In this document: positions 1-64,000 of the stretch, in pieces
Layout of the letters: each line of letters opens with the position of its first letter
How positions within the stretch are numbered: position 1 is the stretch's first letter
DNA from: Flectonema sp. DT1601
Taxonomy: Eukaryota; Euglenozoa; Diplonemea; Diplonemida; Diplonemidae
DNA: 64,000 nt
Assembly: GCA_964019425.1 (NCBI GenBank)
Contig: OZ025829.1
Coordinates: 779,484-843,483 of the forward strand
Reading direction: 5' to 3'
Notes under the pieces: generated by a model
What the model saw: only the letters and a program-made list of their open reading frames with translations
What the model was told of the DNA's origin: nothing
The model's database searches: none
Made by a program: the position numbers and the translations under genes

Positions 1-1314
1 AAGAGGGCTAGGTAAGGGAATGGTCTGGTCTGAAGAAAGATTTCTTAATTTTAGCCTGAATCCATCCATTATTTGTTTGTTGTCCTACGAACTTTTGCAT
101 TCGATTTTTTTGTATCTATCTAAAGGTTTTGCCCAAGCTCACTCCGTTGCTGACGAAGCGATGGCTGTTTTTTTGTTATTTATCATATTTCTAATTCTGT
201 TATTTATTTTTATTACATAGTTTCTTAGTATTATCTTTTTTTTTTTTTTTTTTTTTTTTTTGGGTTATGTTTAATTAACCCTCTGACAGCCGAAACCACC
301 ATATTTTATAAACGGAATATTTTTTTTGTGCAAAAGGAATTCAAGTTCTTCACAAATAAATATCTGTTCCTTCGAAAAAAGTTTGGTGCGCACAGTTGTT
401 ACGATCCCCCTTTTTTTATTTTGTTTGCTATTCCAGAAATCCGTCCCTGCACTTTAGTAATTATTCTATTTTTTTTTTTTTTTATTTACACTCTCAGTTC
501 CAATCTTTGCACGTTTGTCTGCCTTAGACCAGCTGGTCTGTCGGAGTATTCTTGTAATGGAGGAATAATAACTGTTTTCAGGGGGAGGGGGGCAAACCAA
601 AAGCATTTTTTCTGTCAGACGGGAATTTATTTACATTTCTTTTTTTTCCCTGCAGGTTTAAAGTTACTAACCTTTCCAGGTTACGTATTGCCATTTTATT
701 TGCTATGACTTCCTTATCGTGGTTTCTGTAAAACTGAAGCCCCTTCGGAGTGCAGTAAATTATTATTAATTTTTTTCTCGTTTACCTTTTATCGTAGCAT
801 TGCTACGTTTGTTTATTATTAACCATTGTAATAGTTTTATGTTTTTTTTTGTTTTTCTGCTAAAAACATTGGAGTGTTTTTTCCCCTCCCACTTTGGCTA
901 AATAGTCATACACTAAACTACACTTTATACTTTCTTACATTTGTTGTAGAAGAGTACTCCACCATGGTGTGCCACGAAGTAGTGATAGTGATAAAAAAAA
1001 AGTTTTTTTTTTTATCAAAAAGTAACTTAGGGGTAACTTGATAGTAGATTGTTAATATAATTATAAGTCAAACATTTAAGTCCCTTGACGTCATCAGCAT
1101 TGCCTGTTAGTTGTATGTGTTAGTTCACTTACTTCAGGTAGTCACTTGCTTCTGTTCGATCTACGTCTCTTCTCTGGTAAATTGATACCTAATTTCGATA
1201 AAATAAATAAATCATATGATGTTAGTTAACTTATAGCCTGCGATCCCTTTCTGGGGATGTTTCAGTGTTAGTAGTCAAGGATTAAAGTTGTTGTTGAAGT
1301 TTTTTTTTCTTAAG

Positions 1315-1318
<4 letters not shown>
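1..1318. other. AT-rich non-coding stretch
   Basis: I see no convincing gene here. The open frames are short, rich in Phe, Leu and Ile, and read through T-rich DNA. A long T run lies near 236-260 and another near 470-482. The window may begin in the 3' flank of an upstream gene. Confidence 0.5.
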
Positions 1319-1348
<30 letters not shown>

Positions 1349-1357
1349 ATATTTTAG
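1317..1357 (+). promoter_or_regulatory. T31 tract and AG acceptor before the first gene
   Basis: An uninterrupted run of about 31 T (1317-1347) is followed by GATATTTTAG, 18 bases before the ATG at 1376. It has the form of a 3' splice acceptor with a polypyrimidine tract, yet no upstream exon is evident. This fits a trans-splice acceptor. The same arrangement precedes most genes in the window. Confidence 0.5.
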
Positions 1358-1375
1358 AAATTCCAATAAATTAAT

Positions 1376-2659
1376 ATGCAGGTATCAGTTACCTTCCTTG
1401 ATACTGAATTCTCAAGTGTGTTATTCACAGCCACTATCGATTCTGTGGTCGGTGATGTGCTGACAGTCGTGTCTGACGAATGGCATATCGATCCGGAGGG
1501 TGTCGAACTCCTATTCGATGGTGAAGTACTTCATGTAAATGAGAAACTGATTTCATACGGAATACAATCTGATGCTGAGTTGAGTGTTGTTGAAAAGAGA
1601 GATCGATTATTTGGGAAGTCTTTCTTTATAAATGAAACCATGAGGGAGTCGATGTTAAAATGGTATACCAACAGTCAAGATGAAGTTCTTTTGATAGATT
1701 CCTCGACATTCTCTGAAGATGATCACTTTAACTTTGATAGCAAATTACTTACTTATGAAATTAAAAAGATTTCGTTCAAAAATCTGAACGCTACTTCTGT
1801 TGGTCGAAATTTTCTAAACAAATACGAATTCCCCATCGAAGTTGACTTGTCAGGTTTTAATAGCATCACTAATGTTGATGGTTTCTTTATGAGTTGTTGC
1901 TTCTTTATTGCACAACTTGACTTGTCAGGTTTTTGTAACACCACCAGCATTGGAAATAATTTTCTAAGTGAATGTTGTTCGATAACAGAAATCAACATGT
2001 CTGGTTTAACGAGTGTTATTTATGTTGGTAGGAGTTTCTTATACAGATGCACCTCTGTTGAGAAACTTGATTTATCATGTTTTCATAACACTACTGCAAT
2101 TGGAGATAATTTTCTTCGTGAATGTTATTCGTTAACAGAACTTGATTTGTCAGGAATTTGTAATGTCTGTTCCATAGATAATAACTTCCTCTGTGGGTGT
2201 GCTTCATTACCGTCTGTTGATTTGCGATCTTTTTGTGACGTTACTAGAATCGGAATAGGATTTCTTCAAGATTGTTACTCAGTGTCAAGTGTGTACCTAC
2301 CTTGTCTTATTCTTATCACACGAGTAAATGATTGTTTTCTTTACAACTGTTCATCATTAACAACTATTAATTTATCAACGTTAACCAACGTCACGTTAAT
2401 TGGAGATAGTTTCCTTTACGGATGTAGTTCCATATCTGAACTTGACTTGTCGTGTTTTAGTAACTTAACGACAATTGATAATTATTTTTTAAATTATTGT
2501 GATTCGTTAGTTAAATTAGATCTGAGTTATTTTATTATTATTAATGTTGGAATTGACTTTTTAAATGGTTGCAAATCCCTTCAGTCTGTTACGTCCTCAG
2601 AGGGTAATCGATTACTGTTTATGTCTGCTTCTGACTTGCCTGAAGAGTTGTTTAGGTAA
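1376..2659 (+). CDS. Ubiquitin-fold / BspA-like leucine-rich repeat protein
   Basis: This is a 427-residue protein. Residues 1-72 have the pattern of a ubiquitin-like beta-grasp domain (MQVSVTFLD at the start, LLFDGE and LISYGIQSDAELSVV where ubiquitin has its IFAGK and LSDYNI segments), but there is no C-terminal Gly-Gly. From about residue 140 to 405 there are ten to eleven tandem 25-residue repeats of the form FLxxCxSlxxLDLSGxxNxTxIGxx. These resemble the LRR_5/BspA-like repeats common in protist surface or scaffold proteins. There is no signal peptide or membrane segment, so a cytosolic binding or scaffold role is the simplest reading. The start is the first ATG after the acceptor at 1357. 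Neither partner nor function can be named. The family call is fairly sure. Confidence 0.8.
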   Translation: MQVSVTFLDTEFSSVLFTATIDSVVGDVLTVVSDEWHIDPEGVELLFDGEVLHVNEKLISYGIQSDAELSVVEKRDRLFGKSFFINETMRESMLKWYTNSQDEVLLIDSSTFSEDDHFNFDSKLLTYEIKKISFKNLNATSVGRNFLNKYEFPIEVDLSGFNSITNVDGFFMSCCFFIAQLDLSGFCNTTSIGNNFLSECCSITEINMSGLTSVIYVGRSFLYRCTSVEKLDLSCFHNTTAIGDNFLRECYSLTELDLSGICNVCSIDNNFLCGCASLPSVDLRSFCDVTRIGIGFLQDCYSVSSVYLPCLILITRVNDCFLYNCSSLTTINLSTLTNVTLIGDSFLYGCSSISELDLSCFSNLTTIDNYFLNYCDSLVKLDLSYFIIINVGIDFLNGCKSLQSVTSSEGNRLLFMSASDLPEELFR

Positions 2660-2731
2660 TCAAAGTGGTAACTCTGATTTCGATAAAAAGAAGGATTCAT
2701 AATCTTCTTTTACTTCAAGCCTTCCTTAAAC

Positions 2732-3997
2732 ATGTCGACTGTGAGAGAAATTGCCAGACTGGTGAGAAGCTCATCGCGGACGGTGGCAGGGCTGTCATTG
2801 GCTCAAAGAAATGAAGCGCTGAGACATGTAGCGGAAGGACTTTCACGAAATAAAAACAGAATTACAGAAGCGAATAAAGAAGACATCAGCCGCTCCTCTT
2901 CTGATACTGACGTATCGAAGGCAATGCTTTCACGACTGACATTTCAAGACGGAAAGATAGATCAAAGCGTTGCAGGAGTCAAAGATCTTATGCGACTCGC
3001 TGATCCAATTGGTGCTACTCAGATACACAGGGAGCTTTCGCCCGGACTCGAACTGAAGCGTGTGTCAGTTCCATTGGGAGTACTCGGGATTATATTTGAA
3101 GCCCGTCCTGACGCAGCAGTTCAGATTGCAGCACTTTCGATAAAGTCGGGTAATGGGACTATTTTGAAGTGTGGGAGGGAAGCTGTTCTGACATGCACAG
3201 AAATTGTTCAAACAATCAAAGGAAGCCTTCAAGAAACCGACTGTCCTGCAGACTCCATCTCACTTCTAACAACAAGAGAACAAACAACAGAGATGATGAA
3301 ATGTAATAAAGATATCGATTTAATAATCCCGAGAGGATCTAATGAGTTCGTTCAATTCGTTCAAAAGAATACAACAATTCCAGTTCTCGGTCATGCTGAT
3401 GGGATCTGTCATGTTTACATTGATAAGAGTGCTGACCTCTCAAGTGCTCTTTCCATTGCAATTGATAGTAAGACACAATACCCAAGTGCTTGTAATTCAA
3501 TGGAAACACTTATTGTTCATGCTGATGTTGCTGAGGAATTCTTACCTAAGTTTGAGTCTCATTGTCAAGCAAAGGGAGTTAAGTTGAATGGTTGTTCTGC
3601 TACTCGTCGAATTATTAGTTCAGCAGGTGAAGTTGAGTCTTTCGCTGTTGAATTCTGTGATCTGGAGTGTAATGTAATAATTGTTAATAATATTAATGAA
3701 GCGATTGATCACATTGAACAGTTTGGTTCTAAACACACGGACTGCATTGTTACTGAAGATGAGACTACTGCTCAGTTCTTTCAGTCGCAGGTGTCATCTG
3801 CGGGAGTGTTTCATAATTGCTCAACTCGTTTTGCTGATGGATTTCGTTATGGATTTGGTGCTGAGGTCGGTGTTTCAACTTCTTCACTTCCACCACGAGG
3901 GCCTGTTGGATTAGATGGGATTACAACTTACAAGTACGTTGTTTCTGGTAAGAATCACATTGTTGATGGTGCGACGTTCACTCACAAAGACTTGTAA
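2732..3997 (+). CDS. proA: Gamma-glutamyl phosphate reductase
   Basis: This 421-residue enzyme reduces gamma-glutamyl phosphate with NADPH to glutamate-5-semialdehyde, the second step of proline synthesis. Its length is that of stand-alone bacterial and yeast (Pro2) enzymes, not the kinase-reductase fusion (P5CS) of animals and plants. Family motifs are visible: PLGVLGIIFEARPDA, SGNGTILKCGREA, DLIIPRGSNEFV and GHADGICHVYID. The catalytic cysteine lies in YPSACNSME (Cys254). It is a single intronless frame, and the ATG at 2732 follows a TTTTACTTCAAG acceptor by 12 bases. It starts only 72 bases after the preceding gene. No glutamate kinase partner is in the window. Confidence 0.95.
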   Translation: MSTVREIARLVRSSSRTVAGLSLAQRNEALRHVAEGLSRNKNRITEANKEDISRSSSDTDVSKAMLSRLTFQDGKIDQSVAGVKDLMRLADPIGATQIHRELSPGLELKRVSVPLGVLGIIFEARPDAAVQIAALSIKSGNGTILKCGREAVLTCTEIVQTIKGSLQETDCPADSISLLTTREQTTEMMKCNKDIDLIIPRGSNEFVQFVQKNTTIPVLGHADGICHVYIDKSADLSSALSIAIDSKTQYPSACNSMETLIVHADVAEEFLPKFESHCQAKGVKLNGCSATRRIISSAGEVESFAVEFCDLECNVIIVNNINEAIDHIEQFGSKHTDCIVTEDETTAQFFQSQVSSAGVFHNCSTRFADGFRYGFGAEVGVSTSSLPPRGPVGLDGITTYKYVVSGKNHIVDGATFTHKDL

Positions 3998-4450
3998 CAC
4001 TTTGAGAACAAATCGATCCTCCAACACAACCAAGTCTGACTTTATCGACTTAAACAAAAGAGATATTTTCCTATTCGTTGAGGAGGAGGAGGGAAGGTAA
4101 CATATTTGAGCGATGGAAAAACCGTAAATAGGAGTTTTTCTTTAGCCCGCATTTCCGTTTTTTTTTTATATAAAACATTTTTTTTTCCTTATTTTATTTT
4201 TATTTTTATAATCTCTTGCGACTTAGATCTTGTGCTCAGGATATTCTAATGGTTTAACCAGAAGCCGTGCACTTCTGCGAGAGAGATTCGCTCCTCTTGT
4301 TGATATGATGCGCGCAATTTTTTGTATGGTGTCTGAAGAGAACTATTACGGTTATTTAAGTATTACGACAGGACTAACAATAACACAAGCAGCGTTGAGA
4401 ATACAACGACAACTTTTCTACCACAGCACTGAAAAAAATATTAAAAAAAA
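3998..4450 (+). other. Intergenic / 5' leader, no clear gene
   Basis: A 74-codon frame (4230-4454) ends at the next start codon and has no recognisable domain. The tract CTTTTCTACCACAG (near 4413-4426) lies about 25 bases before the ATG at 4451 and looks like that gene's acceptor. I read this stretch as non-coding, though a small upstream exon cannot be excluded. Confidence 0.4.
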
Positions 4451-5507
4451 ATGAGCAGCAGCAACAACAATGTGCAGCTTTCATTATCACCTGGGCTCTT
4501 TAAGGTTCCGACATCTGAGACTTATTGTTTTGCTGCGGAAGCAATGCTAAGAATGAGTCACGTTGACTTTGATAAGACAATCGAAACCTCTGGAGCAATC
4601 GTACCAAAAATAAAAGGAAACAAAGCACCAAAGAGTGAAAGAGAAGGTTTTTATTCAATTGTCGATGCAGTCCCCGCGAGAAGTGTTCTAATGAGAGAGG
4701 AAGGATCGATGACTTTAATTCAAAAAGTTCAAAAAAAAGCATTTTGCACTTTAATAGAAGACAGTGAAGGATTAACACTTATCAATGACTGGGTACTTGC
4801 TGGTACACAGTCAGCAGTGGTATGTTTATTATTTCTAATTAACATAAATCTAAAATACGAATAATACAAACAGACTGCCAGCAAGAAAGAGATTCGCAGA
4901 ACAGTCTCAATTGGAACCTTCCGCAGATATTGTTTAAGCAACGCGTTGGGAAGAATTGACGCTGCTAAAGTTAGATGTGAATCAAAGGAACTAACTGATG
5001 AAATAGTAACAGAAAAACTAATCATAATAGCTGAAAATATAGTTGGGATACTCGGTGCTAAAGACTGGATTCTGGGTACAAAGATTCCAACAACTGTAGA
5101 CGCTCTGGCATTTGGATTCTTAGGACCTATTTTATATCGAAAAGGAGTCACGAAGTATAGCTCAATGTTGATTCATAATTTCAAACCACTCGTGGACTAC
5201 ATGGAAAGAATTAGATTAAAATACTTTGAAGTCTACTCTCTTTCTTTACGTATCCGTCGACTAGATACGGGAGATGAAGACCCAGTTGACTATAATGGTG
5301 ATAATGAAGTAACTCCTCTCTATCTCTGCTCTGCTCAAACACTCGCAGCTGTTTGCTTCTCATCTGTTTACTTTGTGGTGATAAATCGTCAGCTTATGAG
5401 AGTTTGTTATTTATGTTTTTTTATCTGAGGAGGGGAAATGGTATTTTTTTCTTACAAAAAAACAAATAATAAAAAAAAAAAAACAGGCTATCCTTGCTGA
5501 ACATTAA
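4451..5507 (+). CDS. Metaxin-like protein (mitochondrial outer membrane sorting)
   Basis: The exons are 4451-4819, 4874-5401 and 5487-5507 (my reconstruction), giving 305 residues, close to the usual metaxin length. Intron 1 has GTATGT...ACAG and intron 2 GTTTGT...ACAG, both in phase 0. The N-terminal part (LFKVPTSETYCFAAEAMLRM) matches the thioredoxin-like half of metaxin/Sam37. The C-terminal half carries the GST-C hallmark PTTVDALAFGFLGPIL near residue 196, followed by L..Y..RI. A hydrophobic segment near the C-terminus (TLAAVCFSSVYFVVI) could anchor it in the outer membrane. Metaxins form the SAM complex that inserts beta-barrel proteins, and some relatives act in axon development (FAXC), so the subfamily is uncertain. 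The last exon of only 7 codons is the weakest part. Confidence 0.7.
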
Positions 5508-5889
5508 AATTGCCATGTAGGACATTTCGAGACTCAAATTTTAGATTGTTACCGAGTCTTCTTTAGGTCACCACCGCAGATTTAGAGCACTTCTTGTTGT
5601 GCAGTTCATCAGAAAACTCCGTGAATTACAAACAGAGAGTGTCTTTCTTGAGCACCAGTCTGTTTGGCAAACTGGTAATGAAAAAAAAGATTTGAATCAA
5701 AACTTATCAATAAAATAAGTGATTGCGGCATCTGTTTTGTTATTGTTGTCGTATTCTACACGTGTTGTAAAGCAGTTCTTACTCATCGTCACCAACACTA
5801 AAACGATTTACGATAACAGACTTCAATAATTTACAAATCAACTTAGTAAACAACATCTCTAACAGGTCAGGTCATCAACAGTAATTATA
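5508..5889 (+). other. Intergenic spacer
   Basis: I see no gene here. The CTCTAACAG (5857-5865) and CATCAACAG (near 5873-5881) sites just before the ATG at 5890 are the likely acceptors of the next gene. Confidence 0.4.
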
Positions 5890-7562
5890 ATGAAACCAGG
5901 TGGTGGTGATGACGGTGGGGTGGAGCTGTTGTTGTTCTTCGCCCATCTCCCAGATATGACAGATTTTCGAATTAATGAACTGGAATCGTGTGCTGAGATA
6001 TACAAAACTAAAGTAAAGCTGTTGGGGACATTAGAGCCATCCAGTTGCTTTGTGAAGGCGAAATTTGAGAGTTTTGAGATTGCGAGAAAGATATGCGAGA
6101 GAATGGTTACTTTAAAAAGTTGTTTAGAACTTTGGGGTGAAGGATCAGATTACGAAGCAGCAGTACTTGCGTCTGCGAAGTATTGCTCAGAGAGTGGTGA
6201 GATGTACAAGAAGAGTACTTTTAGATTTGTATTCGATGCCTTTGGAGGTAAGGTTTCTTGGGATGAAAAGGTCTCTATTTTCAACAGATTCGCTAAAGTA
6301 GGTCTCGGAGGAGATGTCGTAATGAACGACCCCGACCAACAGTTTTGGGTCATCGAGGACCTCGGCATCCGTCACGATGTCAAAGACGGAAAGACAAAAG
6401 TACACGAACGTCTCACCCCGCAGCATATTTACTTCGCAAGAGAGATATGTTGTGGAGGACGTAAACAAATTGAGAGATATTCTTTAAAAACTAGAAGTTG
6501 GATTGGAACCACTTCCATGATACCTGACCTCTGCATGCTAATGGCAAACCAACTCGGAGTCGTAAAAGGAAGTATGGTATGGGATCCGTTCTGTGGTACG
6601 GGAAGTACTTTAATAAGTTGTAGTCATTTCGGTGCAATCTGTTTTGGATCTGATTTAGACGGCAGGGCGTTAGGGAATCAGGAAAATGGAATTCAATCAA
6701 ATTGTAAACAATACGATTTCTATCCACACGATATAATGAGAATGGATTTATCACAAGCGTGTTGGAATAGACATGAAATCCTTGAAGGGATTATTAGTGA
6801 CCCGCCTTATGGAAGGAGAGAATCTCGTAAGAAGATTGACTCTGAGAAGCAAGAACGCGTAGAATCTTTTGTCGAGTCACTCACAGAGCAGCAAAGAGAA
6901 GAACGACTTCGTTCTCTCACAGAACACTACATTCCTCCTCCAAAAACTGAGTACACAATGCAAGATCTAATGACTGATCTCGTAGACAAAGCAGCGAAAC
7001 TTTTAACAGTCGGAAGCCGTCTCGTCTACTGGCATCCAACTACTGCAAATTACGAAACATCAGAACTTCCTAGAAATCCTTGTTTAGATTTATTATCAGA
7101 TCCAGGTCAGAGTGTTACAATTCGTTTAAAGAGACGTCTCGTCACGATGGTTAAAACCCGCTCATGGACACCATCAGATGTAACATCCCCTCCTGCCATC
7201 TCTGAAGGAGAGACAGACTTCCACTACAAGAACGAAGCACATGATAGTAGAGAATACCTCGAGTATCGGGCAAAGAGAGACACCAAGAAGAATGCTTCTG
7301 CTGAATATCGTGAGAAGCACGGGATTAAACTGCCCCCAAAGATGACTAAAAGTGAACGCCGTAAGTTTCAAGAAGCTCAGGTTTGTTATTCTTGTTTAAA
7401 TTATTTATGACACGTAGGAAAGTGGAGAGGGATGTTAGAGTCGTTTTTCAAATTTAAAATAAAAAACAGATTGAGAAAAAACGTATCAAACGGGAAGAGC
7501 AGAAACGACAAAATGAAACAGCGTCACGGGAATTGAAGTCTCGTAAAGACGGAAGTGATTAG
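5890..7562 (+). CDS. tRNA (guanine-10-N2) methyltransferase, Trm11-like
   Basis: The exons are 5890-7380 and 7470-7562, with an 89-base GTTTGT...ACAG intron in phase 0, giving 527 residues. Trm11 uses S-adenosylmethionine to methylate G10 of tRNAs, normally with the zinc-binding partner Trm112, which is not in this window. The N-terminal region is the THUMP-like part. Residues 232 onward (DPFCGTGSTL) are the SAM-binding motif I, FGSDLDGRAL is motif II, and SDPPYGRRE near residue 304 is the catalytic D/N-PPY motif of N2-guanine methyltransferases. The C-terminal exon is lysine- and arginine-rich (IEKKRIKREEQKRQN) and may help bind RNA. The ATG follows a CAACAG acceptor. Confidence 0.9.
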
Positions 7563-7829
7563 TCCGCAAAGCAGTTCATCGTGAGGATGTAAATATTAAG
7601 AAATCAGGAGATTACTCGTTGGTTTGATTTGTCCCAACGGTGATGATGAAGTTAACAACTTCCTTTTCGTTATTTATGAGCGCCAATTCAACAGGGCAGC
7701 CATCTATCAAACGGCATCACTTCTTACGTTTCGTTGCATTCGTCTGGCTGCCCGTTTGGGTAGTTTAAAATTAAGTATTCTCCTAACTGTTTTTATTCAT
7801 AATTAATACTTATTATTGATATCAGAAAT

Positions 7830-7859
7830 ATGAATTACTATGCGACTACTGGAAGATGA
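7830..7859 (+). promoter_or_regulatory. Short upstream ORF overlapping the next start codon
   Basis: After an acceptor-like ATATCAG (7819-7825), the first ATG (7830) opens a 9-codon frame whose TGA (7857-7859) overlaps the main ATG (7856-7858) as ATGA. A second out-of-frame ATG lies at 7840. Such overlaps can couple termination to reinitiation. Whether they lie in the mature mRNA depends on which acceptor is used. Confidence 0.35.
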
Positions 7860-10855
7860 CTTTACATTGTCCAGGGACAGAGTCACCAGCACCGAGTAAT
7901 GACGAAAGTGATCCGCCAAGTGCATTTGGTGGATCGATTGCAGTTACGTTTTCCAATAATATTAATAATTTGAGTGAAGGGTTCTTTAGTAATGACAGAC
8001 GGAAGAGTACTGCTCAAGACATTAGGAACTCGATGACTAAGACGTCTATTATGTTTGATGGGTCTACACAACGTCGAAACACTGCAGCCATTCAACAGTA
8101 CCGACGGATGTCAACAAGACTACAGTCGTGTAGTGACATAGACGCTGGCGGACCGTCTTTTCAGGCGAGTCACAGCCCGGATGCGATTGATGTTTTACTT
8201 CAATATGACGATCAGTTAAAATTGAATTTAAAAAAAGCATTCTACGTCACCTGTTCTCACGGTTGGATGATTGATAATAGATCCTTTGGAGAAGTTCAGT
8301 GGAATACAATTGTTGTTGAGGCTGAAATAGTTGATGATGAACACATCTCTCAGTTATTTATCGACACAATCTGGATCATTAGTAGAGATCACAGATCTCA
8401 AATGAACTTCGCAAACTTTGTTGCTGCGATGGTTGCAATTGGTGGGAGGTGTTATCCTCGTGCTGATGAGAAGACTCAACTTTATTCGTTGTGGACTGCG
8501 AAACTTTCGAAGTATGTTTCAAGAAATCAAGTGAATTCAAGTCCAACACGAGAAAGCATCAACCCCTCAAAGAATGATTGGCCGATGAGAGTAAACAACA
8601 TCATCAGTATTGCCATCAGAGATATCATCCCGTCAGCTAAACTACTCTACGAATGGAACACAGATTCTAACAACGGAGATGATGCTATAATGACAATCGA
8701 TGGTTGGCTTGACTTTTGCATTGACACTTCCCTAGTACCTGAACTTATTGAAGAGAAAGATGCTGAGGCTTGCTTTAGACAGGTCTGTTCAGATTGTGAT
8801 TATATTCAAATAGAAGATTTCATTGATGGATTGGTGATACTCGCTCTTGTTATCTTCGCAAGAATGCAAAACGGTGCGAAGATCTACTTAACTCACCAAT
8901 CAAGAATTGTTGAATTATTCAGCAGACTTTCTGAACGAACATCTCTCTCATTTAACAATCGAATCGAAGGTTACGAAACCGATAATCGCGAGTACCTTTT
9001 ACCATTGCCAGTTCGAATCTCTCCCTCGTCATTTTCAACAACTGAGCAAACAGACATCGAATTGAGTGGAATTCGATTCTACTGCAACCCGTCTATCGGA
9101 AAGCAGAATGCACAAAAACTCGTCAGAGCACTTCGAGTACAAAAACAATTTTATTGTAAAGCAGAACAGCGAAACATCGGAATCTTGGGAAGGGAAATCT
9201 TCTCACAACCCAGCAGAGAAGAAGGAAAAGCAATAAGAGAGTACGGAGGACTATTTGTGAAATGGGGGGATGAAATAATTAGAGGAGAAGCAATTACAAA
9301 TAATAGAATTTCTTTTAAGCTCCCTGAGAATAGAAACCTGGACGACATGTCTCTCTTTTTACAGTCAGAACTTCATGAGAATAATGAACTCGTCGTAAAG
9401 ATGAAATGGGTGTTCTCAATTCCAATTGAAGTATCGAACGACGGGATTTGTTTCTCTTCTTCAGGACTGACTTTTAGATACGAAGATGAGTACGAAGATA
9501 CTTTTATTGGAATCTCTACTACTGAACAGCTCATAGATCTTTATAATAAATATTGTGGTGGTGATGAAGATGAAAACACTGCAATCCACGGTCTCCATAT
9601 GAAGGAATCAGAGTGGAATACTTTTCGAAGAGACTACCGACTGTTGTTACCTGCTGTACTTCCTAAAGGACTTCCTGTGGAGGAGGTTTCGTTTTCAGCA
9701 GTCAGTGTTCCTCAATCGATATTAACATTTGATAGCATCACAATAGTTGAGCAAGTTGGTGATTCGAGTAAGTTACTAACTGATAACTTAATACATGGTG
9801 GTAGTGAGTTCAATTCTCTTTCTGCTCCTGATGATCATCGTCTTACTTTGACTGGATTTCTACTTCTTCTAATTTGGACGATTCTCCCCCGTCTCCGCTC
9901 TGGTTTTGAATCATCACTACTACAGCTAATCGAAGCAAAGCAACACTCTCAAGAAGTGAGAACTAAATTAAGAGAACTTGAGAATCAAGGATCGAGTCAG
10001 TTCTTTAGAAATCTTTTAGAAGATGCGACCATCAGATGTCCAGAAGGACATAACGTAACTGGAATTCAAATATTCAGTGGAATGGAAACAGAATGTGGAC
10101 ACTGCCAACGACGGTTATCAGTTGGATCCGTTGGGAGAGTCTGCACAGTTGACGGATGGATTATCTGCCAAGAGTGTGTTGCTCGTAATTCTGGAGTCTC
10201 ATCTCATTTAATAACATCAATGATAAGCCAGTCAGAAGTAACTGCTTCAGACATTCGTGTCAGACGTGGTCTTGAACCCCCTCGTCAGCTTTCACACAGC
10301 GGGAAACGAATTATCAAATTACACAACACGCCTTCTAATAGTATTTCACTTCAGGGTCTTCCCAAATGTTATTCACTCGAGTCTCTGAGGAAGTTACTTC
10401 TTCGATATAATCCTACGAAAGTAATAATTGCACCATCAAGACCAGATGCTACCCACATGACAGCGTACGCCCTTTGGAGTACTTCTGAGAACATGGAAGA
10501 CGTCTATCCAAAAGTTATTCAAGAGAAGGTAGCTGCTGCTTGTAGAGATCTTAATAATAAAATAATATCTGGGAGTCGATTAATAGTCGTCGAAACTCCT
10601 GCTCTCTCCCTCGCACTTGGTGAGAGAGTTCCAGGGAAAGATCGAAAAGATATTTCTACCGATCCAACCGAAGACAGCATCAGTAATAAAATTACTCCTC
10701 TCGTCACTATCGAAGACCTCACAAACGTTTATCGAATGAGAGCGAAGGCTACTCAGGATTCCACTGTAATTCCTTTCAGTAAAACTGTAACGTCACCAAT
10801 GAAATATAAACACCGGAATTGGATTTCAAAACCGATAATAATGTCATCACAGTAG
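7856..10855 (+). CDS. Large multidomain protein with zinc-ribbon-like and RRM-like parts
   Basis: This is an intronless 999-residue protein that I cannot name. Residues 1-100 are polar and probably disordered. About 112-225 (LKKAFYV..., MNFANFVAAMVAIG...CYP) and 250-345 look like two related helical modules with the phenylalanine-rich spacing of degenerate EF-hand or p25-alpha-like domains, without intact calcium loops. The middle is mostly beta, perhaps Ig- or C2-like. Residues about 727-780 hold a cysteine/histidine cluster (CPEGH, CGHC, CQEC) spaced like a zinc-binding module. About 830-920 (GLPKCYSLESLRKLLLRYNP) reads like an RNA-recognition or similar alpha-beta fold. It lies between Trm11 and a Rab gene, which gives no functional hint. 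The ORF is certain; the domain calls are tentative. Confidence 0.6.
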   Translation: MTLHCPGTESPAPSNDESDPPSAFGGSIAVTFSNNINNLSEGFFSNDRRKSTAQDIRNSMTKTSIMFDGSTQRRNTAAIQQYRRMSTRLQSCSDIDAGGPSFQASHSPDAIDVLLQYDDQLKLNLKKAFYVTCSHGWMIDNRSFGEVQWNTIVVEAEIVDDEHISQLFIDTIWIISRDHRSQMNFANFVAAMVAIGGRCYPRADEKTQLYSLWTAKLSKYVSRNQVNSSPTRESINPSKNDWPMRVNNIISIAIRDIIPSAKLLYEWNTDSNNGDDAIMTIDGWLDFCIDTSLVPELIEEKDAEACFRQVCSDCDYIQIEDFIDGLVILALVIFARMQNGAKIYLTHQSRIVELFSRLSERTSLSFNNRIEGYETDNREYLLPLPVRISPSSFSTTEQTDIELSGIRFYCNPSIGKQNAQKLVRALRVQKQFYCKAEQRNIGILGREIFSQPSREEGKAIREYGGLFVKWGDEIIRGEAITNNRISFKLPENRNLDDMSLFLQSELHENNELVVKMKWVFSIPIEVSNDGICFSSSGLTFRYEDEYEDTFIGISTTEQLIDLYNKYCGGDEDENTAIHGLHMKESEWNTFRRDYRLLLPAVLPKGLPVEEVSFSAVSVPQSILTFDSITIVEQVGDSSKLLTDNLIHGGSEFNSLSAPDDHRLTLTGFLLLLIWTILPRLRSGFESSLLQLIEAKQHSQEVRTKLRELENQGSSQFFRNLLEDATIRCPEGHNVTGIQIFSGMETECGHCQRRLSVGSVGRVCTVDGWIICQECVARNSGVSSHLITSMISQSEVTASDIRVRRGLEPPRQLSHSGKRIIKLHNTPSNSISLQGLPKCYSLESLRKLLLRYNPTKVIIAPSRPDATHMTAYALWSTSENMEDVYPKVIQEKVAAACRDLNNKIISGSRLIVVETPALSLALGERVPGKDRKDISTDPTEDSISNKITPLVTIEDLTNVYRMRAKATQDSTVIPFSKTVTSPMKYKHRNWISKPIIMSSQ

Positions 10856-10982
10856 TCGATGGAAATCATTTACACAAGTCCGCTATTTTATAACTCAAGT
10901 CCGCATCCAACGTCAACACGGTAACGATGATTCATAGCTTCTGTTTAGTTAGATTGTGAAATAATATTTTTTGTGTTAATAA

Positions 10983-11006
10983 TTTTTTTTTTTTTTTCCT
11001 AAACAG
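10983..11006 (+). promoter_or_regulatory. Polypyrimidine tract and AG acceptor
   Basis: T15 followed by CCTAAACAG lies just 4 bases before the ATG at 11011. No donor or upstream exon is visible. This is one of the clearest candidate trans-splice acceptors in the window and would leave an extremely short 5' UTR. Confidence 0.5.
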
Positions 11007-11010
11007 AACT

Positions 11011-12021
11011 ATGGAAAATGCGAATGAAGAATACACATTTAAAGTACTTCTGTTGGGAGAAAGTGGAGTTGGGAAGACTCAATTGCGATTGCGATTTGTG
11101 AAGGATGCGGCGCCGACGTCGACGGAGCCGACTTTCGGAGTAGATTTCGCTTCGAGGATATTATCGATTGAGAAGTCAGCAGTTAGATTACAACTTTGGG
11201 ACACTGCTGGTATGAAACGATATCGTCATCACAATCCAGCAATGGTTTATAGACACTCCGTCTGTGCTCTTCTTATCTACGACGTTACTGCTAAGGAATC
11301 GTTTCAATCTCTTCAGCAATGGGTCGATGAGTTGAATGCTGCAAGTGATGTTGATCCTTCTCGAATGGTTCTTGTTGTTGTTGGGAATAAAACAGATCTT
11401 CCAGACCGTCAAGTTACTACTGAGGAAGGTAAACAGTACGCTGATTCTCATAATTATTTATTTCGTGAGATTTCATCACAAAAATCTCAAGAAGTTGATG
11501 ACTTGTTTCGCATGATCGCTGGTGACATCTTAAATAGAATTGAAGATGTTGACCACAGTGAGAGTACATTATCTGATAAAGTAGTCGGTGACATCTCTCC
11601 GCCTGCATCGCATTCAGAAGTAGTGGTGTCGACACCTGAAATGAAGTCTCCTAAAATAAAATTATCGTCGTCTAATAAAAAAACAGATTCCCCATCCACA
11701 CCAGCGATAGTACAAAAGAACTCCCCAGCACGTGATGACCAAAAAGAGAACATCAAACCTGAGGTAGACACGAACTCAACTGAGACGGCTTCAAAACCCA
11801 AAAACCAAACAACCCCAAAAACATCTGCTATTCCAACATCATCACCAAACGACAAAGTAAAAGGTACCAAACCTTCGACATCATCGTCGGAAAAAACTGC
11901 AGCAGCTCCTCAACCAACTCAACAGCAGGATGCTGTTGACGTACAAGACTTACCTGGCCCTCCAACTCGTAATAATAAAAAAGGTAAAACAGAACAATGT
12001 CAATGTTGCTCACTCCAATAG
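11011..12021 (+). CDS. Rab-like small GTPase with long C-terminal tail
   Basis: This 336-residue protein is much longer than a typical Rab (about 200-220). Visible G motifs are the P-loop GESGVGKT (16-23), switch I EPTFGVDF, switch II WDTAGMKRYR (63-72), NKTD (126-129) and a G5-like ISSQKS. The residue after DTAG, normally the catalytic glutamine, is Met68, so intrinsic hydrolysis should be impaired if the family rule holds. Residues about 180-315 are Ser/Thr/Pro/Lys-rich and probably disordered. The C-terminus ECQCCSLQ-like (CQCCSLQ) carries cysteines fit for prenylation, suggesting membrane attachment. A role in vesicle traffic or flagellar transport is inferred from the family. Intronless. 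Confidence 0.88.
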   Translation: MENANEEYTFKVLLLGESGVGKTQLRLRFVKDAAPTSTEPTFGVDFASRILSIEKSAVRLQLWDTAGMKRYRHHNPAMVYRHSVCALLIYDVTAKESFQSLQQWVDELNAASDVDPSRMVLVVVGNKTDLPDRQVTTEEGKQYADSHNYLFREISSQKSQEVDDLFRMIAGDILNRIEDVDHSESTLSDKVVGDISPPASHSEVVVSTPEMKSPKIKLSSSNKKTDSPSTPAIVQKNSPARDDQKENIKPEVDTNSTETASKPKNQTTPKTSAIPTSSPNDKVKGTKPSTSSSEKTAAAPQPTQQQDAVDVQDLPGPPTRNNKKGKTEQCQCCSLQ

Positions 12022-12470
12022 TCTTATTTCTGTCCTGTCGTACTTTGAGTGAAATTCTCCAGCAGTCAACTGTCCGTCCCCCTGCTGTGGATTTTTGTTT
12101 TTTGTTGTTTTTTAAATAGAATGTAACGAATAGTAATATAAAAAATAGATTATTTCTAAAAGCGGTGGCTCAACTGATGATCTGATCGATAATAAAGTTC
12201 ACTTTCTGAACAAAATTATTTATTGAAGTGGATTTGAGAGTCTCTCTCTTTGTTTAGTTTTGTAATAATAAAATAGTCACATCCCACAAGTAGAAGTGGT
12301 TTATGTTTGGAAATATTATAATTTCAACAACTCTTAGACCATTCTCTCATCAGATATATCAAAACAAAATATTAGTAATGTTTTGTTCTCTGTGCCTTGA
12401 GCACCGTCTTAAAGGAGGAAGAGGATGGGGAACTAAAAGTCTAATCTAATTAATGGAAACAGTGGTTTTG
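12022..12470 (+). other. Intergenic spacer
   Basis: AT-rich DNA without a convincing frame or RNA gene. Acceptor-like ATTTTCAG (12473-12480) and CTCATATCAG (near 12494-12503) lie at its right edge, before the transposase-derived gene. Confidence 0.4.
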
Positions 12471-12523
12471 AAATTTTCAGCACTTCTTCATTCTCATATC
12501 AGATTACCGCGACTGACGTTACC

Positions 12524-14107
12524 ATGTCGAGTGATGAGTACTGCTCAACCACGTCTTCAATTTCTGAATGCGTTGAGATGTCTTCGAGTGACGAAGAAAG
12601 TGAAAGCGAGGAACTTGAGAGCCACCCTCCACCAACATGGAACAAGAAAATAGAAAAGATTGGACAGCAAAAGCGTCGAAGCTCTAAACAAGACGATGAC
12701 GTAAAGATGATGACTGCCCTACAGATGTTTGAATTGATGTTCTCAACTAGAGTTTTGAATACAATTATTAGACATACGAATGCTAACGCATCTCAGAAAG
12801 GTGTGACGCTTGATCTCGGGTTGGAAGAATTTAAAAATTTCCTGGGACTTCATATCTTAATGGGAGCCCATGGATTACCAACCCTAAGCGACTACTGGAG
12901 TGGACCCGGAGATGCTTTTTTCTCTCCTTACTATGCAACTGTTATGAGTGGTGATCGATTCTTTTTAATTCATAAAATGCTTCATTTCTCTGCTGATAAA
13001 CCCTCCAACTCTGACGATAAATTCCACAAAGTACGATACTTACTAAAAACAATCATTCCAAAGTGGTCAAAGATAAACAAACCAGACAAATGTTTAGCAA
13101 TTGATAAAAGTACCATTACTACCAGAGAGAATCCTCAACCTGCATTAATCTTTGATAAAAATGAGAAGAATAGTTTTGGTATAAGAACTTACACACTACT
13201 AGACCCACAAAGTAGATATATTCACAACTTGGAGCTTCACTCTGGTGACAGCAATCAAAGTCCTGACGACTATGTGAATAGTCTTACTGCGCCTTACAAA
13301 CATAAAGGACATTGGGTTGCGTTTTATAACTTCCATCCAACTTATTCTCTTTTTGATAATATGCAACGGAATGGATTTCATTGTGTTGGTGAGACTCTTC
13401 GAAATGGAAAAGACATTCCAGACGGTAAATTAAAAAAGTTTGCTACTTTATATCATCAGTCTGAACAGAAAGTACACCACATCAGATTCAGAGATTCTGG
13501 TTACGTTCGTCTTTATAGCACACTCCCATATGGAGAGCAGTATGTTAGTGCTTACCGTCGAGTCGCATATGGAATGACAGCGAAGAAGACTCCAATCAAA
13601 ATGCCGATCCAAGTTCAAATGTATTATAAATTTATGAGAGGTAAAGATGCGATGGATAGAATCGGCAGTAGAGCGTGTGAGTCACTCGGATCTAAACGAT
13701 GGAATTTAAAAGTTTTTAATTATCTACTTGAAATTTCAATCTTTAATATCTACACAGTACAAAAGAAGTCTGATAAAGACATTGGTAGGTATTGTGATTT
13801 TAGATCTGAACTTGCTACTCAGATCACTGGGAGAGATCCCAAGGATACCGTAGGAGCTCACTACCCGTCTAAATACATCAAATCAAAACGATGTGCTCAC
13901 TGTAGCAGTACCTCAGAATGTGTGAGGACTACATATGGATGCTCTACGTGTCATGTTTATCTTTGTGTGGTTCCCTGCTTTGGTGAGTATCACAGAAATC
14001 GTGACGCTTTTGTAGTAACTCGAAGCCCTGTCTTATCGGAGAAAAGTAAACGGAAATTATCGGCATCCACGAAAGTAACAAAAGTAAAGAGAAAACACAC
14101 ATTATGA
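12524..14107 (+). CDS. Domesticated piggyBac-type transposase (PGBD-like)
   Basis: This 527-residue intact frame has piggyBac architecture: an acidic, serine-rich N-terminus, a DDE_Tnp_1_7 core, and a C-terminal cysteine-rich domain (CAHC...CSTC...C...CFGEYH). The first catalytic Asp is present in LAIDKST (Asp194) and the third in RGKDAMD (Asp375). The second, which sits before Asn in the usual DN motif, is replaced by Tyr268 in AFYNFHPTYSLF. With one of three metal ligands lost, DNA cleavage is unlikely. No terminal inverted repeats or clear TTAA duplication were seen; TTAA occurs by chance in this AT-rich DNA. The intact frame within a same-strand gene row and the usual upstream acceptor suggest a host gene, perhaps DNA-binding. 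Confidence 0.85.
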   Translation: MSSDEYCSTTSSISECVEMSSSDEESESEELESHPPPTWNKKIEKIGQQKRRSSKQDDDVKMMTALQMFELMFSTRVLNTIIRHTNANASQKGVTLDLGLEEFKNFLGLHILMGAHGLPTLSDYWSGPGDAFFSPYYATVMSGDRFFLIHKMLHFSADKPSNSDDKFHKVRYLLKTIIPKWSKINKPDKCLAIDKSTITTRENPQPALIFDKNEKNSFGIRTYTLLDPQSRYIHNLELHSGDSNQSPDDYVNSLTAPYKHKGHWVAFYNFHPTYSLFDNMQRNGFHCVGETLRNGKDIPDGKLKKFATLYHQSEQKVHHIRFRDSGYVRLYSTLPYGEQYVSAYRRVAYGMTAKKTPIKMPIQVQMYYKFMRGKDAMDRIGSRACESLGSKRWNLKVFNYLLEISIFNIYTVQKKSDKDIGRYCDFRSELATQITGRDPKDTVGAHYPSKYIKSKRCAHCSSTSECVRTTYGCSTCHVYLCVVPCFGEYHRNRDAFVVTRSPVLSEKSKRKLSASTKVTKVKRKHTL

Positions 14108-14312
14108 ATATACTGTATTACTGTATTACTTTATTTTTCGGATTTTCGAATTCCAGTAAGTCGCTTTCAGAAAATTACTTAGTTAGTTACACCTGTTTTT
14201 TATTTTTTGTTTCTTGCCAATAAGAGAAATTTTTAAAAAAAAAAAGGGGTACGTTATCTCTTAAAATCTTTCGCTTTGGTAGTTGGCAGTATTTTTGTCA
14301 AAAAAAAGGAGA

Positions 14313-14329
14313 AATTTTTTTGTTTGCAG
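14313..14329 (+). promoter_or_regulatory. Polypyrimidine tract and AG acceptor
   Basis: TTTTTTTTGTTTGCAG ends 29 bases before the ATG at 14359. The frame stays open upstream through this tract, but the first true ATG is at 14359, which favours starting there. Confidence 0.45.
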
Positions 14330-14358
14330 ATGGGGGTGGGGAGTGGAGGTATTTAAAA

Positions 14359-15122
14359 ATGATTGGAATTCGTCGAGTTGCTGGAAGTTTGAAGAACGCA
14401 GTGAAGAGCTTACCCGTAAACAGCTTATCTCGGAGTTGTCAACTTCGTAGAATTTCAGAGTCCCCTCATCAGACGAATTATGAAGAAAGTTTACTTCAAA
14501 GGAAAGTATTTAGAAGGAGATCAAAGAGATATCGAGAAGAAGAACATTTAATTAGAATTATTGAAAAAGAAGCTTATGAACAATCATGGGCAGAAGAAGA
14601 CGTTGAGATCTCTCGTATGAAATTAGAAAGAGCAACACTCAACCCAACCAGTTCCAGCAACGGAAGAGAGATACCTGGACTCACACATTCGGTTTGTGTT
14701 ACATTTATTAACAATTATATTAAAAAGAAAACTGTTTTTTCAATAATAATAAAAACAATCAGAACTTGATGTCAACTGAACTCCGCAGCACTGACATCGA
14801 AGTAGTAACGTTGGAAGTGTTCAAATCAAGATTTACTCCCCTAGAGAGGATTACATTAGGACTACCACAGTCTGTCTTATTCCATCTGTTGGCGATGTTT
14901 GTTCCTGAAAACGAATGGCAGGTAGGAAGAAACGTCTACGAACAGCATCAAATTCGTCTAAAAAACTGGGAAGTGTATTCACCGAATACAATGTCAGCAG
15001 ACGAGTCGATGGATGATTTAAGGAATAGACTTCCACCAGAAGATTTTAAAAATATCAGCGACCTGGCTGATGATCCTCCTCGTGGTGCTCGAGCTTTGAA
15101 TCATCCGCTTGCGAAGAATTAG
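14359..15122 (+). CDS. Small unknown protein, possibly mitochondrial
   Basis: The exons are 14359-14691 and 14763-15122, joined across a 71-base GTTTGT...ATCAG intron in phase 0, giving 230 residues. I do not recognise the family. The first 30 residues (MIGIRRVAGSLKNAVKSLPV...) contain Arg, Lys, Ser and hydrophobics but no acid, like a mitochondrial presequence. A charged helical stretch follows (RRRSKRYREEEHLIRIIEKE). The second exon has a Leu/Pro-containing segment and an acidic C-terminal part. The spliced frame reads smoothly across the junction, supporting the intron. A mitochondrial ribosomal or respiratory-complex subunit is possible but only a guess. Confidence 0.6.
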
Positions 15123-15238
15123 ATGACAATACTGCATAAGATCTGTTTCTCATTATTTGGTTAGGTAATCATCAATACTGAATATCAATACAAATAGTAA
15201 TGTGTAGTCTTTCTTTTACAACAGGCGGATTTATAAAT

Positions 15239-17641
15239 ATGCCGCCGAGAGCATTCGACGATTCTGAGAAAGTTCGTTTCATCAGCGGAACGAATCTTCT
15301 CACGCTGCCGGATGCATTTGTTGGTGAAATCGAATCGATGGCGAAAGAAACGATAAAAAAACTCTTCGCACCTCAATGTTTAGTTTGGCATCAAAAAAAG
15401 AAAAGAGAACGCTGGACATCTTTCAGAGACCCTATAAAGCCAAGCAGTGCAATGATCAAGAGTGCTACGAGAATGTTTAACATGTGGTCAGATTCTTTAC
15501 TCAAAGAGTTGATTAAGAAAATGACACCAAAATCATACACAGCTGGTGAGATTGTTGTTTATGCTGGAGAACCTCATTGTGGTGGATTAATACTTTGCTC
15601 AAGTGGTGACATTACAATAAGAAATAGCGGATCGTTATGTAAGTGTGAAACTCCATTATTCGCGATCGGAGCCGCTTCTATCGTCACAGAAGAACTCTCA
15701 CCAGTCACAATGGTTGCTGACTCTCCAGTAGATTGTTGGTGTCTTCCCAGATTAGTATTCGAAGCTTTAATACCGAATGACTTACTTCCTATTCTAGTCA
15801 ATGAAGCGTTTCTTCATCGCAATGATACTCTTCATCGAAACTTTCCAGCAACCATCTCCACCATGAGACGATCTGTTCTACTCCGACAATGGCCTGAACA
15901 CTTGTTGAATTACTTAACAAGTCGATTGAAGCCTTTAGTTCTCCGTAAGAGAAGTGTTATTTTTACAGAAGCACAAAAGGTAGCGAACATCGTATTCGTT
16001 ATGAGAGGATGTGCAGAGAGGGTTTCGAATGTAACAAAAGACGGAAGAGATATCCAACTTCGCCAACCCATAACACAATCAGTATTAGGAGATATTGAAT
16101 TCATTACTGGTGAACAGATCTCTCATAAAGTAGAATGTAAGACAGCATGTGACTGTTGGACTCTTTCAGGATCTGATCTTCAATACGTTCTAAACAGCGA
16201 GCTAGCTCGATGTGCTCACCAAGTTGCGTTTGCATCCCGCAGGAGTTGGATGCAAAAAGAAGGATTTCGAATACTTCCGTTGCTGCTGTTGAACACTCCA
16301 GTCTTTGGTCACGTTATTAAGAATCACGACATGTGTTTTGAATTGGTGTCTTGTTTCTCACCTGAAATCTATCACGATCAGCAAACAGTTACTGGAGCTA
16401 CCAGTTTGTGTACACGTGTTATTCTAATCTTTAAAGGTAATGCTGTAGTTCAACGACAAGATGGTGAAGTTATTACTCGTCTACAAGAAGGAGATGCAGC
16501 TGGCTACACGGCATTTGTCCCTCAGAAATGGAAATATCTAATTAGATCATGTGCTACAACTGATTGCTGGGAAGGAGACATTCAAAAACTAAAAAGTGTA
16601 TTCATAAAATATGACGTACTCCCTAATGTGTTGGGATGGTGTCTAAAAGACGTTGATAGAAGAGCCACACAAGAGGGTTTACAGAAACCTGCTTGGTTTG
16701 TGCCACCTCCACACGTTCTAAAGAAATCAAATGAACTCAAAAGAAAGAAGTTGTGGAGTTCCATTCAACAAGACATAGTTGATTGTAATGTGAAGTACTG
16801 TGATATTAATGATCATAATCTAAACAAGATACCACTAACAGAGCTATGGCCTCCTCCACCAGAACCCTTGGAGCCAGGCTCAGAGCTGTATTCGGTTAAA
16901 AGAATCTCAAAGGAAGGTTCTTACACTCGCAACTATACTCGAGTGCTTGCATCTGTTGGTAAACCTGCTGTTCGTTCTCGTAATCATTTTGGGCTTCCGA
17001 TGGGGAAAGCTGATTGGATTCGATTTCTTAGACACGAAGCTTATGAAAGCATGAAACAGAAGAAAGAGGAAAATATAATTCAGGCAAAGCAAAATCAAAA
17101 AGTCAACTTCAGTGAAGATCCTCAAAGTGATTCAAATAAAGAACTAACTGCTCGACTAACTGGAAAACAGATGACTGGAAGCATATCATCAGTTTTTAAA
17201 GTTCGGAAGACTGCAAACGTTTTTCTTCAAAGACTTGGCGTCAGAAGACTTGAAATGAAAATCGCAAAAGGTACCGAACGACATGGTGAAGCAGCACTTG
17301 ATATCGAGACGTTCTTAAAGTCTCGTAAGAAGAGACCAGTCATTACGGGAACTTATTATAATCGATTGTGTGCTAAGAGTTGTATTAGACCAGCGAGTAG
17401 TAGTTCTCAGTCAGTTAGGACTTCAGATGTCAAGATACCAAACACCAGTAGTAACAAAAACTTAATTCCTCCTCCTCCTCCTGCAGTTGCAAAGTTCCCA
17501 TCTTGGTTAGACCGAACACCAAATAGCGGACGAGAACTACGAGGAATGGGATTCTCAAACGAGTGTCCATCAGCCTCTCGTTTTGCGTGGGATCGAAGTC
17601 GTGACGTCCCAGCTGACCAGAACATTCGATCAGTTTATTGA
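15239..17641 (+). CDS. Protein with three cyclic-nucleotide-binding-like domains
   Basis: This intronless protein is 800 residues. Three stretches read like cNMP-binding beta-barrels: about 90-170 (TAGEIVVYAGEPHCGGLILC), about 230-320 (LRKRSVIFTEAQKVANIVFV, then VLGDIEFITGE) and about 370-460 (VILIFKGNAVVQ, LQEGDAAGYTAF). The phosphate-binding cassette (usually GE-ALL-x-PRAA) is degenerate in all three, so ligand binding is doubtful. There are no ion-channel membrane segments and no kinase domain. The C-terminal third is Pro/Ser/Lys-rich and probably disordered. Such soluble proteins are often found in cilia, but no sequence feature proves that. The ATG at 15239 follows a CTTTTACAACAG acceptor by 15 bases; a frame open further upstream lacks a good start. 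Confidence 0.7.
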   Translation: MPPRAFDDSEKVRFISGTNLLTLPDAFVGEIESMAKETIKKLFAPQCLVWHQKKKRERWTSFRDPIKPSSAMIKSATRMFNMWSDSLLKELIKKMTPKSYTAGEIVVYAGEPHCGGLILCSSGDITIRNSGSLCKCETPLFAIGAASIVTEELSPVTMVADSPVDCWCLPRLVFEALIPNDLLPILVNEAFLHRNDTLHRNFPATISTMRRSVLLRQWPEHLLNYLTSRLKPLVLRKRSVIFTEAQKVANIVFVMRGCAERVSNVTKDGRDIQLRQPITQSVLGDIEFITGEQISHKVECKTACDCWTLSGSDLQYVLNSELARCAHQVAFASRRSWMQKEGFRILPLLLLNTPVFGHVIKNHDMCFELVSCFSPEIYHDQQTVTGATSLCTRVILIFKGNAVVQRQDGEVITRLQEGDAAGYTAFVPQKWKYLIRSCATTDCWEGDIQKLKSVFIKYDVLPNVLGWCLKDVDRRATQEGLQKPAWFVPPPHVLKKSNELKRKKLWSSIQQDIVDCNVKYCDINDHNLNKIPLTELWPPPPEPLEPGSELYSVKRISKEGSYTRNYTRVLASVGKPAVRSRNHFGLPMGKADWIRFLRHEAYESMKQKKEENIIQAKQNQKVNFSEDPQSDSNKELTARLTGKQMTGSISSVFKVRKTANVFLQRLGVRRLEMKIAKGTERHGEAALDIETFLKSRKKRPVITGTYYNRLCAKSCIRPASSSSQSVRTSDVKIPNTSSNKNLIPPPPPAVAKFPSWLDRTPNSGRELRGMGFSNECPSASRFAWDRSRDVPADQNIRSVY

Positions 17642-17850
17642 TCTGCAGCGATTCGACCGATTTTTGTCGTGTTTTCTAATTCGACAATAAGTTTTGTTCT
17701 GTTTCTTTGCCATTTACACGGCTTCTGTTATTCTGTAGATCTCTCGTTTTTATTTATGCGTCGAGTGAGTTGAGGTGACATGCAGTTCCTTCTCATCTAA
17801 CGCCTAGGTATTGCGGCACATGTTTATTACACAAGTACACGTACACTAAC

Positions 17851-17963
17851 AACAGGTCCCAACAAGATGGAAACTACTCGTGAAGTGTGTTCATCTTCAT
17901 CAAGAATGGAAAAGACGTGAAATTATTATAAAATATTTATTAACAGGTCCCAACAAGATGGAA
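17851..17963 (+). repeat. Duplicated acceptor and start codon before the ABCA gene
   Basis: The 22-base element AACAGGTCCCAACAAGATGG + AA occurs twice, at 17851-17872 and 17942-17963. Each copy holds an AG acceptor, an AGGT and an ATG. The first ATG (17867) opens an 18-codon frame ending at TGA 17920. A 67-base intron with donor GTGAAG (17880) and acceptor 17946 would instead put the first ATG in frame with the transporter, adding eight residues (METTRPNK). Confidence 0.5.
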
Positions 17964-20900
17964 GCTGAAGAGGGGATCCCACTCATCAGATCAAATGACC
18001 AGCTGGACCTCAGCGGGTACGAATGTGAAAATAGAAAGATGCTTCACTTCTATTTAGCGATGAAGAAAAATCTCACACTAAAGAAAAGAAAGCCTTGTAC
18101 GTGCGCATGTGAAATCTTGAAGCCTCCAATCTTTATGTTGATATTGCTCATCGGGTACTTCGCAGCAGATTTGAGTTATGTTGGCTCAGAGAACTACGCT
18201 GACCTGGAACTGATTGATGTTAATTATGAAGTTCAACAAACTTTTTGTGTTGATAAACTTCCCAGTTCTCATCCTAACCCACTGCAATTCCCACCATGTA
18301 CAGTTGACCAGTGTAGTTTTGGTGTTCCTATAAAGAATTCAGATGGAGGTGACAGCCCTAGTCAACTTTGTTGGAATTTAAATATAACACAACTTTATGT
18401 TGTGAGGTATGTTATTGTCTCTCTTGTTTTTTTTTCTTCTTGTATCAAAGACCAGAAGAGGAAAGAGTAAATAAAAAAAACAGGTCACTAATTCACAATA
18501 GTAAGAATCCCTTTACAGTTCCAACGTACGATTCTATTTTAATACTTCAAAACTTAGATGGGACTAGCCACAGAGGAGTTATTGAGATAGCTGCTGATAA
18601 TTGTACAGAAGGTCACCAGTTGTTAACACATCTTCGAAACAGTACTTTACTATTCGACAGCTTCTACAACCACAATAGTAGTCAGAGAGATACAAACAAT
18701 CCTTGTCCTGGTATTTGGAATTCTGAGAAGCAGGCTGTTGATTATTTAAAAGATGAAGGTGCTGACAAAACTTGGGCATTACTCGTCCTCAACGACGTTA
18801 ACTGGGAAACCAATCACTTCGACTACACAATTAGAATGAACAGAAGTAGTACTCCTCACACGTCTCGCACTCAAGATAAGTTTGTTCAGGGACTTGGTAC
18901 AGATTATTTAAAATATTTTGTGTATGGATTCTTAAGTTTACAACAAAGTATTGATGGATATTTTGTGGGTTCAGCAACACAAAACCCGGACATCATTGCA
19001 ACACCAATGCCTACATGGAGCTACAAACAAAGTGAATTCTTTGATCGTGCTGGAACTATGATCCCGTTAGTCTTGTCTCTTTCATTCTTATATCCAATTT
19101 CATGTCTTGTTGGAGGAATTGTTGAAGAAAAAGAACTTCGATTGAGAGAATCGATGCTTATTATGGGACTCTCAAAGTCTTCATTCTTCTTTTCTTGGTA
19201 TTGCAGCTACTGGATCTTAACAACGATAAGTTGTTTACTGATTACAATAATTAGTAAAATGACGTTCTTACAACACACTAGTGGATTATTAATATTTTTG
19301 GTGTTCGAGTTGTTTGCGATGTCGATTGTTTCGATGGGATTACTAATTTCTGTCTTCTTTTCAAAAAGTAGAATCGCTGCTATTTTTGCTCCATTAATGA
19401 TGTTCATAACAGTTGTTCCGAAATTCGCTATTCCTGAAGGACAGCCTCTCATAGTCGAAATTTTAACGTCACTACTGAGTCCGGTAGCATTCTCGTACAG
19501 CACTGAACTCATCACAAACTACGAAGGAAGTGGTGCAGGTTCTTCTTTTGCAAATCTCTTTTCAGATGATTATTCATACTTTCTATCAATGGTGATGATG
19601 GCTACAGATATCGTTCTTTATTTAGTGTTAGCATGGTATTTGGATGCCGTCTTGCCAAGTGAATTCGGAATAAAGAAACATCCTTTGTACTTCTTATCTC
19701 CAATTAGTAACTTAATCAAGTCACTGTTTAGTAAGAATAAATATAAAGACCTTGGTGGAGGGCTAATGAATGAAACTCTTCCGACACGCATTCCGGAGAA
19801 CGTTGACACGCAATATGACTCTATTACTAGAACCAGACTGTTAGACCGCGAACGTGTTAACATTCGGGGATTGCGAAAGGAATTCAAGACTGATCAGGGT
19901 CTTAATATTGCTGTGAACAATTTAGGTTTTTTAATTTCTTTTTGGTTTTATCACCATTGACAACAATCCAACTAATTAAAAAACAAAAAAAAAAACAGGA
20001 AACGGTCTCCCAGCAAACACTTTATCAAACGGACTCTCATTCTATGAAGGTCAAATCCAATGTGTACTCGGTCACAATGGAGCTGGAAAGACAACATTAA
20101 TTAATATGTTGACAGGGATGATCGATCCGACTGCAGGAGATGCTTTTATTTGGGGAAAGTCAATCACTACCGACATGGATGAGATTAGAAAAGATTTGGG
20201 ATTCTGTCCGCAGCATAACATCTTATGGCCTATGATGTCTTGTGAAGAACACCTTCGATTCTATGCGAGGATTAAGGGAGTTCCTGAGAAAGTGTTGGCT
20301 GGAAAAGATGGTCGGATTGAGAAAATGTTAAAATTAGTAAATTTATTTGAAAAGAGAAAGGCATGGAGTTCTGTTCTCTCTGGAGGACAAAAGAGGAAAT
20401 TATCAGTCGCCTGTTCCTTAATAGGAGGTTCTAAACTAGTCTTTCTTGACGAACCAACAGCCGGAATGGATGTTGAAAGTAGACGAGCAATGTGGTCACT
20501 TCTCAGAAATCCAAATATTTTAGCAGGAAGAGTCGTAGTTCTGACGACTCACTACATGGATGAAGCTGATCTTCTTGGAGATAGTATTGCTATAATGAAT
20601 AAAGGATGTCTTCACTCATGGGGATCTCCTTTCTATCTAAAAACAAAAATGGGTGTCGGATACAACATGTCAATCGCAATGAACAAAGGAGCTGACCCTG
20701 ACACTGTCGAAAGTGTTATTCAAAAACACCTCACAAACTGTGACATCACTCGAATCAGTTGCAATGGAAACGAACTACGAATGAGACTTCCTACTGAGAG
20801 AGCAGTTGTTTCAGAAGATTCAAAAACTTATTTAACATCAAAAGGATGGAAAGAATTGAATCCCTCTGAAGGTGTCAAAGACTTCTGTGAAACTTATTTA

Positions 20901-23900
20901 ATTGGAAACCCAAACGATTCGAAGGTAAAAAATATCCTTGACGAGACTCGAACCCCGAAGTTGTTTCCTGCACTCTTTGATGACCTCGACAGTCAGAAGT
21001 CATCACTAAAGATTTCCGGTTATGGTGTGTCAGTTACAACTTTAGAAGAAATCTTCATGAAGATCAGCACCGACGCTGAAGAAGACATTTCTGGTGACTC
21101 TCCAGCATCTGTTGCAATGCAACAAACTGGCGACACGTTTGAAGAGCGCGCTGATGTTGTCATCACTCCAACAGAAGACGAATTCGGTCAACTGTACAGC
21201 ATTATTGGTGACCATCCTGAAGCTGATCTTCCAAAGAAGGGAATATCACTATTCCGTGAGCAGTTCGGAGCTCTGTTGTTTAAGAAGTTTCACTACGCCA
21301 GAAGGGACAGGAGGACGATGTGTTTCCAATTTGTACTTCCGGTATTCTTCATTGGAATGGCACTCCTGCTGGGGAGACTACGACCACCAGCCCAGCCTGA
21401 GAAGGTCCTCTCCGTAGAGATGTTCGATAACCCACTTGAAGTTCCGTATGCTGGAGTAAATGGAAGTGAGAAAGATTTCTTTTTCGATGTCGGAAAAGAC
21501 TGCTCGACTTCCGAATGCCTTTGGAACCCTTCCCTCTATTCCTTCAAGGATTCTGGAGCAGTAGCGAGCGCTAACATGTCAACTATTCTACTCAATCAGT
21601 ACAACAGTCACCCAGACACTACTTTAACAGAGGCCTTAACATACCCGGGAAGACCAATAGCTGGTAATAATAAGACTGTTGAAGTTCTTTATAATACGAC
21701 GTACCTCCATGCCTTACCAGTTGCTGTTAATGGTATTCATAATGCAATGTTGAGAAATAAATCACAACCAGGAAGTAACCCTCGTATTATTACACGTAAC
21801 CACCCATTGCCGTTCTCCAATTATATTGCGGGGTTGATTGACAACGTGATGGTGTTGTTTACTGGAATATTTATTATGATTCCTTTTACTTTCATACCGT
21901 CAAACTTCGTATCATTTATTGTCAAAGAAAGAGAATGCAAAGCTAAGCACGTACAGATTGTTAGTGGTGTCCATTTAGGAGCTTATTGGTCGTCGTCATT
22001 CACATCTGACCTGATTGCTTATTGTTGTACGATGTTGTTGGCATTCTTACTGTTCTTCGCTGATGGGAGAAGTGAGTTCATTGGAAGTGTTGGAGTTTTC
22101 TTCGCAACTTTTATGTTATTCTTTCTGTACGGAGTGTCATCCATCGCCTGTTCTTATTTAATGTCGTTCATGTTCAACTCACATACTCAAGCCCAGAACA
22201 TGTTGATGGTGTTTAATTTCTTCGCGGGATTCATTCTCGTAATTACATCTCACATCCTGGACATCATTGATAGTACGAAGGATGCGAATAAATATTTAAA
22301 ATACTTCTATCGAATTGTACCATCGTACTGTCTTGGTGAGGGGATCATATCACTTTCAGGTAAGAGGTTACAAGATAGCTTAAATCTTGATACAGAAGGA
22401 CCCTTTGCGTGGGATATGGTCGGGTCTGATCTGACTTACATGTCAGGAATGGCTCCAATATTCTTCCTTGCTTGCGTCTTGTTTGAAGTTCCTTCAGTTA
22501 GGAGAGCTTTTAAATCGATTATTCCAACATTCGGAAAGTCAACTTTGAATGACTTCGCTCGTGATTCCCCGCGTTCCTCAGACTCGTCGAACGTCTTAAA
22601 GAGACGTGGGGCTTGGCTGCAATGCTCAACGGGAAGTGCTGGTTCGGTTTATTATTTTAACGAACTGACTGGAGAATCAAAATACAACGACAAGGATACG
22701 CCGTTCTACATTGACGAGGCGGTCACCTCTCATGAACAGGAAATAAACACGCAAAGCAGACCTAGTGATTTTGTTTCAGTGCAACACCTTCGTAAGGTTT
22801 GGCCTCCAGCTGGAAACATGTCGCAGCCAAAGGTTGCCGTCTCAGATTTGAGTTTTGGTGTTCAAAGCGGTGAGTTGTTTGCTTTTTTGGGTACTAACGG
22901 AGCTGGAAAGACGACTACTCTTTCTGTTCTGAGTGGTGAATTTCTTCCAACAAGTGGTATTGCAAGAATTGGTCATAATCCTAAAACAGGAATGGGTTAT
23001 GATGTTGTTAAAGAAGCTCAACTGGCCAGACAATCTCTTGGATTCTGTCCGCAGTTTGATGCCCTTCTCGACCAACTGACTGTCAGAGAGCATCTCCAAC
23101 TGTACGCCCGCCTTCGTGGAGTTCCAAAACACTTTGAAGAGCACTCAATTAAATTACTTGTCACTGGGTTAGGATTATCTCCTCATTTATTGAAAACTGC
23201 TAAATCGTTGTCTGGAGGAAATCGTCGAAAGCTGAGTGTCGCAATTGCGCTCATGGGAGGACCACCAGTTGTGTTTTTAGATGAGCCGAGTGCTGGAATG
23301 GATCCAATAGCTCGCCGTGGACTTTGGTGTTCCCTCGAGAAGGCTATCACTGAACTAAAGCTCAGCGTCATTCTAACAACTCATCATTTGGAAGAAATCG
23401 AAGGACTCTCTCGTCTAAACCATCGAATCACTATTATGGTTGATGGCCGCCTTCAATGCCTCGGTAACCTTTCACAACTAAAACAGTCCCTTGGAGGTTC
23501 ATACGAACTCACATTAAAAGTAAAGAACTGCAAAGCTGAGGAAAGCGTTCGCAGTTTTATCACTGAAACGTGGCCAAATGCCGACCTGACTGAGAGCACA
23601 CAACAACGTCTTACGTATCAAATATTGAAATCTGAAGCGAAGCTGTCCACACTCTTTGAAAGAGTAGAAGAGAATAGAGAGTTAGGTGTGCTTTGATTAA
23701 TAATATTAACATTATCGTGTTCTCATGTCGTAACAATCACAAACAGGAATATCTGACTACTCAATTAACGAGACATCACTGGAACAAGTCTTCATGAGAA
23801 TTAGTGAGCGTGCCGTGAGAGATGAGGATGCTGTATGTACTTTTATTTTATGAGAGCAACCGCTACTACTGAAGCCAAGTGTCTCTTGATTACAATAATT

Positions 23901-24041
23901 ACCAAACAGCTAACATACGCTGCTGACGAATCGAAGCAACAGGAGTTGCACCAGCCAAAGCCGCCGGTAGCTGGACAGGCGACTGAGCAGTCACTTCAGG
24001 AAGTACAAACAACGTCTGGTAGTACCAACACCGATGTGTAG
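17958..24041 (+). CDS. Full-size ABCA-type ABC transporter with a WW-like insert
   Basis: The exons are 17958-18406, 18484-19925, 19999-23685, 23747-23832 and 23910-24041, giving 1,931 residues, a normal full-size ABCA length. ABCA proteins move lipids across membranes using ATP. The order is a first hydrophobic segment (MLILLIGYFAADL), a large glycosylatable loop, a membrane block, NBD1, a second membrane block and NBD2. NBD1 has GHNGAGKTT (near residue 655), LSGGQKRKLS and VFLDEPTAGMD. NBD2 has GTNGAGKTT (near 1594), LSGGNRRKLS and VFLDEPSAGMD. Both sites look competent. Residues about 1500-1530, between the last membrane block and NBD2, read like a WW domain (GAWLQ...VYYFNELTGES), which is unusual. 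Intron phases are 2, 1, 1 and 0. The start could lie upstream at 17867 if a further intron is used. Confidence 0.9.
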
Positions 24042-25780
24042 TTTATTATTAGTTTCATTCGCAAATAGCCTTCTGACTTCAGGCTCACAGACGTGAATGT
24101 GCTGCTGTCGAAAAGACGTGAAGAGAATTATCCATCACAGATTATTTTGTGAAATCTCTTTATTCGATGGTTTTGTTTATCGCCGGAACTACCCTCCGAT
24201 TAGTTTATTATTTTTATGATTCGCTGCTATGTCGTCCTAACTACTATTATTATAAGAAATATCACTTTCCCACACTACCCGTTTGTTTTAATATGGTAGA
24301 GTACCTTTTTTTTTTCTTTTCTGTTCTTCTATGTGCAAGTTTAATTTCATTGAAGGAAACGATCTAATTAAAGTGTGATAATTATATTACTCGAAGTACG
24401 TGACCGTACTACCTGATCCTTTATATTTAATACTTTCCCTGCAAACAACATTCGAACTACTGTTGACGCTTGATTACAAATAAGTATTCTATTTTGATGG
24501 GAACAGCTGTAAAAACCTGACCGATTCTGGTTTGTGGTTTCGCGTATTGACAAATGTGAAAAATTTCAAAGCAGAAGACACAACTTTATTTAATTTTCTA
24601 TTTTTTTTTTGATATCCCTAACTTCATCTATCCGTCTATTTATTTTGTCTTACTTCCGAAAACATTTTCCCACACCTCACCCCTCCTGAAAGTGGATCGC
24701 ATGGCTGCCAGGTACTTTTGCTGGTGACTATTCACAATATTAACCTCTTGCGCCTGTTGGTGGATTCATTTTTCCTTTTTTTTTTTTTTCTTCATACAAT
24801 TATTAAATCACTTTTCTTTTTTTTTTTTTGAGCTCTCTCTTCTATTTAACGTGAAGACAATAATGATTACCGACGAACTAAATTTATTGAGGGTCAGACT
24901 AATATACATAAGTTCTTGGAGACCAAATTGAGACTTCGCTTGACTCGAATTTCGATTTGTTTGTTTGTTAACTTACTGACGAGTAGTTTTGATTATTTTA
25001 GTTTTGATTATTTTTCATCTCATTTTTCCGCTCGACCACTAACTGCTATGTGATAAAATTAACTTAAAATTTTATTATTTTTTTTTTGATGTGCACTTAT
25101 GCATTGAATTTTTTGCTTTTTTCCCCCCTTCCCAGAGAAAGGGGCCTCATTCTTTCTTTGTTTTTTTGTTTTCCGAACTTATGTGCAGAGCATAAGAAAT
25201 AATTTTAGTAGCCATGCCTACGGTCTTCGGAAGCTCAAGAACTAGGACGACTTTCCTTCGGAGGGATTTCATAAGAAGTGGCTCTCACTGTCGGTGTCGG
25301 TACCCTGTCTGTCTGTTTGTTTGCGAAATTGTTATTCTTGTGGCGTGTTGTGGCATAAATCGTTTAATGTGATCTACCTACCGATTGCTTGTGGTTGTGG
25401 TTTATTCATTCTTGTTGTACTGTGAGGTTGTGGTAATCGTTTCTTACAACCCGCCTGTCAATTATCTTCTTGTGTCGAATGCCAGTCGTTTGACTACAAA
25501 ATATTTTCAATTTGTGAATTTGTTTGTGGAGCGGAGGCGTTGTTTTCATCAGTTTTCTTACTTCTTTTTACGACGGGAATAGCGTCGCTGTTGTTTGTGT
25601 TGTAGCGCAGTCAGATATCAGTTTGTGTCAGTTTTCGAACTGACTGATATTCCGTCGTCAGCTCTTCCTGAGATTTTGATTCCTAACTTTTTCAGAAATA
25701 TGAAATAATCGGCAGCCCTTTTTGTGTTTTGGATGCGGCGACTGATAACCGAAAACGATATTCGCATTTGTTTCTTCAGT
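24042..25780. other. Long intergenic region, no gene seen
   Basis: About 1.7 kb of AT-rich DNA with several T tracts (near 24308, 24600, 24780, 24820 and 25078) and no frame resembling a protein on either strand. No tRNA-like fold was recognised. It may hold the ABCA 3' UTR and non-coding RNA that I cannot identify. Confidence 0.4.
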
Positions 25781-25784
25781 TCTT

Positions 25785-25800
25785 CACTTTTACTTTTCAG
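25785..25800 (+). promoter_or_regulatory. Pyrimidine-rich acceptor before the VHL-like gene
   Basis: CACTTTTACTTTTCAG ends 9 bases before the ATG at 25810. The frame is open further upstream from 25729, but that segment is pyrimidine-rich and would displace the clear signal peptide, so the start was set at 25810. Confidence 0.45.
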
Positions 25801-25809
25801 AATGTGAAG

Positions 25810-26403
25810 ATGACGACAGGGGTAGTGTCGCTTTTGTTTGTTGTTTTTGCAGTTGGATACCACGCGGAGTTCAGCGACTTATTCGATGTGAAGATCGTCG
25901 ACAGAGACGCTGCAGCGGCTGTTGACAGCAGCAATATATTTTGTACTTCAGATGCAACTCCCGACAACCAGAACGGCATTCGTATGTTCCTCGCTGGAGG
26001 ACTTGAATTTGATTGCAGCATCAGATGCTCTCCGTCATCAGCATTAGAAGTTGAAGACACGGAACTGATGGCGGAGCGGAGTTTTTCAGTTCAAATGAGC
26101 CGACTTACTAAATACAAAATGGTTGTCGATAATGATCTTGATTATTCAATTATTGTACTTTGGAAAGACTTTAATGGAGAGGAAGTATCTTACGGAATTC
26201 AAAAGCCGACTGTTTGGCAGATTTACACAACCTACGAAGAGCACACTTGGATATTCCGCTACTACATCAACGGAAGCACCTGCGGCATTAGCATCGGCGT
26301 TTTGACCGGCTCCACACTTCCAGATGCTGGACGATTCTATTATGTGAAGCTCTCACAGTTCATTAAGTCTAAGAAGCAGGTTGTCTGCGTTCCAGTGACG
26401 TGA
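25810..26403 (+). CDS. Secreted protein with VHL-beta-like domain
   Basis: This 197-residue intronless protein begins with a signal peptide (MTTGVVSLLFVVFAVGYHAE). From about residue 108 the sequence matches the pattern of the von Hippel-Lindau beta domain: a beta strand ending IVLWKDFNGEEVSYG (near 113-127), then TYEEHTWIFRY (141-151), equivalent to the SYRGHLWLFR region of VHL, and a terminal strand. In animal VHL this domain binds hydroxylated proline in HIF-alpha within a cytosolic ubiquitin ligase. Here there is no alpha domain, and the signal peptide sends it to the secretory pathway, so the role must differ. Four cysteines in the N-terminal half and near the C-terminus may form disulphides. 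Neighbours on the 3' side encode an ER thioredoxin protein. Confidence 0.65.
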   Translation: MTTGVVSLLFVVFAVGYHAEFSDLFDVKIVDRDAAAAVDSSNIFCTSDATPDNQNGIRMFLAGGLEFDCSIRCSPSSALEVEDTELMAERSFSVQMSRLTKYKMVVDNDLDYSIIVLWKDFNGEEVSYGIQKPTVWQIYTTYEEHTWIFRYYINGSTCGISIGVLTGSTLPDAGRFYYVKLSQFIKSKKQVVCVPVT

Positions 26404-26793
26404 CCAAAAACAGTAGTCGTTTGCTACGGAAAATGTATGCCATCGATGAAAACACTAAAGTATGATAAGTTGATGCTTCAGGTGTTTCGGGCGAATTATC
26501 GAATTCTCCAATTATTCATCTGCAATACAACTGTCTAAAAGTGTATTGTGGAGAATGATATATTTCTGAGAGGGTATTTTTGTAATTCCTTCTCACAGTA
26601 TTAATAAATCCTAACTGATTCACGATTCGGTTCCCTTTTTGAAAAAAGTTAGTCGACGACAATAAATTTATTACATCAACCAGGTGTGGATATTTAATAA
26701 ATGTTGACGACGAGTAGTAGTCGTTTTATTAACTATTTGTTTAATGAGATTAAAAAAGATTTATTATCTTGGTTCAGGTTTAATAGTTTTACG

Positions 26794-27771
26794 ATGAAAA
26801 TGTTAATAGTCGCTCTGCTGTTGCTCGCTGGAGTATCAGCAGATATTCAAATTGAAGACCAAATGAAAGGAGTAAAAGAAATGAAATCTATCGATGAAGT
26901 CACCAGCGGTAAATGGTTTGTTTTGTACTACAGTCCAGGTTGCGGTTTTTGTAAAAGAATTGCTGCAGAGTGGAAACGACTGGGAGAAGCCCACCCTACT
27001 GGCGTTACAATTGCTAAGCTGAATACGGAAACTCACTCAAAGCCAGACTACGTGAGTGGGTTTCCAACAATTATTTTATACCAGTACGATGACAATAATG
27101 AACTCCAGTGGCAGGAATATGAAAACCATGCAAACAGAGACAGAGATCACTTCACAGAATTTATAACTAACTCTGTATCTGGTACCTCAACTGACACAAA
27201 AAAGACAACATTTCAGCAATCTAACAATCCTGTTGTTTGGTACTACGTTTGGAACAGCGAACTTGAAGAGGCTTCTGAAGCACTTGTCACTGAGCAGGTT
27301 GAGGAGTTGATTCTCAAAGGGGAAATTAGTTCCACTACTTTGATGGCAAAGGCGGGTGACACCGAGTGGGCTGAAGCAAACACTTTCGACTTTGTTTCGA
27401 AGCTGCTTCCACAAACACCAATTACTGAGCTGTCAGATTCTACTTTTAGTAGTAAAACAACTGATGGAAGACATTGGTTAGTTGCTGTTGTAGTTCCTGA
27501 GTGTGGGTTCTGTAAACGATTAGCACCAGAATGGGAAGCACTAGCTGAGTACTACTCGGATTCTACTGAAGTTGGAATCGGTCGGGTCAACGCTGAGCTC
27601 TCACCAGAAACTGCATCCTCTCTTGGCGCTAGTGGATTCCCAACTATTTTTGGAATTACTCCGCAAGGACGCAAAGTTGAGTTCTCTGACCACCCAAATC
27701 GCAACAGAGAAAGATTTATTTCCTTCATCGATGAAATGCAGCAACAGGATGATGACGACGAGGAATTGTAG
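26794..27771 (+). CDS. Protein disulphide isomerase-like protein: thioredoxin-GYF-thioredoxin
   Basis: This 325-residue protein has a signal peptide (MKMLIVALLLLAGVSA). It has two thioredoxin domains with CGFC active sites (Cys50/Cys53 and Cys237/Cys240), each followed by a cis-proline motif (SGFPTI). It ends in DDDDEEL, close to the ER-retrieval signal KDEL, so it should act in the ER lumen on disulphide formation or isomerisation. Between the thioredoxin domains, about residues 145-205 (VVWYYVWN...LILKGEISSTTLM...WAEA) read like a GYF_2 domain, which in other proteins binds peptides. The frame is open upstream to 26701, but the ATG at 26794 follows a TTGGTTCAG acceptor and directly begins the signal peptide. 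The CGFC sites differ from the usual CGHC, which should lower the redox potential. Confidence 0.88.
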   Translation: MKMLIVALLLLAGVSADIQIEDQMKGVKEMKSIDEVTSGKWFVLYYSPGCGFCKRIAAEWKRLGEAHPTGVTIAKLNTETHSKPDYVSGFPTIILYQYDDNNELQWQEYENHANRDRDHFTEFITNSVSGTSTDTKKTTFQQSNNPVVWYYVWNSELEEASEALVTEQVEELILKGEISSTTLMAKAGDTEWAEANTFDFVSKLLPQTPITELSDSTFSSKTTDGRHWLVAVVVPECGFCKRLAPEWEALAEYYSDSTEVGIGRVNAELSPETASSLGASGFPTIFGITPQGRKVEFSDHPNRNRERFISFIDEMQQQDDDDEEL

Positions 27772-27872
27772 GCTGCCTTCAGATGAGTTCTCGGCGCTAT
27801 TTCGTTCATTTGGAGACTAACGAACTCATCGGTATCGATTCAGCCTGTTAGACGGTTTCGGTAGTAATCTTC

Positions 27873-27965
27873 ATGAGCATCGCAACAACACCAACACCAA
27901 CACCAAGTAACGGACTGTTGCTGTTGTTGATAACCTCAAAGAGAAAGAAGGAACACCATGGCTGA
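27873..27965 (+). CDS. Possible 30-residue small protein
   Basis: A short frame with Thr-Pro repeats (TTPTPTPSNG), a run of hydrophobics (LLLLLI) and a basic end (SKRKKEHHG). It lies in the 424-base gap between the thioredoxin gene and the ubiquitin fusion. A weak acceptor (TTTCGGTAG) precedes it. It could equally be chance in a 3' UTR. Confidence 0.15.
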   Translation: MSIATTPTPTPSNGLLLLLITSKRKKEHHG

Positions 27966-28210
27966 CGCCGAGGGGTTTTTGTCTCCAAACCTTATTCACT
28001 TGTTTATGTATGTGACAACCTTCTAAGGGGAGGTCTACCAAAACTGGAATAATAATTTTCTCCAAACTTGTTATAAATATTTTTATTTCCCAACAGAAGG
28101 ATCAACTTCCCTGATGACCCACCACGAGAGAGAAGTACACACACGCTAACCGTTGGAAATGTTTATAAAAGTAATCCATGTTCCTTACTCTAATCAGGAA
28201 AAGACTAAAC

Positions 28211-29425
28211 ATGCGCATCAATATCGTAACAGTAGACAAGAAGGAAGCTCACATCGTAGTGAAAAGGAATACGAGTTTGATTAACTTTAGAAAAAAGATT
28301 ACAGAAGGCTCTAAACCTAAATACCAAGTTGAGTATCGAATTGGAAATGAAATATTACCAACGAGAGGCCGAACAGTACGGGCGTACATGAAAGATGGCT
28401 CCACCATCAAGCAAGAATACAAAAAGATGACAGTTGATTTATGTGGAGAGCAATGCAACCAAATAAAAAAAATTAACATGGGAAAGACGAGTGTCGATAT
28501 TTATAATGAAGTTGGTTCGGCTGTTCTGTTAACACAACCAAATATTAAATATGACTGCAGCTGGTTGGAGTGCTATGAGGGAATCTCTCCAACTAGCGAT
28601 CACTGCGTCAGTTGGATTGATGATGATAATAAACTTCACGTCTACACTCCGAGTGATGAGGTTATGAATTTAACTTTAGTCTTCAGTGATAAGATCAGAC
28701 GAAGTCTAAAGAACATTCCCTCTAAGAATATCAAACCTGACCACAAGATAGCGATTGCGAAGATTGTTAAAGATGGAGAACTAGAGTTGAAAGTAAAAAC
28801 TACCGACATGGCCAGACATGTTCTTTCAAAGCTCTCAGATATGACAGGAATTCATAGTTTAGAAAACCCTGACGTCAAAGGTAAACGTAAAACCTACATG
28901 TGGCCGGGTATATTCTTAACTGAGAACTCAGACAGTTGCTTACTGAGTGCATCCGTCCTGGGAGATTACAATATTTCATCTCACCATCGGAGATCACTAT
29001 TCGTAAGAGTTGATGAGAATCGTTACATGCAAATATTTATTAAAACACTGACAGGGAAGACTGTTACTATAGAAACTATTGGTAAACACCGAGTTGAGCA
29101 ACTCAAACAATTGATATTCGCAGCTGACGGTATTCCTACTTGTCAGCAACGATTGATATTTGCTGGAAAACAATTAGAAGATGGCAACACGTTGTCTGAT
29201 TATAATATTCGAGTGGAGGCAACTCTTCACTTAGTTCTTCGGCTGCGGGGTGGTATGATGACCTCAGAGAGTGGTAAGTCCGATTTTAATAATTTCGAAT
29301 TTTCTTATTCAGATGACGAAGAAGACGATGATGATGAAGAAGATGAGGACGTAATTGAAACTAATCTCATCTTTAAAAAGACTGGCTGGTATGATTTCCT
29401 CTACAATCTTTTTATAAATGAATAA
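28211..29425 (+). CDS. Divergent ubiquitin embedded in a larger fusion
   Basis: This 404-residue intronless protein has three parts. Residues 1-272 are of unknown fold; the first 70 or so ([17 protein letters not shown]) have a beta-grasp-like rhythm. Residues 273-348 are a divergent ubiquitin beginning [14 protein letters not shown] and ending [10 protein letters not shown]. Its Lys6, Lys11, Lys27 and Lys48 positions are kept, but Lys29, Lys33 and Lys63 are replaced. Residues 349-404 are an acidic tail ([13 protein letters not shown]). A deubiquitinase acting after Gly-Gly could free the tail and expose a conjugatable C-terminus on the large N-terminal part. The start is the first ATG after the acceptor ACTCTAATCAG; an ATG at 28178 lies before it. 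Function unknown. Confidence 0.75.
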
Positions 29426-30690
29426 ATTATTGCCTCTTCCCTTCCATTTTTTTTTCTTTTTTTGTTTTCTAAAACTGACATTCCCTTTTAGTCACTGCTT
29501 CATTAATTACTAATTGTTTTAATTTAGTTTACCTTGATACAAAAATACTTAAAAATTATGTCTTTATAAATATGCTCAAAAACACGTTTTTTTTCGCTCT
29601 CATTTTCTTTTGTTTTTGCCACTCGCAAGAGACGCTTCTATGTGCCGTGGCGTGAATTTAAAAAAAAAAAAAATTAAAAAAAGAGAAAAGGAAAAAGAAA
29701 ATTGATTCTAATAATAAGACCTGTTGCACGAGGGTGACTTTTTTTTATTTTATTTTGTTTTCTCGAAATTCCTTGCCCTAACAACTTTTTCTGTTTCATT
29801 TTTTTTTTTTTAATTTTTTAATAGTAAAGACTGATAACATATTTATCTTGTTGTTACCATGTTACACGATTGATGAAAAATTTCCGACGTCCTTATTCGG
29901 AAGACCCGACACGACGAAATAAGATATAGCCAGCTTTCATCTAACCCAATCCCGGAGGCTATACTTAGTTTTCTATTACAGTGTCACAGCCACACAGATG
30001 GGAAGTATCCCTAAAAAAGGTTGGCTTTCCTTACTGAGATCAGGTACTGAATCTCAGAGCATTCACACAAACTTATTAATTTGGTTTTCCCATACCTTAA
30101 CGTTGTTATTATTGACCTTCTTGTACACACGTTGAGTGGAAGGTTCAAGATTCTGGTTTCCATGTCAGCAATCTGACCCTTCCTTTTGAGCACTTTGGAG
30201 AAAATGAAAGAATCCAACAATTTAAATGAAATGGATGTTCTCGTTTCTTGAATCCAAATATTTATAATAACGGATGCGGATGCGGATTTTCTGAAATCTC
30301 AACTTACACACAAAGACATGTCTCCGTTGGGATCAGATGTGGAGGAGCTGGTTAGCTCTCAATCTCTTCTGCGAGAGTGAATGAACTGATGTGGTGTTTT
30401 ATTAGATGAGAAGCACAAACTCGTTGTATGTTTCCCAACAAGAGAATTTGTGTTCGGATTTCTTAGTCCCCTCCGCTGCGATTTCAAACTCCCCAAATTC
30501 ATTTTTTGTGACTTCCCCTCTTTGCCCATCGTGTTGTTACTCTTTATGAGCTCCTTAGCACTGATTACCGTGTTGGATGTTTGTGTTGGAGAAGTTTCAT
30601 TATTATTTTGTGTCAGGTACGAAGTAAGTTAACGAATAATATTATTGCGATTTAAAACGTGTTTCGTGTTGTTATCAAAAATCACTCCTA
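29426..30690. other. Long intergenic region, no gene seen
   Basis: About 1.3 kb without a convincing frame. A short perfect stem, TTCCGA...TCGGAA, lies near 29880-29901 just after AAAAAT, which might belong to a small RNA, but nothing else supports that. The acceptor TCACTCCTACAG near 30682-30693 closes the region. Confidence 0.35.
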
Positions 30691-30711
30691 CAGAGACCAG
30701 CTGACAGCAAT

Positions 30712-33439
30712 ATGTCGCTGCCACTGATGCCCGGCACCAACGAGCTGGTACACGGAGACCTGCTTCGGACGAATTATCGAAAGTGCCACACATTAGCATC
30801 AAAGGGTCTGCCAAGGGTTAGTAACCTGAAACGAGACACTTTTGTAATGAAAGAATCCGCCACTAGCGGAGGGAGCGGATTACTACCTGCAAATCTAGCG
30901 ATGGATCGAAAGGTTCTTCGATTTCGGGCGTACTTCAGAGAGGCTGTCAACGAGTCAGCTGCAGAGACTGATCGCTCTCGCCAATGTATTATTTATTTCT
31001 TTTTAGAAGATAACACTCTCGCTGTAGTCGAGCCTCGTCAACTAAACTCCGGAATGAACCAGGGGACTCTAATTAAAAGGCATAAGATACCTCTTGATGG
31101 TGAAGGAAGGTATGTATTGTTTGCTCTTAATGTTTATCTTGATCTGTTTACTTTAACAACACGGAACACAGACCCGTTAATTACTCAGACATACGTTTGG
31201 GGAATGATATTTCATTGTATGGAAAAGCATTTCGTGTTTATGATTGCGATCAATTCACGAGAATGTTTTGTGAAAAGAATGCCCATGATGTCGGTGAGAG
31301 TGAATCACCACCAGAGGTATGTTTTGATGTGTTTCCACATCGAAGTTATTATATTAGTACTGTAGTACTGTTTTCATCAATTATCAAATAGGATGCCTTC
31401 GGAACGCTTACGAAAGCGAAGTTTGAAGCGAATCAGAAAAGAGAATTTGTTGGCGGCATTGGCAGGTTGAGTACTAACAAAACTGCAGCTGCTGGAGGAT
31501 CGAGTGCCACTCGAGAAGAGGTTTTGTCAACAACGCAGTTCTTACAAAATGATCGAAAGGTTTTAAAGTTTAAAGCAGTCTGGGACTGCGGATATCGTCG
31601 TAATTTTAATCTTTATTTCTTCTTAGCTGATGGATGCATTGAACTTATTGAAATCTTACCTCCGAATAGCGGACGAGATCCGTTTCCTTCATTTGTAAGA
31701 CGCAGAAAGTGTCTAAAGGCTGACTCCTCCACGGGGTCAGTTCGCAATTCGGATCTTTCTTTTCAAAAGAATGATCAGCAATACTACACAGCACATGACC
31801 TTATCGTCGGTAGGCAGATCTTCATTTGTGGAAAGGCGTTTCTGTTGTATGATTGTGACACTTTTACTCGAAATTATTTAATTGAAAAATTGAACGTAGC
31901 AGCTAGTGACCTCCAGTCTGTTGATGTCACGCTGCCGACAAAGTCACCAGCGAAGTCAGTTGTGCCTCCTCATAATGGATTTGGTGACGAAGAAGATAGT
32001 TTAAGATCGTGGAAGCAATTAGCTTTGAGATGTCCCGTTAAAGACATTAGAAAGATAGTTGAATGTGGTAATTTAATGCTAAAATTTGAAATGGAATTGA
32101 TAACAGCTAATCCAAGTGATGCAATGCGAAGATTTGTACTCACTTACTACATCGCTGACAACACAATTTCAATATTCGAACCAGCTCTCCGCAACAGCGG
32201 TATTCTCGGAGGACGATTCCTTCAACGGCAGAAGGTTAAAATTGATGGCAACAGATACGCTTTAGCAGCCGACTTCTTTGTTGGAGCTGAGGTCACAATT
32301 TCACATCGTCAGTTTAGAGTTATCTCTACTGATGAAAGGTCTCTGGTTTATATGGAACAGCAAAGTAAGGAGTTCGCCAAATCTAACATCGACACAATAA
32401 TGAATAAGTTACATGCTATGCTAACCAGCAACCAGTCAGGTCTGTCTGAGGCGTTCTCAAAGGCTGACCTCGACGGTTCTGGCTGTCTCAACTACCTCGA
32501 GTTCCTCGACCTCGTTCAATCTTTAAATCTCCCATTAGTTGAACAAGAGATAATTACAATCCTTCGATACCTTAACTCTGGACTATCTCAGTCTGGTGAA
32601 ATATCCTACTCGGACTTCTTGAAACTCGTAGGAGGTGGTGAGGAGAGTCGAGATGAACCTTGGGAGAATATTCACTCTGAGTGGGTACAAGAGAAAGGTA
32701 TGTCTGACTTTAGTTATTAGTAATTTTTAAAGTGTTCGGTGTGACTATTTAAGTTGTTCGTACCTGCCACAGCACTCATTCGCCAATAGTCGAATATGAC
32801 GTACTTAAGTTCTGTTGAATGTTGAAGGTTTATCAGGTCTCATTACCGACGTTCTTCCTGCTGAAGGGTATTTTCGTCTAGCTGACACGAGTTTTAAATT
32901 TATGAAACGTAAAACAGATTCGGAAAAACAAATCGCTGAAGTAGAGCGAGTAAAGCTTCAAGAAACTCACGACGGCAAAGCTGCGCAGGGGATGCTCATC
33001 TTTCTTCAGGAGTACGAGAAACGCCGTGCTCTATTTCACCAAGAACTAAAGGTTTGTATTTCCTGCATTTGTCTGAACGGGAACAGGAATGTTCACTACA
33101 CGTGTTTGTAATTAATCAAAATAAACACCAAAAGGTAATATGCGACTTCACTAATGACGGAATGATTAGCGCTACGGAGTTTAAGCGAGTCTGTCGCGAC
33201 AAACTTCGTTTACAGATGACCGATGTGCAACTCGACCTTCTTTGTCAGAAACTGTTTCCTCCATCACTTTTACGGGTATGACTTTTTTAATTTTCCCCTC
33301 AAGTGTGAACATTTACGAACAGTGCCATTGTCATAAATATAATAAAAAACAGATTCCGTATCGTGAAATGGTTCGCTTGATCGGTAACACTACCAGCTAT
33401 TCTCATTCAACGCACAAGATTGCACGCATCCGTAAGTGA
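30712..33439 (+). CDS. EF-hand domain-containing ciliary protein, EFHC1/EFHC2-like
   Basis: Six exons were reconstructed: 30712-31109, 31172-31316, 31392-32697, 32828-33051, 33135-33275 and 33353-33439. They give 766 residues, close to EFHC2 (about 750). Three DM10 domains lie at about 62-168, 233-349 and 408-504, each with the RxxLRFxAxF-type start, and the first two with the YDCDxFTR motif. Two EF-hand loops follow: DLDGSGCLNYLE near 538 and DFTNDGMISATE near 695. EFHC proteins are microtubule inner proteins of axonemal doublets, so this organism almost certainly builds a motile flagellum. Intron phases are 2, 0, 1, 0 and 0, and each junction restores the family alignment. Two acceptors end GAAG and AAAG rather than CAG. 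Confidence 0.93.
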
Positions 33440-33686
33440 GGTATTGATGACAGCCACTGCCATTTGTTACTTTTCTTCCGATTCAGAAAGAGACCTCACC
33501 CTTTGCTGCATCAGACACAGATTTTTTCAAATTTGTCAAACAACCCAAACGAGGGCACACAGCGACCTCCCCAAAACCGCTCGTAATGTAAATAACTCTT
33601 TGAATTGTTACAATACACTTTATGGATGACCTTCATGTATTAGGAAGTTAGTGTGTTATTATTTCCTTTTATCAGCCAGCCAGCAG

Positions 33687-34487
33687 ATGTCGTTTGATCC
33701 TCTCGTAAGGCTTGGGTTAACTACCCAGAATGTTAAACGATTTGGAGGGGGGAAGTCGTGCGTGAAACAATTTCCAGATCAATCAACTGGTGGATCGATA
33801 TTTGGGGATGACGAGATCTACAGCAACAGCGATGCAATGAGTTATGGTGGTGATCGATTCGCATATAGCAGAAGAGGGCAATCCTCGGGTGATATTTTAG
33901 GTCACAGAGATTCTGAGAATTTCATGGACGATGAAAGTCGGCTAAGAGTTGGTCGGAAGCCAATTGAAGCTCCGGGAGCAGCAGACGACACGGAGAACCA
34001 CGTACCTCAAGACATCATTTTAACGAGTGAGCGCTTTGAGAACACTCAAAGAAATCGTAATGCTGGTGACATCATCGGACTGACTGACGACAAAGACGCG
34101 CAGGAACCTGTTCGTCAGCGAGCAAAAGTAGAACCACCCACTCCACAGCAGGAGGACGAATCAGTTGTTCGAGTCGGCAGACAGCGTGTCGCCCCTCCAG
34201 TAGCAGTCCAGAAGGCTGCGAAAAACGCAACTTCTAATAATTCACCTTGGGCTACTGAGTATGTGTTTAAAAAAGATAGCAGTTCTTCGTATAAAGTATT
34301 TGGTGGTTTTTGTTAATTTATTTACTTAACACAACAACAACAAATAATCAACAGCTACACTCCAGTGGAAGAGCAGAAGAAGGCAGAAAGACACGCAAAC
34401 CACTTCGACCACCATGACGGGCTGCTAACTGGGGGGTCAATGCAACGAACTGGAGACCGAAAGGCAAAGGTACCTCTCTGGTATTAA
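33687..34487 (+). CDS. Disordered protein with repeated GDI(I/L)G motifs
   Basis: The exons are 33687-34288 and 34355-34487, giving 244 residues, with a 66-base GTATAA...ACAG intron in phase 2. The donor was chosen because it joins DSSS to YTPVEEQKKAER in an open frame rich in charged residues, ending HHDGLLTGG...VPLWY. The protein is low in hydrophobics, with recurring short motifs (SGDILGH, AGDIIGL, VGRKPI, VGRQRV). The N-terminal pattern (VKRFGGGKS..., GGSIFGDDE) is faintly like Jupiter/HN1 microtubule-associated proteins (RPPGGGS..., IFG), which would fit its place beside the axonemal EFHC gene. That link is weak. The start follows TTCCTTTTATCAG. Confidence 0.55.
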
Positions 34488-35105
34488 ATAATAATCATAC
34501 CAGTAGGAGGGAAATAGTTGGTTAGCTGACTTGTTTTATAGATCTCAACTGTCCTAAAGGATAGTATTACCATCTTAATGTCTGGGTTATAACTTAATTA
34601 ATCGTATTAAATTTAAACAAAATCAAGTACAAAAAAGAGAGACTCAGCTTCTACCGGAGCCTCACGTTAGTTGCAAAAATACCGTCAGTTTCAGATTACC
34701 CAAACTAGAATATTAGATACTTTTATAGTGCGGCTGAGGTTATTTTGTTTCCCCTTTTGCGCCCTTTTTTTTTTTTTTTTTGGTGTAATGTTCATAATAA
34801 TTGTACCTTTTATTAGTTGTTCTGCTTATGATTCGAAACTATAATGTGTTTTGAATTGTCTTCAAGACCAGTAAAAGGAAAGACAGACACCCGTCTTCTA
34901 TCTGGTTGGTTACTTTCCTGCGGAATTTGCAACTTCGGCCTCGCTGCGCATCGACCTATTTCACAATCCCTTCAAGGCTGAAGTTCCTTATTTTGCTCCA
35001 CCTGAAGTACATAACCAGTCTGGTGTTAATGGATAAGTCACGTTGGTACATCAAGCAGTTTGTTTGATTAAAGTCACTCTCTGAAAACTCTTTTCCACAA
35101 CAGGA
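34488..35105. other. Intergenic spacer
   Basis: About 620 bases with a T tract near 34767-34782 and no gene on either strand. It ends with the TTTTCCACAACAG acceptor (near 35091-35103) of the first beta-helix gene. Confidence 0.4.
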
Positions 35106-35125
35106 GTTCCTTTTCCTACAAAAAA

Positions 35126-36514
35126 ATGAAAGCGCTCATGCTCTTCGCTGCCGTTGCAACAGCTGCAGCGGTTGACATGCCGTCGATATCTGAAGCCAAG
35201 AGAATGCACAAGAAGAAGATGTCGGAAGCGAGAGTGAAAGCATCAGCCAATGGTCACGTATTTGATAAGAGACCTGAAGATGAGCCAGCAGCAGTGAGGT
35301 CGAGGATGCTCGGGAGCTACACTAACGGAGCTGTGTTCTCACCAACAGATTTCGGAGCTGACCCAACAGGGAAAACAGACAGTACTGATGCTGTCTTAAA
35401 AGCATTGAACAGCATGTTGAATATTGTGAACGCTTCGGTTATGGCTGATGGCATTAAAGATTTGGGTGGTGCCACCCTCGATCTTCGTGGAGGTACTTAT
35501 CTGATCTCAAAGACGGTGACTGTCCCTCAGTATATGGGGAACTTTAAGATTTCTGATGGAACACTTAAGGCTGCCTCTAACTTTCCTTCGAATGGTTTTT
35601 TAATTCACATTGGTGATTCAGTTTGTGCTAACCCACAAGGGTCGTGTAATGAAGAACTTGTTATCGACGGAGTCATGTTTAATGCGAATCACGTTGCCTT
35701 CGGTGGGTTGTACATCGGAGCAACGATGGGAACAATTGTGATTGAATCTTTCTTTTATGGTTTCAATTCCGTTGGGATACTCGTCGAGGGAGGTCACGAA
35801 ACGATGATCAGCAACTGCTGGCTCAGCGAATTCTACTACTCTGAGAGTCATCCTGGAAGTCACAACAGTACAGGTATTCATATTGCTGGTAATGATCACT
35901 TTATTACGAACGTAATCGTCTTTAACTACACCACTGTTGGTATTCACATCTCCGGTGCAGCAAACTTATTAACCGGAATCCACACTTGGAATGAGGGTGG
36001 TGTCGGAATCCAACTCGGTAGCGCCAGTAGTGCGTCCGGAGCTCATCAGAACAGACTTATTGGTTGTTACCTCGACTTCAACACATTAGACATTTACAAT
36101 CCTTCAGCATTGATTGTTGAGAATACATTCTATTTGTCTACATACACCAAACTGATTGGAGGAAATATAAACGGCCTGCGAATGGAAATGAACACCTTCG
36201 TTCCAAGCCCTCAACACCCTGGAGACTCAATCGCTTTAGTCGGAACCTTCACTCCAGAATCGGTTGCTGATACGTTGATCACTGGCATTAATTGTAAGGT
36301 TACGAAGTATCAGTTTGCGCACAAGATGACTGAGCAGGTAAACATCAAAGACTTGAGTGATGTTTTAGTGTTTCCTTTCATTAAGTACATTCAGTTTTCC
36401 GTAACAGCTACTGGAGGTGTTGCAAGTGGAGCATTCCTCGAAGTTAACGGAACACAGATTACGATGAACAAAGGTTCCGCAAAGGATGTTGTTTTCTATG
36501 TTGAGGTGCAGTAG
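35126..36514 (+). CDS. Secreted pectate-lyase-3-like beta-helix protein, copy 1
   Basis: This 462-residue intronless protein has a signal peptide (MKALMLFAAVATAAA). The mature N-terminus is followed by TDFGADPTGKTDSTDAVLKA, the hallmark of the pectate-lyase superfamily (Pectate_lyase_3) beta-helix entry. Short strand-turn repeats follow (GIHIAGNDHF, GIHISGAANL). Such folds cleave or bind polysaccharides, but no catalytic residues can be assigned. Copy 1 is the most divergent at its C-terminal third (FYLSTYTKLIGGNIN, SPQHPGDS) and alone has FNYTTVG, which creates an extra N-glycosylation site. It keeps the AHKMTEQ ending shared with copy 3 and KKKMSE near residue 30. Its 5' leader resembles copy 2, and its 3' flank resembles copy 4. 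Confidence 0.85.
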   Translation: MKALMLFAAVATAAAVDMPSISEAKRMHKKKMSEARVKASANGHVFDKRPEDEPAAVRSRMLGSYTNGAVFSPTDFGADPTGKTDSTDAVLKALNSMLNIVNASVMADGIKDLGGATLDLRGGTYLISKTVTVPQYMGNFKISDGTLKAASNFPSNGFLIHIGDSVCANPQGSCNEELVIDGVMFNANHVAFGGLYIGATMGTIVIESFFYGFNSVGILVEGGHETMISNCWLSEFYYSESHPGSHNSTGIHIAGNDHFITNVIVFNYTTVGIHISGAANLLTGIHTWNEGGVGIQLGSASSASGAHQNRLIGCYLDFNTLDIYNPSALIVENTFYLSTYTKLIGGNINGLRMEMNTFVPSPQHPGDSIALVGTFTPESVADTLITGINCKVTKYQFAHKMTEQVNIKDLSDVLVFPFIKYIQFSVTATGGVASGAFLEVNGTQITMNKGSAKDVVFYVEVQ

Positions 36515-37260
36515 TGATGCCAACTAATTATATTTAGTTACGGAATACGGGTGACTATTCTTTTCTTCATTTCTCTCTGTCTCGAAGACAATTGAAAGTT
36601 AAACAACAGAATCAGTCAGCAGCGTATACTTTCCCAATTAACGTACCAGCAACAGAACTAAAACTCAAGTTTGACTGGATGGAAGTACTAAATTCCATTT
36701 CTAAATAAACACCTCTCTTGTAAACGTTTCATAAAATTAGTGTGGCAGAATTTCTCGCAGCAGTTCTGTCCATACAAAATTGCAGTAACTCGGAACATTC
36801 AACTCATATCCCAACTAATAGTTTATGTGGTGATTGTAAACTGGTCGTGTTTTATATTATTATACTTCTGTAGATCTTATCTAACAGCTTCTTGTCCGAT
36901 GACAATATTCTTTTCTTCTTTTTATATTAGTATGGCGCTGGATATCATATGAGGAATATTCGATTCTTCAAGAAATGGAATGCAACACTTTTATGTTAAA
37001 ACGCAGCGTGTGCTACTCTTCCTCTTTTTTGATGTTCGTTGCCGCTGTCTTAACTGGATCGCCAGCAGTGCCTCTCTTCGGGAATTAGCGATATTGAGGT
37101 GTAGAGTTACGTTGCATTTTCTACTACAGTGCGATTTCCGCAAAATGTACAACGAGTTTGAACAACTCCCGAAGCACTTCATCAATCGGCAGTTGATTTT
37201 GTCGAGTGGTATCGTAGATTTGGATGTGAATTTGATTGAAGACACTCTCTTCTGAAAACT
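36515..37260. repeat. Spacer between beta-helix copies 1 and 2, shared with downstream of copy 4
   Basis: No gene is seen. The first 130 bases after the stop (to about 36650) and the block about 36735-36910 are nearly identical to 44616-44747 and about 44829-45000. A 26-base motif (GTTGCCGCTGTCTTAACTGG and on, near 37039) recurs near 42334 and 45660. Confidence 0.6.
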
Positions 37261-37296
37261 CTTTTCCACAACAGGAGTTCCTTTTCATACAAAAAA

Positions 37297-38682
37297 ATGA
37301 AAGCGCTCATGCTCTTTGCTGCCGTTGCAACAGCTGCAGCGGTTGACATGCCGTCGATATCTGAAGCCAAGAGAATGCACAAGAGGAAGATGTCGGAAGC
37401 GAGAGTGAAAGCATCAGCCAATGGTCACGTATTTGATAAGAGACCTGAAGATGAGCCAGCAGCAGTGAGGTCGAGGATGCTCGGGAGCTACACTAACGGA
37501 GCTGTGTTCTCACCAACAGATTTCGGAGCTGACCCAACAGGGAAAACAGACAGTACTGATGCTGTCTTAAAAGCATTGAACAGCATGTTGAATATTGTGA
37601 ACGCTTCGGTTATGGCTAATGGCATTAAAGATTTGGGTGGTGCCACCCTCGATCTTCGTGGAGGTACTTATCTGATCTCAAAGACGGTGACTGTCCCTCA
37701 GTATATGGGGAACTTTAAGATTTCTGATGGAACACTTAAGGCTGCCTCTAACTTTCCTTCGAATGGTTATTTAATTCAAATCGGTAATTCGGTTTGTGAA
37801 TACCCGGGATCGTGTAATGAAGAACTTGTTATCGACGGAGTCATGTTTAATGCGAATCACGTTGCTTTCGGTGGGTTGTACATCGCACAAACGGTTGGAA
37901 CAATTGTGATTGAATCTTTCTTTTATGGTTTCAATTCCGTTGGGATTTTCATTCAGGGAGGTCACGAAACGATGATCAGCAACTGCTGGCTCAGCGAATT
38001 CTACTACTCTGAGAGTCATCCTGGAAGTCACAACAGTACAGGTATTCATATTGCTGGTAATGATCACTTTATTACGAACGTAATCGTCTTTGATTACACC
38101 ACTGTTGGTATTCATATCTCCGGTGCAGCAAACTTATTAACTGGAATCCACACTTGGAACGGAGGTGGTGTCGGAATCCAACTCGGTAGTGCCAGCGGCG
38201 TGTACGGAGCTCATCAGAACAGACTTATCGGTTGTTACCTCGACGGGAACACATTAGACATTTACAATCCTTCAGCATTGATTGTTGAGAATACATTCTT
38301 TTTACAGACGTATGCTAATCTGATTGGCGGGAAATTAAACGGCCTGCGAATGGAAATGAACACCTTCGTTCCAAACGCTCAGCACAAGGGCGTCTCAATC
38401 GCTTTAGTCGGAACCTTCACTCCGGAATCGGTTGCTGATACGTTGATCACTGGCATTAATTGTAAGGTTACGAAGTATCAGTTTGTGCAGACGATGACTG
38501 AGCAGGTAAACATCAAAGACTTGAGTGATGTTTTAGTGTTTCCTTTCATTAAGTACATTCAGTTTTCCGTAACAGCTACTGGAGGTGTTGCAAGTGGAGC
38601 ATTCCTCGAAGTTAACGGAACACAGATTACGATGAACAAAGGTTCCGCAAAGGATGTTGTTTTCTATGTTGAGGTGCAGTAG
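37297..38682 (+). CDS. Secreted pectate-lyase-3-like beta-helix protein, copy 2
   Basis: This copy has 461 residues, one fewer than its sisters because of a codon deletion in the variable loop (SVCEYPGSCNE). It carries the most changes in the middle of the protein: NGYLIQIGNS, YIAQTVGTIV and GIFIQGG replace residues that are invariant in the other three. Its C-terminal third (YLDGNT, FFLQTYANLIGGKLNG, FVQTMTEQ) is the same as copy 4. The signal peptide and first 140 or so residues are almost unchanged apart from KRKMSE and MANGIKD. The 5' leader (TTCCACAACAGGAGTTCC) matches copy 1 and the 3' flank matches copy 3, so neighbouring parts have different closest relatives. Confidence 0.85.
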   Translation: MKALMLFAAVATAAAVDMPSISEAKRMHKRKMSEARVKASANGHVFDKRPEDEPAAVRSRMLGSYTNGAVFSPTDFGADPTGKTDSTDAVLKALNSMLNIVNASVMANGIKDLGGATLDLRGGTYLISKTVTVPQYMGNFKISDGTLKAASNFPSNGYLIQIGNSVCEYPGSCNEELVIDGVMFNANHVAFGGLYIAQTVGTIVIESFFYGFNSVGIFIQGGHETMISNCWLSEFYYSESHPGSHNSTGIHIAGNDHFITNVIVFDYTTVGIHISGAANLLTGIHTWNGGGVGIQLGSASGVYGAHQNRLIGCYLDGNTLDIYNPSALIVENTFFLQTYANLIGGKLNGLRMEMNTFVPNAQHKGVSIALVGTFTPESVADTLITGINCKVTKYQFVQTMTEQVNIKDLSDVLVFPFIKYIQFSVTATGGVASGAFLEVNGTQITMNKGSAKDVVFYVEVQ

Positions 38683-40350
38683 TGATGCCAACTAATTATA
38701 TTTAGTTACGGAATACGGGTAACTATTCTTCTTTTATTTTCCTCATTCATATTTGATGAGTGTCGAGTGTGAATTGTTTCATGTCTTTCCACAACAACAA
38801 CATGCAGCGTGATTTTCTATTTTTAATTTATTAGGTGGATTGTTTCCGATTTACTTACTAACGACAGAATTTAAACTCAAGCTGACCGTTCGTAAATAAG
38901 TTATGTTCCATTTCTAAAATAGTAATCTTTCTTTAAAACGTTTCAACGCCAAAAGAAACTGTTCTGTCTGCTGTTTGAAAAGTGAAGTTGCAGGTACGAT
39001 GGTCCGTCGAAGTTAAGACCTTAAACTGACTGTCATCTTACCTTATCCTTTTTGTTTTCATTTCTTGCTGAGTGATATGGCTATGTGCTGCCCAATTTTT
39101 TGTGGTACTATTTAAAGCTTTCGATAAGCCCGCAGTACAATTAGAATACAATGCTTTGGACAACTGGGGGTGAACGATCCTCGGTTGTTCCGGGGTTTTC
39201 TATTTTCTTTCGTAGTGTCCGGGCGTATGGCACATATGGTCGTATTATAAAGAAAGATGTATAATATATTATGAAAAAAAGATTTTTTATTTTTTTCACA
39301 TTTCCCCCCAACCTGATGGTACGTGGTTCCCGAACCACGAGTCTTCTGGTCGATAAGACAAAAAATATAGTTTTCCCTTCAATGTTTTATTTTTTCTAAA
39401 CTTACCTTTTCTTTGATTAACAACTACAAATATTGCTTCAGTCAAGTACTTGATATTAATTTTATTTTTAATACCTAAAGTTGTTACTGTTTTTACATTG
39501 TCAAAGTTTGACCAGATCATTTCTCTTTTATTTTCTTTAGTGGAAGCTGGAAGTCGATCACTTCCAGCCGATACTATGAAACTACTGGGTCCTTACTGAT
39601 GCGGGCTACCCTAGTCATCAGTTCTGTATTTTGCTAACTAACTAATTTTTGTCTTAGAACGATAGCATCTATTCCGCAGTGTATTATGGAACAGCAGAAC
39701 AATGTGTTTTTATAATTTTCTTTTTAAAATTTATTTTAGTGCACTTTTTTTATATTCTAACTAATTTTTGTCTTAGAATGATAGCATCTTCAACACAGAA
39801 TCCCTTAGAACTTACTGATGAAAGCCTAAAAAAGGGACGAGTAGTATAAGATTAAGGCTCCTGAAACTACATATTCTATTACCCTTTTGATGTTAGAAAA
39901 CTGCAGAAAATTGATACTTTTTCTTTTACTTATCTGAGAATAATCTCTATTTTTTATTCTCACTTTTCTGTACTAAAATTAATGATATTTATTACTGACC
40001 ATATTCTGCGGATCTTATTCAACATCTTCAGCTTCCTGTCCGCCGACTAATTATCTTTGAGTTTCGATTTTATAATTCTCACACTTTATTTTTACTCTTG
40101 GCTTTTGTTTGTGCGGCAACCGGAAACAAGACTACAATAAAATGTGTTGACAACAAGTCAAGCTGCCACTATTCCTGTTCAATATGTCCGTGAACTACTG
40201 ATATTTCTTTTTTACTTTTATAGAAGTTTTATAACGTAGAGTTGCGTTCGTTACAATTCCACTTCGTTGAACGTAAACTGCAACGTGTTTAAATCATTTC
40301 GAATATTACGAAGCACTTTGAAGTCACTCTTTTTCTGATTCACTGAAAAG
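38683..40350. other. Long spacer between beta-helix copies 2 and 3
   Basis: About 1.7 kb without a convincing gene. The first 120 bases resemble the 3' flank of copy 3. Minus-strand frames near 39141-39520 are short and without recognisable domains. An internal near-repeat is listed separately. Confidence 0.4.
39633..39789. repeat. Two near-identical 33-base repeats 119 bases apart
   Basis: CTAACTAATTTTTGTCTTAG followed by AA(C/T)GATAGCATCT occurs ending at 39670 and again at 39757-39789. It differs by a single base over the 33, consistent with a small local duplication. Confidence 0.6.
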
Positions 40351-40374
40351 TATTTTCCGCAGGAAATACAAAAA

Positions 40375-41763
40375 ATGAAAGCGCTCATGCTCTTTGCTGC
40401 CGTTGCAACAGCTGCAGCGGTTGACATGCCGTCGATATCTGAAGCCAAGAGAATGCACAAGAAGAAGATGTCGGAAGCGAGAGTGAAAGCATCAGCCAAT
40501 GGTCACGTATTTGATAAGAGACCTGAAGATGAGCCAGCAGCAGTGAGGTCGAGGATGCTCGGGAGCTACACTAACGGAGCTGTGTTCTCACCAACAGATT
40601 TCGGAGCTGACCCAACAGGGAAAACAGACAGTACTGATGCAGTCTTAAAAGCATTGAACAGCATGTTGAATATTGTGAACGCTTCGGTTATGGCTGATGG
40701 CATTAAAGATTTGGGTGGTGCCACCCTCGATCTTCGTGGAGGTACTTATCTGATCTCAAAGACAGTGACTGTCCCTCAGTATATGGGGAACTTTAAGATT
40801 TCTGATGGAACACTTAAGGCTGCCTCTAACTTTCCTTCGAATGGTTTTTTAATTCGTATCGGTGATTCAGTTTGTAAAAACTCTCAAGCATCGTGTAATG
40901 AAGAACTTGTTATCGACGGAGTCATGTTTAATGCGAATCACGTTGCCTTCGGTGGGTTGTACATCGGAGCAACGATGGGAACAATTGTGATTGAATCTTT
41001 CTTTTATGGTTTCAATTCTGTCGGGATACTCGTCGAGGGAGGTCACGAAACGATGATCAGCAACTGCTGGCTCAGCGAATTCTACTACTCTGAGAGTCAT
41101 CCTGGAAGTCACAACAGTACAGGTATTCATATTGCTGGTAATGATCACTTTATTACGAACGTAATCGTCTTTGATTACACCACCGTTGGTATTCACATCT
41201 CCGGTGCGGCAAACTTATTAACCGGAATCCACACTTGGAACGGAGGTGGTGTCGGAATCCAACTCGGTAGCGCCAGTAGTGCGTACGGAGCTAATCAGAA
41301 CAGACTTATTGGTTGCTACCTCGACTTCAACACATTAGACATTTACAATCCTTCAGCATTGATTGTTGAGAATACATTCTTTTTACAGACGTATGCTAAA
41401 CTTATTGGCGGGAAATTAAAAGGCCTGCGAATGGAAATGAACACCTTCGTTCCAAACGCTCAGCACAAGGGCGTCTCAATCGCTTTAGTCGGAACCTTCA
41501 CTCCGGAATCGGTTGCTGATACGTTGATCACTGGCATTAATTGTAAGGTTACGAAGTATCAGTTTGCGCACAAGATGACTGAGCAGGTAAACATCAAAGA
41601 CTTGAGTGATGTTTTAGTGTTTCCTTTCATTAAGTACATTCAGTTTTCCGTAACAGCTACTGGAGGTGTTGCAAGTGGAGCATTCCTCGAAGTTAACGGA
41701 ACACAGATTACGATGAACAAAGGTTCCGCAAAGGATGTTGTTTTCTATGTTGAGGTGCAGTAG
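40375..41763 (+). CDS. Secreted pectate-lyase-3-like beta-helix protein, copy 3
   Basis: This 462-residue copy shares NGFLIRIGDSVCKNSQASCNE-type loop residues (LIRIGDSVCKNSQASC) with copy 4, but YLDFNT and AHKMTEQ with copy 1, and FFLQTYA and NAQHKGVS with copies 2 and 4. Two residues are private: GANQNR in place of GAHQNR, and KLKGLR in place of N. The 5' leader (CACTGAAAAGTATTTTCCGCAGG) is a second leader type, shared only with copy 4, whereas the 3' flank follows copy 2. The ATG lies about 20 bases after the CCGCAG acceptor. It is a working-length secreted protein with no broken codons. Confidence 0.85.
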   Translation: MKALMLFAAVATAAAVDMPSISEAKRMHKKKMSEARVKASANGHVFDKRPEDEPAAVRSRMLGSYTNGAVFSPTDFGADPTGKTDSTDAVLKALNSMLNIVNASVMADGIKDLGGATLDLRGGTYLISKTVTVPQYMGNFKISDGTLKAASNFPSNGFLIRIGDSVCKNSQASCNEELVIDGVMFNANHVAFGGLYIGATMGTIVIESFFYGFNSVGILVEGGHETMISNCWLSEFYYSESHPGSHNSTGIHIAGNDHFITNVIVFDYTTVGIHISGAANLLTGIHTWNGGGVGIQLGSASSAYGANQNRLIGCYLDFNTLDIYNPSALIVENTFFLQTYAKLIGGKLKGLRMEMNTFVPNAQHKGVSIALVGTFTPESVADTLITGINCKVTKYQFAHKMTEQVNIKDLSDVLVFPFIKYIQFSVTATGGVASGAFLEVNGTQITMNKGSAKDVVFYVEVQ

Positions 41764-43205
41764 TGATGCCAACTAATTATATTTAGTTACGGAATACGGA
41801 TAACTATTCTTCTTTATTTTCCTCATTCATATTTGATGAGTGAGTCGAGTGTGAATTGTTTCATGTCTTTCCACAACAACACAAACAACAACGATTTCAT
41901 GATAAAAACCTTGGAAAGAAGAAGCATATTCTGTTTCTGTAGTATGGCAGTCTAGCAACAGAGTGTCACGACTATGCATTCAGTATTACGATAGCTTCTT
42001 TGATTTGAGGTCATTTTCTTTTTTTAGTTAATCTACGCCTGTCGTGGATCGCGAACGTATTTGCAATTTTGGAAGCGCACGCTGTGAACGGCGTTTCTGA
42101 GATTCTGTTTTTTTTTTTTTTTTGTGAGTGGTTTTCTGTTTGTGGTTTTTGTGACTGGTTATCAAATGAAGAAACTCATTTCTTGGAATGAAATATCTTT
42201 AGCATTGAATTTTAGTCGGGAATATTTTTCTTTTTTCAAGTGTTGTGCATCAGTAGCCGTACAGAAGTTCTCTGAACGGAACATAAAACGTAGCGTTGGT
42301 TGCACTAATAACTTTTATATTTATTTGCTATGTTCATTGCCGCTGTCTTAACTGGATCGCTGGCAGAATTTCTTGCAGATTTGTATAGCAGCAACATCAC
42401 TGCTTCTAGCTGTCGATAATATTTTTTCCCTACAGCGAAAAACTTAAAATAAGTTCAACTTGTAGTGTGCTACGACCAGTAAAAGGGATTTTATTTTTAC
42501 TTTAGTAGTTTACAATATTTTTTTCTTAGGTTTTCCTTTGATATCTATTTAAATTGTTGTGGATATTTATAATTCAAAAACTGTAACACTCAACCTGTAG
42601 TACGTGGCCCAATTCCCGTATTCGACAGCACGTATGGATTTTTATTTTTTCGATACCAACTGTTTGGCCTTTTTACATGATTGCTCTCTTCGGAAAACAT
42701 AACTTCAGCCATCAATTGGCAGCGCCTCCTTATTCCGTTGAACGAGTTCAAGTCACTTCTCTAAGCAGATCCGTGTGTGCGTTTGGTTTTAACCAGTTTC
42801 AGTTACAGTATCAAGTTACCCCCTGGACCGATCAAAAAAGACTAAAGTCAGATTTCTGAAGAAATTAACAAGCCCTCATCACTACAACATAAAGAGTCGA
42901 AGATAGATAGCCGTCAAATATACCACGGCACTACCAGTAATTAAATACACCTTTCAGAGAGTAGCAACGAAACACAGAATCTAAGATCCAAGCCAACCGG
43001 TAGAGTTACTGCGAGAGGAAAAAGATGTGTCGGATGAAAATGACTGCGACACCTGTGATAGTAAAGATGCTGTGTAAGACATTGTGTACAAACCCGTATC
43101 ACTACAACACGAGAGGGTAGAAACTAGAATTTGAAAGAACATAACAATCACACGATAAGTGCTGTTCATGAAGAGTCGTTGTTTTGATTCACTGAAAAAT
43201 ATTTT
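41764..43205. repeat. Spacer after copy 3 containing a duplicated 500-base block
   Basis: No gene is seen. Bases about 41964-42472 recur at about 45248-45796 with small indels: TGTCACGACTATGCATTCAG at the start and CAGCGAAAAACTTAAAATAA near the end. The rest, to 43205, is unique within the window and without a convincing frame. Confidence 0.65.
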
Positions 43206-43226
43206 TCCCGCAGGAAATACAAAAAA

Positions 43227-44615
43227 ATGAAGGCGCTCATGCTCTTTGCTGCCGTTGCAACAGCTGCAGCGGTTGACATGCCGTCGATATCTGAAGCCAA
43301 GAGAATGCACAAGAGGAAGATGTCGGAAGCGAGAGTGAAAGCATCAGCCAATGGTCACGTATTTGATAAGAGACCTGAAGATGAGCCAGCAGCAGTGAGG
43401 TCGAGGATGCTCGGGAGCTACACTAACGGAGCTGTGTTCTCACCAACAGATTTCGGAGCTGACCCAACAGGGAAAACAGACAGTACTGATGCAGTCTTAA
43501 AAGCATTGAACAGCATGTTGAATATTGTGAACGCTTCGGTTATGGCTGATGGCATTAAAGATTTGGGTGGTGCCACCCTCGATCTTCGTGGAGGTACTTA
43601 TCTGATCTCAAAGACAGTGACTGTCCCTCAGTATATGGGGAACTTTAAGATTTCTGATGGAACACTTAAGGCTGCCTCTAACTTTCCTTCGAATGGTTTT
43701 TTAATTCGTATCGGTGATTCAGTTTGTAAAAACTCTCAAGCATCGTGTAATGAAGAACTTGTTATCGACGGAGTCATGTTTAATGCGAATCACGTTGCCT
43801 TCGGTGGGTTGTACATCGGAGCAACGATGGGAACAATTGTGATTGAATCTTTCTTTTATGGTTTCAATTCTGTCGGGATACTCGTCGAGGGAGGTCACGA
43901 AACGATGATCAGCAACTGCTGGCTCAGCGAATTCTACTACTCTGAGAGTCATCCTGGAAGTCACAATAGTACAGGTATTCATATTGCTGGTAATGATCAC
44001 TTTATTACGAACGTAATCGTCTTTGATTACACCACTGTTGGTATTCACATCTCCGGTGCGGCAAACTTATTAACTGGAATCCACACTTGGAACGGAGGTG
44101 GTGTCGGAATCCAACTCGGTAGCGCCAGCATTGCGTACGGAGCTCATCAGAACAGACTTATTGGTTGTTACCTCGACGGGAACACATTAGACATTTACAA
44201 TCCTTCAGCATTGATTGTTGAGAATACATTCTTTTTACAGACGTATGCTAATCTGATTGGCGGGAAATTAAACGGCCTGCGAATGGAAATGAACACCTTC
44301 GTTCCAAACGCTCAGCACAAGGGCGTCTCAATCGCTTTAGTCGGAACCTTCACTCCGGAATCGGTTGCTGATACGTTGATCACTGGCATTAATTGCAAGG
44401 TTACAAAGTATCAGTTTGTGCAGACGATGACTGAGCAGGTAAACATCAAAGACTTGAGTGATGTTTTAGTGTTTCCTTTCATTAAGTACATTCAGTTTTC
44501 CGTAACAGCTACTGGAGGTGTTGCAAGTGGAGCATTCCTCGAAGTTAACGGAACACAGATTACGATGAACAAAGGTTCCGCAAAGGATGTTGTTTTCTAT
44601 GTTGAGGTGCAGTAG
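43227..44615 (+). CDS. Secreted pectate-lyase-3-like beta-helix protein, copy 4
   Basis: This 462-residue copy is a visible chimera. Up to about residue 295 it tracks copy 3 (LIRIGDSVCKNSQASC, YIGATMGTIV, GILVEGG), while the last third tracks copy 2 (YLDGNT, YANLIGGKLNG, FVQTMTEQ). One residue, Ile in SASIAYG, is private. Near the N-terminus it has KRKMSE as in copy 2. The start context is the copy-3 type with a slightly longer A run. All four copies keep the N-glycosylation sites NAS, NST and NGT. The family is intronless although other genes here have introns, which could reflect a retrocopy or acquired ancestor. Confidence 0.85.
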   Translation: MKALMLFAAVATAAAVDMPSISEAKRMHKRKMSEARVKASANGHVFDKRPEDEPAAVRSRMLGSYTNGAVFSPTDFGADPTGKTDSTDAVLKALNSMLNIVNASVMADGIKDLGGATLDLRGGTYLISKTVTVPQYMGNFKISDGTLKAASNFPSNGFLIRIGDSVCKNSQASCNEELVIDGVMFNANHVAFGGLYIGATMGTIVIESFFYGFNSVGILVEGGHETMISNCWLSEFYYSESHPGSHNSTGIHIAGNDHFITNVIVFDYTTVGIHISGAANLLTGIHTWNGGGVGIQLGSASIAYGAHQNRLIGCYLDGNTLDIYNPSALIVENTFFLQTYANLIGGKLNGLRMEMNTFVPNAQHKGVSIALVGTFTPESVADTLITGINCKVTKYQFVQTMTEQVNIKDLSDVLVFPFIKYIQFSVTATGGVASGAFLEVNGTQITMNKGSAKDVVFYVEVQ

Positions 44616-45840
44616 TGATGCCAACTAATTATATTTAGTTACGGAATACGGGTGACTATTCTTTTCTTCATTTCTCTCTGTCTCGAAGACAATTGAAAGT
44701 TAAACAACAGAATCAGTCAGCAGCGTATACTTTCCCAATTAACGTACCTAAATTCCATTTCTAAAATAAACGTCTTTCTTGTAAACGTTTCAACACCAAT
44801 TTTATGATAAAAAATTCAACAATCTCGTGATGTGTGGCACAGTTTCTCGAAGCAGTTCTGTCCATACAAAATTGCAGTAACTCGGAACATTCAACTCATA
44901 TCCCAACTAATAGTTTATGTGGTGATTGTAAACTGGTCGTATTTTATATTATTATACTTCTGTAGATCTTATCTAACAGCTTCTTGTCCGATGATAATAT
45001 TATTTACATGGCGCTAGTTATCAAATAAATAATGCCTTACCTTTATGTTAAAAGAAGAGCAGCATGATGTTCATTGCCGCTTGTCTTAGATCGCCGCGGC
45101 AGATTTATTGCAGATTTGTATCGCAGCAACATGAAAAACTCAAAATAGGCTCAATCTGTGCCGAATTGCTTGTTAATAGTCTTGCGACGTGTGCTCCATT
45201 GCGATCTTTAGCATTATTGTTTTGTTAGTGCATGTGTGTCACAACTATGTCACGACTATGCATTCAGTATTACGATAGCTTCTTTGATTTGAGGTCATTT
45301 TCTTTTTTTAGTTAATCTACGCCTGTCGTGGATCGCGAACGTATTTGCAATTTTGGAAGCGCACGCTGTGAACGGCGTTTCTAAGATTCTGTTTTTTTTT
45401 TTTTTTAAAGTGGTTTTCTATTTGCGGTTTTTGTGACTGGTCATCATCCAATGAAGGGAACTTATTTCTTTGATAAATATGGAATGAAATATCTTTAGCA
45501 TCATAGTTAGTGCAAAAAGCATTTCTTTTTGAATTTTAGTCGGGAATATTTTTCTTTTTTCAAGTGTTTTGCATCAGTAGCCGTACAGAAGTTCTCTGAA
45601 CGGAACATAAAACGTAGCGTTGGTTGCACTAATAACTTTTATATTTATTTGCTATGTTCATTGCCGCTGTCTTAACTGGATCGCTGGCAGATATGTTGCA
45701 GATTTGCATAGCAGCAACATCACTGCTTTCTGCCTGTCGTTAAGATTTTTTTCCCTACAGCGAAAAACTTAAAATAAGCTCAACCTGTAGTGTTCTAGGT
45801 TTTGGTTGTAGCCACGAACTCTTATGTACCTAAAATTCAT
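44616..45840. repeat. Spacer after copy 4, built from two duplicated blocks
   Basis: The first part (44616 to about 45000) copies the 3' flank of gene copy 1. A second part (about 45248-45796) copies the flank of gene copy 3. A degenerate form of the GTTCATTGCCGC motif lies near 45069. No frame looks like a gene. The acceptor TTCATTACCTCAG (near 45837-45849) precedes the next gene. Confidence 0.6.
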
Positions 45841-45860
45841 TACCTCAGACTTCACATCAT

Positions 45861-47816
45861 ATGTCGGAGGGCCCTCCGGTCCTCAACATACGACCCCCAT
45901 CTGGGGCACTGAAGTCAGTTATCTCAAAAAGCGAGTTCTATGTTTGGCGATATGTCCAGCGTATTACTTCGAAGGAAGGTATGGCGGAGGGTATCTTGGC
46001 GGTGACAAAGATGCACATATTTTTGTTTACTTATAAAGGGCTGATTAAGAGAGTGGCCAGAATAAGTGACATAGAACTCGGGGCAAGGCAGAATAGAGGG
46101 AACTTGGGAGGAGGAATACAACACGTTGGGATTAAATTCTTTGAGGAATTGCGGGAACCCAGCTTACTACTGGAGTTAAAGGATGACAAAAGAGCACCTC
46201 CACAGGGAGACGCTTTGGAGATCATCGCGCAGTTGAGAAAACCACAGCGACTTGGAGAGTCTCTTCCTATAACGACTTTGCCGAAAGACTCATCTGGAGG
46301 GATTCGCGGCATCCCAGAAATGGGACCTTGGAAACGGCCTGAGGGTTACAGTAACCCTGACAAGAAACTTCATAATCGAAGTGAGTTGTTATTTACAGGC
46401 AGCTGTCGTCCTGCGGTTGAACAGCCAAACTACGAACCCACTGAAGTCATTCCTTTCAAAGTCGGAGAAGTTATCGAACTCACAGCTCTTGTCGATAAGA
46501 ATGAAAGCAATCTCAATGGTGAAGTCGGAATCTATCTGGGGGCCATTGATGGCAAGTGTCGGTGTGGCTTCAGCGTACCTATTGACTACCAAGAAATCCC
46601 ACTTCAGAACATTACCCGCGCTCCTCCAGACACCAAAATAGATCGAACACTAGTTGCAGGAGAATACTTTATTGACAACTCTTCTGATTCTGGATTAGGA
46701 ATAGATATGAATGGAGATATGATGTTAATAACATCTGTAGCTCCAGGGGGACCAGCATCAAGGGCAGGCATTCCTTGCAAGTGTCGAATATTGCGAGTCG
46801 ATGGTTTTGTAGTATTGACACCACTCGATGTTCAGGATCGGGTGAAGTCAGCTGTCAACCAAACTCTGATATCAGTTATAGTGAGTGGTATTGAAACTGA
46901 TCTCAAACTTGAGGAACCCATCATGTCGAGTAGCAGCAGCTCATCCTCTTCATTTATCGACTCTCCACAACTGCAGCTTCCGATAAAACCTCCGAAATCA
47001 ACAGCTAGCAGCCAAGGAAGAGCCAGGAGTCGATCCGCGCGTAGCGATGGCAAAAAGCACAGCAATAGCAAGCCCAGATCCGGAAACAGTTTGGAACACG
47101 CACTGGGAGCTCTCTTATTAAAACATATGAAAAGAGAAAAGCAGCGTCAAACACCCAACAAAGGCGCTCACAGAAACAAGGCCGGTGCTCGTTTTCAAGA
47201 AGGAGATGTCATCCAATTAGTTGGATTACAGTCTGATGAGAAAATGATGAACGGCCGGTGCGGAATTTATTTCGGGAAAAACCCAAACGGGCTCCGCCGT
47301 TGTGGGTTTGGAACCGATTTAAATTACCAAGAGATCCCCGCATCTAATATCGCTGTTCCTCTTAAGAATATCTCTCTCGATCCTCGAACGTGCGCATCTG
47401 AGCACAATTTGGATGCATCTGGTGGTGGCCCTCTTGGAATGGGTTTGTCGGAAGATGGCAACTCGGTCACAATCACCAGTATTGCACCTGGTTTAGCCGC
47501 AGCTCTCGCAGGCATACCCGACGGTGTCAATATCCTTCGCATTAACGGCGAAGAAGTTCGGTCAGTTAAAGAAGCTATCCGACTCATCAAGAAGGCTCCT
47601 GTTTCTGAAGAAGTTCTAGTAGTCGTTTCAGCAATACAGGACTCCACCTCACGTTACTTGACTCCTCCTTCAAGTCCTAAACGACATAAGCAATCAAAAA
47701 CTCAGAACCTCCACGGAAGGGGACGGGGATCTGATTTCATTTTAAAGGCAATCCGTGGAACAGACATCTCTGAATATGGAATGGTGAGAGGGAGGTACGC
47801 TGCCAATATGTTATAG
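45861..47816 (+). CDS. PH-like protein with two SH3-like/PDZ modules
   Basis: This is an intronless 651-residue protein. Residues about 20-130 (FYVWRYVQRIT..., HIFLFTYKGLIKRVARISDI) have the strand pattern of a PH-like domain. Two copies of a bipartite module follow. Each has an SH3-like segment (VGEVIELTALVDKNESNLNG and EGDVIQLVGLQSDEKMMNG, both ending DYQEIP or NYQEIP) and then a PDZ domain (GLGIDM...ITSVAPGGPASRAG and PLGMGL...ITSIAPGLAAALAG). A serine-rich, basic linker separates them. PDZ domains bind C-terminal peptides, so a membrane-proximal scaffold is likely. The carboxylate-binding loop is GLGI in the first and LGMG in the second. It is the last gene before the element-rich right flank. 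Confidence 0.8.
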   Translation: MSEGPPVLNIRPPSGALKSVISKSEFYVWRYVQRITSKEGMAEGILAVTKMHIFLFTYKGLIKRVARISDIELGARQNRGNLGGGIQHVGIKFFEELREPSLLLELKDDKRAPPQGDALEIIAQLRKPQRLGESLPITTLPKDSSGGIRGIPEMGPWKRPEGYSNPDKKLHNRSELLFTGSCRPAVEQPNYEPTEVIPFKVGEVIELTALVDKNESNLNGEVGIYLGAIDGKCRCGFSVPIDYQEIPLQNITRAPPDTKIDRTLVAGEYFIDNSSDSGLGIDMNGDMMLITSVAPGGPASRAGIPCKCRILRVDGFVVLTPLDVQDRVKSAVNQTLISVIVSGIETDLKLEEPIMSSSSSSSSSFIDSPQLQLPIKPPKSTASSQGRARSRSARSDGKKHSNSKPRSGNSLEHALGALLLKHMKREKQRQTPNKGAHRNKAGARFQEGDVIQLVGLQSDEKMMNGRCGIYFGKNPNGLRRCGFGTDLNYQEIPASNIAVPLKNISLDPRTCASEHNLDASGGGPLGMGLSEDGNSVTITSIAPGLAAALAGIPDGVNILRINGEEVRSVKEAIRLIKKAPVSEEVLVVVSAIQDSTSRYLTPPSSPKRHKQSKTQNLHGRGRGSDFILKAIRGTDISEYGMVRGRYAANML

Positions 47817-49626
47817 CGTCGACTGTTGTAGAAAGGATAACCTCCGCAGTATACAAACACGAACTATTCACCCGAATAAGATCTTCCTCACTTGATCTAC
47901 CACTATCTGTTGATGCACTTCTTTTGAATGAGATTCGAGTTGTTTGAGTCATCAGCAGCGATTGTCAGTTGGTAAAGTTTGTACTTCAAAGATTAATTTC
48001 GAGTCTTGTCACTTACTTCGGTTCGTATTTGCGATGACACGACAAATGTCACACCTTTTACTTATTTCCATTTATCTTTGTTTATTTTATTGTTATTATA
48101 ATTTTTATTGCCCCCATTCATAAATAGCAGATTAGTTTCGTTTTCTTTGTATTTTTGATGTACTCGTCATGTTGCTTTTTTTTTGTACGGCAACTGTAGT
48201 AGCAAGTCGGTAGTTTAGTTCTGAGCGATTATCCCTCCTGCTGATCATTTTTAAGATTCTTTAGCTATCCAATAATGGCTTTGCTGAGAAGATGTGAAGT
48301 AGAAATCCTCTGTACTATTTGCAGGTAATGTACTCTGTACTCTTTACTTGCCATTGTAATCTGTTGTCTATTAGTTCTGTTTCTGCGATTTTTACTCTTT
48401 TTTCTTAGTTTTATTAATGTCATCTCAGGCATAAGGAAAGACGATATCTCAGTTTGGGTGCCTTCTTTTACTTTTGCGTATAACTGCAATTTGTTGGCAC
48501 CTGTGACTCGCCGTGTTGTTTTGTTATTTCTTTAGTCTTTAGATCGCATATTGCTTGTCTTCAGGTCGGCCAACCCTAATATAACTTTAAAAGTTTTCAG
48601 AGAGTTTATTGTATATGTGCGTGTTAAAGTTATCACTGTAGGATGACTCCGCATGCATCTTGAGGTCGGTATGTACGCTCACCGGACTAGTGCGTTCCTC
48701 GCGTGGCACAGATGCTACATCTTCGGATGGGAGACAGAGCGTTGTGTTCTCGCCAACGACTTTCGTATCTCCGAGCGGAAGGGACTCGAACGGCTGCATC
48801 TGAGGGAGTTGCCGACTTCGAAAACGGATGGCTACGCAGAACGTTCGGATTCAGCTGGGACAGGCTGCGATGATTGCTGACTTCCCAGCTTCAGACCGAC
48901 GTTCAAGTTGAAATGTGTTGAAACCAAAAAAACGATGTCGTCGATAAAGCAGCTGAAACAGACACTAAGAAGTTGCTTGTTAGTATTGAGAGGACAATCC
49001 CGGAATTCAGAAGTAACTGGACCATCCCTGTTTGCAAGGAGAGGAGAGAAGTAGGAACCTACAAACATTAGGAGGATACACAGGATCAGTCGCTGCTGAA
49101 GACACCAACTCGGAAGCATTCGAGGAATCCGAAGAATCTGACGTAGTTATGATTCAACCAATACTAATATCGATCCGCTAATAATTTATTACCTCCTATA
49201 TTTCAGGTATTGCGATTCTTTCTACTTTGAGTTATGCTCTTACAGGCACATCTCCTTCTACTACTTTGAGTATTGCTGTAGGCATGTATTAAATTATCTC
49301 ATCCACAGTTTCACCTTTCGACCCACAACATTGGCTGTAGAGGACAAATGGATTATTGACAAATCTCGAAAAAGAAACCGGTTAATTATTAATCCTTGAT
49401 TGATTGGTCGTTTTGTGAACTTTGCTAACTTATACTTTCTTTCCTTTACAGAATTACGGTTATCAGTACGTAGGTTGTGTGAACTGCAGGCTATGTCGGC
49501 ATCGGTTAGCATGCTGTTCGTTATCATGACAGTCACATTCCCTGAGGCTCGGACTTTGTTATACTACTCGACTCTTAATCTAGTATTACTTCTGTTTGTA
49601 ATCTTTTGTGTTATATTATCTGTTCT
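47817..49626. other. Gene-poor region before the octamer islands
   Basis: No convincing gene. The stretch about 48640-49120 is visibly less AT-rich than its surroundings and has open frames on both strands (75 codons on +, 95 on -) without recognisable domains. It might be a decayed element. Confidence 0.35.
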
Positions 49627-49651
49627 CGCAAACCCGCAAACCCGCAAACCC
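49627..49651 (+). repeat. Octamer island 1 (three units of AAACCCGC)
   Basis: CGCAAACCCGCAAACCCGCA + AACCC: about three in-phase units of the same octamer, in the same orientation as the long array that starts 1.8 kb further right. It marks the left edge of the first inserted-looking segment. Confidence 0.8.
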
Positions 49652-49786
49652 ACACTAGAGATACCCCTTCCAGGCTCGCGTTGCTCGCACACAATTTTTT
49701 TTTTTAAAGCTTTCTGAACAAACATTATTTTTACAACCGAGTCACGTCTGTTTTTATTCCATGTGTCTGGCTAGGTACGCGTCCAG

Positions 49787-49852
49787 GGTACAAAATTGAA
49801 CTTAACTTTACGCTCGCTTCGCTCGCGTTAAGTTAAGTCCAATTTTGTATCC
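49787..49852. repeat. Long inverted repeat / hairpin
   Basis: Arms 49787-49813 (GGTACAAAATTGAACTTAAC...) and 49825-49852 (its near complement, ending GTCCAATTTTGTATCC) pair over about 27 bases with a few mismatches and one bulge. The 11-base loop TCGCTTCGCTC is itself partly palindromic. Confidence 0.7.
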
Positions 49853-49902
49853 TTTTCCTTGCTATTTTCTTCTTAATTTTTCTGGTTGAAAAACACAAAA
49901 AA

Positions 49903-49976
49903 TGTGCCTGGGAATTGAACCCTTGCCACGGCTACCGAAGAGATTTAAGGTATCCACTTGGCTGTGCAGCCCTGGG
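49903..49976 (-). mobile_element. tRNA-derived SINE-like head (Pol III A and B boxes)
   Basis: On the minus strand an A-box-like GCCAAGTGG (49954-49962) lies 32 bases before a B-box-like GGTTCAATTCC (49911-49921; consensus GGTTCRANTCC), which is tRNA spacing. The acceptor stem does not pair, so this is not a working tRNA. It resembles the head of a tRNA-derived SINE. An A-rich tract lies just upstream on the same strand, and the hairpin lies downstream. Confidence 0.5.
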
Positions 49977-50074
49977 ATTTTTTTTTTTTTATTTATTTAT
50001 TTGTGTGTTCTTAACCTCTTTATGGATTTTCCCTTCCCTCCAGTCTTAACGTAGGGGAGTCTACCAGGTGCCTA

Positions 50075-50116
50075 CCCGCAAACCTGCAAACCCGCAAACC
50101 CGCAAACCCGCAAACC
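50075..50116 (+). repeat. Octamer island 2 (five units of AAACCCGC)
   Basis: Five units, the second beginning with a T for C change (CCTGCAAACCCGC). It has the same orientation as island 1 and the long array. It separates the SINE-bearing segment (49652-50074) from the ORF-bearing segment (50117-51415). Confidence 0.8.
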
Positions 50117-50337
50117 AACACTCAGACTGGGAACTGCACAAAAGGCAAGTGAAGTACGATATACTCTTATAATATTTTCCTTTTCATTGATCAACATTAA
50201 ATGTTGTTTAAGTATCATTTTTGTTCTCTTGTTATTATTTCAGATTTATCATTTTACTGTTCTCTTATCATTATTTCATTGTACTCATTTATTCAGGCTA
50301 GGAAGGGTCTTAACGCAAAGCGTTTTTAAGAATTAAT
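50117..50337 (+). other. Leader of the ORF-bearing segment
   Basis: The first bases after island 2 (CCAACACTCAGACTG) resemble those after island 1 (CCCACACTAGAGATA), suggesting a shared insertion edge. The rest is AT-rich with no frame. Confidence 0.35.
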
Positions 50338-51415
50338 ATGCCGGAGCATTATTTTGACTTTTCCGTACCTTCTTCGGTAATGGAAAAGGTACGCCCCTTA
50401 TTAGGAGATGTGAGTAGGATGAAGGTATCCCTCACTGCGAGGAACAGGAGGTTCCAAGCAGCGATGGGGCTGTCAGGAAGTGACAGCATTTGGATGCCGA
50501 CTTGTCGTGAGGACAGCTCGTCATCCCGCAGGGCTGACAACGATAAGTTGTTGGCTTTGTGTCTCGACATCCCCGTGGGGTTGGCGAGGACGTTGTCGGC
50601 ACGGACCGTTTTTGTGCTGCTGACGGGATTGGCGGAAGTGAGTGCAGAAGGAATGAGGGAGAGGATGAGAGCGATGGGCCTGATGGGGGGAGCGGCGCCG
50701 TCGGTACCGTCGCCGATGACCGGGGAAAATAGTTCCTTGGTAACGGTGATGGACGTGGATCAGGTGCCACCGCCGCGGTTTGCAGAGCCGGGTTTGGAGG
50801 ACTTGGCACGCGTCGGTGGGATGGCCTACCGAGAGTTGAAGGGGCAGGCTGTGGCGCACCAGTCGGTGACACAGCAGCTGGCGGCCCGACAAGCGCAGCA
50901 CACCACAGCCGGGGGGAACTTGGAGGTGACGGTGAACCGGGTCACGGAAGTGATCAAGGAGCAGGCCTGGAGGCAGGTGAAGGCCGAGGAACGCACCGCC
51001 TTGGTTGAAGGGGCGGCTGAAGAAGCCTTCAACGTCGTGTCTGATAGGCAGGATGAGCTGGGGGAGGCCGTCAAGAAGATGGCGAAGGAGAAGGCCAGAC
51101 AGGATGGGGTGTTGAGGACCGAGCAACAGAAGAGGGAAGACCTGCAACACCGGTTGGAGCAACAACAGCTCCTTCTGAACCAGCAGAAGGAAGAGCAAGA
51201 GTTGCAGAAGCAAAATCAGCAAAAGCAGGAGCTGCGGAGTCAGCACGCGCAAGAACAGCATCAGAAGCAACTTCAACAGCAGCAAGTTCAGCAGCAGCAG
51301 CTTCAACAGATGAGTCAGAAGCAAGTTTTAGAACAAAGAAGGCTCGAAGAGCAACTGAAGGTTCGAGACGAGCAATTGCTGCAGCAACAGCAGTTGCAAA
51401 TGAGAGTACCTGCAT
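50338..51415 (+). CDS. GC-rich ORF of unknown function, open into the octamer array
   Basis: From the ATG at 50338 (in-frame alternatives 50380 and 50419) the frame is open for about 360 codons up to the array, and then on through the array to the window edge without a stop. It begins MPEHYFDFSV. The first half has no recognisable domain; the second half (from about residue 220) is a glutamine-rich coiled-coil (RLEQQQLLLNQQKEEQELQK and similar). Codon use is GC-rich with many GCG, CTG and CAG, unlike the AT-rich genes to its left, which suggests a foreign origin. Coiled-coil ORF1 or Gag-like proteins of retroelements look like this, but no zinc knuckle or reverse transcriptase is present. The natural 3' end appears to be missing. 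Confidence 0.5.
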
Positions 51416-54400
51416 TAACCCGCAAACCCGCAAACCCGCAAACCCGCAAACCCGCAAACCCGCAAACCCGCAAACCCGCAAACCCGCAAACCCGCAAACC
51501 CGCAAACCCGCAAACCCGCAAACCCGCAAACCCGCAAACCCGCAAACCCGCAAACCCGCAAACCCGCAAACCCGCAAACCCGCAAACCCGCAAACCCGCA
51601 AACCCGCAAACCCGCAAACCCGCAAACCCGCAAACCCGCAAACCCGCAAACCCGCAAACCCGCAAACCCGCAAACCCGCAAACCCGCAAACCCGCAAACC
51701 CGCAAACCCGCAAACCCGCAAACCCGCAAACCCGCAAACCCGCAAACCCGCAAACCCGCAAACCCGCAAACCCGCAAACCCGCAAACCCGCAAACCCGCA
51801 AACCCGCAAACCCGCAAACCCGCAAACCCGCAAACCCGCAAACCCGCAAACCCGCAAACCCGCAAACCCGCAAACCCGCAAACCCGCAAACCCGCAAACC
51901 CGCAAACCCGCAAACCCGCAAACCCGCAAACCCGCAAACCCGCAAACCCGCAAACCCGCAAACCCGCAAACCCGCAAACCCGCAAACCCGCAAACCCGCA
52001 AACCCGCAAACCCGCAAACCCGCAAACCCGCAAACCCGCAAACCCGCAAACCCGCAAACCCGCAAACCCGCAAACCCGCAAACCCGCAAACCCGCAAACC
52101 CGCAAACCCGCAAACCCGCAAACCCGCAAACCCGCAAACCCGCAAACCCGCAAACCCGCAAACCCGCAAACCCGCAAACCCGCAAACCCGCAAACCCGCA
52201 AACCCGCAAACCCGCAAACCCGCAAACCCGCAAACCCGCAAACCCGCAAACCCGCAAACCCGCAAACCCGCAAACCCGCAAACCCGCAAACCCGCAAACC
52301 CGCAAACCCGCAAACCCGCAAACCCGCAAACCCGCAAACCCGCAAACCCGCAAACCCGCAAACCCGCAAACCCGCAAACCCGCAAACCCGCAAACCCGCA
52401 AACCCGCAAACCCGCAAACCCGCAAACCCGCAAACCCGCAAACCCGCAAACCCGCAAACCCGCAAACCCGCAAACCCGCAAACCCGCAAACCCGCAAACC
52501 CGCAAACCCGCAAACCCGCAAACCCGCAAACCCGCAAACCCGCAAACCCGCAAACCCGCAAACCCGCAAACCCGCAAACCCGCAAACCCGCAAACCCGCA
52601 AACCCGCAAACCCGCAAACCCGCAAACCCGCAAACCCGCAAACCCGCAAACCCGCAAACCCGCAAACCCGCAAACCCGCAAACCCGCAAACCCGCAAACC
52701 CGCAAACCCGCAAACCCGCAAACCCGCAAACCCGCAAACCCGCAAACCCGCAAACCCGCAAACCCGCAAACCCGCAAACCCGCAAACCCGCAAACCCGCA
52801 AACCCGCAAACCCGCAAACCCGCAAACCCGCAAACCCGCAAACCCGCAAACCCGCAAACCCGCAAACCCGCAAACCCGCAAACCCGCAAACCCGCAAACC
52901 CGCAAACCCGCAAACCCGCAAACCCGCAAACCCGCAAACCCGCAAACCCGCAAACCCGCAAACCCGCAAACCCGCAAACCCGCAAACCCGCAAACCCGCA
53001 AACCCGCAAACCCGCAAACCCGCAAACCCGCAAACCCGCAAACCCGCAAACCCGCAAACCCGCAAACCCGCAAACCCGCAAACCCGCAAACCCGCAAACC
53101 CGCAAACCCGCAAACCCGCAAACCCGCAAACCCGCAAACCCGCAAACCCGCAAACCCGCAAACCCGCAAACCCGCAAACCCGCAAACCCGCAAACCCGCA
53201 AACCCGCAAACCCGCAAACCCGCAAACCCGCAAACCCGCAAACCCGCAAACCCGCAAACCCGCAAACCCGCAAACCCGCAAACCCGCAAACCCGCAAACC
53301 CGCAAACCCGCAAACCCGCAAACCCGCAAACCCGCAAACCCGCAAACCCGCAAACCCGCAAACCCGCAAACCCGCAAACCCGCAAACCCGCAAACCCGCA
53401 AACCCGCAAACCCGCAAACCCGCAAACCCGCAAACCCGCAAACCCGCAAACCCGCAAACCCGCAAACCCGCAAACCCGCAAACCCGCAAACCCGCAAACC
53501 CGCAAACCCGCAAACCCGCAAACCCGCAAACCCGCAAACCCGCAAACCCGCAAACCCGCAAACCCGCAAACCCGCAAACCCGCAAACCCGCAAACCCGCA
53601 AACCCGCAAACCCGCAAACCCGCAAACCCGCAAACCCGCAAACCCGCAAACCCGCAAACCCGCAAACCCGCAAACCCGCAAACCCGCAAACCCGCAAACC
53701 CGCAAACCCGCAAACCCGCAAACCCGCAAACCCGCAAACCCGCAAACCCGCAAACCCGCAAACCCGCAAACCCGCAAACCCGCAAACCCGCAAACCCGCA
53801 AACCCGCAAACCCGCAAACCCGCAAACCCGCAAACCCGCAAACCCGCAAACCCGCAAACCCGCAAACCCGCAAACCCGCAAACCCGCAAACCCGCAAACC
53901 CGCAAACCCGCAAACCCGCAAACCCGCAAACCCGCAAACCCGCAAACCCGCAAACCCGCAAACCCGCAAACCCGCAAACCCGCAAACCCGCAAACCCGCA
54001 AACCCGCAAACCCGCAAACCCGCAAACCCGCAAACCCGCAAACCCGCAAACCCGCAAACCCGCAAACCCGCAAACCCGCAAACCCGCAAACCCGCAAACC
54101 CGCAAACCCGCAAACCCGCAAACCCGCAAACCCGCAAACCCGCAAACCCGCAAACCCGCAAACCCGCAAACCCGCAAACCCGCAAACCCGCAAACCCGCA
54201 AACCCGCAAACCCGCAAACCCGCAAACCCGCAAACCCGCAAACCCGCAAACCCGCAAACCCGCAAACCCGCAAACCCGCAAACCCGCAAACCCGCAAACC
54301 CGCAAACCCGCAAACCCGCAAACCCGCAAACCCGCAAACCCGCAAACCCGCAAACCCGCAAACCCGCAAACCCGCAAACCCGCAAACCCGCAAACCCGCA

Positions 54401-57400
54401 AACCCGCAAACCCGCAAACCCGCAAACCCGCAAACCCGCAAACCCGCAAACCCGCAAACCCGCAAACCCGCAAACCCGCAAACCCGCAAACCCGCAAACC
54501 CGCAAACCCGCAAACCCGCAAACCCGCAAACCCGCAAACCCGCAAACCCGCAAACCCGCAAACCCGCAAACCCGCAAACCCGCAAACCCGCAAACCCGCA
54601 AACCCGCAAACCCGCAAACCCGCAAACCCGCAAACCCGCAAACCCGCAAACCCGCAAACCCGCAAACCCGCAAACCCGCAAACCCGCAAACCCGCAAACC
54701 CGCAAACCCGCAAACCCGCAAACCCGCAAACCCGCAAACCCGCAAACCCGCAAACCCGCAAACCCGCAAACCCGCAAACCCGCAAACCCGCAAACCCGCA
54801 AACCCGCAAACCCGCAAACCCGCAAACCCGCAAACCCGCAAACCCGCAAACCCGCAAACCCGCAAACCCGCAAACCCGCAAACCCGCAAACCCGCAAACC
54901 CGCAAACCCGCAAACCCGCAAACCCGCAAACCCGCAAACCCGCAAACCCGCAAACCCGCAAACCCGCAAACCCGCAAACCCGCAAACCCGCAAACCCGCA
55001 AACCCGCAAACCCGCAAACCCGCAAACCCGCAAACCCGCAAACCCGCAAACCCGCAAACCCGCAAACCCGCAAACCCGCAAACCCGCAAACCCGCAAACC
55101 CGCAAACCCGCAAACCCGCAAACCCGCAAACCCGCAAACCCGCAAACCCGCAAACCCGCAAACCCGCAAACCCGCAAACCCGCAAACCCGCAAACCCGCA
55201 AACCCGCAAACCCGCAAACCCGCAAACCCGCAAACCCGCAAACCCGCAAACCCGCAAACCCGCAAACCCGCAAACCCGCAAACCCGCAAACCCGCAAACC
55301 CGCAAACCCGCAAACCCGCAAACCCGCAAACCCGCAAACCCGCAAACCCGCAAACCCGCAAACCCGCAAACCCGCAAACCCGCAAACCCGCAAACCCGCA
55401 AACCCGCAAACCCGCAAACCCGCAAACCCGCAAACCCGCAAACCCGCAAACCCGCAAACCCGCAAACCCGCAAACCCGCAAACCCGCAAACCCGCAAACC
55501 CGCAAACCCGCAAACCCGCAAACCCGCAAACCCGCAAACCCGCAAACCCGCAAACCCGCAAACCCGCAAACCCGCAAACCCGCAAACCCGCAAACCCGCA
55601 AACCCGCAAACCCGCAAACCCGCAAACCCGCAAACCCGCAAACCCGCAAACCCGCAAACCCGCAAACCCGCAAACCCGCAAACCCGCAAACCCGCAAACC
55701 CGCAAACCCGCAAACCCGCAAACCCGCAAACCCGCAAACCCGCAAACCCGCAAACCCGCAAACCCGCAAACCCGCAAACCCGCAAACCCGCAAACCCGCA
55801 AACCCGCAAACCCGCAAACCCGCAAACCCGCAAACCCGCAAACCCGCAAACCCGCAAACCCGCAAACCCGCAAACCCGCAAACCCGCAAACCCGCAAACC
55901 CGCAAACCCGCAAACCCGCAAACCCGCAAACCCGCAAACCCGCAAACCCGCAAACCCGCAAACCCGCAAACCCGCAAACCCGCAAACCCGCAAACCCGCA
56001 AACCCGCAAACCCGCAAACCCGCAAACCCGCAAACCCGCAAACCCGCAAACCCGCAAACCCGCAAACCCGCAAACCCGCAAACCCGCAAACCCGCAAACC
56101 CGCAAACCCGCAAACCCGCAAACCCGCAAACCCGCAAACCCGCAAACCCGCAAACCCGCAAACCCGCAAACCCGCAAACCCGCAAACCCGCAAACCCGCA
56201 AACCCGCAAACCCGCAAACCCGCAAACCCGCAAACCCGCAAACCCGCAAACCCGCAAACCCGCAAACCCGCAAACCCGCAAACCCGCAAACCCGCAAACC
56301 CGCAAACCCGCAAACCCGCAAACCCGCAAACCCGCAAACCCGCAAACCCGCAAACCCGCAAACCCGCAAACCCGCAAACCCGCAAACCCGCAAACCCGCA
56401 AACCCGCAAACCCGCAAACCCGCAAACCCGCAAACCCGCAAACCCGCAAACCCGCAAACCCGCAAACCCGCAAACCCGCAAACCCGCAAACCCGCAAACC
56501 CGCAAACCCGCAAACCCGCAAACCCGCAAACCCGCAAACCCGCAAACCCGCAAACCCGCAAACCCGCAAACCCGCAAACCCGCAAACCCGCAAACCCGCA
56601 AACCCGCAAACCCGCAAACCCGCAAACCCGCAAACCCGCAAACCCGCAAACCCGCAAACCCGCAAACCCGCAAACCCGCAAACCCGCAAACCCGCAAACC
56701 CGCAAACCCGCAAACCCGCAAACCCGCAAACCCGCAAACCCGCAAACCCGCAAACCCGCAAACCCGCAAACCCGCAAACCCGCAAACCCGCAAACCCGCA
56801 AACCCGCAAACCCGCAAACCCGCAAACCCGCAAACCCGCAAACCCGCAAACCCGCAAACCCGCAAACCCGCAAACCCGCAAACCCGCAAACCCGCAAACC
56901 CGCAAACCCGCAAACCCGCAAACCCGCAAACCCGCAAACCCGCAAACCCGCAAACCCGCAAACCCGCAAACCCGCAAACCCGCAAACCCGCAAACCCGCA
57001 AACCCGCAAACCCGCAAACCCGCAAACCCGCAAACCCGCAAACCCGCAAACCCGCAAACCCGCAAACCCGCAAACCCGCAAACCCGCAAACCCGCAAACC
57101 CGCAAACCCGCAAACCCGCAAACCCGCAAACCCGCAAACCCGCAAACCCGCAAACCCGCAAACCCGCAAACCCGCAAACCCGCAAACCCGCAAACCCGCA
57201 AACCCGCAAACCCGCAAACCCGCAAACCCGCAAACCCGCAAACCCGCAAACCCGCAAACCCGCAAACCCGCAAACCCGCAAACCCGCAAACCCGCAAACC
57301 CGCAAACCCGCAAACCCGCAAACCCGCAAACCCGCAAACCCGCAAACCCGCAAACCCGCAAACCCGCAAACCCGCAAACCCGCAAACCCGCAAACCCGCA

Positions 57401-60400
57401 AACCCGCAAACCCGCAAACCCGCAAACCCGCAAACCCGCAAACCCGCAAACCCGCAAACCCGCAAACCCGCAAACCCGCAAACCCGCAAACCCGCAAACC
57501 CGCAAACCCGCAAACCCGCAAACCCGCAAACCCGCAAACCCGCAAACCCGCAAACCCGCAAACCCGCAAACCCGCAAACCCGCAAACCCGCAAACCCGCA
57601 AACCCGCAAACCCGCAAACCCGCAAACCCGCAAACCCGCAAACCCGCAAACCCGCAAACCCGCAAACCCGCAAACCCGCAAACCCGCAAACCCGCAAACC
57701 CGCAAACCCGCAAACCCGCAAACCCGCAAACCCGCAAACCCGCAAACCCGCAAACCCGCAAACCCGCAAACCCGCAAACCCGCAAACCCGCAAACCCGCA
57801 AACCCGCAAACCCGCAAACCCGCAAACCCGCAAACCCGCAAACCCGCAAACCCGCAAACCCGCAAACCCGCAAACCCGCAAACCCGCAAACCCGCAAACC
57901 CGCAAACCCGCAAACCCGCAAACCCGCAAACCCGCAAACCCGCAAACCCGCAAACCCGCAAACCCGCAAACCCGCAAACCCGCAAACCCGCAAACCCGCA
58001 AACCCGCAAACCCGCAAACCCGCAAACCCGCAAACCCGCAAACCCGCAAACCCGCAAACCCGCAAACCCGCAAACCCGCAAACCCGCAAACCCGCAAACC
58101 CGCAAACCCGCAAACCCGCAAACCCGCAAACCCGCAAACCCGCAAACCCGCAAACCCGCAAACCCGCAAACCCGCAAACCCGCAAACCCGCAAACCCGCA
58201 AACCCGCAAACCCGCAAACCCGCAAACCCGCAAACCCGCAAACCCGCAAACCCGCAAACCCGCAAACCCGCAAACCCGCAAACCCGCAAACCCGCAAACC
58301 CGCAAACCCGCAAACCCGCAAACCCGCAAACCCGCAAACCCGCAAACCCGCAAACCCGCAAACCCGCAAACCCGCAAACCCGCAAACCCGCAAACCCGCA
58401 AACCCGCAAACCCGCAAACCCGCAAACCCGCAAACCCGCAAACCCGCAAACCCGCAAACCCGCAAACCCGCAAACCCGCAAACCCGCAAACCCGCAAACC
58501 CGCAAACCCGCAAACCCGCAAACCCGCAAACCCGCAAACCCGCAAACCCGCAAACCCGCAAACCCGCAAACCCGCAAACCCGCAAACCCGCAAACCCGCA
58601 AACCCGCAAACCCGCAAACCCGCAAACCCGCAAACCCGCAAACCCGCAAACCCGCAAACCCGCAAACCCGCAAACCCGCAAACCCGCAAACCCGCAAACC
58701 CGCAAACCCGCAAACCCGCAAACCCGCAAACCCGCAAACCCGCAAACCCGCAAACCCGCAAACCCGCAAACCCGCAAACCCGCAAACCCGCAAACCCGCA
58801 AACCCGCAAACCCGCAAACCCGCAAACCCGCAAACCCGCAAACCCGCAAACCCGCAAACCCGCAAACCCGCAAACCCGCAAACCCGCAAACCCGCAAACC
58901 CGCAAACCCGCAAACCCGCAAACCCGCAAACCCGCAAACCCGCAAACCCGCAAACCCGCAAACCCGCAAACCCGCAAACCCGCAAACCCGCAAACCCGCA
59001 AACCCGCAAACCCGCAAACCCGCAAACCCGCAAACCCGCAAACCCGCAAACCCGCAAACCCGCAAACCCGCAAACCCGCAAACCCGCAAACCCGCAAACC
59101 CGCAAACCCGCAAACCCGCAAACCCGCAAACCCGCAAACCCGCAAACCCGCAAACCCGCAAACCCGCAAACCCGCAAACCCGCAAACCCGCAAACCCGCA
59201 AACCCGCAAACCCGCAAACCCGCAAACCCGCAAACCCGCAAACCCGCAAACCCGCAAACCCGCAAACCCGCAAACCCGCAAACCCGCAAACCCGCAAACC
59301 CGCAAACCCGCAAACCCGCAAACCCGCAAACCCGCAAACCCGCAAACCCGCAAACCCGCAAACCCGCAAACCCGCAAACCCGCAAACCCGCAAACCCGCA
59401 AACCCGCAAACCCGCAAACCCGCAAACCCGCAAACCCGCAAACCCGCAAACCCGCAAACCCGCAAACCCGCAAACCCGCAAACCCGCAAACCCGCAAACC
59501 CGCAAACCCGCAAACCCGCAAACCCGCAAACCCGCAAACCCGCAAACCCGCAAACCCGCAAACCCGCAAACCCGCAAACCCGCAAACCCGCAAACCCGCA
59601 AACCCGCAAACCCGCAAACCCGCAAACCCGCAAACCCGAAACCCGCAAACCCGCAAACCCGCAAACCCGCAAACCCGCAAACCCGCAAACCCGCAAACCC
59701 GCAAACCCGCAAACCCGCAAACCCGCAAACCCGCAAACCCGCAAACCCGCAAACCCGCAAACCCGCAAACCCGCAAACCCGCAAACCCGCAAACCCGCAA
59801 ACCCGCAAACCCGCAAACCCGCAAACCCGCAAACCCGCAAACCCGCAAACCCGCAAACCCGCAAACCCGCAAACCCGCAAACCCGCAAACCCGCAAACCC
59901 GCAAACCCGCAAACCCGCAAACCCGCAAACCCGCAAACCCGCAAACCCGCAAACCCGCAAACCCGCAAACCCGCAAACCCGCAAACCCGCAAACCCGCAA
60001 ACCCGCAAACCCGCAAACCCGCAAACCCGCAAACCCGCAAACCCGCAAACCCGCAAACCCGCAAACCCGCAAACCCGCAAACCCGCAAACCCGCAAACCC
60101 GCAAACCCGCAAACCCGCAAACCCGCAAACCCGCAAACCCGCAAACCCGCAAACCCGCAAACCCGCAAACCCGCAAACCCGCAAACCCGCAAACCCGCAA
60201 ACCCGCAAACCCGCAAACCCGCAAACCCGCAAACCCGCAAACCCGCAAACCCGCAAACCCGCAAACCCGCAAACCCGCAAACCCGCAAACCCGCAAACCC
60301 GCAAACCCGCAAACCCGCAAACCCGCAAACCCGCAAACCCGCAAACCCGCAAACCCGCAAACCCGCAAACCCGCAAACCCGCAAACCCGCAAACCCGCAA

Positions 60401-63400
60401 ACCCGCAAACCCGCAAACCCGCAAACCCGCAAACCCGCAAACCCGCAAACCCGCAAACCCGCAAACCCGCAAACCCGCAAACCCGCAAACCCGCAAACCC
60501 GCAAACCCGCAAACCCGCAAACCCGCAAACCCGCAAACCCGCAAACCCGCAAACCCGCAAACCCGCAAACCCGCAAACCCGCAAACCCGCAAACCCGCAA
60601 ACCCGCAAACCCGCAAACCCGCAAACCCGCAAACCCGCAAACCCGCAAACCCGCAAACCCGCAAACCCGCAAACCCGCAAACCCGCAAACCCGCAAACCC
60701 GCAAACCCGCAAACCCGCAAACCCGCAAACCCGCAAACCCGCAAACCCGCAAACCCGCAAACCCGCAAACCCGCAAACCCGCAAACCCGCAAACCCGCAA
60801 ACCCGCAAACCCGCAAACCCGCAAACCCGCAAACCCGCAAACCCGCAAACCCGCAAACCCGCAAACCCGCAAACCCGCAAACCCGCAAACCCGCAAACCC
60901 GCAAACCCGCAAACCCGCAAACCCGCAAACCCGCAAACCCGCAAACCCGCAAACCCGCAAACCCGCAAACCCGCAAACCCGCAAACCCGCAAACCCGCAA
61001 ACCCGCAAACCCGCAAACCCGCAAACCCGCAAACCCGCAAACCCGCAAACCCGCAAACCCGCAAACCCGCAAACCCGCAAACCCGCAAACCCGCAAACCC
61101 GCAAACCCGCAAACCCGCAAACCCGCAAACCCGCAAACCCGCAAACCCGCAAACCCGCAAACCCGCAAACCCGCAAACCCGCAAACCCGCAAACCCGCAA
61201 ACCCGCAAACCCGCAAACCCGCAAACCCGCAAACCCGCAAACCCGCAAACCCGCAAACCCGCAAACCCGCAAACCCGCAAACCCGCAAACCCGCAAACCC
61301 GCAAACCCGCAAACCCGCAAACCCGCAAACCCGCAAACCCGCAAACCCGCAAACCCGCAAACCCGCAAACCCGCAAACCCGCAAACCCGCAAACCCGCAA
61401 ACCCGCAAACCCGCAAACCCGCAAACCCGCAAACCCGCAAACCCGCAAACCCGCAAACCCGCAAACCCGCAAACCCGCAAACCCGCAAACCCGCAAACCC
61501 GCAAACCCGCAAACCCGCAAACCCGCAAACCCGCAAACCCGCAAACCCGCAAACCCGCAAACCCGCAAACCCGCAAACCCGCAAACCCGCAAACCCGCAA
61601 ACCCGCAAACCCGCAAACCCGCAAACCCGCAAACCCGCAAACCCGCAAACCCGCAAACCCGCAAACCCGCAAACCCGCAAACCCGCAAACCCGCAAACCC
61701 GCAAACCCGCAAACCCGCAAACCCGCAAACCCGCAAACCCGCAAACCCGCAAACCCGCAAACCCGCAAACCCGCAAACCCGCAAACCCGCAAACCCGCAA
61801 ACCCGCAAACCCGCAAACCCGCAAACCCGCAAACCCGCAAACCCGCAAACCCGCAAACCCGCAAACCCGCAAACCCGCAAACCCGCAAACCCGCAAACCC
61901 GCAAACCCGCAAACCCGCAAACCCGCAAACCCGCAAACCCGCAAACCCGCAAACCCGCAAACCCGCAAACCCGCAAACCCGCAAACCCGCAAACCCGCAA
62001 ACCCGCAAACCCGCAAACCCGCAAACCCGCAAACCCGCAAACCCGCAAACCCGCAAACCCGCAAACCCGCAAACCCGCAAACCCGCAAACCCGCAAACCC
62101 GCAAACCCGCAAACCCGCAAACCCGCAAACCCGCAAACCCGCAAACCCGCAAACCCGCAAACCCGCAAACCCGCAAACCCGCAAACCCGCAAACCCGCAA
62201 ACCCGCAAACCCGCAAACCCGCAAACCCGCAAACCCGCAAACCCGCAAACCCGCAAACCCGCAAACCCGCAAACCCGCAAACCCGCAAACCCGCAAACCC
62301 GCAAACCCGCAAACCCGCAAACCCGCAAACCCGCAAACCCGCAAACCCGCAAACCCGCAAACCCGCAAACCCGCAAACCCGCAAACCCGCAAACCCGCAA
62401 ACCCGCAAACCCGCAAACCCGCAAACCCGCAAACCCGCAAACCCGCAAACCCGCAAACCCGCAAACCCGCAAACCCGCAAACCCGCAAACCCGCAAACCC
62501 GCAAACCCGCAAACCCGCAAACCCGCAAACCCGCAAACCCGCAAACCCGCAAACCCGCAAACCCGCAAACCCGCAAACCCGCAAACCCGCAAACCCGCAA
62601 ACCCGCAAACCCGCAAACCCGCAAACCCGCAAACCCGCAAACCCGCAAACCCGCAAACCCGCAAACCCGCAAACCCGCAAACCCGCAAACCCGCAAACCC
62701 GCAAACCCGCAAACCCGCAAACCCGCAAACCCGCAAACCCGCAAACCCGCAAACCCGCAAACCCGCAAACCCGCAAACCCGCAAACCCGCAAACCCGCAA
62801 ACCCGCAAACCCGCAAACCCGCAAACCCGCAAACCCGCAAACCCGCAAACCCGCAAACCCGCAAACCCGCAAACCCGCAAACCCGCAAACCCGCAAACCC
62901 GCAAACCCGCAAACCCGCAAACCCGCAAACCCGCAAACCCGCAAACCCGCAAACCCGCAAACCCGCAAACCCGCAAACCCGCAAACCCGCAAACCCGCAA
63001 ACCCGCAAACCCGCAAACCCGCAAACCCGCAAACCCGCAAACCCGCAAACCCGCAAACCCGCAAACCCGCAAACCCGCAAACCCGCAAACCCGCAAACCC
63101 GCAAACCCGCAAACCCGCAAACCCGCAAACCCGCAAACCCGCAAACCCGCAAACCCGCAAACCCGCAAACCCGCAAACCCGCAAACCCGCAAACCCGCAA
63201 ACCCGCAAACCCGCAAACCCGCAAACCCGCAAACCCGCAAACCCGCAAACCCGCAAACCCGCAAACCCGCAAACCCGCAAACCCGCAAACCCGCAAACCC
63301 GCAAACCCGCAAACCCGCAAACCCGCAAACCCGCAAACCCGCAAACCCGCAAACCCGCAAACCCGCAAACCCGCAAACCCGCAAACCCGCAAACCCGCAA

Positions 63401-64000
63401 ACCCGCAAACCCGCAAACCCGCAAACCCGCAAACCCGCAAACCCGCAAACCCGCAAACCCGCAAACCCGCAAACCCGCAAACCCGCAAACCCGCAAACCC
63501 GCAAACCCGCAAACCCGCAAACCCGCAAACCCGCAAACCCGCAAACCCGCAAACCCGCAAACCCGCAAACCCGCAAACCCGCAAACCCGCAAACCCGCAA
63601 ACCCGCAAACCCGCAAACCCGCAAACCCGCAAACCCGCAAACCCGCAAACCCGCAAACCCGCAAACCCGCAAACCCGCAAACCCGCAAACCCGCAAACCC
63701 GCAAACCCGCAAACCCGCAAACCCGCAAACCCGCAAACCCGCAAACCCGCAAACCCGCAAACCCGCAAACCCGCAAACCCGCAAACCCGCAAACCCGCAA
63801 ACCCGCAAACCCGCAAACCCGCAAACCCGCAAACCCGCAAACCCGCAAACCCGCAAACCCGCAAACCCGCAAACCCGCAAACCCGCAAACCCGCAAACCC
63901 GCAAACCCGCAAACCCGCAAACCCGCAAACCCGCAAACCCGCAAACCCGCAAACCCGCAAACCCGCAAACCCGCAAACCCGCAAACCCGCAAACCCGCAA
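51416..64000 (+). repeat. Telomere-like tandem octamer array (AAACCCGC)n, runs off the window
   Basis: About 12.6 kb and roughly 1,570 units of AAACCCGC (complement TTTGCGGG). I saw one irregular unit, at about 59636-59642, where a C is missing and the phase shifts by one. Because 8 is not a multiple of 3 and no stop codon forms, all six frames are open; the + strand reads as repeats of TRKPANPQ and the - strand as LRVCGFAG. These frames are not genes. The G-strand form (T-run plus GGG) fits a telomeric repeat, but the orientation does not fit a chromosome end on the right. Confidence 0.95.

Follow-up and report, generated by a model that had tools for sequence, protein, structure and literature searches.

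An octamer, TTTGCGGG on its G-rich strand and CCCGCAAA on its C-rich strand, is present on most assembled chromosome ends of this genome and is almost restricted to them, and at every end that carries it the G-rich strand runs inward. The assembly comprises 89.5 Mb in 92 contigs, and a census of the outermost 100 bases at each of the 184 contig ends, which we infer to be chromosome ends, detected the octamer at 114; the original prediction had proposed that it be counted at other contig ends. Both ends carried it in 36 of the 92 contigs and neither end in 14. On the plus strand, TTTGCGGG was read at 58 of the 92 left ends and CCCGCAAA at 56 of the 92 right ends, that is, the G-rich strand pointed inward in 114 of 114 cases and outward in none (sign test, p 1e-34, ends treated as independent). 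At the contig ends the 3'-terminal strand is therefore C-rich. Polarity relative to the end is unaffected by flipping a contig.

With canonical telomeres, the left end of a contig reads C-rich and the right end G-rich, and we know of no exception to the rule of an outward G-strand. The rule itself, that the G-rich strand runs outward and toward the 3' end, is stated in the available part of PMC6410037. An ordinary G-outward telomere is ruled out here, being found at 0 of 114 ends. Likewise, the proposal that TTTGCGGG is an ordinary telomeric G-strand was overturned, since an inward G-strand at all octamer ends makes an ordinary G-rich telomerase product impossible if these are true ends; lacking an outward G-strand, the octamer is classed as a variant and not as an ordinary telomeric repeat. 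A satellite lying mid-chromosome and interrupted by contig breaks was also rejected, as constant orientation would predict both polarities at left ends and this was not seen. The broader suggestion of a possible new telomeric repeat thus stood in part: the position at 114 of 184 ends, the lack of any usual repeat and the presence of an encoded TERT support it, and the ordinary G-strand direction had to be given up. We consider the chances even that the array is a genuine telomere with its polarity inverted, made by a telomerase whose template is G-rich.

Terminal and interstitial octamer arrays

The window, the whole stretch of 64,000 nucleotides that was analyzed, closes on the last base of contig C50 (843,483 bp), at its right-hand end, and the features close to that end are collected in Table 1. 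The terminal array was assigned a period of 8 and 1573.1 copies with 99% matches by TRF, and a direct count resolved its 12,584 bases into 1,571 exact CCCGCAAA units and a sole interruption, the unit CCCGAAA, one base short, at ~59,639. Both methods agree with the near-perfect 12.6 kb array described in the original prediction, and its estimate of about 1,570 units with a single one-base deletion is matched by the 1,573 copies and the one short unit. The contig stops within the array and the copy number is thus a lower bound. The longest period-8 run in positions 1-49,000 of the window was 23 bases, and the maximum in 20 base shuffles of positions 1-51,416 was 11 bases, which excludes a chance origin of the array. 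With CCCGCAAA on the plus strand and TTTGCGGG on the minus strand at this right-hand end, the G-rich strand runs 5' to 3' into the chromosome. The recognized protein-coding frames of the window all lie on the plus strand and head for the array.

Table 1. Features of the window next to the right end of contig C50
Feature	Position	Strand	Evidence
Terminal octamer array, (CCCGCAAA)n on +, (TTTGCGGG)n on -	51417..64000	-	TRF, direct count
Junction of broken TATE-like gag gene and octamer, CTGCATT/AACCCGCA	51410..51424		sequence
TATE-like putative tyrosine-recombinase retrotransposon, 5' part, truncated by array	50117..51416	+	tblastn, open frame
Interstitial octamer array, 5.4 copies, one substitution, polarity as terminal array	50074..50116	-	TRF
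SINE-like short element, bounds approximate, 3' end inward	49652..50073	-	sequence
Interstitial octamer array, 3.1 copies, polarity as terminal array	49627..49651	-	TRF

Across the assembly, overlapping 24-mer matches numbered 58,639 and 57,242 on the two strands, and the octamer is estimated to make up about 0.93 Mb, some 1% of the total. The element/octamer junction GCGGG/GAAYC was found at 96 places and recurred among ends; 89 of these lay less than 60 kb from an end with the G-strand inward, four had the opposite orientation and three were interior, the contig side being judged from the coordinate in 16 rows. Breaks after GCGGG (n = 51) were distributed in the same manner, with 48 less than 60 kb from an end and the G-strand inward, one opposite and two interior (contig side judged from the coordinate in five rows). 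Overall, 142 of the 147 sampled octamer junctions lay less than 60 kb from an end.

The remaining 70 contig ends lay outside the octamer. Scattered octamer words occurred in four of them, the left ends of C4, C18 and C28 and the right end of C61, whereas 66 had none. Where such ends were recognized they consisted of TATE-like coiled-coil genes, rDNA or spliced-leader arrays, and the most periodic was the right end of C74, a 32-bp repeat. A noisy outer stretch resembling a single raw read was present at C4, C14, C45 and C62 left and at C88 right. Over their outermost 100 bases, the 70 ends showed no other simple array of telomere-like form. Exact triple runs of the TTAGGG, TTTAGGG and TTTTAGGG types, searched as AGGGTT, AGGGTTN and AGGGTTNN units, were absent from the 89.5 Mb, with one match for the reversed control, which rules out these usual repeats. 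The TTGGGG types were ruled out because triple GGGGTT-type runs were confined to four places, all within a 3.9-kb tandem on C24. Hence there is no competing end repeat in the genome among the patterns tried. A different repeat at the ends of other contigs had been named in advance as the outcome that would count against a telomere, and in the outermost 100 bases of the 184 ends no telomere-like one was found.

Terminal and interstitial arrays differed in length and in purity. In nine terminal arrays of the 10-kb end loci examined (60,230 bp) there were four substitution-like and 31 indel-like breaks, versus five substitution-like and two indel-like breaks in twelve interstitial arrays (2,959 bp), so that substitution-like breaks per base were ~25 times less frequent in the terminal arrays (Fisher p 2e-5, bases taken as independent). 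The indel-like breaks of the terminal arrays are as expected for long-read errors. The left end of C4 was excluded from the break count because its outer end is noisy, the C20 array was clipped at 10 kb, and arrays were joined only where the gap was 12 bases or less, with the result that a strongly decayed stretch is scored as the end of an array. Median length was 6.6 kb for the terminal arrays versus 94 bp for the interstitial ones, seven of the twelve being shorter than 100 bp. Outward of the twelve interstitial arrays lay other sequence, with element ends where it could be recognized, and in no case another telomere-like repeat. The terminal arrays look renewed and the interstitial ones decayed.

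TATE-like elements and broken genes beside the arrays

In the 10-kb end loci examined, the terminal arrays were followed inward by successive elements, and the short octamer arrays that separate these share the polarity of the terminal ones. A complete TATE-like element of 5,766 bp was identified at the left end of C2 (L012 1,521-7,286). Its gag-like, YR and RT/RH frames occupy positions 132-1862, 2256-3371 and 2189-5092 of the element, and are, in that order, a coiled-coil ORF rich in Q, an ORF of 371 codons that carries tyrosine-recombinase residues and an overlapping RT/RNase H ORF. Split direct repeats are present, A1 (1-196) being 100% identical to A2 (5288-5483) over 196 bp and B1 (5021-5285) 100% identical to B2 (5502-5766) over 265 bp, with a CC core between B1 and A2. 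Residues R217, H306, R310, H337 and Y351 of the YR frame, which we take to be the R/H/R/H/Y motif of tyrosine recombinases, were invariant across five aligned rows, two of them identical; the alignment was made without copy L015, the translation of which has a stop. Pfam matches to RT/RNase H in the element fell under the cut-off (E 0.004-0.08), the YR ORF matched no Pfam domain and the RT profile, run against the PDB, found nothing better than E 0.07. The YR and RT assignments, made from architecture and motifs, are putative. The flanks of the element fit recombination of a circle (GGTTC-CC-TATC) with the octamer (AAA-CC-CGC) and show no target duplication; the recombination site in the octamer, taken from this one complete element, is AAA[CC]CGC, or GCG[GG]TTT on the G-strand. 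The 96 GCGGG/GAAYC junctions likewise speak for a fixed insertion place in the octamer.

Arrays also start directly in broken genes. In the window the gag-like frame stays open from 50,314 onward through the whole array, with no stop, and its tblastn match at 50,338-51,084 was to ORF1 of the C2 left element (36%, 261 aa, E 8e-32). This TATE-like gag gene is cut off at 51,416, where the octamer starts, and the junction may represent a healed break. At the left end of C10 the octamer array starts inside an RT gene. Array starts within truncated TATE-like genes could also arise by recombination. Elsewhere, arrays begin in unrecognized sequence (C49, C75 and C80 left) or at GAATC, a recurrent element end (C1 and C51 left). 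The left ends of C30 and C51 are near-identical in the stretch immediately inward of the array. Further copies of the SINE-like element, which appears to bear tRNA-like promoter boxes although ARAGORN detects no tRNA in the window, adjoin octamer arrays at the left ends of C2, C10, C30 and C50. That the octamer might be the native tail of this element was considered and dropped, as the C53 copy ends in CTCTAG without the octamer.

Telomerase and host lineage

A TERT gene was found on C7 as an open frame of 1,195 codons. It matched Telomerase_RBD (PF12009) above the cut-off (E 1e-10 to 2.5e-10), as none of 14 control genomes did, and RVT_1 with E 2e-7. In our reading, the strings LDASQAYD, GIPQG and ADDI appear to resemble motifs A, B' and C, respectively. 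A PDB sequence search with the TERT frame returned no match at E 0.01.

The telomerase RNA was sought with patterns of 11-letter octamer cores with broken flanks in two of the four planned phases, a coverage with which short templates may be missed. Outside the arrays these patterns gave 106 and 152 matches, compared with 13 and 8 for the reversed-pattern controls; among the matches listed, much of the excess fell within noisy contig ends and within elements that recur or stand in tandem. Ten interior candidate sites (501 bases each) were inspected and none could be distinguished as a telomerase RNA, the same ten giving sub-threshold, chance-like matches alone against Rfam. The two-phase pattern search thus identified no telomerase RNA with an octamer template.

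The host was characterized from its spliced leader, for which a 22-letter pattern gave 292 and 433 matches with at most one mismatch; among the matches listed, spliced leaders on C16 and C20 lay in tandem units of ~623 and 610 bp. One copy was read whole as AACCAACGATTCTAAAGCTACAGTTTCTGTACTTTATTG, and the entry 'Euglenozoa 14' with which it was compared is, we assume, that of Diplonema. Two differences in 39 were counted relative to the sequence given in the available part of PMC3795323. The spliced leader appears most like that of a diplonemid, and judged from sequence the host is a euglenozoan, most likely a diplonemid. A near-complete eukaryotic 18S gene (model positions 3-1786 of 1831) was located at the left end of C39. 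The Tet/JBP family, which comprises the makers of base J, was matched at two places, of which one is an open frame and the other is interrupted by three stops, and in none of 14 control genomes.

The genome paper of D. papillatum describes unresolved chromosomes of 1.1-1.8 Mb together with bands at 0.5 and 1.0 Mb, sizes similar to the 0.40-1.91 Mb of the contigs with the octamer at both ends, and ORFs resembling TATE; in the available part of its text TTAGGG is absent (PMC10161547).

Origin of the octamer and known systems

The position, polarity and purity of the octamer, the site in it at which the TATE-like element inserted and its direct start in broken genes were observed directly. The simplest scheme that would join them has the 3'-ending strand at each chromosome end as C-rich, (AAACCCGC)n, and the 5'-ending strand as G-rich. 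A G-rich telomerase RNA template, which would read like 5'-GCGGGUUUGCGG-3', is proposed as the cause of the inverted polarity. The octamer would then be made by telomerase through extension of C-rich 3' ends, and the overhang would presumably be C-rich. Subtelomeric breaks may be healed by the same octamer addition, while TATE-like circles would integrate into the octamer array and arrays trapped inside would subsequently decay. That a diplonemid telomerase has a G-rich RNA template and makes telomeres with a C-rich 3' strand, leaving chromosome ends without a G-rich 3' overhang, is given slightly less than an even chance.

Such an inverted telomere contradicts the outward G-strand rule (PMC6410037, available in part). 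Also against it, the contigs stop inside arrays and something else may lie beyond, the pattern search singled out no telomerase RNA, 70 of the 184 ends are outside the octamer, and insertion into a 6-12 kb telomere would yield arrays of <100 bp only with later loss. The main alternative, which we regard as rather unlikely but serious, is an oriented subtelomeric satellite with an ordinary canonical telomere beyond it, missing from the assembly as reads do not span the arrays. The polarity, wrong for a telomere, is what a satellite explains best; some contigs stop in noisy, single-read-like stretches as if reads had run out, and the TERT must make some repeat. However, no other candidate emerged from the genome-wide patterns tried or from the last 100 bases at each of the 184 ends, and none of the twelve interstitial arrays leads outward into another telomere-like repeat. 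The renewed look of the terminal arrays beside the decay of the interstitial ones also argues against a satellite, as does a TATE-like element that uses the octamer as TATE uses the telomere.

Alternatively, the octamer could be the physical end and be kept by recombination, through break-induced replication or a rolling circle, with the TERT idle or at work elsewhere. End-to-end copying would preserve a single polarity, so break-induced copying of ends also bears against the telomerase reading, junctions recur among ends, and the inner flanks of C30 and C51 left are near-identical. The TERT frame is nevertheless open with both expected domains, and the direct starts at non-octamer sequence (the window and C10, C49, C75 and C80 left) would need microhomology or end joining; we hold this origin to be improbable. 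Modified bases can disturb nanopore calling, and an artefact of assembly or base calling, such as chimeric joins or modified-base miscalls, might be suspected from the long-read style indels in the arrays, the noisy outer ends and the encoded base J makers. It is made very improbable by the agreement of 114 of 114 ends in sequence and polarity, by the octamer in short interstitial arrays within assembled sequence, and by a circle junction that fits the octamer base for base.

The direction of the G-strand is treated as fixed, and it underlies the accounts given of overhang-binding proteins, G-quadruplexes, t-loops and TERRA. An inverted telomere, if real, alongside an ordinary-looking TERT gene would show the polarity rule to be customary of the template and not something the mechanism requires; the binding of G-overhangs, capping by G-quadruplexes and fill-in of the C-strand would need a reversed arrangement, and the lineage would be a natural test case for telomere polarity. 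Were the octamer instead subterminal, it would still be a genome-wide oriented end satellite in a group of abundant marine flagellates, and its TATE-type elements would be the second example among euglenozoans of such elements recombining into an end repeat. In the open-access literature, no telomere paper on the octamer was among the matches listed, no C-rich 3' telomere or inverted polarity was among those listed, as far as the sources were available, and no description of a diplonemid telomere was found. The available part of a prokinetoplastid genome paper gives no nuclear telomere sequence (PMC7859406). The absence of a published report is weak evidence of novelty.

Relative to known systems, the octamer shares with telomerase-made repeats of the TTAGGG, TTTAGGG and TTTTAGGG types a unit of a T-run plus a G-run, a place at most contig ends, an encoded TERT and homogeneous terminal arrays, and differs from them in its inner GC, its eight-base unit and its inward G-rich strand. 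Subtelomeric tandem repeats adjoin Y' in yeast and, like the octamer, are oriented tandems near ends (PMC12134996, available in part); unlike them, the octamer has no telomere of other sequence seen beyond it. HeT-A, TRAS/SART and Athena are telomere-directed retroelements and form stacks with short terminal-repeat arrays between them, as is the case here; the present elements differ in having the look of tyrosine-recombinase elements, with insertion by recombination, and in the long octamer array that remains outside them. The closest parallels are those with TATE of Leishmania. TATE and VIPER have gag, overlapping YR and RT/RH, and split direct repeats (PMC12278014, available in part), and the present elements have in common with TATE the gag-like ORF and the overlapping YR and RT/RH ORFs (PMC6681497 and PMC12278014, as available), as well as the order A1 ... 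B1 A2 B2 and the lack of target duplication. In L. braziliensis TATE sits in the telomeric GGG^TTA (PMC6681497, available in part), compared with GGG^TTT in the octamer here. The elements therefore appear to fit TATE in architecture, split repeats and fixed site, and by this likeness the octamer seems to be treated as the telomere is in Leishmania, with the difference that the TATE host is a kinetoplastid and the present host, in which the target is the octamer, is not.

Octamer-like sequence next to and away from contig ends

The 32-bp subtelomeric tandem repeat contains the octamer-like sequence TTTGCTTGCGGG, and this repeat may be a relic or a relative of the octamer. Remnants of the octamer itself were found in the interiors of four contigs, two of them with the element junction, and these are possibly traces of old fusions or of inward transposition. 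The GGGGTTTT runs were the only telomere-like runs of three of the GGGGTT type found in a pattern search of the genome. TAGTGCGGGTTTGCGGGTTTT is an octamer-like stretch flanked by TAG on one side and T4 on the other.

Features of the assembly and of the window, with their positions
Feature	Position	Remarks
32-bp subtelomeric repeat	C50 left end, L010:1891-3095	tandem; adjoins octamer array
32-bp subtelomeric repeat	C74 right end (L192)	tandem; unit TTTGCTTGCGGGAAGAAAATAAGCAGCTAAAA
Octamer remnant	C33:412780	contig interior
Octamer remnant	C61:456374	contig interior
Octamer remnant	C10:729719	contig interior; element junction GGGGAATC
Octamer remnant	C21:638118	contig interior; element junction GGGGAATC
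GGGGTTTT runs	C24:162274-173931	contig interior; 4 places within 3.88-kb tandem
TAGTGCGGGTTTGCGGGTTTT	C18:1350274-1387639	at least 11 copies among matches listed; spacing mostly 3.66 kb
Spliced-leader gene array	C16:1432458-1446807	tandem; unit ~623 bp; 22-letter pattern, among matches listed
Spliced-leader gene array	C20:1248663 onward	tandem; unit ~610 bp; 22-letter pattern, among matches listed
Secreted-looking proteins	window 35126-44615	four in tandem, very similar to each other
Transposase	window 12524-14107	open frame; Pfam DDE_Tnp_1_7, E 1e-55

Contig sizes, telomerase frame and spliced-leader arrays

Some contig ends may have been trimmed by hand, because the sizes of C15 (1,460,000 bp), C21 (1,271,000 bp), C24 (1,228,000 bp), C29 (1,145,000 bp) and C37 (1,053,000 bp) are exact thousands. 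In the telomerase reverse transcriptase frame on C7 (stretches L029 and L194), motif C is followed by a lysine- and phenylalanine-rich segment with the look of an intron left unspliced in frame. Genome-wide, the 22-letter spliced-leader pattern gave 292 + 433 matches.

Other genes of the window

The first of the four tandem secreted-looking proteins matched Pfam Pect-lyase_RHGA_epim (E 9e-6), with a score slightly below the family cut-off. The transposase is presumably piggyBac-like.
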